Shown: positions 1-64,000 of the stretch, one piece after another | Position numbering within the stretch: the stretch's first letter is position 1 | How the letters are laid out: each line of letters opens with the position of its first letter | Origin: Pyropia yezoensis | Taxonomy: Eukaryota; Rhodophyta; Bangiophyceae; Bangiales; Bangiaceae | Direction: 5' to 3' | Length of the DNA stretch: 64,000 bases | Assembly (NCBI GenBank): GCA_009829735.1 | Contig: CM020619.1 | Location: 31,723,547-31,787,546, forward strand | Program-made: the position numbers and the translations under genes | Notes under the pieces: model-generated | Seen by the model: only the letters and a program-made list of their open reading frames with translations | Told to the model about the DNA's origin: nothing | Database searches by the model: none

Positions 1-1368
1 TCCGGAACGTTATCGTTTGGAGACCGCTCGACCACCGTATCGGAATCGATGCGTAACACGTCGCACCGAGCGATCCGCTCTATGCAGACCCTCATGAAGG
101 GAGTCCCTACGTTCGGAGGACCGAACGGACGCCCGTTGGCAGTCATCGGCTTCTTGACTAGCTTCAAGGCAGCCGCGGACAAGGCCCTCGTTAACGAGGG
201 GCTGGCCCTGGAGATCCCCCGTTCTTTGTTGACGAACGGGTGCGAGGCATCCTTCGCCAGGCATCCCCGATGCCGGGAATGAGGGTTGCGGCCACCCCCA
301 TGGATTACCGTGGGATTCTCAAGGAGCTGCTGAGCAGTTACCTCAGTGAGGATAAGTGCGAGGACCACTACCGGGCCCTGCGCATTGCCACCGCCCAGAG
401 CTGGGAGGATGAGGAGATGTTCGGACGACGGATTCAAGAGCTCGACTACGAGCTGGGGAAGCTCCTCGGAGAAGGGGAGCTACGGGCCATCCTGTTCGCA
501 GGAGTACCCAACTACGTGCGGATATCCGCACGAGGCGCCAACACGGCACGGACCAACTTCAGTCGACTGATGCATATGTGCAAGTCCCTAGGGGACGCCT
601 ACCGGGTTCTACACCCGGAATGTGCCTTGGCCCCGAAGCCCAAGGGTAAGGGGGGCAGGCCCAGTCTTACCCCGGTACCGAGGCAAGAGAAGGTGGAACG
701 TAAGGCCGCACCAGTACTGGTGGCAACCGAACATCCCCCTATTGGTGAGGATGAACCTCTAGTCGACCAGCAGGGCCACCTGTTGCTACCGGCGACGCCG
801 GTGATTGACGAGCATGGTACGGTAGCGTACATCGCCCCGGCTGGAACCCAGTTCCAGGTCAACGAAGGAGCGGGACGGCGCGTCCCGTATGTACGGACTA
901 CGGGGCACTCCCCGGTGAAGGGTAACCCTCACCAACCCTTGCCAACACGGGCGGTGCGCACGGAGGCACCTCCGCAGATTGCGGGCCGACCCAACCGGTT
1001 GGGGGAGTCCATGTTCCGGTTGACCCAAGGACCAAGGCCTACCAGGGAGCAGGAACTCGGGCGCCCGAGGGACGGCAACCGCAGCTACGGGGCTAACCCC
1101 GATGCGAACTCAAGGAGGGACCGGCACGTCCGGATGTATGTTGTGTGGGGATCCCCAGCACTGGGTGTCGTCCTGCCCACTCATTCCCGAGGAGTCTCGG
1201 CGGGCAGCGGCGCAACGCAAGGCATCCACCGGGGGGTATCCCACCAGAGCACCCGGACCCGCACCGGGTAGGCAGCCAGCTCCAGGGGGAGTACTGGCCG
1301 TCGAGGAGGCACCTTCTCAGCCGGATGTCCCGGCGGACAGCCCCCTACCAAGCACGGGAAACGAGTAA
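1..1368 (+). pseudogene. A1 gag, partial and frameshifted
   Basis: This is the structural (capsid/nucleocapsid) protein of A1. It corresponds to the 488-residue gag ORF of A2 (56681-58147). The window begins inside it. Compared with A2 the frame changes near 210 and again near 1085, so A1 gag cannot be read through. A CCHC zinc knuckle of the form CX2CX4HX4C (CMLCGDPQHWVSSC) lies at about 1135-1178 and would bind RNA during packaging. The stop TAA is at 1366-1368, and the pol ATG follows after eight bases. The C-terminal residues GNE recur at the gag ends of families B and C. Confidence 0.85.
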
Positions 1369-1376
1369 GAGGAAGG

Positions 1377-4300
1377 ATGACCGGGGGGCGCTGGGGTATC
1401 CCAAGCAAGCCACCCCGGAGAGCCGCGGGGAAAGCCCCACGGAGAGCGCGGTTGAGCCGACGCCGCATCAACCCCCGGGCACACCTTCCGGCCCCGACGA
1501 CACGGCGTCAGGGGATTGATGACCAACCACCAAGGTTGGGAGGAGAGGACGGGATGCCCCGTCACCTGGAACCAGACAAGGGCCCTGTTCAGGATGCCCG
1601 AGTTACACCGGATATCGGTGTAGGCCACGTGCTGTTTACCTTGGAGAACTTCAAGGTATCAGCCACACTGGGGGTTGACCCCCAGTCGACACGATCGTAC
1701 TACCCTGTACTGGATACAGGGGCTGGACCCAACCTTATCCGGAAGGATACCCTTCCGGACAAGTGGCTTCCGCGAGTCAGAGTGACTCGGGGACCCACCA
1801 TCAAGGACGCGAACAATCGCCTCATTCGTACGACCGCAGCGATGTCGCTGCGGGTTACCATCGGGGAACTCACCACGGAAGTCGACTTCCTGGTGTGTGA
1901 GACCCTATCGGTGCCCTGCATACTGGGGTGCACCTTCATCAACGTTCACGTTGATGCAATCCGGCCAGGCCGGAGGACCGTCGAGCTTCAAGAAGCTGAC
2001 GGGACGAAGAGAGGACACACGGCTATCGTCAGGGACCTGACGCTACAAGGGGGCCACGTTAACGTGGCTGAGGTGTACGCAAGCGTCGAGCCGAAGACCC
2101 TTCGGTTGGCCAAGCGAACTCGCTTTGAGCCGTTGTCGGAGACAGTCCTCCCGGTTAACTGCGACCTCGCAGGCATCTGCAGAGTCCGGTCCAACCTGCG
2201 GACGTACAAGCGGCATGGGTTGACCATGGCCAACGGTCTCATAGACCTCCCAGCAGGAGGGTCATCCCTCCTGGTGATGGCGAACTATCGCCGTAAGGCA
2301 GTCACCCTCCCGAAGGGAACTATCCTCGGGATTGCCGAGCTCTACGAACGAGATATCCTCACCCCTGACAAGGAAGGTCAAGTGGAACCACTTGAGGTGC
2401 TGGCGGTCGCCGAGACCACCGAGCGACAGCAACTCGATGACGGGAAGCCTAGTCGACCATCATTACCGGCGGATATTCCGCCGAAGGACCAAGAAGCATT
2501 GAAGGCACTGGCCGAGGCTGACCTCGACCACCTTTCCCCTTCGGTAGCCGAAGGGGTACGACGGATGCTAAGAAAGCATGACGTCATGTGGACAGGCGGA
2601 GCCTTGGGTACCATTGGGGCAACCCAACATCGTATAGACCTGGTACCAGGCGCACGACCCGCCCGGTCACAGCCGCACCGAGAGGGACCTATGCAACGAG
2701 AGATCGTTGATGGAGAAGTGAAGAGGATGAGCGAAGCGAAGGTGATACGACCTTCGATGTCGGAATGGAGTGCCCCAGTCGTCATCGTACCGAAGAAGGA
2801 TCAAACTCCTCGGTTCTGCATCGATTATCGACGCCTCAACTTGGTTACCAAGAAGGACTCATACCCGTTACCGACGATGGATGAATGCATCGACTCCCTG
2901 GGGGAAGCTACGGTGTTTACCACCATCGACTGCAATGCCGGATACTGGCAGATCCTGGTGGCGGACGAGGATATCCCCAAGACGGCATTCGTCTTTCACA
3001 GTGGAGTGTACGAGTTCCTAATAATGCCCTTCGGATTGTCCAACGCCCCTGCTACATTCCAGCGGGCTATCGACATTATACTGTCGGGGGTGAAGTGGCG
3101 TAACTGCCTAGTGTACCTCGATGACGTCATCGTCTTCTCGCGTAACATGGATGACCATGTGCAATATGTTGACGAGGTACTCACCCTCTTGAGGAACGCC
3201 GGGGTAACCCTGCGTCTGAAGAAGTGCGCCTTCTTCCAACAGACGGTCGAGTATCTGGGCCACCAGATAACCCCTGGTAAACTAGGGGTACTCGAAGCCA
3301 ATACCCGGGCACTCCGGGATGCCCGGTTCCCTAACACCCAGACACAGCTCAAGAGCTTCCTGGGAATGTGCAATGTATACCGACGGTTCGTCAAGGACTT
3401 CGCTCGGATAGCTAAACCGTTGACGGTTCTCACGAGCAGCACCTTACCCAAGGTACTCCAACCCCCTTCGCCTAGCGAAGAGGAGGCATTCGAGTCGCTG
3501 AAGCGAGCCCTACTATCCCCACCCGTCCTTGCGTTACCGCACAGACGGGGTACCTTCGTCATCGATGTCGATGCGTGTGATACACAAGTGGGATGCACCC
3601 TGTTGCAGGGAGAGACGTTGATCGGTACCGATAACGTTATCCCGGACCTAAGTCCGGTAGGGTACTTCAGCCGGACACTCAACCCGGCTGAGCGTAACTA
3701 TAGTGCCACCGAGCGTGAGTGCCTCGGAGTTATATGGGCAGTGCAACTGCTCCGTCCATACCTGGAGGGCTCCAGGTTCATCGTGAGGTCCGACCACGAA
3801 CCCCTACGATGGCTCCTCAACCTTGGTGACAAGGATTCCGATAGCCATGGGAGGCTAGCCCGATGGAGGCTGAAGATGGCCGAGCACGACTACCGTACCG
3901 TGTATAAGGCTGGGTCAACCCACCATCTCGGAGACGCATTGTCTCGACTCGACACCCCGAGCGGGGATACCCGCCCGGTGGACGAGGACATCCCGGTGGT
4001 ACCGGTCTGCATGGTGGGTAGCGCTACCCAAGGTATGGTTGACCATACCATGGCACACCGAGCATGCCCACTAACCCTCGCGGACTTCCGCGAGGCACAA
4101 GCCAATGACGACGACTGTAGACGCCATCGCGCTAACCTCATGGCCGGTACGGCCGGCATCTTCTCCGAGAACGAAGACGGACTCATATACCGGCGGGCAC
4201 CCACCGATGGACGACATCAAGTCGTGGTTCCCGTGTCCTTACGGCAAGCCGTCATGGAACGAGAACACGAGAACCCCACAGCCGGACACCCGGGGGGTTC

Positions 4301-5543
4301 ACGTATGTTCGCAGCAATGCGAAGGTTCTTCTACTGGCCAGCAATGGCCGTCGACGTGGTCGACCACGTAAGGGGATGCCACCCCTGTGCACGTAACCGC
4401 ATGAGTCTACATAGGCAGGCGTCTGCCATGAAGTTATTCCCACCCGATGGGCCCAACGAGCAGGTCGCTATCGACATACTCGGGCCACTTCCGGTAACGG
4501 AAGAAGGGAACAGGTACATCCTGGTCATGTCTGATCGCTTCACTAAGCTGTCACGAGCGGAAGCCATCCCGAATGATACGGCATACACGATTATGAACGC
4601 AGTGGTTGACCACTGGATCAGTGCATACGGAGTCATGAAGCAACTCCTCTCCGACAACGGAGCAAACCGTACGTCAGCATTCTGCACTAAGGTCCTGGGC
4701 ATGTTCGGTATCGAACCACGTCGGGCATCCGACTACCACCCGCAGACCAACGGGCAGGTCGAGCGGTTCAACCGGACAATCGTTAAGATGCTACAGTGCT
4801 ACGTGGCCGAGCACACGAACACTTGGGACAGGCTTCTGTCCGTACTCACCCTGGCATACAATGCCAGGCCACATCGGAGCACAAACATCGCCCCACTGGA
4901 GTGGGTCATGCCCTTAGGCGTCGGTAACCTGACGCTGCCGCCAGGCAGGTGCACTCGGTATGATACACCGAAAGGCCGACCGGCCGAACGTATACACCTA
5001 GCTTGGTTGTCCAAGCTATCATGGATGATACCGAAGCTCAAGGGTGCCCTTGACAGAACACAACTTCGATACAAGAAGAACTTCGACGCCCGACTACGGG
5101 TGCGCAACGCTACCCTGGTAACAGGTGACTGGGTCTACATCAGACACCAGAAGTTCCGAGGGAACAAGCTCATGCAACCGGTCAAGGGACCGTACCAGAT
5201 TCTCCACAGAGATGACCACTCTGTTATCTTACACTCCGATACGGAAATCCAACGCATCAGTGTGAATGATGTCACATCTGCTCCGAAGCCGGAACAGCCT
5301 CAGCCGGTACCGGCTGGGTTGCTACATGAAGCTCTTACAACCCACCGGTCAGATGACCCGGTGGGACCGGATGGGATTCCATACCAAGTAGAGAGCGTGG
5401 TCGGACACACCGACCCGGACCTACCAGGACCCTGGTACGTCAAGGTGATGTGGGTCGGATACGACTCACCCACCTGGGAACAGGCGGCAAATATACCCCG
5501 CCAACTACTCATGCCTTACATGAGGCGACGACGCCTACTGTAA
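1377..5543 (+). CDS. pol: A1 pol polyprotein (PR-RT-RH-IN-chromodomain)
   Basis: This is an uninterrupted 1388-residue polyprotein. In order it has an aspartic protease (DTGAG, about residue 112), reverse transcriptase (FCIDYRRLN about 480; catalytic YLDD about 580), RNase H (DVDACDTQVG about 729; DHEPLRW about 806) and integrase. The integrase has an HHCC zinc finger (His about 963, CHPC about 1001) and a D,D,E core (IDILGPLP about 1032, LSDNG about 1091, Glu in NGQVERF about 1125). A C-terminal chromodomain ends in VKVMWVGYDSPTWEQ near residue 1354. The order is that of Ty3/Gypsy elements, and such chromodomains usually steer insertion to heterochromatin. The ATG at 1377 lies eight bases after the gag stop, suggesting reinitiation rather than frameshifting. 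It is the best-preserved pol in the window. Confidence 0.95.
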   Translation: MTGGRWGIPSKPPRRAAGKAPRRARLSRRRINPRAHLPAPTTRRQGIDDQPPRLGGEDGMPRHLEPDKGPVQDARVTPDIGVGHVLFTLENFKVSATLGVDPQSTRSYYPVLDTGAGPNLIRKDTLPDKWLPRVRVTRGPTIKDANNRLIRTTAAMSLRVTIGELTTEVDFLVCETLSVPCILGCTFINVHVDAIRPGRRTVELQEADGTKRGHTAIVRDLTLQGGHVNVAEVYASVEPKTLRLAKRTRFEPLSETVLPVNCDLAGICRVRSNLRTYKRHGLTMANGLIDLPAGGSSLLVMANYRRKAVTLPKGTILGIAELYERDILTPDKEGQVEPLEVLAVAETTERQQLDDGKPSRPSLPADIPPKDQEALKALAEADLDHLSPSVAEGVRRMLRKHDVMWTGGALGTIGATQHRIDLVPGARPARSQPHREGPMQREIVDGEVKRMSEAKVIRPSMSEWSAPVVIVPKKDQTPRFCIDYRRLNLVTKKDSYPLPTMDECIDSLGEATVFTTIDCNAGYWQILVADEDIPKTAFVFHSGVYEFLIMPFGLSNAPATFQRAIDIILSGVKWRNCLVYLDDVIVFSRNMDDHVQYVDEVLTLLRNAGVTLRLKKCAFFQQTVEYLGHQITPGKLGVLEANTRALRDARFPNTQTQLKSFLGMCNVYRRFVKDFARIAKPLTVLTSSTLPKVLQPPSPSEEEAFESLKRALLSPPVLALPHRRGTFVIDVDACDTQVGCTLLQGETLIGTDNVIPDLSPVGYFSRTLNPAERNYSATERECLGVIWAVQLLRPYLEGSRFIVRSDHEPLRWLLNLGDKDSDSHGRLARWRLKMAEHDYRTVYKAGSTHHLGDALSRLDTPSGDTRPVDEDIPVVPVCMVGSATQGMVDHTMAHRACPLTLADFREAQANDDDCRRHRANLMAGTAGIFSENEDGLIYRRAPTDGRHQVVVPVSLRQAVMEREHENPTAGHPGGSRMFAAMRRFFYWPAMAVDVVDHVRGCHPCARNRMSLHRQASAMKLFPPDGPNEQVAIDILGPLPVTEEGNRYILVMSDRFTKLSRAEAIPNDTAYTIMNAVVDHWISAYGVMKQLLSDNGANRTSAFCTKVLGMFGIEPRRASDYHPQTNGQVERFNRTIVKMLQCYVAEHTNTWDRLLSVLTLAYNARPHRSTNIAPLEWVMPLGVGNLTLPPGRCTRYDTPKGRPAERIHLAWLSKLSWMIPKLKGALDRTQLRYKKNFDARLRVRNATLVTGDWVYIRHQKFRGNKLMQPVKGPYQILHRDDHSVILHSDTEIQRISVNDVTSAPKPEQPQPVPAGLLHEALTTHRSDDPVGPDGIPYQVESVVGHTDPDLPGPWYVKVMWVGYDSPTWEQAANIPRQLLMPYMRRRRLL

Positions 5544-5582
5544 CAACCCAACCGACACCGACTTCGGCTGTTGGGGGGTGGG

Positions 5583-5710
5583 GCTTAGTCCCACTAAGTA
5601 GGGTGTGACATGGTTACGGCAGACTTAGGTTTCTAAGTTAAATCAGACTTAGGTTTCTAAGTCGAACCAAGCTTAGGTAACTAAGTAGAGTCAAGCTTAG
5701 GTAACTAAGC
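5583..5710. repeat. Hairpin array between convergent pol and antisense ORF
   Basis: Four copies of a 16-base hairpin with stem CTTAG/CTAAG start at 5623, 5647, 5671 and 5695, an exact 24-base period. A related inverted repeat (CTTAGTCCCACTAAG) lies at 5583-5598. The array sits between the stop of pol (+) and the stop of the antisense ORF (-). A2 has a decayed version at about 52360-52480. Its role is unknown; transcript termination or insulation of two converging transcripts is an inference from position. Confidence 0.75.
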
Positions 5711-5787
5711 AAAACCCGAACCTTAATAAGTTAACTTAAAGGTAAAGGCTAACTCCGATAATATCGAAGTAACTAGGGGGCTTACAC

Positions 5788-5843
5788 GGGAGGATGACCT
5801 CCCCAAGCCAAGACACAAAGTGAGGGAGGGTGACCTCCCCAAG
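5788..5843. repeat. Duplicated GGAGG-TGA-CCTCC hairpin
   Basis: Two near-identical inverted repeats, GGGAGGATGACCTCCCC at 5788 and GGGAGGGTGACCTCCCC at 5824, lie 36 bases apart just downstream of the hairpin array. The same pair is recognisable in A2 near 52232-52292 on the other strand. Otherwise I see nothing coding between 5544 and 6021. Confidence 0.6.
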
Positions 5844-6021
5844 CATGAACCAACCGGAAGAAGTTGGGCGGGAGGCAAGGCACCACTGAGCCAGAACGGG
5901 TACTCCCCAGGGCAGCAATCAGAGGCAAGCAATGCCCCCAAGGGGGATGAGTTTATACTCACTAATACCCGGCCACCATAAGGGCCACCGGGTCCCTCTC
6001 CCGTACAAACAATAACACTCC

Positions 6022-8391
6022 TCAGTGGGTAGACCCACTGCCCGAGGGAGGCCACTCACGCGTAAGCGCGTATACCTCCGTGCTCCACCGGTCGGCTATC
6101 TCACGACGGTCAATCACCCGAGTTACCTCGGTGCATAGCTGGACGAGGGTGCTGCGGCCAGCCTCCACGTCCTCCAGAGCTTTCTGGAGGCGGTCAAGCA
6201 CGCTACCGAAGCAACGCGCTGACCCAACCAGCGCAGCACCTGGGGGGATATCCCCCCAGCTAACAGAGAGACCCTCCCGCATTGCGCGGGCAACAAGGGC
6301 GTCAACGCCCTCATACCAGAGACGGGAACCCCCGTCATGCATGACAGGAACGGGAGGTGACACTGGCGCAGCCAGAGGAGCCACAGGGGCCGACACGGCC
6401 ACCACCGGAGCCGGTGGCGCCTGATATGAGGCCCGGTAGGACCCCACCGAAGGGGCTCCACCGTAACCCCGGCGGGGCTCCGCCCGACGACAAAACACCT
6501 CACGCTCCCCACCTGCAGAGCCCCACTCTCGGGGACGACGGCCAACCGCCGCCGGTATCGGGTTACCGAACCACGGGGCAAGGACCTGAAGAGGGTCATG
6601 GATAACCATGGGAATACCCAGGTCAGCAACAGCCTCGGTGGATGCCCACCCATGGCAATTGGGCTCACCCGGCTGAGTACGCCGGATACGCAACGAGTGA
6701 CGAGGCAAGGGGGTAGCCCCAGCCTGCGGGTCCCGGTACGGGGGAAGGGCTAGTACCCCAGCCCAGTTCACGGCATCGTGAACAGCCAGCAGGACCTCGA
6801 ACTCCCGGGCCAACCCGGTCTTGGCAGCTATCAGGTCCACGCCCAACTGCGCGATGTGCCGACGGACACCCGTCGGAAGATGAAACAGGCGCCCCTGCCG
6901 GCGGACGGACAGTGAGAAGGAGGAAGCCTGCCCGAGGGTAACCTCAAGGGTGAAGGTACCCTGCAACGGGTGGACCGGCCGGGAGGCCAACACACTCCCG
7001 AAGTATCGGAGACAGGGACCGGTGTCAAACCGGAAAGCAGGGGCGGGTTCCCACCCCTCCTGCCATAGAGGCGGGCGCACGGGAGTGTATACCGGTGCAC
7101 GACCGTTGCCGGTCTGCAACGCACACGTTATATCGGTGCGGAACGCATCCGCCATGACACCATGGTTACGTCGCCAGCTCGACGCCGACTTCAACCCCGC
7201 CATAGGCGGGTAGGGAGCCGTCAACGACAGGTACGGGGATACCCCCGGGTAGTAATCAAAGTCGTGATACCGACCGGTACTGCCCACCGTCTCCCCAAAC
7301 GCAACCGGCTCCGCCGCCGCCGCAATCCCTCGAGCACTAGCCGGGTAGTCAACCTCCCGCGGCACCGCGGGAGCAATCAGGTCGCATACCCCGAAGGCGG
7401 GGTCGAGGTAGACCTCACCCCGTCCCACCCGGGTGCGCCAGAGCTGCGCATGCCGGTCGTCCGGCTGACTCAGGACCCAATGGTGCTCCACTCGCACCGC
7501 GTTCGGCTGGTTGACCAGCCGCACCAACTCTCGCTCCCAACTCGGGTCCACCTTGACGCGCCGGGAGGACTCTCCACGGGGATGCGGCGGGTGGAAGTCC
7601 ACCCGCATCCGCCCAGCGGATTCCATTGACTCTTGCACAGTGAGGCCTCGAACCCGAGCCACCAAGTCGGACACCGACATGGCGGGTTGACCCGCCGCCA
7701 CGGCGACGCCGCCACCCAACGGGGCAACCCGGGCAGGACCAGGAAGAATCGGGGGCGCCCGGGGATGCCCCACCGGCAGAGGGGCCGGCGCCGGAGGCGC
7801 ACGCGGCCGAGGAGGAAGAAGAAGGGCGGGTGCCCGCCCGGAGTAACTCCCGGAGTCCACCGCCATCGGGGTAGATGCATCTTGACCATCGCGCGTCCGC
7901 GGCTCCGCGGGCAGAGCATCGCCGCCACCCGGACCCGACGTGGGTACCACGTCGGCACCACGGGTAGACCCGCTACCCGCCGCAGCGGACACACCAACCG
8001 GGCGGGCACCCGCGCCCTCTTGACCCGCCGTACCGGCCGGGGTGCCGTTATCACCACCCGCCACGCCGGCTACGCCGTCTTGAGGTTGAGCCCCGCCGGC
8101 ACCGGCGTCAGAAGCCATCCGGGCCGCCGGAGGAGTAGCGGTGGAGCCCACCGCTGCACGCGGTTGTGCGCCACCCGACGGAGCCGTCGTGCCGCTACAC
8201 ACGGACGACAACCCGCCCGGCGCGCCTTTCGGGGCCACACGAACGGTCACCCGGTCGTCCTCGTCTTCCGACGAGCTCGCTAAGAAGCACTCGGCGGCGG
8301 TGGCAGAGACGGGAACGTCGTCCACCATCACCTCTTCCTCCTCCTCGAGCAGGAGGTCGTCCTCGCCCCCGGGTACCTGGGGGTCCGACAT
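6022..8391 (-). CDS. A1 antisense ORF (family shared with B and C), function unknown
   Basis: This 789-residue ORF is encoded opposite to pol, between pol and the 3' LTR. I chose the ATG at 8391 because A2 has the same start context (MSDPQVPG here, MSYPQVLG there), although the frame stays open to about 8715. The N-terminus is acidic (EEEEE, then SSSEDEDD) and is followed by about 250 residues of Pro/Gly/Ala-rich, probably disordered sequence. The ordered part begins near residue 330. It includes PPLWQEGWEPAPAFRF, YFGSVLA (about 464), LEV and RLFHLP (about 505), then QLGVDLIAA. The C-terminus has WGDIPPGAALVGSARC and RWSTEV. These motifs align with the antisense ORFs of B1 and C1/C2. No stops interrupt it here. 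I recognise no known domain. An accessory capsid, regulatory or envelope-like role cannot be told apart. Confidence 0.75.
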   Translation of the reverse strand: MSDPQVPGGEDDLLLEEEEEVMVDDVPVSATAAECFLASSSEDEDDRVTVRVAPKGAPGGLSSVCSGTTAPSGGAQPRAAVGSTATPPAARMASDAGAGGAQPQDGVAGVAGGDNGTPAGTAGQEGAGARPVGVSAAAGSGSTRGADVVPTSGPGGGDALPAEPRTRDGQDASTPMAVDSGSYSGRAPALLLPPRPRAPPAPAPLPVGHPRAPPILPGPARVAPLGGGVAVAAGQPAMSVSDLVARVRGLTVQESMESAGRMRVDFHPPHPRGESSRRVKVDPSWERELVRLVNQPNAVRVEHHWVLSQPDDRHAQLWRTRVGRGEVYLDPAFGVCDLIAPAVPREVDYPASARGIAAAAEPVAFGETVGSTGRYHDFDYYPGVSPYLSLTAPYPPMAGLKSASSWRRNHGVMADAFRTDITCALQTGNGRAPVYTPVRPPLWQEGWEPAPAFRFDTGPCLRYFGSVLASRPVHPLQGTFTLEVTLGQASSFSLSVRRQGRLFHLPTGVRRHIAQLGVDLIAAKTGLAREFEVLLAVHDAVNWAGVLALPPYRDPQAGATPLPRHSLRIRRTQPGEPNCHGWASTEAVADLGIPMVIHDPLQVLAPWFGNPIPAAVGRRPREWGSAGGEREVFCRRAEPRRGYGGAPSVGSYRASYQAPPAPVVAVSAPVAPLAAPVSPPVPVMHDGGSRLWYEGVDALVARAMREGLSVSWGDIPPGAALVGSARCFGSVLDRLQKALEDVEAGRSTLVQLCTEVTRVIDRREIADRWSTEVYALTREWPPSGSGSTH

Positions 8392-8984
8392 GGTGCGACC
8401 GGGGTAGCAGGGGCGCCCCGTGCAGAAAAGCCGAGGCCGGCTCGACCCGGTACAAGCAACGCTCGCGCAGGACGAGCCAGGGAAGCACGGGCACCCGCGC
8501 TTATGACCACAAACGGCCACGAGAAGCGCCGCAGGCGCGCGGGTCGACCCGCGCTCCACGAGGCTACGAACGGGCTCCACCCAGGCACCTGGGCGGGCCG
8601 GGGCCACACCCCCGTACGGGGCAACCACGAGGGGTTCACCCAGCAACCGCCCCCGCGAAAAGCGGGAGCGGCCGCCCCCATTCACTCGGTAACACGAGAG
8701 GGGCTCCCCTACCACCAGGCACCTGGTGGCGTATCCACTTGCACCACCCCTCGGAAAGGGGGGTCGTGAACGGCAACCCGCATCGGGAATTTAACGGTCT
8801 GGAAAACGGATCGTGTGTGTACCACACAAAGGGGGGCACCTCCCTCAGACAACCTCGAAAAGGGGTGTCTGTCGCGACGGGGCGCCAAGCCCCACCCGAC
8901 TGGTAAACAGTCACGCGACCCACTTACATTCGGTATCCCGAATGCAACTCGACCCGAGGACGGGCCGAATCTAAGGGGGGGATA
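8392..8984. other. Leader of antisense ORF / region upstream of 3' LTR
   Basis: This stretch lies between the antisense ATG and the 3' LTR. It holds no independent ORF that is conserved in frame between A1 and A2. The antisense frame stays open to about 8715 without an ATG. It probably serves as the 5' untranslated leader of the antisense transcript and ends in the polypurine tract. Confidence 0.5.
8972..8984 (+). other. Polypurine tract of A1
   Basis: The run TAAGGGGGGGATA lies directly upstream of the 3' LTR, where plus-strand DNA synthesis is primed. A2 has the same tract on the other strand at 48939-48951. Confidence 0.85.
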
Positions 8985-9348
8985 TGTAGCAATATGGTTG
9001 TCCATATTGTGACCCTAATATCAGGGGGGGCTAATTCTAATCCTTGGCTTTCAATTTGATAGTCCGGACTGGTCACGGTATCTATATGTTACGTATGACC
9101 AGAGGGACTTGCATCTTGGGGTGGAGGGTAGTTAGTAGTGTCTCCGAGAGTTTATAACGTGGGGGCCGGCGGCGAATCCACCGCCGGCCAAGGCAGAACA
9201 ACAAACCCCTCCCGTTTGGGCTCCCATCTTGGTCCCGTGGCTTGCGCTCCAAGGACAGCAACCTTGGCCTCCCGGTGACGTTGGTGCAGATCCCCCTGGT
9301 GAGTGTTCCCTGAGAGTGGACGTGCGACGGATACCCTATTGTGCTACA
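8985..9348 (+). repeat. 3' LTR of A1 (364 bp)
   Basis: The LTR begins TGTAGCAATATGG and ends CTATTGTGCTACA, with inverted ends TGTAGCA/TGCTACA. It matches the LTRs at 36401, 48577 and 59090. TTTATAA at 9151-9157 is a candidate TATA box that also reads TTATAAA on the other strand, toward the antisense ORF. Confidence 0.93.
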
Positions 9349-9587
9349 ACCTGCGAGTACGCTGGTTCGGTTTTAACCCGGCAGATGATACCTGGGAACC
9401 CTCAAACCGGTTACCCATCGCGGACGTCTGCGCCTACACGCGACGGAACGGGATTGAGGGCACTCCGGTGGCCAGAGCCGGCAAGATCCTGGAACCAGAC
9501 TCGGAGGAGGACCAGGAGGACGGGACCGATCAAGACACGCAGGACGAGCAGAGCTCGCCCGCAACGGATGCGGAACAAGAGGATTGA
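9349..9587 (+). pseudogene. pol: C1 pol C-terminal fragment (chromodomain)
   Basis: This is the last part of a Ty3/Gypsy polyprotein, cut off by the A1 insertion. It starts with the chromodomain core RVRWFGFNPADDTWEPS and continues into an acidic tail ending DAEQED at 9587. The same sequence, minus the chromodomain core, ends C2 pol at 47728. The B1 counterpart reads RVRWFGYKAKDDTWEYVEDL. Confidence 0.88.
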
Positions 9588-9732
9588 GAAGAAGGGAACG
9601 GGTATATCAAGGAAAACACGCAATGCAAGCATGGAACAATCAAGGAAAACAAGCACCCGCTCGAGCAACGCTTCTCTCCGCCTCTTCCCTCCTCGCTTAT
9701 CCCAAGACTCTCACCCTCCTTGCCTCCAAGTA

Positions 9733-11850
9733 CTACTTCCGGCGCGGACGCTGTGCCGCGGGAGCGTCCTCCAGCACTGCCTCCGCGGCACGACGGGAAC
9801 CGGAGGAATGCGGGATGGCGTAGTGCGGTGGGCGCGGCGCATCCAGGTATGACGCCATCGGAGTAGTACCGGTAGTTGCCGGGCGCTCACGCTCATCCAG
9901 ATATGCCTGTCGGCGCCTCTGGAAGCCAGTGAAGGTCTCTGACCACTGCTGGGCCAAACCATGCCGCGTCAAAGTCGCCAGAAGTTCGCGAACCACCGGG
10001 CTGTCCGACATCTGGCCGCTGTCCGCGCAAGCAAACACCCGGTCAACCACGTTGTTCAAGACGCTGGCGTAAGTACCCAGCACCAGGGAAGACCCGACGC
10101 TTTCAACCTGCACCGGAAGACGACCCAGCTGGTCTTCAATCATACCGACGTCGTACTGGTCGCATGTCTGGCCACCTTGGTTCAGGTACCAGTCAGGCAC
10201 CCGGAAGCGGGTAAGGCGCAGAGTCGGCGCCGGAATCTCGAACCGCCCCGAGGATGCCACTACCGGACGGTCCACAACAGCCCCAGAAACCGGAGTCCCC
10301 AACTCCAGCGGAGGCACAGGGCCGCCGACGTTGGAAGAAGGCGTCCGAGGCAGAACGGCCGGAGTAGTCGGCGACCGCACAGCCACCCCCAGACTCGCGG
10401 CAGACAAGCGCGGTGCCGGAGGAGCTTGAAGCACCGGCACAGGCGGAGCAGGACGCAGACGCGCCGGCGACGGCTCAGGCGAAGCCACCGGGGCGACAGG
10501 TGCAGCAGGAGCAAGTGGAGCCGCCGCAGACGCCCGACCGACCGCCGCGGCCCATCCCGACTCTTGCACCGGCGGCCCAATTGGCAGAAGATCGAGAGCG
10601 ACCGGAACAGTAAAGCTGCCTAGCTGCGGCCACCCCGGAAGCGGTGTCGCTAGCTGCACCTTGGCCGGAGAAGACTGGTAGACCACCTACACCCAACCGG
10701 AGCCATCCCGACGCGGGCTGTTCTGGTCGGCGATCGCGTTCAAGAAGCTCCGGTCCTGCACCGGCAGACGACGCCGGAAGTCAATCATCGCCTGGAAGAG
10801 CACTTTGTACTCCTCGTCCTGGCTGCACAGGAAGTCGACGGTCAACTTGTCGACAATCCAGACCATCAGGAGATCGGGGAGAAGCCAAAGCCGGTTGGAC
10901 ACCAAGACCTCGTGGAGCCAGTGATTGGCCGCCAAGACCGTCATCTCGGAGGTGTACATCATGTACGGGATCGAGTGGAAGAAGCCCTTGATCGACGCCT
11001 GAGTCAAGGCGTCCAAGAAGTACCAGGTGAAGGGGATGCTGGATGGAGCAAACCCGACCGGGATCTCGATTTCCTGCTGCTGCGGGATGACCTTGGGGTA
11101 GTACGCCGCCCGGTTAGCCTTGTCCAGCTTCCAGAACTCCTGGTGGTTGCAGCTCACGAGGAAGTCACGCTGGCGCCCGCGTCGCTCACCCTGCTCCCGT
11201 GCCGGCGACAGCTTGGAGTATTTCCGGGTCAGAAAAGGCGGCTCCAGAGCGACCATGCTCGGACGGGGATCGCAGTTCAGGCTCCCCGACCCCTTGAGCG
11301 CCTCGTCCCAGACCTTAAGTGCCCGGTGGACGTACCCTTCCTCCTCTGGCCACCGGAGAGCGGACGCGGACACACGACGCTCGGTCAGGGGTAGATCCAG
11401 CACCAGCGCGAAGGGGAGATCCTCCAGATGAGCAGCCCAAGAGGAACCCGAGAAGCTCTGGGAGCGGTCTTGTGCCAGGCGCATCTGGTCCGCCGTATGA
11501 AGACGAGTCTTGTCCATCTCGGTCAAGACCCCGCGCTGGAGTTCCTTGCGCCAGATGTTCAAGCAGTCCTGTTGGCACTGGGCCGCGCTGGCGTTGCCAG
11601 CCACCGTGGAGTAGCGCCGGCCCGCCAGAGGATCCTGCCCAAGAAGCATCTCCGGGAGACCCACCGGGGGGGTCTCGACCGGGTGCACCGCAGAAGCCGG
11701 GGGAACCCGATCCGTCCCCGCCGTGGCGACCGGCGCCGGCACCGACACTCGAGGAACCGGAGGCAGGAGAGGGGCGCGACTACCCGAGTTCTCTTTCGCA
11801 ACACTCGCCGCCGGAACCGCGGGCCCAGCTTGGATCTCGGAACTGGACAT
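9733..11850 (-). pseudogene. C1 antisense ORF (one nonsense codon)
   Basis: This antisense protein of about 705 residues lies between pol and the 3' LTR, ending 145 bases from the pol stop, exactly as in C2. The ATG at 11850 (MSSSEIQAG) is conserved in C2 at 45210. A TAG at 10689-10687 interrupts it where C2 has CAG. Ordered N-terminal half: EFWKLDKANRAAYYPK, then WYFLDALTQ (about residue 277), HEV, RLWLLPDLL (about 320) and DKLTVDFLCSQ. These align with the antisense proteins of A and B. A Pro/Ala-rich linker follows, then a C-terminal segment with QQWSETF. No known domain is recognised. The stop suggests this copy is dead unless read through. Confidence 0.75.
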
Positions 11851-12020
11851 GACGTCCAGAATCCGGGGGGGAACGAGAGGGCCGAGGTGAAGGAGAAGGG
11901 GGGGGGGACAGAATCGGAGCAGTTGCTCGTGACCGGGGTGAAAACGCTCGACCTCGGCACCGGTGTGGACGTGCTCGAGGCTGTGCACGGTGGCACCTGG
12001 TTCGGCCCGAGGACGTGCCG

Positions 12021-12037
12021 GACTAGGGAGGGAGCTA
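12021..12037 (+). other. Polypurine tract of C1
   Basis: GACTAGGGAGGGAGCTA lies directly upstream of the C1 3' LTR. The same tract is present on the minus strand in C2 at 45020-45036. Confidence 0.8.
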
Positions 12038-12610
12038 TGTAGCATCCCTGGCCCCGACTTGGCGCCGACCCGGGACTACAACCAGAGGGCACCAGGTGCC
12101 AGAACACGCCCGCCGTGTGGTGACGGTTGGCGGCCGTGGCCCGTGCCCGGCACTGGGATGCGGTGGACTACGCTATCCACACGTGAGAGAGGGATTGCTG
12201 ATGGGTTTTTGCATACTTGTGAGGGACTTGATTTGAAAGAATTTGAGTGTGAGATTAGTGAGTGGGAATAGAATTAGTAGTGATAGTGGCCCCCGACCTG
12301 ACGAGGTTAGACTCGGGTCGGGGCCACTCGGGGTTATGGGGGGGGGCTACCTGGCCAACGTGCCGAGGCTCCCCCAGATGCACGTTAAGAGGGACAGCGA
12401 GGCGCCCTTGGCCCGCGCCGTCAGGAAAAAGACAACTGCGCGTTTGCTTTCCTCTTCCCCGTGTGCACTACCGTGCGTATCTGTTTGCTCTGCGAGCAGG
12501 CACGTGAGGCAACAGGCATGCCATTCTCGTAGTTCCCCTTTCTGTGTTACCTGTCCCTTTCCCCCGAGGGATATTGACACGTGTCTGAGAGGATCGAGTT
12601 TAATACCACA
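12038..12610 (+). repeat. 3' LTR of C1 (573 bp)
   Basis: The LTR begins TGTAGCATCCC and ends TAATACCACA. It matches LTRs at 29145-29717 and 44446-45019 in the opposite orientation. On the antisense strand its edge reads TGTGGTATTAAAC, a mutated version of the TATAAAA seen in the other copies. Confidence 0.93.
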
Positions 12611-14506
12611 GACACCTCCTACGGTGCAGCGCCCGCCAGGACTTCCGGCGGGGGCACCGCGATCGCTCAGGGGGATGGGACTCCCGCGTCACCCGGCTTT
12701 GGGTTGACGGCGGGATCTCCCCCGTCGGCGGGACAAGTTGTCCCGCGTGAGGCCTTGGGGCGGTGGTTTTACCCCGCTTGGCCTCTATATGAGGAGGGGT
12801 TGACGGTTCTTCGCTGTGGCCGACTTTGCACAGCGATGGGTCGGGTATGGGACCGCCTACGGGAGAAGTATCCCCGTAGGGTCGGGTTCCCTGCCGGCTT
12901 CAGGACCGGCCAGTTTGCCTTCCTGGACGACGAGGAGGTCGAAGACGTACAGCGGGCCAAGGCCATGATGGACCGCGGGGGAACTATCCCGGGTCCCGGC
13001 GACTTGCCGACCTTTACTTTGGACGCGGTGGCAACTCGCCCCCCGTACCCTCACGAGGCCGATCCGCACACTCATCACTTTGATGTGCGGATGGAGAAGG
13101 ACTTCCGGCGAGGTCCTTACTTGGTGACCTCGGCTCAACTTGAGTTTCCGCAGCAGTCCGCTGCCAGTAAGGAGCAGTACTATCCGAAGAAGCTCGAGTG
13201 GTGGCCTCAAGTTGAGGTCCCCTACGGGTTCCCTGCGTTGTTGCCACGGTTGCTTGACCACTTCGGCTCCGTCATGTTGACGGCTGCCCCTGATCACCTG
13301 GTGTCGGCCATGTTGGCCACCCAGTGGCTCCTCGAGGTCATGTCGACCTGGGTGTCCTATGTCCAGCGGCGGGGGATGCTCTGGCATCTCCCCCTCCGGC
13401 TTATCCAAGGTTTGGAACAGCTCACCCCTCAGCTAGTTGCTGAGGGGTGCTCATCAGGACAACTCCCTCTACTCGAGGAGATGCTCCGCCTCCACACGTT
13501 TATCGAGTGGGAGAGCATTGAGCACAAGTTGCGCCGCCCCACTCGTGGGCCCAAGGACGATGGCGCACTTCGCCAATTCGTGTGGGTCGCTCGTGAACTT
13601 CACGACGGCCGTGTGGTCCTACGAGAGGGGTTGGGCATCGGGGACTACCCGTATGCCCCGGGGGTGGATTGCCACACTGCGCCACCCCCGGATAAGCCCA
13701 TAGTTATGGCCGTGCCCTCATACGATGACCATATGACTCAACCCACTGCGGGGGCCCCAAGTCGGGGTCGCAGTTACACTCGGGTCCCGCCACCTCGGCG
13801 TGCCCCTCCGCTTCCTCTTGTCCCCTTCCAGCCGCACGGGAACATCCCGATTAGCGTGGCCGTTGAGTCGTCCACCCCGGTGTCCCCCAACTTGGGGGCC
13901 ACCCTCCTGGCGGTATACCCAAAGTTGGTGTTACTGCCCACGCCTCTAACCTCAGAGATGATGATCACTACGTTGTTGCGCACCATCTCCTGGTTGGCCG
14001 AGTCGACCGCAACCCTTCAAGCTTCTGAGACTCCTCAACTTGAGGAGCGCGTTCGTACTGCGGTGGCGACCGCGAGTTGCGAGTCGGTGGCGGAGTTTAC
14101 GACGGCCGAGTTGGCTCGCATTGGGGCTCTTATGCCCCAACCATCCGCAATTGGGCGTGGCAAACGTCGTGCGAGCCGGGCATATTCGCCTCCTCGCCGT
14201 CGTCGCCGACACTCACGGCGCTCTCCCTCCGTGTCGGAAGACGAGTTGTCTTACTCCGTCTCGGAGTCCTCGACTCCGTCAGAGTCGGACTCGGTCCGGC
14301 GTCTGCGTCGCAAACTTGCGCGCAAGACTAAGCAGAAGAGTAGCCACGGTCGGCGCCACTTGCGCGACCGTGAGGGGCGCGACGGTTCCGACTTGGAGCC
14401 GCCGCCCCCTCCGACTGGTGGGGAGCGTTACCGCCGTGGGTCTCGCCGCTCGCCTCTACGAGAGGGCGAGGGCCGTGGAGTTGGAGAGTCTAGCATGCAT
14501 GCTTAG
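12611..14506 (+). CDS. B1 antisense ORF (5' end cut by C1), function unknown
   Basis: About 631 residues remain. The natural start is lost; the frame runs back into the C1 LTR, where an ATG at 12581 is fortuitous. The ordered domain contains YLVTSAQLEFPQQ, EQYYPKKLEWWPQVEVPYGF, HFGSVML (about residue 218), QWLLEV, RRGMLWHLP (about 257), QLTPQLVAEG and LLEEMLRLHTFIEW. Its order and spacing match the antisense proteins of A (FGSVLA, RLFHLP, QLGVDLIAA) and C (YYPKVI, HEV, LWLLP, KLTVDFL). The C-terminal 120 residues are Arg/Ser-rich (SPPRRRRRHSRRSPS), which would suit nuclear import or RNA binding. It is uninterrupted and converges on pol with 113 bases between stops. Confidence 0.72.
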   Translation, partial: DTSYGAAPARTSGGGTAIAQGDGTPASPGFGLTAGSPPSAGQVVPREALGRWFYPAWPLYEEGLTVLRCGRLCTAMGRVWDRLREKYPRRVGFPAGFRTGQFAFLDDEEVEDVQRAKAMMDRGGTIPGPGDLPTFTLDAVATRPPYPHEADPHTHHFDVRMEKDFRRGPYLVTSAQLEFPQQSAASKEQYYPKKLEWWPQVEVPYGFPALLPRLLDHFGSVMLTAAPDHLVSAMLATQWLLEVMSTWVSYVQRRGMLWHLPLRLIQGLEQLTPQLVAEGCSSGQLPLLEEMLRLHTFIEWESIEHKLRRPTRGPKDDGALRQFVWVARELHDGRVVLREGLGIGDYPYAPGVDCHTAPPPDKPIVMAVPSYDDHMTQPTAGAPSRGRSYTRVPPPRRAPPLPLVPFQPHGNIPISVAVESSTPVSPNLGATLLAVYPKLVLLPTPLTSEMMITTLLRTISWLAESTATLQASETPQLEERVRTAVATASCESVAEFTTAELARIGALMPQPSAIGRGKRRASRAYSPPRRRRRHSRRSPSVSEDELSYSVSESSTPSESDSVRRLRRKLARKTKQKSSHGRRHLRDREGRDGSDLEPPPPPTGGERYRRGSRRSPLREGEGRGVGESSMHA

Positions 14507-14619
14507 TTGGCAGCTGCCTTTGTTGTGAGAGTGTGAGGGGTTAGGGCTGTAGTCAAAAGCCACTCTGCGTGCCACTTCGACTTGAAGCACTCTCCTTGGC
14601 ACTGTTGCTCGGCCTTTTC

Positions 14620-17600
14620 TCACGTTGAGGGAGGGCTGTTAGGGTCTATCTCATTCCGGGCACAGTACGCCCGGACCTTCTCAGCGGGAAGGTCCTCCAC
14701 ATACTCCCACGTATCATCCTTGGCTTTGTAGCCGAACCAACGCACCCTCAACATGAGGCTGTTAGTGTCCTCATCCCATCCGTGGTCGATGAACTTATCG
14801 AACACGTACTCCTGCGGGCCATGTTTGGCCGCAGGTTGCGAGGGCAGGCGCCACGCTTCCAGCGCACGCGCCCAAGCTGGGTCGCCTGCAGGCGGTGGTG
14901 CAACTTTGACCACGTCCTGTCCGTTCACTGTGCGGACCCCATCGTCACTTTCGATGGTGAAGCGCCGCCCATCAGTACGAAGGACCTGGTACGGCCCCTT
15001 CGTCTGGAATACCAGCTTACCCCCAGTTGGGGTGTGTGAGTGAACCAGTACCCAGTTACCCTGCTCGGGGACATGCTTAGAATTGCGCACCTTTTTGTCA
15101 AAAGTACGCTTGTAGCGCTTTTGCGCTTTGTCCATCTCAGCCCTCACTTTAGGGATGAGGTTTTCAAGCCTAGCAGCGAACTCCGCCTTACTCTCAGTAG
15201 AAGTAGGCGTACTGCCACCATCCTCCCTAGTTGGGAGCGACCGCCGCACAGCGATAGACCGCACGCGACGGGGGGTCACAAAAGCGAGGGGTACTTCCCC
15301 AGTAGATGAGTGAACCTGCGAATTGTAGGCAGTGGTAAGAATAGAAATGTATTGGTCCCACGTCTTCACGTGCTCACTCACATAGTGGCGCAGCTGCCTA
15401 ACAATAGTTTTGTTGAAGCGCTCCATCTGCCCATTAGTTTGTGGGTGGTAGGGGGTGGCATAGTTTGCCTTCACCACCAACATATCCAGCACTCCCTGAA
15501 ACAGTACAGACGCAAATTGCGGTCCATTGTCCGATAGTGTACTATCCGGAATGCCATACGCGGCAACCCAGTGATCTAGGAAGGCTGACTCGACCGACAT
15601 GGCCGTGATCTCCGCCGGAGGGATCGCTCGCGTAAGTTTCGTGAAGCGATCATAGATGACTAGAAGGTACTGGTTGCCCTCCTTGGTCACCGGCAGTGGC
15701 CCAAGGATGTCCATCGCCAACGCGGCAAAGGGCTCCTTGGCCGGGAACAGTAACATAGCCGTAGTAGGCCGCCGTTCCATCAGACGGTTCTGTGCACAAC
15801 TTGTGCAGGCAGCCACCCAACTGTAGATGTTCAACACCATGGACGGCCAGTAGTACCTGGTCCTCAGGGTCTGGTACAGTTTACTAGACCCCAGGTGTCC
15901 ACCCGAAGGAGCGTTGTGCTCCCTCTCAAGGATACTGTCCTTGAGGGATGCGGGGACGACAAGTTGTTCGGTCCCCTGGAATACCCCCCTCCTCATGAGG
16001 AGGCCATCGTCTCCCAGAAAAAAACGCGTCTCCACCACTGTATCCAGTGTATCCCTCTGCGACTTGCAGAAGGGAGCCTCGGCCTGGGCCTTCACCACCT
16101 CGTCCAGGGACAGGGGCAAGTACTTCTTGCTCCCTGGCGCCTCGGGGTTCAACGCCTTACCCGAGCGCGTGACTACCCCCACGATGGGGATGACCTCATC
16201 GACTGGGTTAGTGTCCAGCCCCTCGGTAGGTACCCGAGAAAGGTCGTCGGCAAGGGCATGTTGCCTGCCAGGTCGGTACTCAATATCAAAGTTTGAAGGG
16301 TGCCAGTCGCACCCTCCACCGATTGAGACGAGTTTTCGTGCAATCCGTCTTGAAGATGAACTGCAACGCGCGGTGGTCACAGCGGATGAGGAACTTCTCA
16401 CCCTCTAGGTAGTGACGAAGTGACGTCACCGCCCACACCACTGCGAGTCCTTCCAACTCGGTGACTCCGTAGTTCTTCTCGGCCGAGCTCAGCCCCTTGC
16501 TGAAGTATCCCACCGGCAAGTACTCCTTGTCCGGCTGCTGCTGAAGAAACACACAACCAAGTTGGTCGTAGCCAGCGTCCACATCCAGGGTGTAGTGGCC
16601 TCCCAACCTGGCAATAGCCAAGATGGGGGGCTTCAGCAGAAGGTCCCGAAGAGTCTCAAAAGATTCCTGCTCCACCCGACTTGGGGGAGGCAGGTTCTTC
16701 GGTAGCGTTGAGCTCACTAGCTCATTCAGCGGCTTCGCCACCTTGGCGAAGCCCTTGGTGAAACTTCGGTACACGTTACACATCCCGAGGAAGCTCCTCA
16801 TCTGGGTCTGGGTCCGGGGGTACTGAGCCTTACGGATGGCCCTCAAGTTTTTCTCGTTGACACTGAGGCGCCCCGGGCGGACAACCTGTCCCAAGTATTC
16901 CACCTCTTGAGTGAAGAGGTGGCACTTACTCGCCTTCAGTGACACACATGCGTCAGCAAGTAGCTTGAACACCTGGCCAAGATGGCCAATGTGTTCCTCC
17001 GGACTTCGGGAGAACACAATGATATCGTCTAGGTACACGGGACAGATCTGCTACCGTACTCCGGCCAGAATCATGTCCATAGCGCGCTGGAAAGTTGCCG
17101 GCGCGTTACACAGGCCAAACGGTAAACGCTTGCACTGGTAGGCACCACAGTGACAGGTAAAGGTAGTTTTATGTCTGTCTTCCGGGGCAATGGGAATCTT
17201 CCAGTACCCCGCGATGCAGTCCAGGGTAGAGAGCACGTTCGCCTCCCCCAGAGAGTCCAGGCAGTCGTCCATCCTAGGTAGGGGATAACTGTCCTTCACC
17301 GTGCTCTCGTTGAGCTTACGGTAGTCGATACAGAACCGTGGGGTCCCATCAACTTTGGGGACGATAACCACCGGACTCGCCCACTCGGCGTTGCTGGCCT
17401 CGATCACATCGAGGGCCTCCATGCGAGCAACTTGCTCCTTAACGAGGGCCCTTGAACGGGGTCCTTCCCTACACGGTTGTTGGCGTATAGGGGGTGCACC
17501 GGGTTTCAACTCGATCCGGTGTTGGGTGGCTCTCGTGAGTCCCAATTGACCATCCCTCAACTTGTGATATTGGTCCAAGAGGCGTTCAACTGGAACCCTC

Positions 17601-18604
17601 AACCCGGGTGGGACACCCTCCATGTTCACATGCGGACGAGGAGAGGCGGCCGACTTGGCTTGATGCTTCTCCTTTCCGGACTTCGGGTCGCTACTTGCGC
17701 CCGCGTTGAGGGTACCCGCTACTACCGGTCCCTCGTGTTGGTCGATATAGCCGAACTTGGCTCCCGACTTGAAGTACTGGGGCGACAAGCTGAGGTTCGT
17801 CACCTGGATCCTCCACGGGACTCCGGCTTTGGAGTCCATCGTGCCAAGGGCAACATGCACTTGGTGCTTGCGAGCAAGACGGGGGTAAGGGTGCACCAAC
17901 CCGTTCCCCGTATAATCAGTTACAACATCCACGTGCGCCACCGAGTTGGGGGGCAACGTGACTTTGCGGGCTAAACGCAGGGTAGCAGTAAACCCTTCCC
18001 TCACAGAGCAAAGAGGCTTCGACTGTGAGACTGTCACAGGAGCCACAGACTTTCCCTCACCAAGGATGGGGATAGTCTCCCCATTCATCAACTTGACCCA
18101 ATAATCAGGGCCACAAATCAAAGGCACTTGTGTTACGACATAAGGGGTACCCAGAAGCAGGGGTACCGATATATTCTCAACTACTCCAAAGGTCACGTCG
18201 ACCTCATGGGTTCCCAACCTAGTTTGTAGGGTCACGGCACCAACGATGGGAAGTACCCCACCATTGATGTCGATCAGGTGGTCAGCTTTAGACTTCCAGC
18301 GTTGGAGCTTCACCTCCTTTGGTAATAGCGACTTGCGTATCAAGGAGGCTCCTGACCCGGTATCAAGTACGATACGGGCACAGCAGGCACGGCCGGGGGC
18401 AAGTTGCACCCGTCCAGCCACCTGGAAGTTCTCACCCGTCAGCACCGCGATGACCCGACGTGGGTTTACGTTCTTGGGGAGTCCTACCCGAGGTGGGCGG
18501 ACTCCCTTAGGTCGCCGCAGTATCCGGCAGGGTTGGTTCGTCCTCTTCACCCACTTGGCCCAGGCTGCCGTTGTGAGCTTAGGACGGCCAGCCCCAACGG
18601 TCAT
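14620..18604 (-). pseudogene. pol: B1 pol polyprotein with nonsense codon and frameshift
   Basis: This is Ty3/Gypsy pol. In order it has protease (VLDTGSGASLI near 18360), reverse transcriptase (FCIDYRKLN near 17330; YLDDIIVF near 17030), RNase H (DVDAGYDQLG near 16580) and integrase. The integrase has HHCC near 15910-15790, MDILGPLP near 15700, LSDNGPQFAS near 15520 and NGQMERFNK near 15430. A chromodomain is at about 14800-14670 (RVRWFGYKAKDDTWE). A TAG at 17053-17051 lies just before the YLDD box where a Trp codon is expected, and the frame slips by one base near 16310 in RNase H. Its ATG at 18604 overlaps the gag stop as ATGA. Confidence 0.92.
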
Positions 18605-20237
18605 TCGTTTCCCGCCAACTTGGCGTCTGAATCTGAGGGCGAAGGGGAAGACGACGAGTCCGAGGATGACGTGTCCGCCCCCTCCACCGAGGGTGTGGCG
18701 ACCGCCACCACCGGACGAGACCCACCCTCGCGGCGTGAACGTACTTCGTTCGTAGCCGACTTCGTATTCGCATTCCTAACAAGTTGTTGGATGCGTTTAC
18801 TCAACTTGTGGCAATCATACGCCCAGTTTCCATCGGAGTTGCAGTTCCAACACCGATTGTCAGTTCCCGGAGGGGTCTTCCCAACTGGGGAAGACGAGAA
18901 GATACCCTGGGAAGTTCCCACGGCAGCAACCACCCTCTCCTTGCGGATTCGGCGTGCTTATCGTCGCTCTCTGGCCTGGCGCGCCTCCCCCGTTCCTCGG
19001 CCAACTCGGCTTGACGCTCCTGGCGTTGTTCCTCCCGCAACTTGCGGTAGGCCTCGCCTCGGCGGTAGGCGAACCTGGCCAACTCGGCCAGGGTCGCCCG
19101 GGCAGTGTTATGGTCCCGGGTCTCCATGCGGACTGACCAATGGAGTCCCTCCACAAACCGACTCTTCACCACAGCTTGTGGATGAAGAAACCCACAAAGA
19201 TTGTTGAGCTTACGAACTCGCTCCGCAAAGGACAACTCGTCCTCAGCTCCTTCCTGATGGGCTTGCGTAAACTCCTCGACTTGAGAAGCCAACGCCGCTT
19301 CATCGACCATGGCCCTCAACAACCAGTTGACGAGCTCCAAATAGGACGTCACCTCCCCAGCGCCTCCACTTGAGGAGCTGGGCATGACGGACATAAGTTC
19401 TGTCCGCAGGTCGCCCTTCGTAAACTCCTGTAGCATATAGAAAGCCATGCCTTCACTTATGGCATTGTCGTCACAGGCTTTTGTGAAACGACGTAGAAAC
19501 TCAAAGACACGGAGGGGGGGAGTTCCATCCCACTCCGCTTTGTGCCCAAAAGAATGAAGTGCATTCTTCTTGGCGCGGCCCATGGCTCGGGCCTGGTCAG
19601 GACCATACGCCACCGACTTGTTGTGGAGAGCGTAGGTCTCACAGTCAAAGATCCTCTGGTAGACCGGGTTGGCTACCTGGATCTTGGGCGGTACCTCACG
19701 TTGAGGGAACAGTCGCTGTGGCACGGGGGTAAGTTGACCCTCAGTGACTGCTGTCTGCCGCGGCGAGCTTGGTGTAGCCGCCGGCGTTTCCGGGGGAAAC
19801 TCCCCCGTGAAGGGCGTACACCCCACCGAGTATGGTGTGGCTCCCTCGTTGGGAGTCACAGGTGTCGCCCTCAGTTCGGGGCGACCCGAGACAGGCGAGA
19901 GGAGGGATTCCCCCTGCGCCTGCGGGCTCGAAAGCCCCAGTCCGGCTCGGACATTAAGCCCACCTGGCAAACTCGCCACAATCTGATTCAGAATAGTATT
20001 CGTCATCGTGACCACCAGGTCCGGCAAAGTGTGCCGCAGCACATTGGTCGCCTCCTGACGGACAGTTTCCGCTAGGAGTGGGTTGACGACTCTAGTTGAG
20101 TCTCGGTCCGCCTCCGGGAGTCCACCTGAGGGGTAATCACGTTCTTCAGGGGTCTCAACCGGGGGCACTGGCGCGAGCCCGTCGCCGACCAACGGAGGTC
20201 CGCCGTCCTCCGAAAGCCTAGTTGGCGACGGCTCCAA
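18601..20237 (-). pseudogene. gag: B1 gag, frameshifted
   Basis: This is the capsid/nucleocapsid protein, nearly identical to B2 gag (30132-31817). The frame is open upstream of 20237, but I see no convincing ATG at the N-terminus. One base has been gained or lost near 18990, putting the zinc-knuckle end in another frame. The knuckle reads CWNCNSDGNWAYDC, that is CX2CX4NX4C: the usual His is Asn (codon 18828-18826). B2 has the same Asn. The C-terminus ends GNE, and the stop overlaps the pol ATG at 18604-18601. Confidence 0.85.
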
Positions 20238-20645
20238 GCCAAAGTTGGCTCCAGCCCGAGTGGAACCCGCGGGGACAGTCCTTACCCCTTGGGACGTTCC
20301 CGTTCAGTGTACCACACGGTGGCCAGACTTCGGCCCACCCACATCAGAAGTGTCACCCGAATGAACTCCCAACTGAGTCGGGGTGGCCTGTTGCCCGCCC
20401 GCACTTCCAGTCCTGCTGGCTTGAGGGACCTCCAGTCCCTCTGCGACCCCAGGTAAGCTCACCTGTGTCTCACCAGTTTTCAAAGGCACTGGAGTACGTG
20501 CGTCACCCGGGTACTCCCCGGACGACGGGGGGTCCGAGCTAGCCATGTTGGCTGACGATCGGTATGACACGGTCCAAGTCCATCGTTCCTCTGAGACAGA
20601 GGGCCCCCTACTCCCGGGTGCACCCGCAGGTAAAGTTTACCTCTA

Positions 20646-20663
20646 TCCCCTGCTGCTCCACCA
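20646..20663 (-). other. Primer binding site of B1
   Basis: On the plus strand this reads TCCCCTGCTGCTCCACCA, two bases from the LTR. It looks like a tRNA 3' end with terminal CCA, so the minus strand would pair with that tRNA. A and C have the same site. The leader 20238-20645 has no recognised gene. Confidence 0.8.
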
Positions 20664-20665
20664 AA

Positions 20666-21134
20666 TGTTGCAAAAACCTCTCGCACACACGGCATCCAAG
20701 TTGGGGCGGTGTGCAAGGGCTGCCTTCCGTGTCGGGAGAACCCGAAGAAGTGCAAGTCGCACACACTCCATCCCTACTGTGGGGCAATCCCCCCACTGAC
20801 AAACAAGAGGATGGTGTGTGGTCCAACCGTTTCTTGGTCGGGACGAGGACGTAGGGCCAAGCCCCGCTGTCCCTCCCCTTATCCCCCCAGGGTCCCCTCA
20901 GAATCTCGCCACTCAGAATCTCCCACCCCAGCACCTGCCCACCGGGCCACACGAAAATTCAAGACGATCAATGCAGAAAACCCTCAAATCCAAGTTGGAT
21001 TTACTACTAAGCTAACTATCCCAAACTGAGGGAATATGGACCCAAATGCTGGGGGAGGAACGGATCAGGCTAGTGGCCTGCCGCCCCTTGCATGGCACGT
21101 GTTGCCCCCCTACCTGGGGGTCAATACTGCCACA
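20666..21134 (-). repeat. 5' LTR of B1 (469 bp)
   Basis: It reads TGTTGCAAAAACC to ATACTGCCACA on the plus strand and matches the B2 LTR (32199-32666), whose ends TGTGGCA/TGCCACA form a perfect inverted pair. Immediately beyond it the sequence resumes C-family gag (AGCCTTGTCC; AGCCTTGCCC in C2 near 63534). Confidence 0.9.
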
Positions 21135-21938
21135 AGCCTTGTCCTCGGACACATCGTTGTCGTTGCATGCCTTGACGAACCGGCGTAGGAAGGCAAAGAT
21201 AAGCGCCGGTCTCTTCCCGGAAAACTTAGGATGTCCCCCGAAGCTCGGCTGCATTCGCCGGTTCAGGGATGCCATCTTCTTGGCCATCTTCCGGGTGTAA
21301 CCTTGGTCTTGGTTCTCCAGCCGGTAGTTACCCCAATACGTGACCTTGTTCAGGGTGGCATCTCCCACTTGGTGGGCAGGGAAGTCAAACTCGACTAGCC
21401 TGCGCCGGGTGGGACCAGGAGATGCGTCCCAGTCATATCCCCCCTCAGAGCTGGAGGAACTGGTCTGGCTGGTGCTAGAGCGACGACGACGACGCCGACG
21501 CCTCCGGCTGCTCCGGTAACCAGTCTTAGAGCTCCCCGCCCCATAGGATGCAAGGGGAGGAAAGGCTTGGCCGGTCCCAGGAGTCGATGTCTCAGGGTGA
21601 CCCGTAGAACCAGTTACAGCGGTGCCTCTGGCACTGCTAGTGCCCACAGGAAGAGGTGTATACACCCAGCTGCCGTGTGTGGGTCCAGGAGTAAACACAC
21701 CAGGGGCTATCCCTGGAGGTTGAGGAGTAAAACCGACAGGAGGGAGACGTCTGCTGCGAGCGGACTCAAACGCCGTTGACCCCGGGGTGGCTCCCACAGG
21801 AGGAACAGCCGGAGGAACGGGAGCAGGAGGTACTTGGCCACCTGTAGACTCCAGTCCGCTACCGGATGTCACACCCAGGTCTGCTTCACCCGTAGGGAGA
21901 ACGCCGGGTTGGGCACCGTCCCCCGCGGTGACCAGGGA
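21135..21938 (-). pseudogene. gag: C3 gag N-terminal fragment
   Basis: This aligns with C2 gag (62637-64000). Shared short stretches include SSKTGYRSSRR, DWDASPGPTRRRLVEFDFP, NKVTYWGNYRL and PSFGGHPKFSGKRPALI. A Pro/Gly/Thr-rich N-terminal region precedes an Arg/Ser-rich patch and the start of the capsid domain. It is cut at 21135 by the B1 LTR in NDNDVSEDKA and at 21938 by the E LTR. Confidence 0.85.
21934..21938. repeat. Target site duplication of E, left copy
   Basis: AGGGA directly precedes the left LTR of E and is repeated at 28871-28875 directly after the right LTR. A 5-bp duplication is typical of Ty3/Gypsy integrases. Confidence 0.9.
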
Positions 21939-22613
21939 TGTAACGATTCGTCCCAAATACACCGTGAAAACCTGAGATTGGGACATCTCCTTACAAGTCC
22001 TTATTATCTAGATAGAAGACTTGAGCATCCCCACGTAATCGCGTGGACGCCCGTTAGTGTCTGCAAACATCGGGTTGTAATTGGAGGGTCCAGTATTAAC
22101 GGACCGCTCTGGAACGGCTGCACGACCCGCCGGTCATCGGGTGATTCGGGCTGCAGCTCAGGATATGTGGACGTATGTAGATTTTGTATCTGTGGCCAGA
22201 CACCTCGTCTGGAATGCTTTGGAGCCACACCTTGTGTGCGCTCGCCCTTGCATTGTATTTGAGCCGTCTGGCCGCACTGCGGCACGACGGGGAAGCGCAT
22301 GCTTAGGGGGCACCTTCGGTGCCCCGCTGTGGGTATATAATGTGTGCCAGTGGGTGTTTCGGTGTGGAGAGGGGGAGGCAACCACAGAGACAGACAAAGA
22401 CTTTCTATACCATTGTACCACTCACCAACCATCACCGACGTCACGCCACCCTCTTCCCCACTCCAGTCACCGTTGCTTCCCCATCACCTTCCCCGGAACC
22501 CACACCGTTATAACCCCATCCCTTTCCCCAACATCTACACCGGATTGCTGTTCAAGGTCAAGGGTTCGAACAAGAGTACGTGAAGGGCTACCCCGGTGTG
22601 GGTGGGCCTCACA
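21939..22613 (+). repeat. 5' LTR of E (675 bp)
   Basis: It begins TGTAACGATTCG and ends GTGGGCCTCACA. It is almost identical to 28196-28870 after the first 110 bases, but the first 110 differ at about twelve positions. The following bases TGTGGTACCTCCAGGCAG may contain the primer site, offset by two bases from the LTR. Confidence 0.95.
22307..22340 (+). promoter_or_regulatory. E LTR core promoter: palindrome plus TATA box
   Basis: TATATAA at 22334-22340 is a clear TATA-box candidate. Eight bases upstream lies a perfect inverted repeat GGGGCACC-TTC-GGTGCCCC (22307-22325). The right LTR has the same arrangement, with TATATAA at 28591-28597. Confidence 0.7.
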
Positions 22614-22842
22614 TGTGGTACCTCCAGGCAGTTTGACTTTTTTGGCGTTTTCGTTGCTACTCGGCCTGATTCGGATCCCCCTGTGTTTGTGACTTCGTGC
22701 TGCCCCCTGCGTTCGGCTTGCTTCGGGCATTGTAACACGAACGCAGCGGGCACCACGAATCACACCGAAGAAACACTATCCTGACACTGCCCTTGTGCTT
22801 TGTGTCACGGTGGGTTTTTTTTTTTGGTCAACCGATTGTTGA

Positions 22843-23481
22843 AACCCAGTGAGCTCCAAATCTGGTTCTGAGTATTCACCGTCGGCTTTGGCGGCGGCTC
22901 CCTCGACGACTTCTTCGGCGGAGGCGCGCGGAACCCCGACGGCCCCATCGTCGTCATCCACTGTGGCGGCCCTGCTGCACCTGTCCCTGCACACCCGCAC
23001 CGCGTCATCCCCTCGCGTGTCTACAAACGGCAAGGACATCCAGGCGGGGCTCGCAAGCCCGGCCAATCAAGGCCCTCTGCTGCCACGTCGGCCAATTGAA
23101 CGCCCCTTCGTGGCCCCTTCTGCGCCGCGCATCGGGTACATCAAGCCAACCACCGCCTGCGCCGCCGAGCAGCACGAACAGCGGTTGGTAGAGAAAAAGA
23201 TGGCGGGTCGCAAGTTCAAGTACCAGTGTAAGCCGTGCGGTATTCGGTGCAACAGCCTCACCGTATTGGTCGACCACCGCGCATGGCGCCGTCACCGGAA
23301 CGTGGCCAACCGCCCAAGTGAACTTCCGATTGCAAGACGTGCGATCGTGAATTCGAGTCCATTGACCACTTCGAACGGCGTGGGAAAAATCACCGCCGTG
23401 CCTTGGCACGCGCCAGTGACTAACCGACTTGGCAACCCCTCAAATCCGCCCGTTGAACCGGATCTATTTTGGTTGATCTGA
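22843..23481 (+). CDS. E leader ORF with U1/matrin-type C2H2 zinc finger
   Basis: This open frame of about 213 codons lies between the 5' LTR and gag. It has a low-complexity Ser/Ala-rich N-terminal half, then YQCKPCGIRC and a paired-His segment giving CX2CX12HX5H, the spacing of U1-like (JAZ/matrin) fingers that bind RNA. There is no ATG before 23200. The frame opens after a pyrimidine run and CCAG near 22848, resembling a 3' splice acceptor. It ends in TGA at 23479 and is in the same frame as gag. It may be a captured host exon, a spliced leader protein, or a former gag extension. The noncoding stretch 23482-23796 separates it from gag. Confidence 0.5.
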   Translation, partial: NPVSSKSGSEYSPSALAAAPSTTSSAEARGTPTAPSSSSTVAALLHLSLHTRTASSPRVSTNGKDIQAGLASPANQGPLLPRRPIERPFVAPSAPRIGYIKPTTACAAEQHEQRLVEKKMAGRKFKYQCKPCGIRCNSLTVLVDHRAWRRHRNVANRPSELPIARRAIVNSSPLTTSNGVGKITAVPWHAPVTNRLGNPSNPPVEPDLFWLI

Positions 23482-23796
23482 CTCGTCGATGGAATCAACT
23501 CCGACGCGAAGTGGGCCCGAGTGATTCGAACGAATGGCACTAGAAATTATCGAACTCTAGACCACGACTTCGATCGACTCGGTATCCATCTCCTCAGAGC
23601 TTACTGTGCCTTACAGGTACACATCTCTTCGAAAGTGATCGACACACTCTCAGTACCACCTTTCCAGACATCTGTATCAGTAACTCAGTGGTTTATTTTC
23701 AACGCTTTTCTTTCCCATTGTGTCAAGAGCCTTCGCAGCGCCCTGAAGGAGCGCAGTCCCTGGAACCTTCGTCCGCGGACTTTATCTTCGGAGACG

Positions 23797-24672
23797 ATGA
23801 CTGTGAGTGATCCCGCGGGTGCCGGCCAAGCTGGGTCGGACTCAACTTCTGCGGCCCCCCCCATGGAGTTTTGGAATCAACTTTCAGCTTTCGTCGCCCA
23901 GATGAGTCGAGAGCTGGAATCACAGAAGATTGAACTGACGGAAACCAAGAGCCAGCTTGTCGAGGCTAAGGCCAAGGCTGCGGCAGGAAGTACTGCCGCT
24001 CGACCGAACAAGCCGTCACCATTTTCGGGCAAGCCAGGTACGGTGGAAGCGTGGTGCTCTCACATGGACTCTTATGTGCACCTTAATGATCCTGAAGAGG
24101 CATGCCGTATCGCCTCCACGTACCTCGACGGGGAGGCATTTAACTGGTGGCACACTTACCGTCGGAGCAATGTTGTGTCTGACTGGAAGGCCTTTCGAAC
24201 TGCCATTGTTCGAAGGTTCAGCCCGTTGAATAAGACACAGGCCGCGAGGGACAAGCTCCGCTCATGGCGTCAAGTTAAAGATGTTGGGACATTCAACAAA
24301 ACGTTCCTAAGCATCGTCATGGACATCCCGGATATCACCGAGGAAGAAAAGATTGATCGCTATAGTCGGGGCCTGAAGCGAGACATATGGCGGGCTCTAT
24401 GCATCAAGACGTACTCCGAGCTCGAGACCGTCATGACTGATGCGTTGCGTGTGGAATCCGCTAAGGTCGGTGCCTCGCGCAGCCTTGGGAACGTGAGCAG
24501 CAACCACGCTAAGCCATACGTGTCGCCGGGCGTCCCAATGGACATCTCCAGCACTAAAGTGGAGAAGCTGACTCCGGAAGAACGTCAGCGATGCATGCGC
24601 GAAGGACTTTGCCTTCGCTGTCGAGAAAAGGGACACTTTGCCAAGGACTGCTCAAAAGGCCAGCGGAACTGA
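23797..24672 (+). CDS. gag: E gag
   Basis: This is a 291-residue gag starting at ATG 23797 (MTVSDPAGAG). It has a coiled-coil-like segment (SRELESQKIELTETKSQ), a retrotransposon capsid domain (from about residue 70: PFSGKPGTVEAW, GEAFNWWHTY, AFRTAIVRRF) and a C-terminal zinc knuckle CLRCREKGHFAKDC of the canonical CX2CX4HX4C form. It overlaps pol, which is in the -1 frame. The heptamer A-AAG-GGA at 24627-24633 fits the X-XXY-YYZ slippery pattern inside the overlap, though Y=G is weak. It is intact. Confidence 0.88.
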   Translation: MTVSDPAGAGQAGSDSTSAAPPMEFWNQLSAFVAQMSRELESQKIELTETKSQLVEAKAKAAAGSTAARPNKPSPFSGKPGTVEAWCSHMDSYVHLNDPEEACRIASTYLDGEAFNWWHTYRRSNVVSDWKAFRTAIVRRFSPLNKTQAARDKLRSWRQVKDVGTFNKTFLSIVMDIPDITEEEKIDRYSRGLKRDIWRALCIKTYSELETVMTDALRVESAKVGASRSLGNVSSNHAKPYVSPGVPMDISSTKVEKLTPEERQRCMREGLCLRCREKGHFAKDCSKGQRN

Positions 24673-27600
24673 AGCAGCTGAGGTCACCAGCACCAGTGCC
24701 GCTGGCTCCCTCAGTTTCGGGAAATGATTCATCACCATTTGAGGGCCCCTGTCTGGGGCTATTACTGTCTACTGGTACTGTGAATGGGCACGTCGTCAAG
24801 GTGCTGTTTGACGACGGTTCTCCCATCAACTTTGTCTCTAAACATCTGTCTACCTCATTGAACATCAAATCCCAAGAAACCGATTTCGCGGCCAACATGC
24901 CTGACGGCCGCTCTCATATCCTAGCAGAAACCACGGAATCTCTCAACGTCGTCATCGGCGCATATCAAGAGCGTATGCGGTTCGCCATTTGCAACCTCAG
25001 CGCATACGACCTCATCCTTGGAAAGAAATGGCGCGATGACAAGGATGCCACAGTCAACAGCAAGAACAACAAGATATCTTACGTCTTCAACAACAAGAAC
25101 ATAACCATTGATGCCTCCCTCATGGGGCAAGATGACTTCATCAGTAGACAGCGCCTGGCTCGACACCTCATCCAAGAGGCACACGTCTTCGCGATCTACC
25201 TACAATCAAACGACCCTTTGAGCGCCGTCAATGCCAACGCCATTACAATGGGAGAAGGTGAGGCCGGAGGTGAGCTCCGAAGCATACTGACGGAATACGC
25301 AGATGTCTTCCCAGATGAACTACCCGACGGGCTACCTCCGCAACGCAGCCACAACTTCAGTATCAAGCTAGCAGAAGATGCACAGCCGCGCCGCAGCGGC
25401 ATTTACCGACTGGCTGAGACTGAACTTGACGAGTTGAAGACTCAGCTAGCCGTCCTGATCCGAAAGGGGTTTATCCAACCGAGCTCTTCTCCATGGGGCT
25501 CCTCCGTGTTGTTTGCTGCTAAGAAAGACGGCTGCTGGCGAATGTGTATCGATTATCGAGCTCTCAATAAGGTCACCATCAAGAACGCGTATCCACTGCC
25601 ACGCATCGACGACATCTTCGACCAACTTCGGAAGGCAAAGTACTTCACCAAGATCGACCTCCGTTCGGGGTATCACCAAATTCGTCTTGACCCAGATACG
25701 ATTCCCCTGACCGCTTTCCGAACTAAGTTCGGGTTTTACGAGTTCACAGTACTTCCCTTTGGCCTAACCAATGCACCGGCGGTCTTCACGAACCTGATGA
25801 ATGATGTATTCCGCCCTTACCTCTACGAGTTCATATACGTCTATCTGGACGACATCCTCGTCTACAGTGAGACTTACGAGGATCATATCAAGCATCTCAA
25901 GCTGGCGCTGGAAAAGCTGCGAGAGCACAAACTATACGCCAAGCTCAGCAAGTGTCAGTTCGCGCGGACTACGGTAAACTACCTAGGTCACGTCATATCC
26001 GATCGGGGTTTCTCCATGGAGGACGACAAGGTCCACGCCACCCGATTTTGGGCATTCCCTAAAAGCAAGAAAGACTTGCAATCCTTCCTGGGGCTGGTCA
26101 ACTTCTACCGCCGGTTCATCAAGGGCATGGCTTCAGTAGCGGCACCTCTCACGCGGCTGACAGGGAACGTCGACTTTGAGTGGAACACCGAGGCACAGAA
26201 GTCCTTCGAGCAGTTACAAGTCCTGACAACATCGGCACCGGTACTGAGACCGGTTGACAAGAGCTATCCAATATAAGTTTCTACAGACGCCAGTGGATAC
26301 GCCGTTGGCGCAGTACTCGAACAGGATGATGGGCGAGGACGACGACCGGTGGCCTACTTCTCATTGACGCTGAACATCCACGAACAGCGCTACAGTATTC
26401 GCGAGCGTGAGCCTTTTGCAGTCGTTCAAGCCATCAGGCACTGGCGCTGCTACTTGTATGGCAGACCTTTCGAGGTTGATACAGACCACGAATCCCTGAG
26501 ATACCTGAGAACTCAAGAGAAGCTACATGACCGTCAAGTGAAGTGGCTCGAGCTCCTGGATCAGTTCGAGTTCAAGATTGTGCCCATCAAGGGCGACTCC
26601 AACGCTGTCGCCGATGCTCTTTCAAGACAGCCACACGACGCCCCCGACAAGCACGCCCCCAATCAGGACCTACTTCGTCGCATGCTGACTAAAACCACGG
26701 AGTATGACCAGAAGAGAACTGAAATCAACAACCTCATGACCATATGCCACAGTGATCAAGACCTTGCCACCCTCGAACAAGAGTACGACGCGGACCCCGA
26801 GTTCTCCGACCTAGTCAAAAACCCGGTATTACCCTACCGATTTCACATGAGGTTGTTGAAACGAGGTGACCGTACGTGTGTCCCCGTTGGTACTCTACGC
26901 CAGCGAATACTCCACGACTACCAAGACCTCCCTAGCGAAGGGCACATGGGCGTCAAGAAGACCACGAAAGCCATCGCCTCCGAGTACTATTAGAGGACTT
27001 TGCGCAATGATATTCAAAGTTACGTACAGACATGTGATTTGTGCCAGCGGAACAAGGCTAGCACCCATTTACCTCTGGGTCACCTCAAACCTTTAGATCC
27101 TCCGAACCAACGATGGGCAAGTGTCTCCATGGACTTCATCACACCCCTTCCACAGACTTCTAGAGGTCACAATGGCATCTACGTTGTCGTTGATCGACTC
27201 ACTAAGTTAATTCGACTAGCCCCGATGACACCTAATCGCAACGCACCGATGGTGGCGCAGCTCTACCACGATCATGTTTATCGCCACCATGGGCTTTCCA
27301 GTGATGTCGTGTGTGACAGTGACCCAATATTCTTCTCCAACTTCTGGAGGTCACTCACAGACATCCTCAAGGTCAAGATCAAAGCTTCTTCGGCATATCA
27401 TCCTCAAACTGACGGACAAACAGAAATCATGAACAAGAAAGTCGAGGAAATTCTAAGGAGCTTCGTAAATCACCATCAAGGTGACTGGGATCTCTACCTC
27501 GTTGCGGCCGAAGTGGCCTACAACCGGTCACCAAATGCTGTGACTACGTACTCCCCATTCTACCTCAACTACGGATATGAACCGCGCACCATTCCAATGG

Positions 27601-28232
27601 ACCTAAGTTCCGCCGACTCGAGCGTTCCTTCTGTTTCAAGCTGGTTGAAGACGCTCCAAGATACCCAAGAGACTGCTATCAAGGCTATCAAAGATGCCAA
27701 TGAAAAGCGATCAGAGATCGCGAATCGCCATCGGAGGCCTTGCAACATTGCAGTGAACGCCCTCGTGCTCCTCAGCACCAAGAACTTCATGCCAGATTCT
27801 TTCCAAGGTGCGCCAAAGCTAATGCCCAAGTATTCAGGGCCTCATCGCGTGACCGAGAGCATCAGCGAGGTCACGTTCCGCCTGGATCTTTCTCAAGCTG
27901 TGCTCGATCGTAAGGTCCACAATGCCTTCCATGCCAGTCTCCTCAAGCCATACCACACTGATCCGCACGGTCGCCTTCCTCCCGTTCCACCTCCGGTTGA
28001 GTTTCCGGACGGTTCGGTCGAGTACGAAGTTCATCATATTGTGCGATCGCGACAGCGCTGAGGACGCCAACAGTTCCTCGTCAAGTGGAAAGGCTGCGAC
28101 GATAATGAAAACTCCTGGTTAACTAGACAAGACCTCAAGAACGCACCGGAAGTACTGGACGCTTTCTTCCGTCGCGCCCCGTATGGGGGTGGAGGTGTAA
28201 GGATTCGTCCCAAGCACACCCTGAGAACCTGA
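24591..28232 (+). pseudogene. pol: E pol polyprotein with three nonsense codons
   Basis: In one frame this has protease (FDDGSPINF near 24810; the usual D-S/T-G is D-D-G), reverse transcriptase (CIDYRALNK near 25550; YLDDILVY near 25850), RNase H (STDASGYAVG near 26280; DHESLRYL near 26490) and integrase. The integrase has an HHCC finger (CDLCQRNK near 27040), SMDFITPLP near 27130 and TDGQTEIMNK near 27410. A chromodomain ends it (FLVKWKGC near 28080). Stops lie at 26274-26276 (TAA), 26991-26993 (TAG, where Trp is usual) and 28059-28061 (TGA). The frame runs across the polypurine tract and ends 37 bases inside the 3' LTR. Start by -1 frameshift from gag is likely. Confidence 0.93.
28181..28195 (+). 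other. Polypurine tract of E
   Basis: TATGGGGGTGGAGG lies directly before the right LTR and is also coding for the end of pol (PYGGGG). Confidence 0.8.
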
Positions 28233-28870
28233 GATTGGGAAATCTCCTGACAAGTCCTCATTATCTAGTTAGAGGACTTGGGCATCCCCACGAAATCGCG
28301 TGGACGCCCGTTAGTGTCTGCAAACATCGGGTTGTAATTGGAGGGTCCAGTATTAACGGACCGCTCTGGAACGGCTGCACGGCCCGCCGGTCATCGGGTG
28401 ATTCGGGCTGCAGCTCAGGATATGTGGACGTATGTAGATTTTGTATCTGTGGCCAGACACCTCGTCTGGAATGCTTTGGAGCCACACCTTGTGTGCGCTC
28501 GCCCTTGCATTGTATTTGAGCCGTCTGGCCGCACTGCGGCACGACGGGGAAGCGCATGCTTAGGGGGCACCTTCGGTGCCCCGCTGTGGGTATATAATGT
28601 GTGCCAGTGGGTGTTTCGGTGTGGAGAGGGGGAGGCAACCACAGAGACAGACAAAGACTTTCTATACCATTGTACCACTCACCAACCATCACCGACGTCA
28701 CGCCACCCTCTTCCCCACTCCAGTCACCGTTGCTTCCACATCACCTTCCCCGGAACCCACACCGTCATAACCCCATCCCTTTCCCCAACATCTACACCGG
28801 ATTGCTGTTCAAGGTCAAGGGTTCGAACAAGAGTACGTGAAGGGCTACCCCGGTGTGGGTGGGCCTCACA
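28196..28870 (+). repeat. 3' LTR of E (675 bp)
   Basis: It begins TGTAAGGATTCG and ends GGGCCTCACA, followed by the target duplication AGGGA (28871-28875). It is the same length as the left LTR. Confidence 0.95.
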
Positions 28871-29144
28871 AGGGATGCGTCAAGGGACGCGGGGTCTACT
28901 CCTTCGGGCACCGTCGTGCAGGGGAGGTAGCCATGTTGGTCTCTTGACAGCCACTGTCCAGTTGCCTGCGTGTCCAAAGATCGCAAGACCACAACAGAGG
29001 GGTTGGAGAGCCAGGAATGGGACTCCCGTGAACGGGTGCAAATAATTCCCAATCCGCAGAAGAAGACAGAACAGGAACAACCCAACCGCTGCTCCCAAAT
29101 GTCTCTTCTCAAACACTCACAGTCCTCTGCTGCTCCACCAAATA
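28871..29144 (-). other. C3 leader with primer binding site
   Basis: This is noncoding sequence between the E insertion and the C3 5' LTR. TCCTCTGCTGCTCCACCA at 29123-29140, four bases from the LTR, is the same tRNA-complementary site found in A and B. I see no gene in it. Confidence 0.75.
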
Positions 29145-29717
29145 TGTGGTATAAAACTCGATCCTCTCAGACACGTGTCAATATCCCTCGGGGTGAAAGG
29201 GACAGTTAACACAGAAAGGGGAACTACGAGAATGGTATGCCTGTTGCCTCACGTGCCTGCTCGCCGGGCGAACAGATGGGCACGGTAGTGCACACGGGGA
29301 AGAGGAAAGCAAACGCGCAGTTGTCTTTTTCCTGACGGCGCGGGCCAAGGGCGCCTCGCTGTCCCTCTTAACGTGCATCTGGGGGAGCCTCGGCACGTTG
29401 GCCAGGTAGCTCCCCCCATAACCCCGAGTGACCACGACCAGAGTCTAACCTCGTCAGGTTGGGGGCCACTATCACTACCAATTCTATTCCCACTCACTAA
29501 TCTTACACTCAGATTCTCTCAAATCAAGTCTCTCACAAGTATGCAAAAACCCATCTGAAATCCCTCTCTCACGTGTGAATAGCGTAGTCCACCGCATCCC
29601 AGTGCCGGGCACGGGCCACGGCCGCCAACCATCACCACACGGCGGGTGTGTTCTGGCACCTGGTGCCCTCTGGTTGCAGTCCCGGGTCGGCGCCAAGTCG
29701 GGGCCAGGGATGCTACA
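29145..29717 (-). repeat. 5' LTR of C3 (573 bp)
   Basis: It reads TGTGGTATAAAACTCG to GGGATGCTACA on the plus strand, matching 12038-12610 and 44446-45019. The next bases (CATAGGTCACG) continue B-family pol (CAAAGGTCACG at 18186 in B1), so C3 is inserted in B2 pol. Confidence 0.92.
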
Positions 29718-30135
29718 CATAGGTCACGTCGACCTCATGGGTTCCCAGCCTTCTTGGTAGGGTCACGGCACCAACGATGGGAAGTACCCCACCATTGATG
29801 TCGATCAGATGGTCAGCTTTAGACTTCCAGCGTTGGAGCTTCAACTCCTTTGGTAATAGCGACTTGCGTATCAAGAAGGCTCCTGACCCGGTATCAATTA
29901 CGATACAGGCACAACAGGCACGGCCGGGGGCTCGTTGCACTCGTCCAGCCACCTGGAAGCTCTCACCCGTCAGCACCGCGATGACTCGACGTGGGTTTAC
30001 GTTCTTGGGGAGTCCTACCCGAGGTGGGCGGACTCCCTTAGGTCGCCGCAGTATCCGGCAGGGTTGGTTCGTCCTCTTCACCCACTTGGCCGAGGCTGCC
30101 GTTGTGAGCTTAGGACGGCCAGCTCCAACGGTCAT
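29718..30135 (-). pseudogene. pol: B2 pol N-terminal fragment (protease)
   Basis: The ATG at 30135 overlaps the gag stop as ATGA, as in B1. It includes the protease active site (IDTGSGAFLI) and is cut off by C3 at 29717 shortly afterwards. Confidence 0.85.
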
Positions 30136-31817
30136 TCGTTTCCCGCCAACTTGGCGTCTGAATCTGAGGGCGAAGGGGAAGACGACGAGTCCGAGGACGA
30201 CGTGTCCGCCCCCTCCGCCGAGGGTGTGGCGTCCGCCACTACCGGTCGAAGTCCACCTTCGCAGCGTGAACGTACTTCGTTCGTAGCCGACTTCTTATTC
30301 GCATTCCTAACAAGTTGTTGAATGCGTGTACTCAACCTGGGGCAATCATATGCCCAGTTTCCATCGGAGTTGCAGTTCCAACACCGATTTTCAGTTCCCG
30401 GAGGGGTCTTCTCGACTGAGGAAGACGAAGCGGTACCCTGGAAAGCTCCCACGGCAGCTACTACCCTTTCCTTGCGGATTTGGCGTGCCTCTCTCAACTC
30501 TCTGGCCTGGCGCGCCTCCTCGCGTTCCTTGGCCAACTCGGCCTGACGCTCCTGGCGTTGCTCCTCCCGCAACTTGCGGTAGGCCTTACCTCTGCGGTAG
30601 GCGAACCTGGCCAACTCGGCCAGGGTCGCCCGGGCAGTGTTATGCTCCCGGGTCTCCATGCGGACTGACCAATGGAGTCCCTCCACAAACCGACTCTTCA
30701 CCACAGCTTGTGGATGAAGAAACCCACAAAGATTGTTGAGCTTACGAACTCGCTCCGCAAAGGACAACTCGTCCTCAGCTCCTTTCTGGTGAGCTGGGGT
30801 AAACTCCTCAACTTGAGAAGCCAACGCCGCTTCATCGACCATGGCCCTCAACAACCAGTTGACGAGCTCCAAATAGGACGTCACCTCCCCAGCGCCTCCA
30901 CTTGAGGAGCTGGGCATGACGGACATAAGTTCTGTCCGCAGGTCGCCCTTCGTAAACTCCTGTAGCATATAGAAAGCCATGCCTTCACTTATGGCATTGT
31001 CGTCACAGGCTTTTGTGAAACGACGTAGAAGCTCAAAGACACGGAGGGGGGGAGTTCCATCCCACTCCGCTGTGTGCCCAAAAGAGTGAAGTGCATTCTT
31101 CTGGGCACGACCCATGGCTCGGGCCTGGACAGGACCATACGCCACCGACCTGTTGTGGAGAGCGTAGGTCTCACACTCAAAGATCCTCTGGTTGACCGGG
31201 TTGGCTACCTGGATCTTGGGCGGCACCTCACGTGGAGGGAAAAGCCGCTGAGGCACTGGAGTAAGTTGACCCGCAGTGACTGCTGTCTGCCGCGGCGAGC
31301 TTGGTGTAGCCGCCGGCGTTTCCGGGGGAAACTCCCTCGTGAAGGGCGTACGCCCCACCGAGAATGGTGTGGCTCCCTCGTTGGGAGACACAGGTGTCGC
31401 CCCCTGTTCGGGGCGACCCGAGACAGGCGAGAGGAGGGATTCCCCCTGCGCCTGCGGGCTCGAAAGCCCCAATCCGGTCTGGAAATTAAGGCCATCTGGC
31501 AAACTCGCCACAATCTGATTCAGAATAGTATTTGTCATCGTGACCACCAGGTCCGGCAACGTCAGCCGTAACACATTGGTCGCCTCCCGACGGACAGTTT
31601 CCGCGAGGAGTGGATTGTCGACTCCAGTTGAGTCTCGGTCCGCCTCCGGGAGTCCACCTGAGGGGTAACCACGATCCTCAGGGGTCTCAACCGGGGGCAT
31701 GGGCGCGAGCCCATCGCCGACCAACGAAGGTCCGCCGTCCTCCAAAAGCTTAGTTGGCGCCGGCTCCAAGCCAAAGTTGGCTCCAACCCGAGTGGAACCC
31801 GCGGGGACAGTCCTCAC
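30132..31817 (-). CDS. gag: B2 gag
   Basis: This is an uninterrupted frame of 561 residues. It has a Pro/Gly-rich N-terminus, a capsid domain (KAEWDG-like TAEWDGTPPLRVFE, MLQEFTKGDLRTEL, YLELVNWLLRAM), a charged Arg/Glu-rich helix near residue 430 (REEQRQERQAELAKE), then a knuckle CWNCNSDGNWAYDC with Asn in the His position, and an acidic Ser-rich tail ending GNE. The first codon here is GTG; no convincing ATG is seen, so the true start is uncertain and may require splicing of the leader. The stop overlaps the pol ATG. Confidence 0.85.
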   Translation of the reverse strand: MRTVPAGSTRVGANFGLEPAPTKLLEDGGPSLVGDGLAPMPPVETPEDRGYPSGGLPEADRDSTGVDNPLLAETVRREATNVLRLTLPDLVVTMTNTILNQIVASLPDGLNFQTGLGLSSPQAQGESLLSPVSGRPEQGATPVSPNEGATPFSVGRTPFTREFPPETPAATPSSPRQTAVTAGQLTPVPQRLFPPREVPPKIQVANPVNQRIFECETYALHNRSVAYGPVQARAMGRAQKNALHSFGHTAEWDGTPPLRVFELLRRFTKACDDNAISEGMAFYMLQEFTKGDLRTELMSVMPSSSSGGAGEVTSYLELVNWLLRAMVDEAALASQVEEFTPAHQKGAEDELSFAERVRKLNNLCGFLHPQAVVKSRFVEGLHWSVRMETREHNTARATLAELARFAYRRGKAYRKLREEQRQERQAELAKEREEARQARELREARQIRKERVVAAVGAFQGTASSSSVEKTPPGTENRCWNCNSDGNWAYDCPRLSTRIQQLVRNANKKSATNEVRSRCEGGLRPVVADATPSAEGADTSSSDSSSSPSPSDSDAKLAGNE

Positions 31818-32178
31818 CCCTTGGGACGTTCCCGTTCAGTGTACCACACGGTGGCCAGACTTCGGCCCACCCACATCAGAAGTGTCACCCGAATGAACTC
31901 CCGACTGAGTCGGGGTGGCCTGTTGCCCGCCCGCACTTCCAGTCCTGCTGGCTTGAGGGACCTCCAATCCGTCTGCATACCCCAGGTAAACCTACCTGTG
32001 TCTCACCAGTATTCGAAGGCACTGAAGTACGTGCGTCACCCGTGTATTCCCCGGACGACGGGGGGTCCGAGCTAGCCATGTTGGCTGACGATCCGTATGA
32101 CACGGTCCAAGTCCATCGTTCCTCTGAGACAGAGGGCCCCCTACTCCCGGGTGCCCCCGAAGGTAAAGTTTACCTCTG

Positions 32179-32196
32179 TCCCCTGCTTCTCCACCA
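32179..32196 (-). other. Primer binding site of B2
   Basis: It reads TCCCCTGCTTCTCCACCA on the plus strand, one base different from B1, two bases from the LTR. The leader 31818-32178 has no recognised gene. Confidence 0.75.
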
Positions 32197-32198
32197 AA

Positions 32199-32666
32199 TG
32201 TGGCAAAGACCTCTCGCACACGCGACACCCAAGTTGGGGCGGTGTACAAGGGCTGCCTTCCGTGTCGGGAGAACCCGAAGAAGTGCAAGTCGCACACACT
32301 CCATCCCTACTGTGGGGCAATCCCCCCACTGACAAAGAAGAAGATGGTGTGTGGTCCAACAGTTTCTTGGTCGGGACGAGGACGCAGGGCCAAGCCCCGC
32401 TGTCCCTCCCCTTATCCCCCCAGGGTCCCCTCAGAATCTCGCCACTCAGAATCTCCCACCCCAGCACCTGCCCACCGGGCCACACGAAAATTCAAGACGA
32501 TAAATGCAGAAAACCCTCAAATCCAAGTTGGATTTACTACTAAGCTAACTATCCCAAACTGAGGGAATATGGACCCAAATGCAGGGGGAGGAACGGATCA
32601 GGTTAGTGGCCTGCCGCCCCTCCATGTCACGTGTTGCCCCCCCACCTGGGGGTCAATACTGCCACA
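32199..32666 (-). repeat. 5' LTR of B2 (468 bp)
   Basis: It reads TGTGGCAAAGACC to ATACTGCCACA on the plus strand and is nearly identical to 20666-21134. It is followed by AGCC and then A-family pol (GTTGCATAGGTCC). Confidence 0.9.
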
Positions 32667-32670
32667 AGCC

Positions 32671-33992
32671 GTTGCATAGGTCCCGCACGATGCGGTTGCG
32701 ACCGCGCTGGTCGAGCACCTGGGACCAGGTCTCTACGGTGTTGTGTTGCCCCAATGGTACCCAGCGCCCCGCCGGTCCACGTGACGTCATGCCTTCTAAG
32801 CATCCGTCGTACCCCTTCAGCTACTGGAGGGGGAAGGTGGTCGAGGTCAGCCTCGGCCAGTGCCTTCAGGGCGTACTGGTCCTTTGACGGAATGTCTGCC
32901 GGAGCTGCTGATGGGTTAGGCTTCCCGTCATCGGATTCCTGCAGCTCGGTGGTCTCGGCGACCGCCAGTACCTCAAGTGGTTCAAATTGACCTTCCTTTT
33001 CAGGGGTAAGGATGTCTCCTTCGAAGAGCTCGGCAATCCCGAGGATAGTTCCTTTCGGAAGGGTGACTGCCTTACGGCGATAGTTCGCCATCACGAGCAG
33101 TAATGACCCCCCCGCTGGAAAGTCTACGATACCGTTGGCCATGGTCAACCCATGGCGCTTGTAGGTTCGTAGGTTGGACTGGCCTCTGGAGATGCCTGCG
33201 AGGTCACAGTTAACCGGGAGAACGGTCTCCGATAACGGCTCAAAGCAAGTCCGCTTGGCCAGCCGGAGTGTCTTCGGTTCTACGTTTGCGTATACCTCAG
33301 CCACGTTAACGTGGCTCCCTTGCAGCGTCAGGTCTCTGACGATAGCTGCGTGTCCTCTTTTCGTCCCGTCGGCCTCTTGCAGCTCGACGGTCCTCCGGCC
33401 CGGCCCGATTGCATCAACGTGAACGTTGATGAAGGTGCACGCCAGTATGCAGGGCACAGACAGAGTCTCACACACCAGGAAGTCAACTTCCGTGGTGAGC
33501 TCCCCGATGGTGACCCGCAGCGACATCGCTGCTGTCGTACGAATGAGACGACCATTCGCATCCTTGATCGTGGGTCCCCAAGCCACTCTGACTCGCGGGA
33601 GGCACTTGTCCGGGAGGGTATCCTTCCGGATCAGGTTAGGTCCAGCCCCTGTATCCAGTACTGGGTAATACGATCGGGTCGACTGGGGGTCATCCCCCAG
33701 TGCGGCTGATACCTTGAAGTTCTCCAAGGTGAACAGTACGTGGCCTACGCCGATACCCGGTGTAGCTCGTGCATCCTGAACAGGGCCCTTGTCTGGTTCC
33801 ATGTGACGGGGCTTCCCGTCCTCTCCTCCGAACTTTGAAGGTTGGTCATGAATCCCCTGACGCCGTGTCGTCGGGGCCGGAAGGTGTGCCCGGGGGTTGA
33901 TGCGGCGTCGGCGCAACCGCGCTCTCCGAGGGGCTTTCCCCGCGGCAGTCCGCGGCGGCTTGCTAGGGTTACCCCAGCGACCCCGTGTCGTC
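32671..33992 (-). pseudogene. pol: A3 pol N-terminal fragment (protease to pre-RT)
   Basis: This includes the protease (LDTGAGPNLI near 33655) and the linker up to the reverse transcriptase (HRAGPMQR at the junction). The ATG used by A1 and A2 reads ACG here. It is cut off before the RT motifs by B2. Confidence 0.85.
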
Positions 33993-33999
33993 CTTCCTC

Positions 34000-35469
34000 C
34001 TACTCGTTTCCCGTGCTCGGCCGGGTACTATCTTCCGGGATATCCGGGAGAGGAGGTGCCTCCTCGACTGCATGCACTCCTCTTGGAGCTTGCTGCCTAC
34101 CCGGTGCCGGGCCTCTGGCGGGATACCCCTTAATGGATGCTTTGCGTTGCGCCGCTGCCCGTCGAGACTCCTCCGGGATGAGCGGGCATGCGGACACCCA
34201 GTGTTGGGGGTCTCCGCACAGCATGCATCTGGACGTGCCGGCCGTCCCGGGCGTCCGCATCGGGTTGGCTCCATAGGTCCGGTTGCCTGCCTTGGGCGCC
34301 CGAGTGCGTGCCCCTTGGTAGGCCTTGGGTCCCTGTGCCAACCGGAACATGGACTCACCCAGCCGGTTGCTTCTACCAGCGATGTACAGAGGTGCCTCCG
34401 TACGCACTTCCCATGTCGGCAGGGGTTGGTGGTGGTTACCCGTAACCGGGGCATACCCCGTAGTCCGCACATTCGGGACACGCCGTCTCGCTCCCTCGTT
34501 GACCAGGAACTGGGTCCCAGTCGGGGATATGTACGCTACCGTACCATGCTCATCAACCACCGGCGTTGCCAGTAGCAACAGGTGGCCCTGTTGGTCGACT
34601 AGAGGTTCATCGTCACCCGTAGGGGTATGGTAGGTCGCGACCAGTACTGGTGCAGCCTTACGCTCCACCTTCTCTTGCTTCGTTTCCGGGGTAAGACCGG
34701 GCTTGCCTTCCTCACCCTCCGGCCTCAGGGCCAAGGCACAATCCGGGTGTAGCACCCGGTAAGCGTCCCCTAGGGACTTGCACATATGCATCAGTCGACT
34801 GAAGTTCGTCCGAGCCGTATTGGCTCCCTGTGCGGATATCCGCACATAAATGGGTACTCCTGCGAACAGGATGGCCCGTAGATCTCCTTCGCCGAGAAGC
34901 TTCCGCAGCTCGTCGTCGAGCTCTCGGATCCGGCGTCCAAGCATCTCCTCATCCTCCCAGGACTGGGCGGTGGCGGTGCGAAGGGCCCGATAGAGGTCTT
35001 CGCACTTGTCCTCACTGAGGTGGCTGCTAAGCAGCTCCTTCAGTATACCACGATAATACCTGGGGGTGGCCGCGAGCCTCGTTTCCGGCATCGGGGATTC
35101 CTGGCGGAGGATGCCTTGTACCCTTTCATCCAAGAAAAACGGGAGGATCTCCAGCGCCAGCCCCTCGTTGACGAGGGCCTTGTCCGCGGCTGCCTTCAAG
35201 CTAGTCAAGAAGCAAATGACTGCCAACGGGCATCCATTAGGGCCCCCGAACATAGACACTCCCTTCATAAGAGTCTGCATAGAGCAAATCGCTCGGTGCG
35301 AGGTCGTACGCATCGATTGCGATACGGTAGTGGATCGGTCCTCCAAACGATAACGTTCGGGAGTCAGTACCGACCTGAAGACTTCGTTGACAATCTCCGT
35401 ATCCGCGTCCTGGATGTCCAGTCGCTTGGCCAGCTGATGAGTAAACTCATCGGACTTTATCCGCTTCAG
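34000..35469 (-). pseudogene. gag: A3 gag (start codon lost)
   Basis: This is a frame of about 489 codons matching A2 gag, with knuckle CMLCGDPQHWVSAC near 34200-34240 and C-terminal GNE. The ATG of A2 (context GCGGATGGAG) is GCGGATAAAG here. The frame is continuous with ORF1 upstream except for one TGA, so it could only be made by readthrough of that stop. Confidence 0.8.
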
Positions 35470-36177
35470 TCAGCTCGAAGTAACCTGCGCTGTCATCGCT
35501 TGCACCAGTGACGCTGGAACTTCTGGCGTCGGCGCCTCGGGTACCCGAGTTGCTTGGCTTCCGTCGTTGATGGGGTACTGCGAGACAGTACCGCCTCCCC
35601 CCATCGCCGACTCTGTTCCGGCGTAAGTATCCGCCGGATCATGTCCGCGGAGCCCGCTCTGGATGCTCCAAGCGTAGCGCTCCGTATGGCTACGTTCCAA
35701 CTCAGCTGACGAGTCGGATTCATAACCCGCCGTGTCCGGGGGCTGTCCAGGAGTAGCAACACAGGGGTCTACCCTGGTGGACTCCGAAAGTAGTCCGGGC
35801 GGTTCGAATCGTACCGTTGTGGGAGGACCACGACGGGGTACCGTCGTGTGGCGTGTTGACATCAGCACAGCCATTGCGTCCTCCGTACGCTCTTGACGGG
35901 CGTCGAGTCCGGTGAGCCGGGCCTCGATGCGAGCCAAGGATGCCACCAGGGAATCTCCTGATGATGGTGGCCGCCGCGTGAGCTCGGCAGAGGACAGTAG
36001 CGGCGGTCCGCCGCCCCCGGCCGTCCGTGCCGTACCGAACGTCGATCCGGCACCGGAGAGCATCGGCGTCTCGATGTTCTCGATCTGGTTACCGATCCCG
36101 GTTCCCGGGCTCAGCTCCGGGGTCGGCGTCGACGCCGATCCGTCATCATGAACGTTCCCCGTCTCTTGGGTAGACAT
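35470..36177 (-). CDS. A3 ORF1 (235 aa), function unknown
   Basis: The ATG at 36177 begins MSTQETGNV, the same as A2. The protein is Ser/Thr/Pro-rich and probably disordered in the N-terminal half, with a short helical stretch (LVASLARIEARLTGLDARQ) that may form a coiled coil. It ends VTSS followed by TGA CTG, in frame with gag. It is the same length as in A2. It may be the N-terminal part of gag, separated by a leaky stop, or a separate leader protein. Confidence 0.7.
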   Translation of the reverse strand: MSTQETGNVHDDGSASTPTPELSPGTGIGNQIENIETPMLSGAGSTFGTARTAGGGGPPLLSSAELTRRPPSSGDSLVASLARIEARLTGLDARQERTEDAMAVLMSTRHTTVPRRGPPTTVRFEPPGLLSESTRVDPCVATPGQPPDTAGYESDSSAELERSHTERYAWSIQSGLRGHDPADTYAGTESAMGGGGTVSQYPINDGSQATRVPEAPTPEVPASLVQAMTAQVTSS

Positions 36178-36400
36178 AGTAACAATCAGTCAACCGACGC
36201 AACAGTCACCACATATAAGAGAGCGAGGGGGTAGTTGGCGGGAGTAACCTTCGGTCGTAATCCACGCAACCACTCAAAACAATCAACCAGATCGCAGCAC
36301 CACGAGTACAAGAAAAGGACTGGATCCGTATCCGTGTGCCCGGGCCGAAGATGGCGTCACCACAAGGGCGACGGAGATCCATCCCCTGCTGCTCCACCAA
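36178..36400 (-). other. A3 leader with primer binding site
   Basis: Noncoding leader. ATCCCCTGCTGCTCCACCAA at 36381-36400 on the plus strand is the primer site adjoining the LTR. Confidence 0.75.
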
Positions 36401-36762
36401 TGTAGCACAATAGGTATCCGCTGCACGTCCACTCTCAGGGAGCACTCACCAAGGTGGCTCGGCACCAGCGTCACCGGGAGGCCAAGGTTGCTGTCCTTGG
36501 AGCACAAGCCACTGGACCAAGATGGGAGCCCAAATGGAAGGGGATTGTTGTTCTACCATGGCCGGCGGTTGATTCGCCGCCGGCCCCCTCGTTATAAACC
36601 CTCGGAGGCACTACGAACTACCCTCCACCCCAAGATGCAAGTCCCTCTGGTCATACGTAACTCATAGATACCGTGACCAGTACGGACTCCCAAATTGAAA
36701 CCTAAGGGTTACAAGTAGCCGCCCTACATGAGGGTCACAGTACGGTGATGCATATTGCTACA
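36401..36762 (-). repeat. 5' LTR of A3 (362 bp)
   Basis: It reads TGTAGCACAATAGG to CATATTGCTACA on the plus strand and matches the other A LTRs. Its outer edge at 36762 borders non-retroelement sequence. Confidence 0.92.
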
Positions 36763-37057
36763 CCAAGATGAGAAAGATCTGGTGCAATGCCGTGCGTGTG
36801 CAGATCAACGCGTTGTGAAGCTTGTGCACAGTGAGCTCGCCGTGCAGGCGGTCCACCTCGGCGAATCGATCGGAGGCACACGACGAAGAAGGCAAGAAAC
36901 AAAGCAGAACAAACGAGCTCGTGGACCCCCCCCGGCCTCCCCTTCCCCCAATGCAGCGACCGCAGTGGCCTCCATGGCACAAGCACCCTGGCGCCGGGCA
37001 CCCCTGCTGGTGCCCCCCCCGCCCAGTGGGTACATAGCTCACACGCACGAGATTCGC
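36763..37057. other. Region between A3 LTR and helicase remnant
   Basis: I see no gene or repeat here. It may be the former 3' end of the helicase gene. Confidence 0.4.
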
Positions 37058-40000
37058 TCAGCCCCACCGACCGCTCAAGACTCCCGCCCAGCACACATCC
37101 CACGGATTGTTTGACTGTGCCACATAGTCCATGTCCCCAACAACGTGGAGATGTGCCTCTGCGCGCGACAGCATAACGTTCATGCGTCGCCTATCCCCGG
37201 TAGAGCGCATCATGCGACTCCGTGTCTTTCGGTCGTTTCTGGGGATTGAGTGACAAACACACAATCCACGGAAGCTCCCCGGGAGCCGTCCACGGTTGCG
37301 ACGTCCACAGTGTACTTGTACTGCGTCTGCTGTGGGCGACGGACGGTCGCACGCACTCGCCGCACAGCCGCGTCGAGCAACCGCCGCTGTGCCGTGTATG
37401 GGCTTAGCAAGAGTTCGCGTATGTCACCCATAGGACGGGACGCCCAGCCACGCAGAATGTTCCGTAGCTCGTCCTCCATTACGCGCACCTCCACCAGGTT
37501 CGAAACCCCCTGGTGTCTGGATTGAAGTCATCTTGCCGATCTTGGGGTGTTAGCTGGGAGGTGCTGGTAATCTCAAGCGGCCATCAAGACGCGCGTACCA
37601 GCCAGTCGGGCCGTAGGGGTACAGCATTGTCCCATGACGCCTTGTTTCCCATCATACCAGCGCCAACAGGGATTAAGGAGTAAAGCAGGCTCGGCACTAT
37701 CGTCCAAAAAATCGGTCGCGTTCGATGCTGTTAAGTGAGGGTGAGCTGCGGGTGGTCCCGTTGGAGCCGCTCAAACACGCTGTCGCCCATTGCGATGAGG
37801 TCGCCGGTGTACCGCATCTCACTGCTCGGCGGCAACTGTGCGGGGTCGCCCGTAAACACCACACAGCGCGTCATTCTCGCGGCCTCATCGCCGCCATCCT
37901 CGGCAGCCCGGACGACAGCAGACACGGCCGCAGGGATGCTTGTCGAAGCCGCCTCCTCCACGATGATGACATGGTAGCCGAGGTCACCGATGGCGTTCCC
38001 CGTCGAGGTGGCGGTAGTAGTCACCAAATGGGAGCACCCTGAGCGACTTGCGAATGCAGTCGCCGCACCGACTTCTTGACGGCCGCATTCGCCTCCAAGA
38101 GTTCATCCCCTGCCGCTTGTGCGTCACGGACGCTGGTTGGGTCATTCGAGCCGAAAGCTCCCAATCTCTGGAGCAAGTCCCCATGGGCTGCCGCTCCCGC
38201 CTCCTGTCGCCTGACCACGTCGGGGTAGACGCGAGGTAGTGGGTCTTTGACAACAGCGTCAATGTGCGTGGCGACGATCAGATCGCCCTTTGGTGGTGCC
38301 AGCCCGACTCGCAACAGTACTGGCATCCGGGCCCCCGCCACAGAACCAAGCGCCTGTGACAGGCTTTCCAGGTATCGCCGACGCCAGTCATGACGTTCCA
38401 GTTGCGCGTGTAGGGACAGCAGCACCGACACAGTCTGGTCACATGCAGCAGTGGTCCTCGACACCAGCAGCAGCCTTGTCATGATCGGCCCCCCGTCTCC
38501 ACACATACAGCCGCGCCGAATCAGCTACATGGCAACCCCCAGAGTGGTCCGCGTCTTGCCCGTGCCTGGCGGACCCGTCGCGAGTACGCAGCCGACACGG
38601 GGCACGCCAAAAGCATCTGCGACAGTCCGCACGACTCCCAGCTAGGACTCATCCAGCTCGACCGACATGTCCAGAGAGGGGGGGGGCGGCGGAGGTTGGG
38701 CGTTCGGCTACGGCTCTGGTATGTGTAGGGACCCTACGGGCCCTCCACGTGGGGGGACCTCGTAGAGATCGCGTGGTACCCCTGCGTCCACCTTCCTAGT
38801 GAGGAGGACGGGGCCGACTTGGCCCCCCGGGATTTTACTGGCTTCCGATTGGTCCCCTCCTATGGAGGCGGGACCGGGTCGCCATTGATTCTGGGGCCCA
38901 TTTTGGGATTCCCAATGTATGGGAATTTCCCCTAACCGGAAATGGCCATTGGTCAATATTCCGGGATGGGATGCATTTGGGGTTTGGATTTTGATTGTGT
39001 ATTTTGGGTGATTGTGAGATTGGGGAGATCTTGAGTGTTGGCACTGATGTCCGGCGGGGCTCCTCTTCCCCGTATCTTGGAGATTCCTGCCCCGCTGGCA
39101 GGGATGATCCGTGGGGGAGGGGGCCCTCCGGACATGTTGGAGGGTTTTGATTGGCTCGCACGTGGCCCGGGTGGAGGGTTGCTGGGTGCGGGTGAGAGAG
39201 GGCAAGAGTGTGCGTGGGGGTGCGCGTTGCTTCCCCCTTCGAAAAAAACAGACTTGCGTGTGCTTGAACACTGTCGTCCTGGTCGCGGATGCCCGCGTGA
39301 ACCAGCCAGGCGGTCGGCGGTTCTGTATCTCTCCGGTCTCCCCGCGTTCTTGGTGGGTCGTTTCTCTGGGTGTTCTGGGTGCTAGGCGCATAAGGAACGT
39401 AAAACCACTACAGTATGACCGGCGACGACGTGCCTGGGACAAGAACAGACGACGCTCCTGGCGGTACCGGTGGCTCAAAGCTTTCCTGTATGGTGCGTGG
39501 GAATCGCATCCATTTTCCAAGGCCACTGTTCTCGCGCCAGCCAGAGACGATGCTCATCGACAGGTTCACGACCACAAGCCCGGCCATATTTGTGGCACAG
39601 GGTAGTAGATGGGCGTCCGTTCGCCGTACAGAAAACCAGAGCGGCGTCGCCTTCGTGCTTCCAGAGCCACGGCCCTGCAGGGCGGTACCCTTCGTCACTG
39701 CCTCGCGCCTCACACACACCGCATGAATGGAGGTGCTGTAGGTACTGCGGGTCTCCTTCCCGCCCTTATTCCCGTCGACATTGGCGTCTGGGACAGGGAC
39801 CCGGATATGATAACGATCCCCCGGGGAGGCATTCGCCGCGTACGTTGGTTGCCGTATGCGACCGTCATTGTCATCGCCGTCATCGTCGGTTGACTCGTCG
39901 GCGCGTATCTGGAGCGGGTGCTCTTGTACGAGGATGAGCACGTCCACCGTCCCTGCTTGTTCGGCCTCGGAGTGGGTAGCCGCCAACGCGAGCGAGCGGC

Positions 40001-42107
40001 CATAGAGAGCGTACGAATGCGCCGTGGGTGCCTGGACCGAGACAGGGCGGCCGCGAGGACCGCGATCACCACCGTCCTTCCAGACCATCTCATCGGCGAC
40101 TGTGGAGATTGTCAAACTGGCCTTGGAGGTCACCAGCCGCAGCACGTGGCGCCGCCACTCGGCCGCCGATCCGGTCGCGTCCTCCGCGTCCTCCCTATAA
40201 TCCAGGAGACTGGAAGAGGCCGTGTTCCATGACGACGGTGAGGTCAACAGGGCGCAAACGCCCATTGCTTGCGTTGTCTCACGCGTCCTGACATTTCCGG
40301 GAGGGTGCCGACGTCTGTCAGTTCGCGTGGTGTGCTCGACCGTCCTCCGTCTGCTGCCCCGGGCTGCACACCAGGCACTGGCACGGTACCACCGCGCACT
40401 GGGTGCGCCATCGAACCATGTGTAAGGTCAACACCCCGTACATTGAAGGCTTGCGCCGACGCTGACTCTGGAGGTAGAGCCACAAGCCCCGCGTCCTCGT
40501 CGTCATCAATAATCACAATGGGGTCTTGCATTGTACCTGACCCGCTTGTCCGCGCACTTTCAGGCTCGCGCGTGTGCGCATGCACATGCCGCGCGGCATC
40601 GGTGCCGCTGCCGGCGCGATGACGAACGCCTTGACCCCCATCGAGGTTGCCTACAATCTCATGGACGGTGGAGCGCAGTTCTCGCAAGTCCCGACGGACC
40701 TTGTCGTGAAACAGGGTGCGCTGCACGTTGTTCAGCACATTCAACAGCGCCGCGCTACCGACCAGCAGCTGCCCACGTTCGTGCGCCTGTAGCAGGCGGC
40801 TGGTAGTGCTGGCCGTCGTAGTTCTTGACACTGACATTGTCGTTGGTACGCCACGCTGGCCGCGTCGCCCGACCGCGGTCCAGGTTCCCTGGTAAGAAAA
40901 GCATCTCGCACATCGACGGACGAGCAACCATGGCAAGTGCACGGGCAGCCGGACCATGGCGTTCTTGTTCCGTTGCACCGTGCAGGGATGTCGACATGGC
41001 CTGGGACATCTGACGCCAAACGCCCGTGCACAACTTGACGAGATAATTTGGTAGATGAGACTCGCCGACGGAGGCGCCCGCCAGAGCGAGGTGGACCACT
41101 CTCGATAAGTCTTCGGTCGCAACAGCAGCCAGAGCGTCCGTCGCCGCCGCCGACGACCACCAGCCCGAGCACCATGCCAAGGACAGAAAGCGGGGGGTAT
41201 GACCCGCACCTACGTAGTCCTCAACAAGCGTCCCATTTCTCAAGCCGGACAAGAGGAGGAGACACACAGCCTTCACAAGAGACTCGCCCACAAAACCGGG
41301 CGCGGTCGTTAGGGGCTGGCCCGCCTGGTCACCCGCACCGCTCGCACGGGGCAGCAGCGGGACGTCGGGCTGGTCCACGCGCCGCCCACGGGCCCCAGTC
41401 GGTAGCCCGCTCGTGGTGATGGTGGTGGTGGTGGTGGTGGCACAGACAGCCAACACCGACAGTTGCGCCCTCATAACCCAGGCGTCCGGGTGGGTGACAG
41501 GCAGGACCATGGCGAACAGCAGCGGGGCGACAACATTGGCCGGCAGGGTCAGGACGGGCGCACCCCCGGCGCTGCGCAGGACCGTGCACAGGGCACGCGA
41601 AAAGATGCTCATCACATCTGGCCGATCAGCAACCGGCCACACAAGAGCGCGCACCTTTTGAACCGTTGCTGACGCCACGACCGGGTCGACTGGGAGGTCC
41701 TTGTGCGGTGCGATTAGGCGCACAGCCACCGCTGTGGCCTGCTCAACGGCCCCCAGCAACGAGGCTCTGGGGGGGCTTGCCCCCCCCCAAAGAAGCGTCC
41801 GACACGTATCGGCAACGAGCGAGTCCAGCAGCTGTGCGTCGGCCTCACGGGTACTGTTTGCAGCGGAAAGAGAAGCTTCGCCGGTTGCTGCCGCTGCTTC
41901 TGCTACAGGTACAGCGACTGGTGCTGTTGCCACCATACGACCGGGAACCTTCCTGCGGGTGGCGGACGGCGCTCCGAGGATGGCTGGCACGGGTGGGGCG
42001 TCGGCACCCGTAGTGCCCCCAGCGCTCACAGTTGTTGGGGTGGAGGTGGTACGACGGACACTGTCCTGGGAGCCCGCGTCCTCGTTGTCGTCCTGGAACT
42101 CCATCAA
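37058..42107 (-). pseudogene. Sen1/UPF1-like superfamily 1 helicase, decayed
   Basis: Helicase motifs appear in the right order on the minus strand but in different frames. The Q motif LDES is followed by TAG (38644-38642) where the invariant Gln belongs. Motif I GPPGTGKT is at 38575-38552, Ia LLLVSRTTAACDQ near 38475, and II is VIIVEEAAS near 37960 instead of DEAxQ. Motif III GDPAQLPPSS is near 37850, the motif IV region QHRTRPIFW near 37720, V ATVDGSRGASVD near 37290 and VI RRMNVMLSRAEAHL near 37170. A long helical N-terminal part (42107-40755, then 40800-40244) and a beta-rich segment (40265-39408) precede the core. Further stops at 38527-38525 (TAG) and 37733-37731 (TAA) plus several frame changes argue for a pseudogene, though some changes could be introns. 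Family members unwind RNA or RNA-DNA hybrids. Confidence 0.72.
38710..39407. other. Unassigned stretch inside the helicase remnant
   Basis: About 700 bases between the beta-rich segment and the Q motif have no helicase similarity and lower GC around 38900-39040. It could be an intron or an insertion. A minus-strand open frame here has no recognisable composition or motif and is not called. Confidence 0.4.
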
Positions 42108-42249
42108 GGATCCAGGTGTGCAGGTTCCAGGCGCACAGTGTCACACGGGCCGCCCCGCACCCCCGGCCCTACCAACAATAAAGACGACGACCATGATGCG
42201 TGCACAGGGGGCACACAGGCCCCCCAGAAAAGGGAAAAAAACAGTGGAA

Positions 42250-43066
42250 TGAGGGGATAAGGAGTGGGCAAGCGCTGTGGGCTGGCGCGAAGAGGCAGAC
42301 CAGGGGCAACCGGTCCCCGCACAGGGCTTCACCAGTTCACGGCCACCTCTCGCCTGCCTCTCTCCGCGCACGAACCGCCCTATACCCACCTTTCCACCCT
42401 CCCCCACCACCTCCTCAACACCCCTCCCCTCCCCACCACCTCCCTCCCCCACTCTTCCTACCTTGGCCGGGACGAGGGAACAGGGGCGGGTGCGTGCACG
42501 AGGAAGGCGGGTGGCGAGCTTCACCGGCCTGGCAAAGGGGGGGGGGGGGACGGCCCGGAGGGGGAAAAGGCGGAGGAGCCGGGTGGGAGAGAGGGGAAAG
42601 AGTTAACAATCGCGGTGGGCGAGCGGGAAGAGACAGACGAGGGGCAACCGGTCCCCGCGCAGAGCGTCGCCACTTGACGGCCACCTCTAGCCTGCCTGTC
42701 CCCGCGCACGCACCGCCCTATATCCACCTTCGCACCCTCTTCCACCACCTCCTCGACCCTCCCCCCCCCTCCGCCTTCTTCCTTTCCCGCTCTGCCTACC
42801 TTTGCCGGGACAGGGCAACAGGGGCGGGCGCGTGCACGGAAAAGGCGGGTGGCGCGCTTCACCGGCCGGGAAAAGGGGGAGGGGGGGACGGCCTGCAGGG
42901 AGAGGAGGCGGAGGAGCCGGGTGGGAGAGAGGGGAAAGAGTTAGTAAGCGCGGTGGGCGAGCGAGAAGAGGCAGACGAGGGGCAACCGGTCCCTGCACAG
43001 GGCGTCACCAGTTGACGGCCACCACTAGCATTCCTCTCGACATGCCCGCACCGCCCTATACCCAGC
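42250..43066. repeat. Tandem repeat of about 338 bp, 2.3 copies
   Basis: The segment GAAGAGGCAGAC...GGGGCAACCGGTCCC recurs at about 42289, 42628 and 42965. Each unit contains a C/T-rich stretch followed by a poly-G run, then a GGGAGAGAGGGGAAAGAGTTA segment (clear in the second and third junctions). It lies upstream of the helicase start. It is probably noncoding; the open frames through it are compositional. Confidence 0.75.
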
Positions 43067-43429
43067 GGTAGCAGCATGAGTGCAAGTAAAAAGCGCGCAG
43101 GGCAGAAGCGCGCCAAGGGTCGATTGTCGGTAATGGAAATGGTGCGACGAGTCATCGAGAGATGTCCTTCTTTCCCTGGAAAGATTGCGTTGCAATGAAA
43201 TTTCGTGAACGCCGTTCGGCCCATTCACTGTCAGCAGACATCAGCGAGGGAGTCGGTCTGACTGTCAGACACTCGGCCAGCGAAGCGGCAGCAAGGCGAT
43301 CTGAGCACGCTCGTCTCCGGCGGGTCGCGGGCGCCGTGACCACCCGAATGACCCTGTGGAAGGCGGCTGCAGCGCAAGCAAGGCGCAAGGATGATGATAC
43401 GAACCAGCCACTGGGCCCTTTGAGTAGGT

Positions 43430-43700
43430 GGGTCCCACGCGAGGGAGCCACAACCCCCCTGCGGCCGTGGGGGGGGGGGGTGGGGGGCTAGTCACGGCCG
43501 CATGTGAGAACCGTCCCCTACCCTCTCCCCTCCAGAGCCAGCGGACGACCCGGGCCTCCCCCCGCGGGCCGCGGGGGCGGGGGCCTGCTCACCCGCGCGT
43601 GGCACCCGCACCCTTCCTCCAGGCGAGCTACTTGGCCACCCCGCACGGCCGTGGGCGGGGGGGGGGGGGGCGCTAGTCACCCCCGTGAGGTAGACTCGTC
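43430..43700. repeat. Duplicated GC-rich segment with poly-G runs
   Basis: Two copies of GGCCGTGGG, a run of ten or more G, then CTAGTCAC occur near 43460 and 43645, about 185 bases apart. Strand-asymmetric G runs could form quadruplexes. No gene is supported. The preceding stretch 43067-43429 shows nothing recognisable. Confidence 0.55.
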
Positions 43701-43719
43701 CCCAGCGGGGGCCCGGGGA

Positions 43720-44010
43720 CGCGGGGACGGAGAAACATCTTGGGCAGTGGGTCTTCAGAGAGGTCGCGAACAGGTCGACCGTGTTGGGGCCGCAGCGCGC
43801 TAGGAGGCGGGAGAAGACGGAGGTTGACACGCGCCAGTTGGTCCGGTCGCGGTCCCTCCTGAGCTTGTCCGCCCACCAGTTGGAGAGGAGGGCCAGCCAG
43901 CTCGCGCGGAGAGTAAGGCCCAACGCGCGACAGAGCGCGTGGAACCGGCGTAGGGCGGCAAAGGAGTTGATGAAGTACATCGCGACCTTGTCGACGTCTT
44001 GTGGACTGTC
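43720..44010 (-). pseudogene. Fragment like the RT/RNase H end of a DIRS-type retroelement
   Basis: The minus strand reads MYFINSFAALRR, then LGLTLRASWL, SNWWADKLRRD, NWRVSTSVF and GPNTVDLFATSL. The series (ADxLSR, DW, VF, GP-TVD-FAT) is characteristic of the C-terminal RNase H region of DIRS/Ngaro-like elements that carry tyrosine recombinases. It is a short fragment bounded by poly-G DNA on one side and, about 440 bases away, by the C2 LTR. The stretch 44011-44445 has an open frame without recognisable motifs. Confidence 0.5.
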
Positions 44011-44445
44011 TGCACCGTAGTCTTAGTTGAAGCCGTCGCCGGCTGGGACGTAGTCGGAGCCGCCGCCGTTGTCTTTTTCGTCGTCGTCCTCGTCGTCAAA
44101 AAACGACGGGACGGGCGTCGCGCGGAGGGTTCCGTAGGCGGGGGCGTTCGCCGCCGTCTCCGTCACCCGGTGGCGGGCGAGGGGAGGGAGGGGGGGGTGG
44201 GGGTCGGTCGGCGCCGCCACCACCGTTGTTGCCACTGCCGCCTCCGCCCCCTCCAACGTCGCCACCGTCGCCACCGCCAGCTTCGGAGGCGATGGGGAGG
44301 ATCTCGTTTGTTTCTTCAGCTGCCACCAGAACGCCAGAAAATCCTCCCGCAACCTGCTGCGACCCCGAAACCAGGGCCAAGGCGACCAGGGGGCCAGCCA
44401 GCGATCAAGAAACAACGCTCCACACAGCGCAAAGTTTACCGATGC

Positions 44446-45019
44446 TGTGGTATAAAACTCGATCCTCTCAGACACGTGCCAATATCTCTCGGGGGAAAGG
44501 GACAGGTAACACAGAAAGGGGAACTACGAGAATGCTATGCCTGTTGCCTCACGTGCCTGCTCGCAGGGCGAACAGATACGCACGGTAGTGCACACGGGGA
44601 AGAGGAAAGCAAACGCGCAGTTGTCTTTTTCCTGAGGGCGCGGGCCAAGGGCGCCTCGCTGTCCCTCTTAACGTGCATCTGGGGGAGCCTCGGCACGTTG
44701 GCCAGGTAGCCCCCCCCCCATAACTCCGAGTGGCCCCGACCCGAGTCTAACCTCGTCAGGTGGGGGGCCACTATCACTACCAATTCTATTCCCACTCACT
44801 AATCTCACACTCAGATTCTCTCAAATCAAGTCTCTCACAAGTATGCAAAAACCGATCGGAAATCCCTCTCTCACGTGTGGATAGCGTAGTCCACCGCATC
44901 CCAGTGCCGGGCACGGGCCACGGCCGCCAACCATCACCACACGGCGGGCGTGTTCTGGCACCTGGTGCCCTCTGGTTGCAGTCCCGGGTCGGCGCCAAGT
45001 CGGGGCCAGGGATGCTACA
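44446..45019 (-). repeat. 3' LTR of C2 (574 bp)
   Basis: It reads TGTGGTATAAAACTCG to GGGATGCTACA on the plus strand. GATGC precedes it at 44441-44445 and would be one target-duplication copy. Confidence 0.92.
44451..44457 (+). promoter_or_regulatory. Antisense TATA-like motif in C2 LTR
   Basis: TATAAAA lies five bases inside the LTR and reads on the plus strand, opposite to gag-pol and toward the antisense ORF starting at 45210. C3 has the same motif at 29150-29156. The strand reading of gag-pol shows no comparable TATA box. Confidence 0.5.
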
Positions 45020-45036
45020 TAGCTCCCTCCCTAGTC
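45020..45036 (-). other. Polypurine tract of C2
   Basis: The plus strand reads TAGCTCCCTCCCTAGTC, the complement of the tract in C1. Confidence 0.8.
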
Positions 45037-45209
45037 CGGCACGTCCTCGGGCCGAACCAGGTGCCACCGTGCACAGCCTCGAGCACGTCCACACCGGTGC
45101 CGAGGTCGAGCGTCTTCATCCCGGTTACGATCAACTGCTCCGATTCTGCCCCCCCCCCCTTTCTCCTTCATCTTGGCCCTCTTGTTCCCCCCCCCGGATT
45201 CTGGACGTC

Positions 45210-47582
45210 ATGTCCAGTTCCGAGATCCAAGCTGGGCCCGTGGTTCCGGCGGCGAGTGTTGGGGAGGAGAACTCGGGTCGTCGCGCCCCTCTTTTGCCTC
45301 CGGTTCCTCGGGCGTCGATGCCGGCGCCGGTCGCCACGGCGGGGACGGATCGGGTTCCCCCGGCTTCCGCGTTGCACCCGGTCGAGACCCCCCCGGTGGG
45401 TCTCCCGGAGATGCTTCTTGGGCAGGATCCTCTGGCGGGCCGGCGCTACTCCACGGTGGTCGGCAACGCCGGCGCGGCCCAGTGCCAACAGGACTGCTTG
45501 AACATCTGGCGCAAGGAACTCCAGCGCGGGGTCTTGACTGAAATGGACAAGACTCGCCTTCATGCGGCGGACCAGATGCGCCTGGCACAAGACCGCTCCC
45601 AGAGCTTCTCAGGTTCCTTTTGGGTTGCTCTCCTGGAGGATCTCCCCTTCGCGCTGGTGCTGGACCTACCCTTGACCGAGCGCCGCATGTCCGCGTCCGT
45701 TCTCCGGTGGCCAGAGGAGGAAGGGTACGTCCACCGGGCGCTCAAGGTCTGGGACGAGGCACTCAAGGGGTCGGGGAGCCTGAGCTGCGACCCCCACCCG
45801 AGCATGGTCGCTCTGGAGCCGCCTTTCCTGACCCGGAAGTACTCCAAGTTGTCGCCGGCGCGGGAGCAAGGTGAGCGACGCGGCCGCCAGCGTGACTTCA
45901 TCGTGAGCTGCAATCATCAGGAGTTCTGGAAGCTGGACAAGGCCAACCGGGCGGCGTACTACCCCAAGGTCATCCCGCAGCAGCAGGAAGTCGAGATTCC
46001 AGTTGGGTTTGCCCCATCCAGCATCCCCTTCACCTGGTACTTCTTGGACGCCTTGACCCAGGCGTCAATCAGGGCTTCTTCCACTCGATCCCGTACATGA
46101 TGTGGACCTCGGAGTTGACGGTCTTGGCGGCCAACCACTGGCTCCACGAGGTCTTAGTGTCCAACCGGCTTTGGCTCCTCCCCGACCTCCTGATGGTCTG
46201 GATTGTTGACAAGTTGACCGTCGACTTCCTGTGTAGCCAGGACGAGGAGTTCAAGGAGCTCTTCCAGGCGATGATCGACTGCCGGCGTCGTCTGCCGGTG
46301 CAGGACCGGAGCTTCTTGAACGCGATCGCCGACCAGAACAGCCCGCGTCTGGATGGCTCCGGTTGGGTGCAGGTGGTGTACCAGTCTTCTCCGGCCAAGG
46401 TGCAGCTGGCGACGCCGCTTCCGGCGTGGCCGCAGCTAGGCGTCTTTCCTGCTCCGGTCGCCCTTGATCTCCTGCCAACTGGACCGCCGGTGCAAGAGTC
46501 GGGATGGGCCGCGGCGGTCGGTCAGGCGTCTGCGGCGGCTCCGCTTGCTCCTGTTGCACCTGTCGCCCCGGTGGCTTCGCCTGGACCGTCGCCGGCGCGT
46601 TTGCGTTCTGCTCCGTCTGTACCGGTGCTTCAAGCTCCTCCGGCACCGCGCTAGTCTGCCGCGAGTCTGGGCGTGGCCGTGCGGTCGCCGACCACTCCGG
46701 CCGTTCTTCCTCGGGCACCTTCTTCAAACGTCGGCGGCCCTGTGCCTCCTCTTGAGTTGGGGACTCCGGTTTCTGCGGCTGCTAGAGTGTGCTTTTGTCG
46801 CTTCTTCTGTTGCACCTGTCGCCCCGGTGGCTTCGCCTGGACCGTCGCCGGCGCGTTTGCGTTCTGCTCCGTCTGTGCCGGTGCTTCAAGCTCCTCCGGC
46901 ACCGCGCTTGTCTGCCGCGAGTCTGGGCGTGGCCGTGCGGTCGCCGACTACTCCGGCCGTTCTTCGTCGGGCACCTTCTTCAAACGTCGGCGGCCCTGTG
47001 CCTCCTCTTGAGTTGGGGACTGCGGTTTCTGGGGCTGTTGTGGACCGTCCGGTAATGGCAACTTCGGGACGGTTCGAAATCCCGGCGCCGACTCTGCGCC
47101 TTACCCGCTTCCGGGTGCCTGACTGGTACCTGAACCAAGGTGGCCCGACATGCGACCAGTACGACGTCGGTATGATTGAAGACCAGCTGGGTCGTCTCCC
47201 GGTGCAGGTTGAAGGCGTCGGGTCTTCCCTGGTGCTGGGTACTTACGCCAGCCTCTTGAACAACGTGGTTGACCGGGTGTTTCCTTGCGCGGACAGCGGC
47301 CAGATGTTGGACAGCCCGGTGGTTGGCGAACTCCTGGCGGCTTTAACGCGGCATGGCTTGGCCCAACAGTGGTCAGAGACCTTCACTGGCTTCCAGGGGC
47401 GCCGACAGGCATATCTGGATGAGCGGAAGCGCCCGGCAACTACCGGTACTACTCCAATGGCGTCATACCTGGAAGCGCCGCGCCCACCGCACTACGTCAT
47501 CCCGCCTTCCTCCGGTTCCCTTCGTGCCGCGGAGGCGGCGCTGGAGGACGCTCCCGCGGGGCTGCGTCGTCGCCGGAAGTAG
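45210..47582 (+). pseudogene. C2 antisense ORF, frameshifted and internally duplicated
   Basis: This is the same protein as the C1 antisense ORF, from MSSSEIQAG to RRRK. It has CAG where C1 has the TAG stop (WVQVVYQ). It is broken by a one-base loss near 46070 (ASIKGFF becomes ASIRAS), a TAG at 46652-46654 and a 256-base tandem duplication that shifts the frame. The conserved motifs AAYYPK, WYFLDAL, HEV, LWLLPDLL and DKLTVDFLCSQ are all present. It ends 145 bases from the pol stop. Comparing the two copies shows that the protein was intact in their common ancestor. Confidence 0.78.
46551..47044. repeat. Tandem duplication in C2 antisense ORF (offset 256 bp)
   Basis: The segment beginning CTGTTGCACCTGTCGCCCC is present at 46551 and again at 46807, covering the Pro-rich linker. 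About 238 bases are duplicated with 18 bases of other sequence between. C1 has one copy. Confidence 0.85.
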
Positions 47583-47727
47583 TACTTGGAGGCAAGGAGG
47601 GTGAGAGTCTTGGGATAAGCGAGGAGGGAAGAGGCGGAGAGAAGCGTTGCTCGAGCGGGTGCTTGTTTTTCTTGATAGTTCCATGCTTGCCTTGCGTGTT
47701 TTACTTGATACACCCGTTCCCTTCTTC

Positions 47728-48576
47728 TCACTCCTCTTGTTCCGCGTCCGTTGCGGGTGAGCTCGGCTCGTCCCGTGGGTCTTGATCAGCCCCTTCCTCC
47801 TGGTCCTCCTCCGAGTCCGATTCCAGGATCTTGCCGGCTCTGGCCACCGGAGTGCCCTCAATCCCGTTCCGTCGCGTGTAGGCGCAGACGTCCGCGATGG
47901 GTAACCGGTTTGCGCCCGTCCCTCCAGGCATGGTCGACAAACTTGACGTAGACATATTCCCGGCCCTCTTCTTGGGATAGCCAGGATACTGCGGCCCGCT
48001 TGCGCCGGGTCAAGTCCCGGTTGCTTGGCGGTGGAGCTCGGGTGACATGGTCGCTGCTCACCCGGTACGGGGAGCCATCCACGTCTAGAAGGAAGGTCCA
48101 GCCATCCGTATTCAGGATCTCATAAGGTCCATCCGTCTTAGAGTCCAGCTTCCCCCGGGTCTTGCTATGGTTGTCCACAAAAACCCAGTCGCCACCACCC
48201 AGTTCCTTGTTCTTTTCCCGGACTCCATTGTCGTAGTCCCGCTTGTATCGCTCCTGAGTCTTTGATATTGACTCCTTGACTCTTGGGAGCAGGAGCTTCA
48301 GTTGTTCCAGGAACTCATCCTTTGCCTTGGGACCTGACTTCAGTGCAGGCTGGAGACCGCCTGGTATTCTTTCCAGGGCGAAGTTGGTCAGCCGCCTTGG
48401 GGTGACAAAGTCGAGTGGAGCGACCTCCGTTGTCCGGTGAACTCGGGAGTTGCAGGCTAGCGTGAGGACAGCCAGGAGCTCGTCCCAGTCTTCTTGATGC
48501 TCCTCCACGTAGTGCCGTAGCATGTCCACCAAAGTCCGATTGAATCGTTCCACCTCGCCGTTCGTTTGCGGGTGGT
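47728..48576 (-). pseudogene. pol: C2 pol, C-terminal part (integrase end)
   Basis: It begins at the A2 insertion within the integrase and carries NGEVERFNRT (catalytic Glu) and the integrase C-terminal domain. The chromodomain is damaged: FVDHAWRDG runs directly into the tail NRLPIADVC, losing the RVRWFGFNPADDTWEPS core seen in C1, with a frame change at about 47940. Confidence 0.88.
48572..48576. repeat. Target site duplication of A2, left copy
   Basis: GTGGT abuts the LTR here and at 59452-59456. Confidence 0.93.
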
Positions 48577-48938
48577 TGTAGCACAATAGGTATCCGTCGC
48601 ACGTCCGCTCTTAGGGAACACTCACCAAGGGGGATCGGCACCAACGTCACCGGGAGGCCAAGGTTGCTGTCCTTGGAGCGCAAGCCACGGGACCAAGATG
48701 GGAGCCCAAATGGGAGGGGTTTGTTCTTCTACCTTGGCCGGCGATGGATTCACCACCGGCCCCCTCGTTATAAACCCTCGGAGACACTACTAACTACCCT
48801 CCACCCCAAGATGCAAGTCCCTCTGGTCATACGTAACTTATAGATACCGTGACCAGTACGGACTCTCAAATTGAAAGCCAAGGATTAGAAGTAGCCCCCT
48901 AACATTAGGGTCACAATACGGCCAACCATATTGCTACA
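48577..48938 (-). repeat. 3' LTR of A2 (362 bp)
   Basis: It reads TGTAGCACAATAGG to CATATTGCTACA on the plus strand. The polypurine tract complement CATCCCCCCCTTA follows at 48939-48951. Confidence 0.95.
48768..48774 (+). promoter_or_regulatory. TATA-like motif reading toward the antisense ORF
   Basis: TTATAAA on the plus strand, in CGTTATAAACCC, lies about 750 bases before the antisense ATG at 49525. The other strand reads TTTATAA, so it could serve either direction. Confidence 0.4.
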
Positions 48939-49524
48939 CATCCCCCCCTTAGATTCGGCCCGTCCTCGGGTCGAGTTGCATTCGGGTTACCGAATGTAAG
49001 TGGGTCGCGTGACCGTTCACCAGTCGGGTGGGGCTTTGCGCCCTGTCGCGACAGACACCCCTTTTCGAGGTTGTCTGAGGGGGGTGCCCCCCTTTGTGTG
49101 GTACACACACGATCCGTTTTCCGGACCGTTAAATTCCCGATGCGGGTTTCTGTTCACGACCCCCCTTTCCGAGGGGTGGTGCAAGCGGATCCGCCACCAG
49201 GTGTCTGGTGGTAGGGGAGCCCCTCTCGTGTTACCGAGTGAATGGGGGCGGCCGCTCTTGCTTTTCGCGGGGGCGGTTTCGGGGTGAGCCCCTCTTGGTT
49301 GCCTCGTACGGGGGTGTGGCCCCGGCCCGCCCAGGTGCCTGGGTGGAGCGCGTTCGTAGCCCCGTGGGGCGCGGGTCGACCCGCGTGCCTGCGGCGCTTC
49401 GTGTGGCCGTTTGTGGTCATAAGCGCGGGTGCCCGCGCTTCCCTGGCTCGTCCCGGTTGTCCCACCGTACCGGGTCGTAGCTGTCGACGGCTTGTGGGCG
49501 CGGGGGAGTCTGCCACCCGTTATC

Positions 49525-52023
49525 ATGTCCTATCCCCAGGTGCTTGGGAAGGAGGAAGACCTCCTGATCGGGGAGGAGATGGAGGACGACGCGCCTGTCG
49601 GTCCTGCCGCCGCGCGTTACGGGGCGAGCTCGTCTGAAGACGCCGAGCCGGCGGTGTCCGTCCGTCTGTCGGCCGGCGGACTGTCGTCCGTGTGCAGCGG
49701 CACGACGGTGCCGTCGGTCGGGGGTCAACCCGGCGGTCAACCGCGCGTGGCGGCTTCTACCCCCTCTCTGCCGGTTGCCCGGATGGAGCCTGGTGCCGGT
49801 GCCGGCTCGCCGCAGCTACCCCGAGATGGCCCGCCCTTCGGCGGAAGTGGCGATCCCCGGCCGAGTCCGGCTGGGCAAGGTGGTCCGGGAGTCCGGACGG
49901 TGCATCCTCAACGCGACCCCGACGTTGACGCGGGTGGTGGTGGTGGCGTGACACCCGGGGTGGCCGGTCAAGACGGTGCGGGTGCCCGCACGGCTGGTGC
50001 TCAGGCTCCCGAGGCTGTCCAAGTGCCTCCCCCTTCCCAGGCGGGGGCGACGTCGACGGGTGGGGCCGGCGCCGGTACCCTACCCGCGGTGCCGCGGGCG
50101 TCGAGCGGTCAAGACGCTCCTTCCCCCATGGCGGTTGACACCGGAAGCTACTCCGGGCGGGTGCCCGGCCTACTTCTTCCTCTTCGTCCCTGTGCTCCGG
50201 CGCCGGTGCACCTACCCGTTGGACTTCCGCCGGCGCCGGCGCTTCTTCCTGGGCCGGCCCGGGTTGCCCCGTTGGGTGGCCGCGTTGGCTTGGTCGGTGG
50301 CGGCGTCGCCTCTGCGGTTGGCGGTACCGCCTCCGCGAGTGGCGGCGACGCCTCTACGGTGGGACATCCATCGTTGTCGGTCTCCGAGCTGATGGCCCGG
50401 GTGCGCAGCTTGACCGTGCAAGAACCCATGGATTCGGGCGGTCGGATGCGGGTGGACTTCCACCCGTCGGGTCGCCGCGGAGGTACCTCCCGTCCGGTCC
50501 CGTTGGACCCCTGCTGGGAGCGGGAGTTGGCTCGGCTGGTTGCCCAGCCTGACGCGGCTCGCGCCGAGCATCATTGGATACTTAGCCAGCCGGATGACCG
50601 GCATGCTCAACTCTGGCGCGCCCGGGTCGGGCGGCCTGAGGCTGCCCTCCACCCCGCCTTTGGGGTGTGCGACTTGGTTGCCCCCGCCCTGCCGCGGGAG
50701 GTGGATTACCCTGCGGGTACCCGCGGAGTGGCTGCTACCCAGACTTCTGTGGCCTTCGGGCAGCTCGTGCCTGGTACCAACCGGTATCCCGGTTTGGATG
50801 ACTACCCGGGGGATCCCCCGTATCTGTGGCTGACGCCGCCCTTCCCGACCATGGGTGGCCTGAGGTCGGCGTGCAGCTGGCGTCGAAACCATGGTGTCAT
50901 GGCGGACCCATTCCGCACGGATGTAACGTGCGCGTTGCAGACCGGTAACGGTCGTGCGCCCGTATACACTCTGTTGCGCCCGCCTGGGTGGCAAGAGGGG
51001 TGAGAGCCCGCCCCGGCTTTCCGGTTTGACACCGGTCCTTGCCTGCGCTACTTCAGCAGTGTGCTGGCCGCTCGGCCCACGCATGTGCTGCAGGGTGTGT
51101 TCACCCTCGAGGTTACCCTCGGGCAGGTTTCTTCCTTCCTGTTGTCGGCCCGCCGACAGGGCCGGCTCTTCCATCTTCCGACGGGTGTCCGTCGGCATCT
51201 TGGGAAGCTAGGCGTTACCGCCATTGCTACTGGGACGGGGTTAACCCGTGAGCTGACTGCGCTCGTGGCCGTTCACGATGCCGTGAACTGGTCGGCGGTG
51301 GCGACCTTGCCGCCGTTCCGCGACGCGCAACCGGGAACGCTCCCGTTGCCTCGTCACTCGCTACGTATCCGCCGAGTTATCTCGGGTGAGGATGGATAAC
51401 AGGGGTGGGCATCCGCCGAGTCGGTACCCGGCCTGGGTATTCCCGTGGTCCTGCCCGACCCTCTCCAGGTGGGAACCCCCTGGTTCGGTAAACCGACTCC
51501 TATGGGGACGGGTCGCCGTCGCCGTGAGTGGGACTCCACTGGTGGGGGCCGCGAGACGTATCGTCGTCGTGGGGAGTTCCACCGGGATACCGGTGGGCGT
51601 TCTGCCCAGGAGTCTGGTCCTCCTTCACGGTCAAACCGTGCTCCTTACCAGCTACAGCCGCCTCCGGCGGTGGCGGTGTCCACTCCTCCGGCTGTAGCTC
51701 CGGTTCCTCCGGTGGCATCGCCGGCTCCCGTCATGCCCGACGGGGGTCCTCGCTTGTGGTTTGAGGCCGTTCACGCTCTTCTCTCTCGTGAGTTGACGGA
51801 GGCGCCTCCGGTTAGCTGGGGGGACATCCCCCCAGGTGCTGCGCTGGTCGGTACCGCGCGTTGCCTCGGTTGGGTGCTCAACCGCCTACAGATGGCTCTG
51901 GATGCTGTGGAGGCTGGTGACAGCACTCTGGTGCATCTTAGCGCTGAGGTAGCTCAGGCGCTCAACCGGCGTGAGATAGCCGACCGTTGGAGTACGGAAG
52001 TGCACGCGACGACGCGTGACTAG
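49525..52023 (+). pseudogene. A2 antisense ORF with two nonsense codons
   Basis: This is a copy of the A1 antisense protein in one frame from ATG 49525 (MSYPQVLG). The acidic N-terminus and Pro/Gly/Ala-rich region are kept. TGA at 51001-51003 replaces the Trp of A1 WQEGWEP, and TAA lies at 51397-51399. Downstream the frame continues with WGDIPPGAALVG and RWSTEV and ends at 52021-52023. Region 48952-49524 before it is the antisense leader, and 52024-52506 after it holds the decayed hairpin repeats between convergent ORFs. Confidence 0.78.
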
Positions 52024-52506
52024 CCCTCTTCTGCTGGCGGGGGTAACCCCTTCTGATGGTCGTGGGAGTGAGAGTGAGGGACCCGGTGACCCTTATGGTG
52101 GCCGGGTATTAGTGAGTATAAACTCATCCCCTTTGGGGGCATTGCTTGCCTCTGTTTGCTGCCCTGGGGAGTACCCCTTCTGGCTCAGGGGTGCCTTGCC
52201 TCCCGTCCACCTTCTTCCGGTTGGTTCATGCTTGGGGAGGTCATCCTCGCTCGCTTTGTGTCTTGGCTTGGGGAGGTCATCCTCCCTTGTAAGCCCTCTT
52301 GTTACTTCGATATTATCGGAGTTAGCCTCTACCTGTAAGTTAACTTATTATGGTTCAGAGGTTACTCAGTTACCTAAGCTTGGCTGGAATTGGAAACCCA
52401 AGTCCGTTTTGACTTAGAAGCCTAAGTCTGCCATAACCATGTCACACCTTACTTAGTAGGTCTAAGCCCCACCCCCCAACATCCGAAGTCGGTGTCGGTT
52501 GGGTTG

Positions 52507-55500
52507 TTACAGGAGGCGGCGTCGCCTCATGTACGGCATTAGTAGTTGGCGGGGTATATTCGCCGCCTGTTCCCAGGTGGGTGAGTCGTATCCGACCCAC
52601 ATTACCTTGACGTACCAGGTTTCTGGTAGGTCTGGGTCGGTATGTCCGACGATGCTCTCCACCTGGTATGGGATTCCATCCGGTCCCACCGGGTTTTCCG
52701 ACCGCTGCGTGGTAAGCGCTTCATGTAGCAACCCAGCCGGTACCGGCTGAGGATGTTCTGGCTTCGGCGCTGGTGTGACATCGTTAATACTGATGCGTTG
52801 TATCTCCGTATCGGAGTGGAAGATAACAGAGTGGTTATCTCTGTGGAGGATCTGGTACGGTCCCTTGACCGGTTGCATGAGCTTGTTCCCTCGGAATTTC
52901 TGGTGTCTGATATAGACCCAGTCACCTGTCATCAGGGTAGCGTTGCGCACCCGTAGTCGGGCGTCGAAGTTCTTCTTGTATCGAAGTTGTGTTCTGTCAA
53001 GGGCACCCTTGAGCCTAGGAATCATCCACGATAGCTTGGCCAACCAAGCTAGGTGGATGCGTTCTGACGCTCGGCCCTTCGGTGTATCATATCGAGTGCA
53101 CCTGCCGGGTGGCAGCGTCAGGATACCGACGCCTAGTGGCATGACCCACTCCAGTGGGGCGATGTTTGTGCTCCGATGTGGCCTGGCATTGTATGCCAGG
53201 GTGAGTACGGACAGAAGCCTGTCCCTAGTGTTCGTGTGCTCGGCCACGTAGCACTGTAGAATCTTATCGATGGTGCGGCTGAACCGCTCCACCTGCCCGT
53301 TGGACTGCGGGTGGTAGTCGGATGCCCGACGGGGTTCGATACCGAACATGCCCAGGACCTTAGTGCAGAATGCTGACGTAAGGTTTGCTCCGTTGTCGGA
53401 GAGGAGTTGCTTCATGACTCCGTATGCACTGATCCAGTGGTCAACAACTGCGTTCATGATGGTATATGCCGTATCATTCGGGATGGCTGCCGCTCGTGAC
53501 AGCTTAGTGAAGCGATCAGACATGACCAGGATGTACCTGTTCCCTTCTTCCGTTACCGGAAGTGGCCCGAGTATGTCGATAGCGACCTGCTCGTTGGGCC
53601 CATCAGGTGGGAACAGTTTCATGGCAGACGCCTGCCTATGTAGACTCATGCGGTTACGTGCACAGGGGTGGCATCCCCTTACGTGGTCGACCACGTCGAC
53701 GGCCATTGCTGGCCAGTAGAAGAACCTTCGCATTGCTGCGAACATACGTGAACCCCCCGGGTGTCCGGCTGTAGGGTTCTCGTGTTCTCGTTCCATGACG
53801 GCTTGCCGTAATGATACGGGAACCACGACTTGATGTCGTCCATCGGCGGGTGCCCGCCGGTATATGAGTCCGTCTTCATTCTCAGAGAAGATGCCGGCCG
53901 TACCGGCCAGGAGGTTAGCGCAATGGCGTCTACAGTCGTCGTCATTGGCTTGTGCCTCGCGGAAGTCCGCGAGGGTTAGTGAGCATGCTCGGTGGGCCAT
54001 GGTATGGTCAACCATACCTCGGGTAGCGCTACCCACCATGCAGACCGGTACCACCGGGATGTCCTCGTCCACCGGGCGGGTATCCCCACTCGGGGTGTCG
54101 AGTCGAGACAGCGCGTCTCCGAGGTGGTGGGTGGACCGGGCCTTATACACGGTGCGGTAGTCGTGCTCGGCCATCTTCAGCCTCCATCGGGCTAGCCTCC
54201 CATGGCTATCGGAATCCTTGTCACCAAGGTTGAGGAGCCATCGTTGAGGTTCGTGGTCGGACCTCACGATGAACCTGGAGCCCTCCAGGTATGGACGGAG
54301 CAGTTGCACTGCCCATATAACTCCGAGGCACTCACGCTCGGTGGCACTATAGTTGCGCTCGGCCGGGTTGAGTGTCCGGCTGAAGTACCCTACCGGACGT
54401 AGGTCTGGGATAACGTTATCGGTACCGATGATTGTCTCTCCCTGTAACAGGGTGCTTCCCACTTGTGTATCACACGCATCGACATCGATGACGAAGGTCC
54501 CCCGTCTATGCGGTAACGCAAGGACGGGTGGGGACAGTAGGGCTCGCTTCAGCGACTCGAATGCCTTCTCTTCGCTAGGCGAAGGGGGTTGAAGTACCTT
54601 GGGTAAGGTACTTCTCGTAAGAACCGTCAACGGTTTAGCTATCCGAGCGAAGTCCTTGACGAACCGTCGGTATAAATTGCACATTCCCAGGAAGCTCTTG
54701 AGCTGTGTCTGGGTGTTAGGGAACCGGGCATCCCGGAGTGCCCGGGTATTGGCTTCTAGTACCCCTAGATTACCAGGGGTTATCTGCTGACCCAGATACT
54801 CGACCATATGATGGAAGAAGGCGCACTTCTTCAGACGCAGGGTTACCCCGGCGTTCCTCAAGAGGGTGAGTACCTCGTCAACATATTGCACATGGTCATC
54901 CATGTTACGAGAGAAGACGATGACGTCATCGAGGTACACTAGGCAGTTACGCCACTTCACTCCCGACAGTACAATGTCGATGGCCCGCTGGAATGTAGCG
55001 GGGGCGTTGGACAATCCGAAGGGCATCCATAGGAACTCGTACACTCCACTGTGACAGACGAACGCGGTCTTGGGGATATCCTCTTCCGCAACTGGGATCT
55101 GCCAGTATCCGGCATTGCAGTCGATGGTGGTAAACACCGTAGCTTCCCCCAGGGAATCGATGCATTCATCCATCCTTGGTAAAGGGTAGGAGTCCTTCTT
55201 GGTAACCAAGTTGAGGCGTCGATAATCGATGCAGAACCGAGCGGTTTGATCCTTCTTCGGTACGATGACGACTGGGGCACCCCACTCCGACATCGAAGGT
55301 CGTATCACCTTCGCTTCGCTCATCCTCTTCACTTCTCCATCAACGATCTCTCGTTGCATAGGTCCCGCTCGGTGCGGTTGTGACCGGGCGGGTCGTGCAC
55401 CTGGTACCAGGTCTATACGATGTTGGGTTGCCCCAATGGTACCCAAAGCTCCGCCTGTCCACATGACGTCATGCTTTCTTAACATCCGTCGTACCCCTTC

Positions 55501-56672
55501 GGCTACCGAAGGGGGAAGGTGGTCGAGGTCAGCCTCGGCCAAGGCCTTCAATGCTTCTAGGTCCTTCGGCAGAATATCCGCCGGTAATGATGGTCCACTA
55601 GGCTTCCCGACGTCGGGATCGTCCTGCTCGGGAGTGTCGGCGGCTGCCAGCACTTCAAGTGGTTCCACTTGACCCCCCGCGTCTGGTATAAGGATGTCTC
55701 CTTCGTAGAGCTCGGCGATCCCAAGGATAGTCCCCTTCGGGAGGGTGACTGCCTTACGGCGATAGTTCGCCATCACTAGGAGGGACGACCCTCCTGATGG
55801 GAGGTCTATGAGACCGTTGGCCATGGTCAACCCATGGCGCTTGTACGTCCGCAAGTTGGACCGGACTCTGCAGATGCCTGCGAGGTCACAGTTAACAGGG
55901 AGGACTGTCTCCGACAACGGCTCAAAGCGAGTTCGCTTGGCCAACCGAAGTGTCTTCGGCTCGACACTTGCGTACACCTCAGCCACGTTAACGTGGCTCC
56001 CTTGTAGCGTCAGGTGCCTGACGATAGTCGTGTGTCCTCGCTTCGTCCCGTCAGCTTCTTGAAGCTCGACGGTCCTCCGGCCTGGCCGGATTGCATCCAC
56101 GTGAACGTTCATGAAGGTGCATCCCAGGATGCAGGGCACCGATAGGGTCTCACACACCAGGAAGTCGACTTCCGTGGTGAGTTCCCCGATCGTAACCCGC
56201 AGCGACATCGCTGCGGTCGTACGAATGAGGCGACCATTCGCGTCCTTGATGGTGGGTCCCCGAGTCACTCTGACTCGCGGAAGCCACTTGTCCGGGAGGG
56301 TATCCTTCCGGATAAGGTTGGGTCCAGCCCTTGTATCCAGTATAGGGTAGTACGATCGTGCCGACTGGGGGTCAACCCCCAGTGTGGCTGATACCTTGAA
56401 GTTCTCCAAGGTAAACAGCACATGTCCTACACCGATATCCGGTGTTCCTCGGGCATCCTGGACAGGGCCCTCGGCTGGTTCACGTGACGGGGCATCCCGT
56501 CCTCGCCGCCCGCTATCGGGGGATTCTCATCATTCCTCTGACTCCGTGTCGTCGGGGCCGAAAGGTGTACTCGGGGATTGATGCGGCGCCGGCTCAAACG
56601 CGCTCGCCGTGGGGCTTTCCCCGCGGTACTCCGGGGTGGCTTGCTTGGGTTACCCCAGCGCCCCGCGGTCAT
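52507..56672 (-). pseudogene. pol: A2 pol polyprotein, single early frameshift
   Basis: It is the same domain order as A1 pol: protease DT-GAG-like (LDTRAGPNLI, with the Gly of the DTG box changed to Arg), RT (FCIDYRRLN, YLDDVIVF), RNase H (DVDACDTQVG), integrase (CHPC, IDILGPLP, LSDNGANLT, NGQVERFSR) and chromodomain (VKVMWVGYDSPTWEQ). From 56421 downward the frame is uninterrupted for 1304 residues. One base is missing near 56484 relative to A1 (CACGTGAACC against CACCTGGAACC), so the ATG at 56672 leads into a short dead frame. Confidence 0.93.
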
Positions 56673-56680
56673 CCTTCCTC

Positions 56681-58147
56681 TTACTCGTTTCCCGCCCTTG
56701 GTAGGGTGCTGTCCGCCGGGACCTCCGGCTGAGGAGGTGCCTCCTCGACGGCCAGTACTCCACCTGGAGCTCGCGGCCTACCCAGTGCGGGTCCGGGTGC
56801 TCTGGCGGGATACCCCCCGGTGGATGCTTTGCGTTGCGCCGCTGCCCGCCGAGACTCCTCGGGGATGAGTGGGCAGGAAGACACCCAGTGCTGGGGATCC
56901 CCACACAACATACATCCGGACGTGCCGGTCCCCCCTTGAGTTCGCATCGGGGTAGCCCCGTAGCTGCGGTTGCCTCCCTCGGGCGCCCGAGTGCCTGCTC
57001 CCTGGTAGGCCTTGGGTCCTTGGGTCAACCGGAACATGGACTCCCCCAACCGGTTGGGTCGGCCCGCAATCTGCGGAGGTGCCTCCGTGCGCACCGCCCA
57101 TGTTGGCAAGGGTGGGTGAGGGTTACCCGTCACCGGGAAGTACCCCGTAGTCCGTACGTACGGGACGCGACGTCCCGTGCCCTCGCTGACCTGAAACTGG
57201 GTCCCCGCCGGAGCCATGTACGCTACCGTACCTTGCTCATCAATCACCGGCGTAGCCGGTAACAGCAGGTGGCTTTGCTGGTCAGCCAGTGGTTCCTCCT
57301 TGCCCGTGGGGGCGTAATCGGTAGCCACCAGTACCGGTGCGGCCTTCCGTTCCATCTTGTATTGCCTCGGTACCGGGGTATGATTGAGCTTGCACCCCTC
57401 ACCCTTGGGCTTTGAGGCAAGAGCACACTCCGTGTGAAGCACCCGGTAGGCGTCCCCCAGGGACTTGCACATATGCATCAGTCGACTGAAGTTCGTCCGT
57501 GCCGTGTTGGCGCCCCGTGCGGATATCGGCACGTAGTTGGGTACTCCTGCGAACAGGATGGCCCGTAACTCCCCTTCTCCGAGAAGCTTCCCCAGCTCGT
57601 AGTCGAGCTCTTGAATCCGTCGTCCGAACATCTCCTCATCCTCCCAGCTCTGGGCGGTGGCAGTTCGCAGGGCCCGGTAGTGGTCCTCGCTCTTGTCCTT
57701 ACTGAGGTGGCTGCTAAGCAGCTCCTTCAGTATACCACAGTAATCCCTGGGGGTGGCGGCGAGCCTCATTTCCGGAATCGGGGATGCCTGGCGGAGGATG
57801 CCTTGTACCCTTTCATCCAAGAAAAACGGGAGGATCTCCAGCGCCAGCCCCTCGTTGACGAGGGCCTTGTCCGCGGCTGCCTTCAAGCTAGTCAAGAGGC
57901 CAATGACTGCCAACGGGCATCCGTTAAGGCCCCCGAACATAGACACTCCCTTCATAAGGGTCTGCATAGAGCAAATCGCTCGGTGCGAGGTCGTACGCAT
58001 CGATTGCGATACGGTAGTGGATCGGTCCTCCAAACGACTACGTTCGGGAGTCAGTACCGACCTGAAGACTTCGTTGACAGTCTCCGTATCCGCGTCCTGG
58101 ATGTCCAGTCGCTTGGCCAGCTGATGAGTAAACTCATCGGACTCCAT
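56681..58147 (-). CDS. gag: A2 gag (488 aa)
   Basis: This is an intact frame from ATG 58147 (MESDEFTHQLAKRLD). It has a capsid-like helical domain over the first 250 residues (LLTSLKAAADKALVNEGL, DYCGILKELLSSHL, GELRAILFAGVPNYV), then a Pro-rich linker and zinc knuckle CMLCGDPQHWVSSC near 56890. It ends GNE. It is preceded by ORF1 in the same frame, separated by TGA and three codons, and followed eight bases later by the pol ATG. Confidence 0.88.
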   Translation of the reverse strand: MESDEFTHQLAKRLDIQDADTETVNEVFRSVLTPERSRLEDRSTTVSQSMRTTSHRAICSMQTLMKGVSMFGGLNGCPLAVIGLLTSLKAAADKALVNEGLALEILPFFLDERVQGILRQASPIPEMRLAATPRDYCGILKELLSSHLSKDKSEDHYRALRTATAQSWEDEEMFGRRIQELDYELGKLLGEGELRAILFAGVPNYVPISARGANTARTNFSRLMHMCKSLGDAYRVLHTECALASKPKGEGCKLNHTPVPRQYKMERKAAPVLVATDYAPTGKEEPLADQQSHLLLPATPVIDEQGTVAYMAPAGTQFQVSEGTGRRVPYVRTTGYFPVTGNPHPPLPTWAVRTEAPPQIAGRPNRLGESMFRLTQGPKAYQGAGTRAPEGGNRSYGATPMRTQGGTGTSGCMLCGDPQHWVSSCPLIPEESRRAAAQRKASTGGYPARAPGPALGRPRAPGGVLAVEEAPPQPEVPADSTLPRAGNE

Positions 58148-58156
58148 CCGCTTCAG

Positions 58157-58864
58157 TCAGCTCGAAGTAACCTGCGCCGCCATCGCTTGCATCAGTGACG
58201 CTGGAACTTCCGGCGCCGGCGCGTCGGGTACCCGAGTTGCCTGGCTTCCGTCGTCAAGGGGGTAATGCGAGGCGGTACCGCCTCCCCCCATCGCCGATTC
58301 TGTTCCGGCGTAAGTATCCGCCGGACCATGTCCGCGGAGCCCGCTCTGGGTACTCCGAGCGTAGCGCTCCGTATGGCTACGTTCCAACTCAGCCGACGAG
58401 TCGTATCCATACCCCGCCGTGTCCGGGGGTTGTCCAGGAGTAGCAACACCGGGGTTGACCCTGGTGGACTCCGAAAGTAGTCCGGCCGGTTCAAACCGTA
58501 CCGGTGTGGGAGGAACACGACGGGGTCCCGTCGTGTGGCGTGTTGACATCAACACTGCCATTGCGTCCTCCGTCCGCTCTTGACGAGCGTCGAGTCCGGA
58601 AAACCGGGCCTCGATGCGGGCCAATGATGCCATCAGGGAATCCCCTGTCGAAGGAGGCGGCGGAGTGAGGTCAGTCGATGACAGTTGAGGCGGGCCCCCG
58701 CCTCCTGCCGTCCGAGCCGTGCCAAACGTCGATCCGGCACCGGAAAGCATCGGCGTCTCAATGCTGTCGATCGGGTTCCCGATCCCGGCTCCCGTAGTCA
58801 CCTCCGGAGTCGGCGTCGACGCCGATCCGTCAGCTTGAACATTCCCCGTCTCTTGGGTAGACAT
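58157..58864 (-). CDS. A2 ORF1 (235 aa), function unknown
   Basis: The ATG at 58864 begins MSTQETGNV. It is Ser/Thr/Pro-rich with a short helical segment (LMASLARIEARFSGLDARQ), and ends VTSS, then TGA CTG. A3 encodes a protein of the same length with the same end. It lies in frame with gag, so readthrough would fuse the two. The leader 58865-59069 is noncoding. Confidence 0.72.
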   Translation of the reverse strand: MSTQETGNVQADGSASTPTPEVTTGAGIGNPIDSIETPMLSGAGSTFGTARTAGGGGPPQLSSTDLTPPPPSTGDSLMASLARIEARFSGLDARQERTEDAMAVLMSTRHTTGPRRVPPTPVRFEPAGLLSESTRVNPGVATPGQPPDTAGYGYDSSAELERSHTERYARSTQSGLRGHGPADTYAGTESAMGGGGTASHYPLDDGSQATRVPDAPAPEVPASLMQAMAAQVTSS

Positions 58865-59069
58865 AGTCACAATCAGTCAACCGACGTAACAATCACCACG
58901 AATAAGAGAGCGAGGGGGTAGATTGGGAAGAGTAACAGTAGATCACAGTCAAAGGTAAAAACTCAACACAATCGATCAGGTCGCAACACCGCGAGTACAA
59001 GAAAAGGACCGGATTTCTATCCGTGTGCCAGGGCCGAAGACGGCGTCACCACAAGGGTGACGGAAACCC

Positions 59070-59089
59070 GTCCCCTGCTGCTCCACCAA
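59070..59089 (-). other. Primer binding site of A2
   Basis: GTCCCCTGCTGCTCCACCAA on the plus strand adjoins the LTR. Its complement would pair with a tRNA ending CUGCUCC-A-CCA. Confidence 0.85.
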
Positions 59090-59451
59090 TGTAGCACAAA
59101 AGGTATCCGTCGCACGTCCGCTCTTAGGGAACACTCACCAAGGGGGATCGGCACCAACGTCACCGGGAGGCCAAGGTCGCTGTCCTTGGAGCGCAAGCCA
59201 CGGGACCAAGATGGGAGCCCAAATGGGAGGGGTATGATCTTCTGCCTTGGCCGGCGGTGGATTCACCTCCGGCCCCCTCGTTATAAACCCTCGGAGGCAC
59301 TACGAACTACCCTCCACCCCAAGATGCAAGTCCCTCTGGTCATACGTAACTTATAGATACCGTGACCAGTACGGACTCTCAAATTGAAGCCAAGGATTAG
59401 AAGTAGCCCCCCTAACATTAGGGTCACAATACGGCCAACCATATTGCTACA
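59090..59451 (-). repeat. 5' LTR of A2 (362 bp)
   Basis: It reads TGTAGCACAAAAGG to CATATTGCTACA on the plus strand, followed by the GTGGT duplication (59452-59456). Confidence 0.95.
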
Positions 59452-62400
59452 GTGGTATGTCGTAGTGAACAAGTTCTTGATACCCATCAGGTCACAGACT
59501 CCTTGGAAGAACAGGGATGCAAACTGGGGGCCATTGTCCGTCAAAACGGAGTCTGGAGGGCCGTAGGCAGCTATCCAGTACTCGCAAAAGGCTGACGTAA
59601 CATCCAGAGCCGTAATGGTCCTCAGCGGGATTGCTCGAGTGAACTTGGAGATCCGGTCACAAATGATGAGCAGGTATATGTTGCCACTGGATGTTTCAGG
59701 TAGGGGCCCCAGGATGTCCATGCTTAAACTTGCAAAGGGCTCCGCCGCTGGAAATAAGCGTAGCTTAGAAGTCTTCTTCCTCTGGGACAACCGTTTCCTT
59801 GCACAAGAGACACAAGCCTCCAAGCGCTTATGGACGTCACTGGCCATGGTTTCCCAGTAATAATGTCGTCGTATTGACGCATACATCCGGTTGATGCCAG
59901 GATGTCCGGCCTGGGGAGACGAGTGCTCCAGGCGGAGGATGTCAGCCCGTAGACTCCGGGGTACGTAGACTTGAGTTGCCCCATCGAAGGGTAGCACCCG
60001 TACCAGAAGTCCGTCTGTAGACTCGGAGAAGCGACTGTTCCGGTTCAGGTCCATTTTGTAACGAAGCTGCAAGCATTGGGAATCCGTCAGTTGTGCCTCC
60101 AGCATCCGGTGAATGGTCACCGGTTGATGAGCTTCAGGTGTCTCATACAGAGGAGCATGCCAGCCACGTCCGACATTCGGGAGGATGAAACAAGGTATTT
60201 CCTCCGGGATAGGACCGGTGTCGGCTGCAGGAGTCTCCAGCCGGGACGTGGTGTCGGCGCAGTGGTGCTTCCTCCCTGCTCTGGTGCACACCTTGTACTT
60301 GAATTCTGAAAGGCGTAGGCGCCACCGGGCGACCCTTCTTTGGCTCCTGTCCATACAGAGCAGCCACCTTAGGCTGGCGTGATCCGTCCGGATGAGGAAC
60401 TCTTGTCCTTCGAGATATGGGCGTAACAGGAAGCAAGCCCAGACGACCGCCAAGCACTCGCGCTCCGTCGTGGAATAATTCTTCTCAGCTGGAGTCAGGA
60501 CGCGGCTGTAGTAGCCTATCGGGAGGAAGTGCCCATCAGGTTGCTGCTGGAGTAGAGAGCACCCCACCTGGACGCCACGGGCATCAGTCTCCAAGACAAA
60601 CTGGCCCTCCCGCTTGGGTAACGCCAGTACTGGAGTTGTGGTCAGGCGCTTCTTGAGCTCTTCGAAGGCCGCAGTCTGCTTCTCGTCGAACACCGGGAGT
60701 TTGGCGGGGAGCTTCTTGCTGGTAAGCTTGGTCAATGGCCGGGCAATCAGGGCGTAGTCCCTTAAGAACCGGCGGTAAACGTTGCACATAGCCAGGAAGC
60801 TCTTGAGTTCCGTCTGGGTCTTGGGTTGCCGTGCATGCCGGAGGGCCTTGATGTTCTTCTCATTGACCCGCAGCTCCCCCGGACTCAGCACGTGCCCCAG
60901 GTACTCCACCTCAGTCTCAAACAGGTGGCACTTCTCGGCCTTCAGGGTAACTCTAGCCTTGGACAGGAGAGCCAGGACCTCTCGAAGGTGCTCCAGGTGT
61001 TCCTCCGGGGTCTTGGAGAAAACGATAATATCGTCCACGTAGACCAAACATGGTCTCCACCTTAGCCCTGACAGGATGATGTCGATGGCTCTCTGGAAGG
61101 TTGCCGGAGCATTGGTGAGACCAAAAGGAAGACGCTTGCACCGGAATAGTCCCAGGTGGCACGTGAAGGTAGTCTTGTCCTTGTCCTCGTCAGCCAGGGG
61201 GATCTGCCAGTAACCGGCATTACAATCCAGCGTCGAGAAGAGGGTGGCATCACCAAGAAAGACGATGCAATCATCCATCCGGGGGATCGGATATATATTC
61301 TTGACTGTCATCTCGTTCAGGCGTCAGTAGTCAACGCAGAAACGGAGGTGACCGCCAGGTTTTGGGACGACGACCACCGGGAAGGCCCACTCGCCATCAG
61401 ACGGCTCGATAACATCCATCTTGAGCATCTTATTAACCTGCTTCTCAATCTCATCCCGGCGATGAGGTCTAGCCCAGTATGGCTGCAGGTGTACTGGCTT
61501 GGCATCCGGCTCGAGTTGAATCAGGTGTAGAGTGGCGTCCATCTTGCCCAGCTCTCCAGACCACAGGTGCCGATATTCCTGGAGAAGCTCCTCCAGTGCC
61601 TCCTTCAAGTCGGGAGGGACATTTTCTTGTTTGACCTTCGGCATCCCAGGTGGTGCTTGTTCGGGCTTCGGAGGGTCGCTGCCAACCTGCCCTTGTTTCG
61701 GAGGTACGTCTAGGGCCGTCAGGTTGGATGCCAGCTCTTGTTGCAGGTTCAAGAGGTCTTCCTTGCTCATAGCACGGGCGGACCCCCGGTAAGGCTCTGC
61801 TGTACCAACTCGGGTGCCCTTGGCGAGGGTTATTGGCTTCCGGCTCACGTTGACGATCAGCACCGAGAACGGGGTGTGCCTCTCCACCTTCGTGTGATGT
61901 CCGTGGGCCAAGTATAACCGGTGTTTCGCCAGAAATTCCTTACGTCCGTAGATCAGGCATTGTCCTGCAGTTCGGGTCGTTACTTGAACCTTGGTCTCCG
62001 AGCGAGGAGGTAGGCGCACCGGTTTGAAAAGAGTCAAGGTAGAGGGTGGGATGCGTTCCTTCTTGTTCTTGACCACACGAACTTTGGCGTCCAGGTGCTC
62101 CAGCACTGGTGACACAAACCCATGGTTGAACTGCACCTTTCCTTCTCCGGGCAGGATACTCTTGACATGCTGCTTCTGGAAGTCCCAGCCTAGGATGAGG
62201 GGGACTGATAGGGTCTTGACTACTAGAAAGGGAAAAAGCATTGGTTCATTGTTGTCATAGATGGCGACGGGAAGACGGCCAAGCGGTCGTAGGGTTTGAC
62301 CCGAAGCGTCGACGATATGGGTCCGGGTAGGCGCTCTCCAGGTATGTCGGCGCCAACCCGGAGGTAACAGGTTCTCAGTAATGACGCTTGGTCCGGCTCC

Positions 62401-62520
62401 CGTGTCAACCACCGGCGTAACAGCTTGGGGGAGGCTATCCCCAACACGCATAAGAGCATTAATCTTGAGGTTTTCCTTACGCAGGACAAGCAAGGTCCCC
62501 TTGAACAAGCAGGGTGTTCA
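59452..62520 (-). pseudogene. pol: C2 pol, N-terminal part (PR, RT, RH, integrase start)
   Basis: This has protease VVDTGAGPSVI near 62400, RT FCVDY then TGA (61326-61324) then RLN, YVDDIIVF near 61030, RNase H ETDARGVQVG near 60585, and integrase with HHCC near 59930-59810 (CVSCARKR), MDILGPLP near 59715 and LTDNGPQFAS near 59545. It stops at TTTYH, where A2 entered; NGEVERFNRT resumes at 48576. No start ATG close to the gag stop is visible, and a TGA lies just upstream of the protease frame near 62520, so the N-terminus is also damaged. Confidence 0.9.
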
Positions 62521-62636
62521 GGCGGCTACCAGTTGAGCAGGTTACTGCCGTCCTTTCTCCCGGCACGCAAGGGGAGAACGGGTAGAAGTACCCTGCCGTC
62601 GGAGATTCGAGAAGACACTTGGGGAGAGCGCCTGCC

Positions 62637-64000
62637 CTACTCGTTTCCCGGATCCGAGGAGTCCTTTTAGGTTTCAGTCTCCAGGTCAAAATCCGTAGGA
62701 GCTTCCCTTGCCAGAGCCTCTGTGATGCTCTGCAAGGTCGCCACCCGGATTGCGTGAACCTGTGTCTTGTCCATCTTGGAGGGTGCTCGCCGGTCAGCCC
62801 AGTTGACCGCCTTTGAAAAGACCAGTCCTTGACGCTTGAGTTTCTCCTGGAGATCCTTGGGAATGGTCGGGCACTGGTAGGACACGTGGTCCTCCTTCTG
62901 GCACAGCCAGCAAGACCGGAACCGCTGGTTCTTGACCTGCTTGGGGGCGACCAGGGAAGGTTGCTCCTTAGAGACGAAGCTGCTTCACTTGTCTCCTGAC
63001 CCCGCGGGTGAGGCCTCACCAACTGCGAGTAATGGTACAGGGCTATCACCTCCCTTATAATTGTCGGGTCCGGGACGAACTCGCGACCAAGGCTTGGGAG
63101 TTGATACCATGGGAGCTTGGAGGGCCTTGGCTTGCCAGTACTTGCTCTGGGTGTAGGCCATCAACTGCTGGAAGGTATGTTATTGATGTTCCTGGTTGTA
63201 GTTCTCCCCATCCACTTGAAGATATTCAGGAAGCCCTTCCGAGAAGATCATCTTGAGCCTGTCCTCAGGGTAAACGTTGCCACAAGCCTCGCTCATCTCC
63301 CGGACACGACGAGCGAATGCCTCTGGAGTCTCTTGTCTCTCCATGAATGCCCGGTTCAGCCTGCCGACTGCTTTACGCAGGGAGTCCGCGTCAGCGTAGG
63401 TGGACAGGAGCCAGTTGACCGCCTCCGGATAACTCGCAACGGTACGCCCGACAATGTGTCCGGCAGAGTCTGGTAAAACCTGTGCAAACCGCTGTTCCGC
63501 TTCTCCGGTCATGAAGTTAACCAGGGGGTAGAGAGCCTTGCCCTCGGACACATCGTTGTCGTTGCATGCCTTGACAAACCGGCGCAGGAAGGCAATGATG
63601 AGCGCCGGTCTCTTCCCGGAAAACTTAGGATGTCCCCCGAAGCTCGGCTGCATTCGCCGGTTCAGGGATGCCATCTTCTTGGCCGTCTTCCGGGTGTAAC
63701 CTTGGTCTTGGTTCTTCAGCCGGTAGTTTCCCCAATACGTGACCTTGTTCAGGGTGGCATCTCCCACTTGGTGGGCAGGGAAGTCAAACTCGACTAGCCT
63801 GCGCCGGGTGGGACCAGGAGATGCGTCCCAGTCATATCCCTCCTCGGAGCTGGAGGAACGGGTCTCGCTGGTGCTAGAGCCACGGCGAAGACGCCAACGC
63901 CTCCGGCTGCTCCGGTAACCGGTCTTGGAGCTCCCCGCCCCAAAAGGATGCAAGGGGAGGAAAAGCTTGGCCGGTCCCAGGAGTCGAGGTCTCAGGGTGA
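62637..64000 (-). pseudogene. gag: C2 gag, partial, several stops
   Basis: This has a capsid domain with PSFGGHPKFSGKRPALI, YPEAVNWLLSTYADAD and RLNRAFMERQETPEAF, then knuckle CWLCQKEDHVSYQC near 62900 (canonical CX2CX4HX4C), ending GNE and TAG at 62639-62637. In-frame stops occur near 63180 (TAA), 62983 (TGA) and 62669-62667 (TAA). Relative to C3 there is one extra base near 63945. It is truncated by the window edge. Confidence 0.85.

Follow-up and report, generated by a model that had tools for sequence, protein, structure and literature searches.

An antisense gene common to three families of Ty3-type retrotransposons in the red alga Pyropia yezoensis, and its exchange as a cassette in family A

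For years, antisense genes have been recognised in LTR retrotransposons without a function being assigned to them. What such a gene may do for its element is the question raised here by a stretch of DNA from the red alga Pyropia yezoensis, in which each of three families of Ty3-type elements (A, B and C) has, in the interval from pol to the 3' LTR, a gene that runs antisense to gag-pol and is some 650-830 codons long. The window, by which we mean the whole stretch analysed, comprises 64,000 nucleotides (contig CM020619.1, positions 31,723,547 to 31,787,546), and the genome searched for further copies amounts to 107.5 Mb. The published assembly of this species is described as consisting of 48% repeats, with LTR elements predominant (PMC7423979).

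Nested Ty3-type elements with a gene on the opposite strand

Ty3-type elements are nested throughout the window. LTR positions and self-alignment indicate that A1 lies within C1, which in turn lies within B1, and that A2 lies within C2, the latter nesting being apparent from the layout. The features are given below by position in the window and strand; types I and II are two forms of the family A gene that are compared further on.

1377..5543, plus strand: A1 pol (protease, RT, RNase H, integrase), from Pfam matches
6022..8391, minus strand: A1 antisense gene, type I, 789 codons, intact
8985..9348, plus strand: A1 3' LTR (the 5' LTR lies outside the window)
9733..11850, minus strand: C1 antisense gene, single in-frame stop at 10687
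12038..12611, plus strand: C1 3' LTR
12611..14506, plus strand: B1 antisense gene, first 16 codons missing in comparison with genome copy L003; the C1 LTR abuts at 12611
14620..18604, minus strand: B1 pol, three open pieces, chromodomain-like end
21939..28885, plus strand: element D, Ty3-type without antisense gene, used for comparison
44446..45019, minus strand: C2 3' LTR
45210..47582, plus strand: C2 antisense gene, frame-shifted, 256-bp tandem duplication at 46542-47037
48577..59451, minus strand: A2 element, LTRs at 48577-48938 and 59090-59451, 97% alike
49525..52023, plus strand: A2 antisense gene, type II, in-frame stops at 51001 and 51397
52507..56421, minus strand: A2 pol, 94% amino acid identity with A1 pol
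59281..62508, minus strand: C2 pol, past the A2 insertion, assigned to C2 from the layout

The Ty3-type features present are the order protease-RT-RNase H-integrase, the LTRs and a polypurine tract preceding the 3' LTR, the tracts being judged by eye in families A and C. Over the RT-RNase H stretch, the three families have pol proteins about 49-53% alike, with 30-44% elsewhere, and those of B and C reach 70% over one 83-residue stretch. The Chromo domain was matched in B pol at E 1.1e-4 with 22.5 bits, under the curated 25.1, and was not among the Pfam matches of A pol at E 0.1. The two LTRs of element D are 97% alike, and its pol is 28-39% alike to those of A, B and C. Its pol and 3' LTR are about 135 bp apart, so that an antisense gene would not fit between them.

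A Gag can be recognised in element D as well (Retrotrans_gag, E 3e-15); the scanned Gag-region frames of A, B and C gave no capsid family match and weak zinc knuckles in some. A short motif, CCGAGGACGxGCCG, stands just ahead of the polypurine tract in both families A and C (window 8954-8984 and 12007-12037) and was not found in the B copy L003. The window further holds a 338 bp tandem repeat of 2.4 copies (42269-43064) and an LTR of family C, apparently solo, that borders a second B fragment (29145-29717).

Intactness of the antisense gene across the genome

An earlier note on this DNA had described five copies in which a long open reading frame runs opposite to gag-pol and is placed between pol and the 3' LTR. 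Position and strand held for all five of them; the frame is open over the whole described span in A1 only. Across the genome, internal stops were absent from 68 of 69 listed matches in family B and, with the first 452 codons as query, from 84 of 93 in family C, where the whole gene was open in 25 of 30 fetched copies. In family A, 74 of 88 match rows were free of stops with a query of 492 codons from the start of the A2 product, and 6 of 51 with a query of 897 codons, which takes in 108 codons upstream of the ATG. Counted from the ATG, 789 codons are open in A1 and in five of six fetched A copies; L044, for example, is listed with one stop, yet is open for 789 codons. One A copy, L040, was missed by the motif filter. 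Since the match lists were sorted by similarity, intact copies are over-represented in these counts. In 11 copies the three opposite sense frames hold 7-25 stops each and the other two antisense frames 12-25, which argues that the antisense frame is not open by chance.

Relationship of the antisense proteins of families A, B and C

The earlier note had also proposed, from short motifs occurring in the same order, that the antisense proteins descend from one ancestral protein. Here, we compared profiles of the three families. With hhalign, A and B matched at E 4.4e-5 over 182 columns and B and C at E 4.1e-5 over 168 columns, both alignments falling on the same part of B (about 128-319). The scores of 45.9 for A-B and 47.1 for C-B stand above the maxima of 27.1 and 27.2 reached in 100 local shuffles each, and the A-B match came to E 1.8e-6 when the A profile was widened by relatives from P. 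vietnamensis and metagenomes. Direct homology between A and C was not significant: E 0.006 with a score of 30.6, where the highest of 100 shuffles reached 30.5, and, with the wider A profile, E 0.057 with a score of 24.3, where the highest of 60 shuffles reached 30.8. As the direct comparison is weak, it is B, together with position and strand, that links A to C.

When 1254 six-frame stretches of the window were searched, the top four non-self matches of the B profile were the antisense frames of A2, C1, A1 and C2, and the top non-self match of the A profile was B. For the C profile, B (E 0.022) ranked below a stretch at 21399-21776 (E 0.0043), which is unrelated and aligns to the low-complexity linker of C. 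Taken together, these comparisons support one homologous family, in which A and C are significantly related only via B. The proposed common descent thus stands for A-B and B-C, and for A-C through B; the C-terminal motif that A and C were said to share (RWSTEV/QWSETF) was not significant (E 0.02). Identity in the antisense core is about 24% for both A-B and B-C (BLASTP), and at the level of sequence identity the core has evolved faster than pol.

Selection on the protein product

We estimated dN/dS by the Nei-Gojobori method. Among the 12 most divergent pairs of each family, the ratio was 0.25-0.41 in A and 0.26-0.29 in C, and for the A1 and A2 genes it was 0.32. In family B it was 0.02-0.07 among genome copies with more than one differing site, and 0.18-0.22 when genome copies were compared with B1. 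In the one pair available for both regions (L003-L005), the value was 0.11 in the integrase part of B pol versus 0.04 in the antisense gene. Finding copies via protein similarity favours low dN; copies drawn by their flanking DNA, damaged ones included, gave 0.35 in C (5 copies and C1) and 0.15 in B (4 copies and L003).

Read in the antisense frame, substitutions fall mostly on third codon positions. Constraint peaks in the core and is lowest in the N-terminal third of A; one 60-codon window with dN/dS 1.05 marks the N-terminal part of A as weakly constrained. Overall, the values lie well under 1 in A, B and C, and the ratio near 1 that had been named beforehand as the contrary outcome did not occur, in agreement with the protein-level selection supposed in the earlier note. 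We thus conclude from the codon comparisons that the antisense gene is kept by selection for its protein product.

Relatives and domains of the antisense proteins

The protein database searched holds 5.8 billion proteins. The search depends on common exact words, and for A and B the best 8000 candidates were scored, so that distant relatives would go undetected. One relative each was found for B (97%) and C (99%). The A-led alignment, used as query, found 17 relatives, of which 7 are named Pyropia vietnamensis hypothetical proteins with 43-52% identity, the only named relatives found in this database; one cluster of unnamed relatives represents 19 sequences.

That the proteins have no recognisable domain, as had been remarked from the sequence, was borne out by the domain searches. 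Eight proteins gave no Pfam family at a maximal E of 10 with the HMMER speed filters on, and none at 0.1 either; the TRP28 domain (PF04195) was likewise without a match in these eight at E 10. No match was obtained in PHROG, nor among PDB sequences with profile A3 and B1 as queries. Comparison with seven Gag-region frames gave no significant relation, the best being B versus its own Gag region (16 columns, E 0.019). The antisense genes are GC-rich (0.64-0.68). We considered high GC as a sign of host origin and dropped it, as third-position GC is similar in the antisense genes (0.69-0.74) and in the pol genes of A-C (0.63-0.66).

The antisense gene of family A is exchanged as a cassette

When A1 and A2 are compared in steps of 250 bp, identity is 0.86-0.98 over A1 1-6000, 0.68-0.77 across 6001-8500 (save one bin at 0.83), and 0.94-0.97 over 8501-9351, which comprises leader and LTR. 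At a finer scale the identity steps near 6001 and 8470, with the edges of the divergent stretch about 20 bp past the gene stop and about 80 bp ahead of the gene start.

Nine A copies were compared piecewise. In the 12 pairs of type I with type II, dS was 0.158-0.235 on the pol side, 0.483-0.663 in the N-terminal part of the antisense gene and 0.720-0.843 in its C-part (the C-terminal two thirds). In the 9 within-type pairs, dS of the C-part (0.032-0.208) was similar to that of pol (0.058-0.201), so that the stretch does not mutate faster and must have an older, separate history. A high local mutation rate without any exchange would account for a contrast that is limited to one stretch; however, the equality of synonymous divergence between gene and pol within types, and the existence of copies with a sharp type switch, leave this explanation scarcely credible. 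Two copies, L048 and L049, are such recombinants: their N-terminal part is type II, the rest of the gene is type I, and the switch lies at about A1 7820-7860, within a stretch shared by the types.

We counted the junctions genome-wide by a pattern of 71 bases with up to 3 mismatches. The recombinant junction occurred 322 times, that of type I 25 times and that of type II 68 times, and reversed-pattern controls gave 0. Every place of the recombinant junction among the matches listed was exact, and a few of the type II matches were near-recombinant. Older copies exceed 3 mismatches, and the counts are therefore biased to young types. In a tree of A proteins with 9 of 18 proteins of the P set, several of them fragmentary, in which 4 of 15 inner branches are open, as well as in pairwise identities, types I and II are about equally distant from the P. 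vietnamensis proteins.

The LTR-side DNA does not separate types I and II, in a comparison where L047 and L051 are unusually divergent and L039 covers the region in part. Since this DNA does not set the types apart, no target outside the gene and its leader of about 80 bp has been exchanged along with it, which weakens a model of repressor with operator. Thus, the copy comparisons show the antisense gene of family A to be an exchangeable cassette, with two diverged types and a recombinant in a near-identical backbone. No gene swap was seen in family B, where all four copies fetched by flank (4 of 40 listed) are of the ordinary type, or in family C, where five of seven so fetched (of 40 listed) are ordinary and the other two interrupted.

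In addition, a tandem array without gag-pol was observed at G000:C2:9880000-9893910 (partly L077). Its unit of 3489 bp consists of LTR, the last 126 bp before the gene, a recombinant-type antisense gene, leader and LTR; there are four junctions, and one unit shows an open frame of 897 codons. A mobile mini-element of the antisense gene alone was considered and rejected: its junction was found at 4 places (up to 3 mismatches), all of them in this array.

Possible function of the antisense protein

The swap of the antisense gene between family A lineages hints at a control gene. Our best reading, to which we give a probability of roughly one half, is that the gene is an exchangeable accessory gene promoted from the LTR side, with a trans-acting and probably nuclear product that would serve as a regulator or as a counter-defence factor. 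Its transcription would start at a promoter located within the 3' LTR or next to it and would not depend on the gag-pol RNA, and the product, acting in trans as an accessory regulator, would either control the sense expression of the element itself or else counter host silencing. The A product has an acidic N-terminus followed by a low-complexity part and the conserved core, and B has a basic tail rich in Arg and Ser; A and C are slightly acidic (pI 6.3 and 6.6) and have no basic tail like that of B. The B tail, the acidic N-terminus of A and the comparable nuclear product of Grande (PMC7264820) point to a probable nuclear site. Exchange of the whole gene into a common backbone is as expected of a specificity gene, be it for self-control or against host silencing, and because the LTR-side DNA was not co-exchanged, the matching target would lie in the gene, in the short leader or in the host. 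By swapping whole cassettes instead of relying on point mutations only, a lineage could alter its specificity. Such a shift may be the reason for the success of the recombinant type; hitch-hiking is an alternative. In an extended and doubtful form of this idea, the gene would be a specificity module. Its type would determine by which resident copies or by which host defences the element is held in check, and a recombinant of two old types would have set off the most recent large expansion in family A.

The product could instead face the host only, relieving its silencing, so that cassette exchange would reflect an arms race and not self-control. Exchange of the protein gene while the LTR-side DNA is common to both types fits a host-facing target, and the recombinant junction is the commonest; however, the product has no known Pfam domain and a dN/dS of 0.32 between A1 and A2 gives no overall sign of positive selection, and we regard this explanation as tentative and rather unlikely. 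A large and constrained protein at the position of retroviral env might also be a structural or particle-associated accessory (Env-like, or an aid to movement or packaging) that is antisense by chance. Antisense coding, however, uncouples a protein from expression of the genomic RNA, and neither the seven Gag-region frames nor any Pfam family gave a significant match, which makes a structural role improbable.

That the gene was captured from the host and is carried as a passenger would agree with its GC-richness (0.64-0.68) and with the lack of any sequence relation found to known families or Gag-region frames. Nevertheless, it is present in three families whose pol is only about 30-50% alike over most of its length, it is constrained in each of them, and the cluster of 19 unnamed relatives is unlike a single host gene; we hold a passenger origin to be quite improbable. 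Finally, the antisense RNA rather than the protein might matter, through control by double-stranded RNA, with the open frame incidental. Such control has been discussed for other retroelements (PMC7264820), but the codon-structured constraint and the protein homology between families speak against it, and this highly improbable alternative is largely refuted by dN/dS.

Comparison with known systems

VANC proteins relieve host silencing of VANDAL DNA transposons, and they and the exchange of phage immunity regions are cases in which a regulatory or counter-defence gene is exchanged or diverges fast in a common backbone. Neither concerns retroelements, and it is the logic that would be alike. 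HBZ is a small bZIP protein of a retrovirus. As the nuclear product of an antisense gene of HTLV-1, a virus in which the antisense promoter lies within the 3' LTR (PMC11963269, PMC7264820), it offers a functional analogy only.

Closer in layout are the plant elements. Gene23 of Grande and aORF-3R of RIRE2 have the same place and strand as the algal genes, and outside plants Boty of Botrytis cinerea has an antisense ORF between pol and the 3' LTR, the likeness being one of layout in each case; the gene23 product is reported as nuclear, and a separate promoter that lies upstream of gene23 is reported to drive its transcription (PMC7264820). The antisense ORFs of the Retand lineage carry the TRP28 domain (PF04195) and are described from flowering plants only, in a non-chromovirus lineage (PMC11963269), whereas the algal proteins gave no TRP28 match. 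Exchange of the antisense gene between types, as found in family A, is not described for Retand in the parts of that account available to us (PMC11963269). In the literature searched, as far as its accessible portions go, we found nothing relevant on antisense genes of LTR elements in red algae and no report of exchange of such a gene. The layout is thus already known from Retand and Grande of plants, and what is new is the protein family, the host group and, within the literature searched, the cassette exchange.

That a red alga has a protein-coding antisense gene without a sequence match to the TRP28 domain of plants suggests that this layout arose more than once. Family A provides a natural comparison, in which the antisense gene alone exists in diverged types on one backbone, with hundreds of recombinant junctions. 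Expression, chromatin and small RNAs of types I, II and the recombinant can be compared side by side in a single genome.
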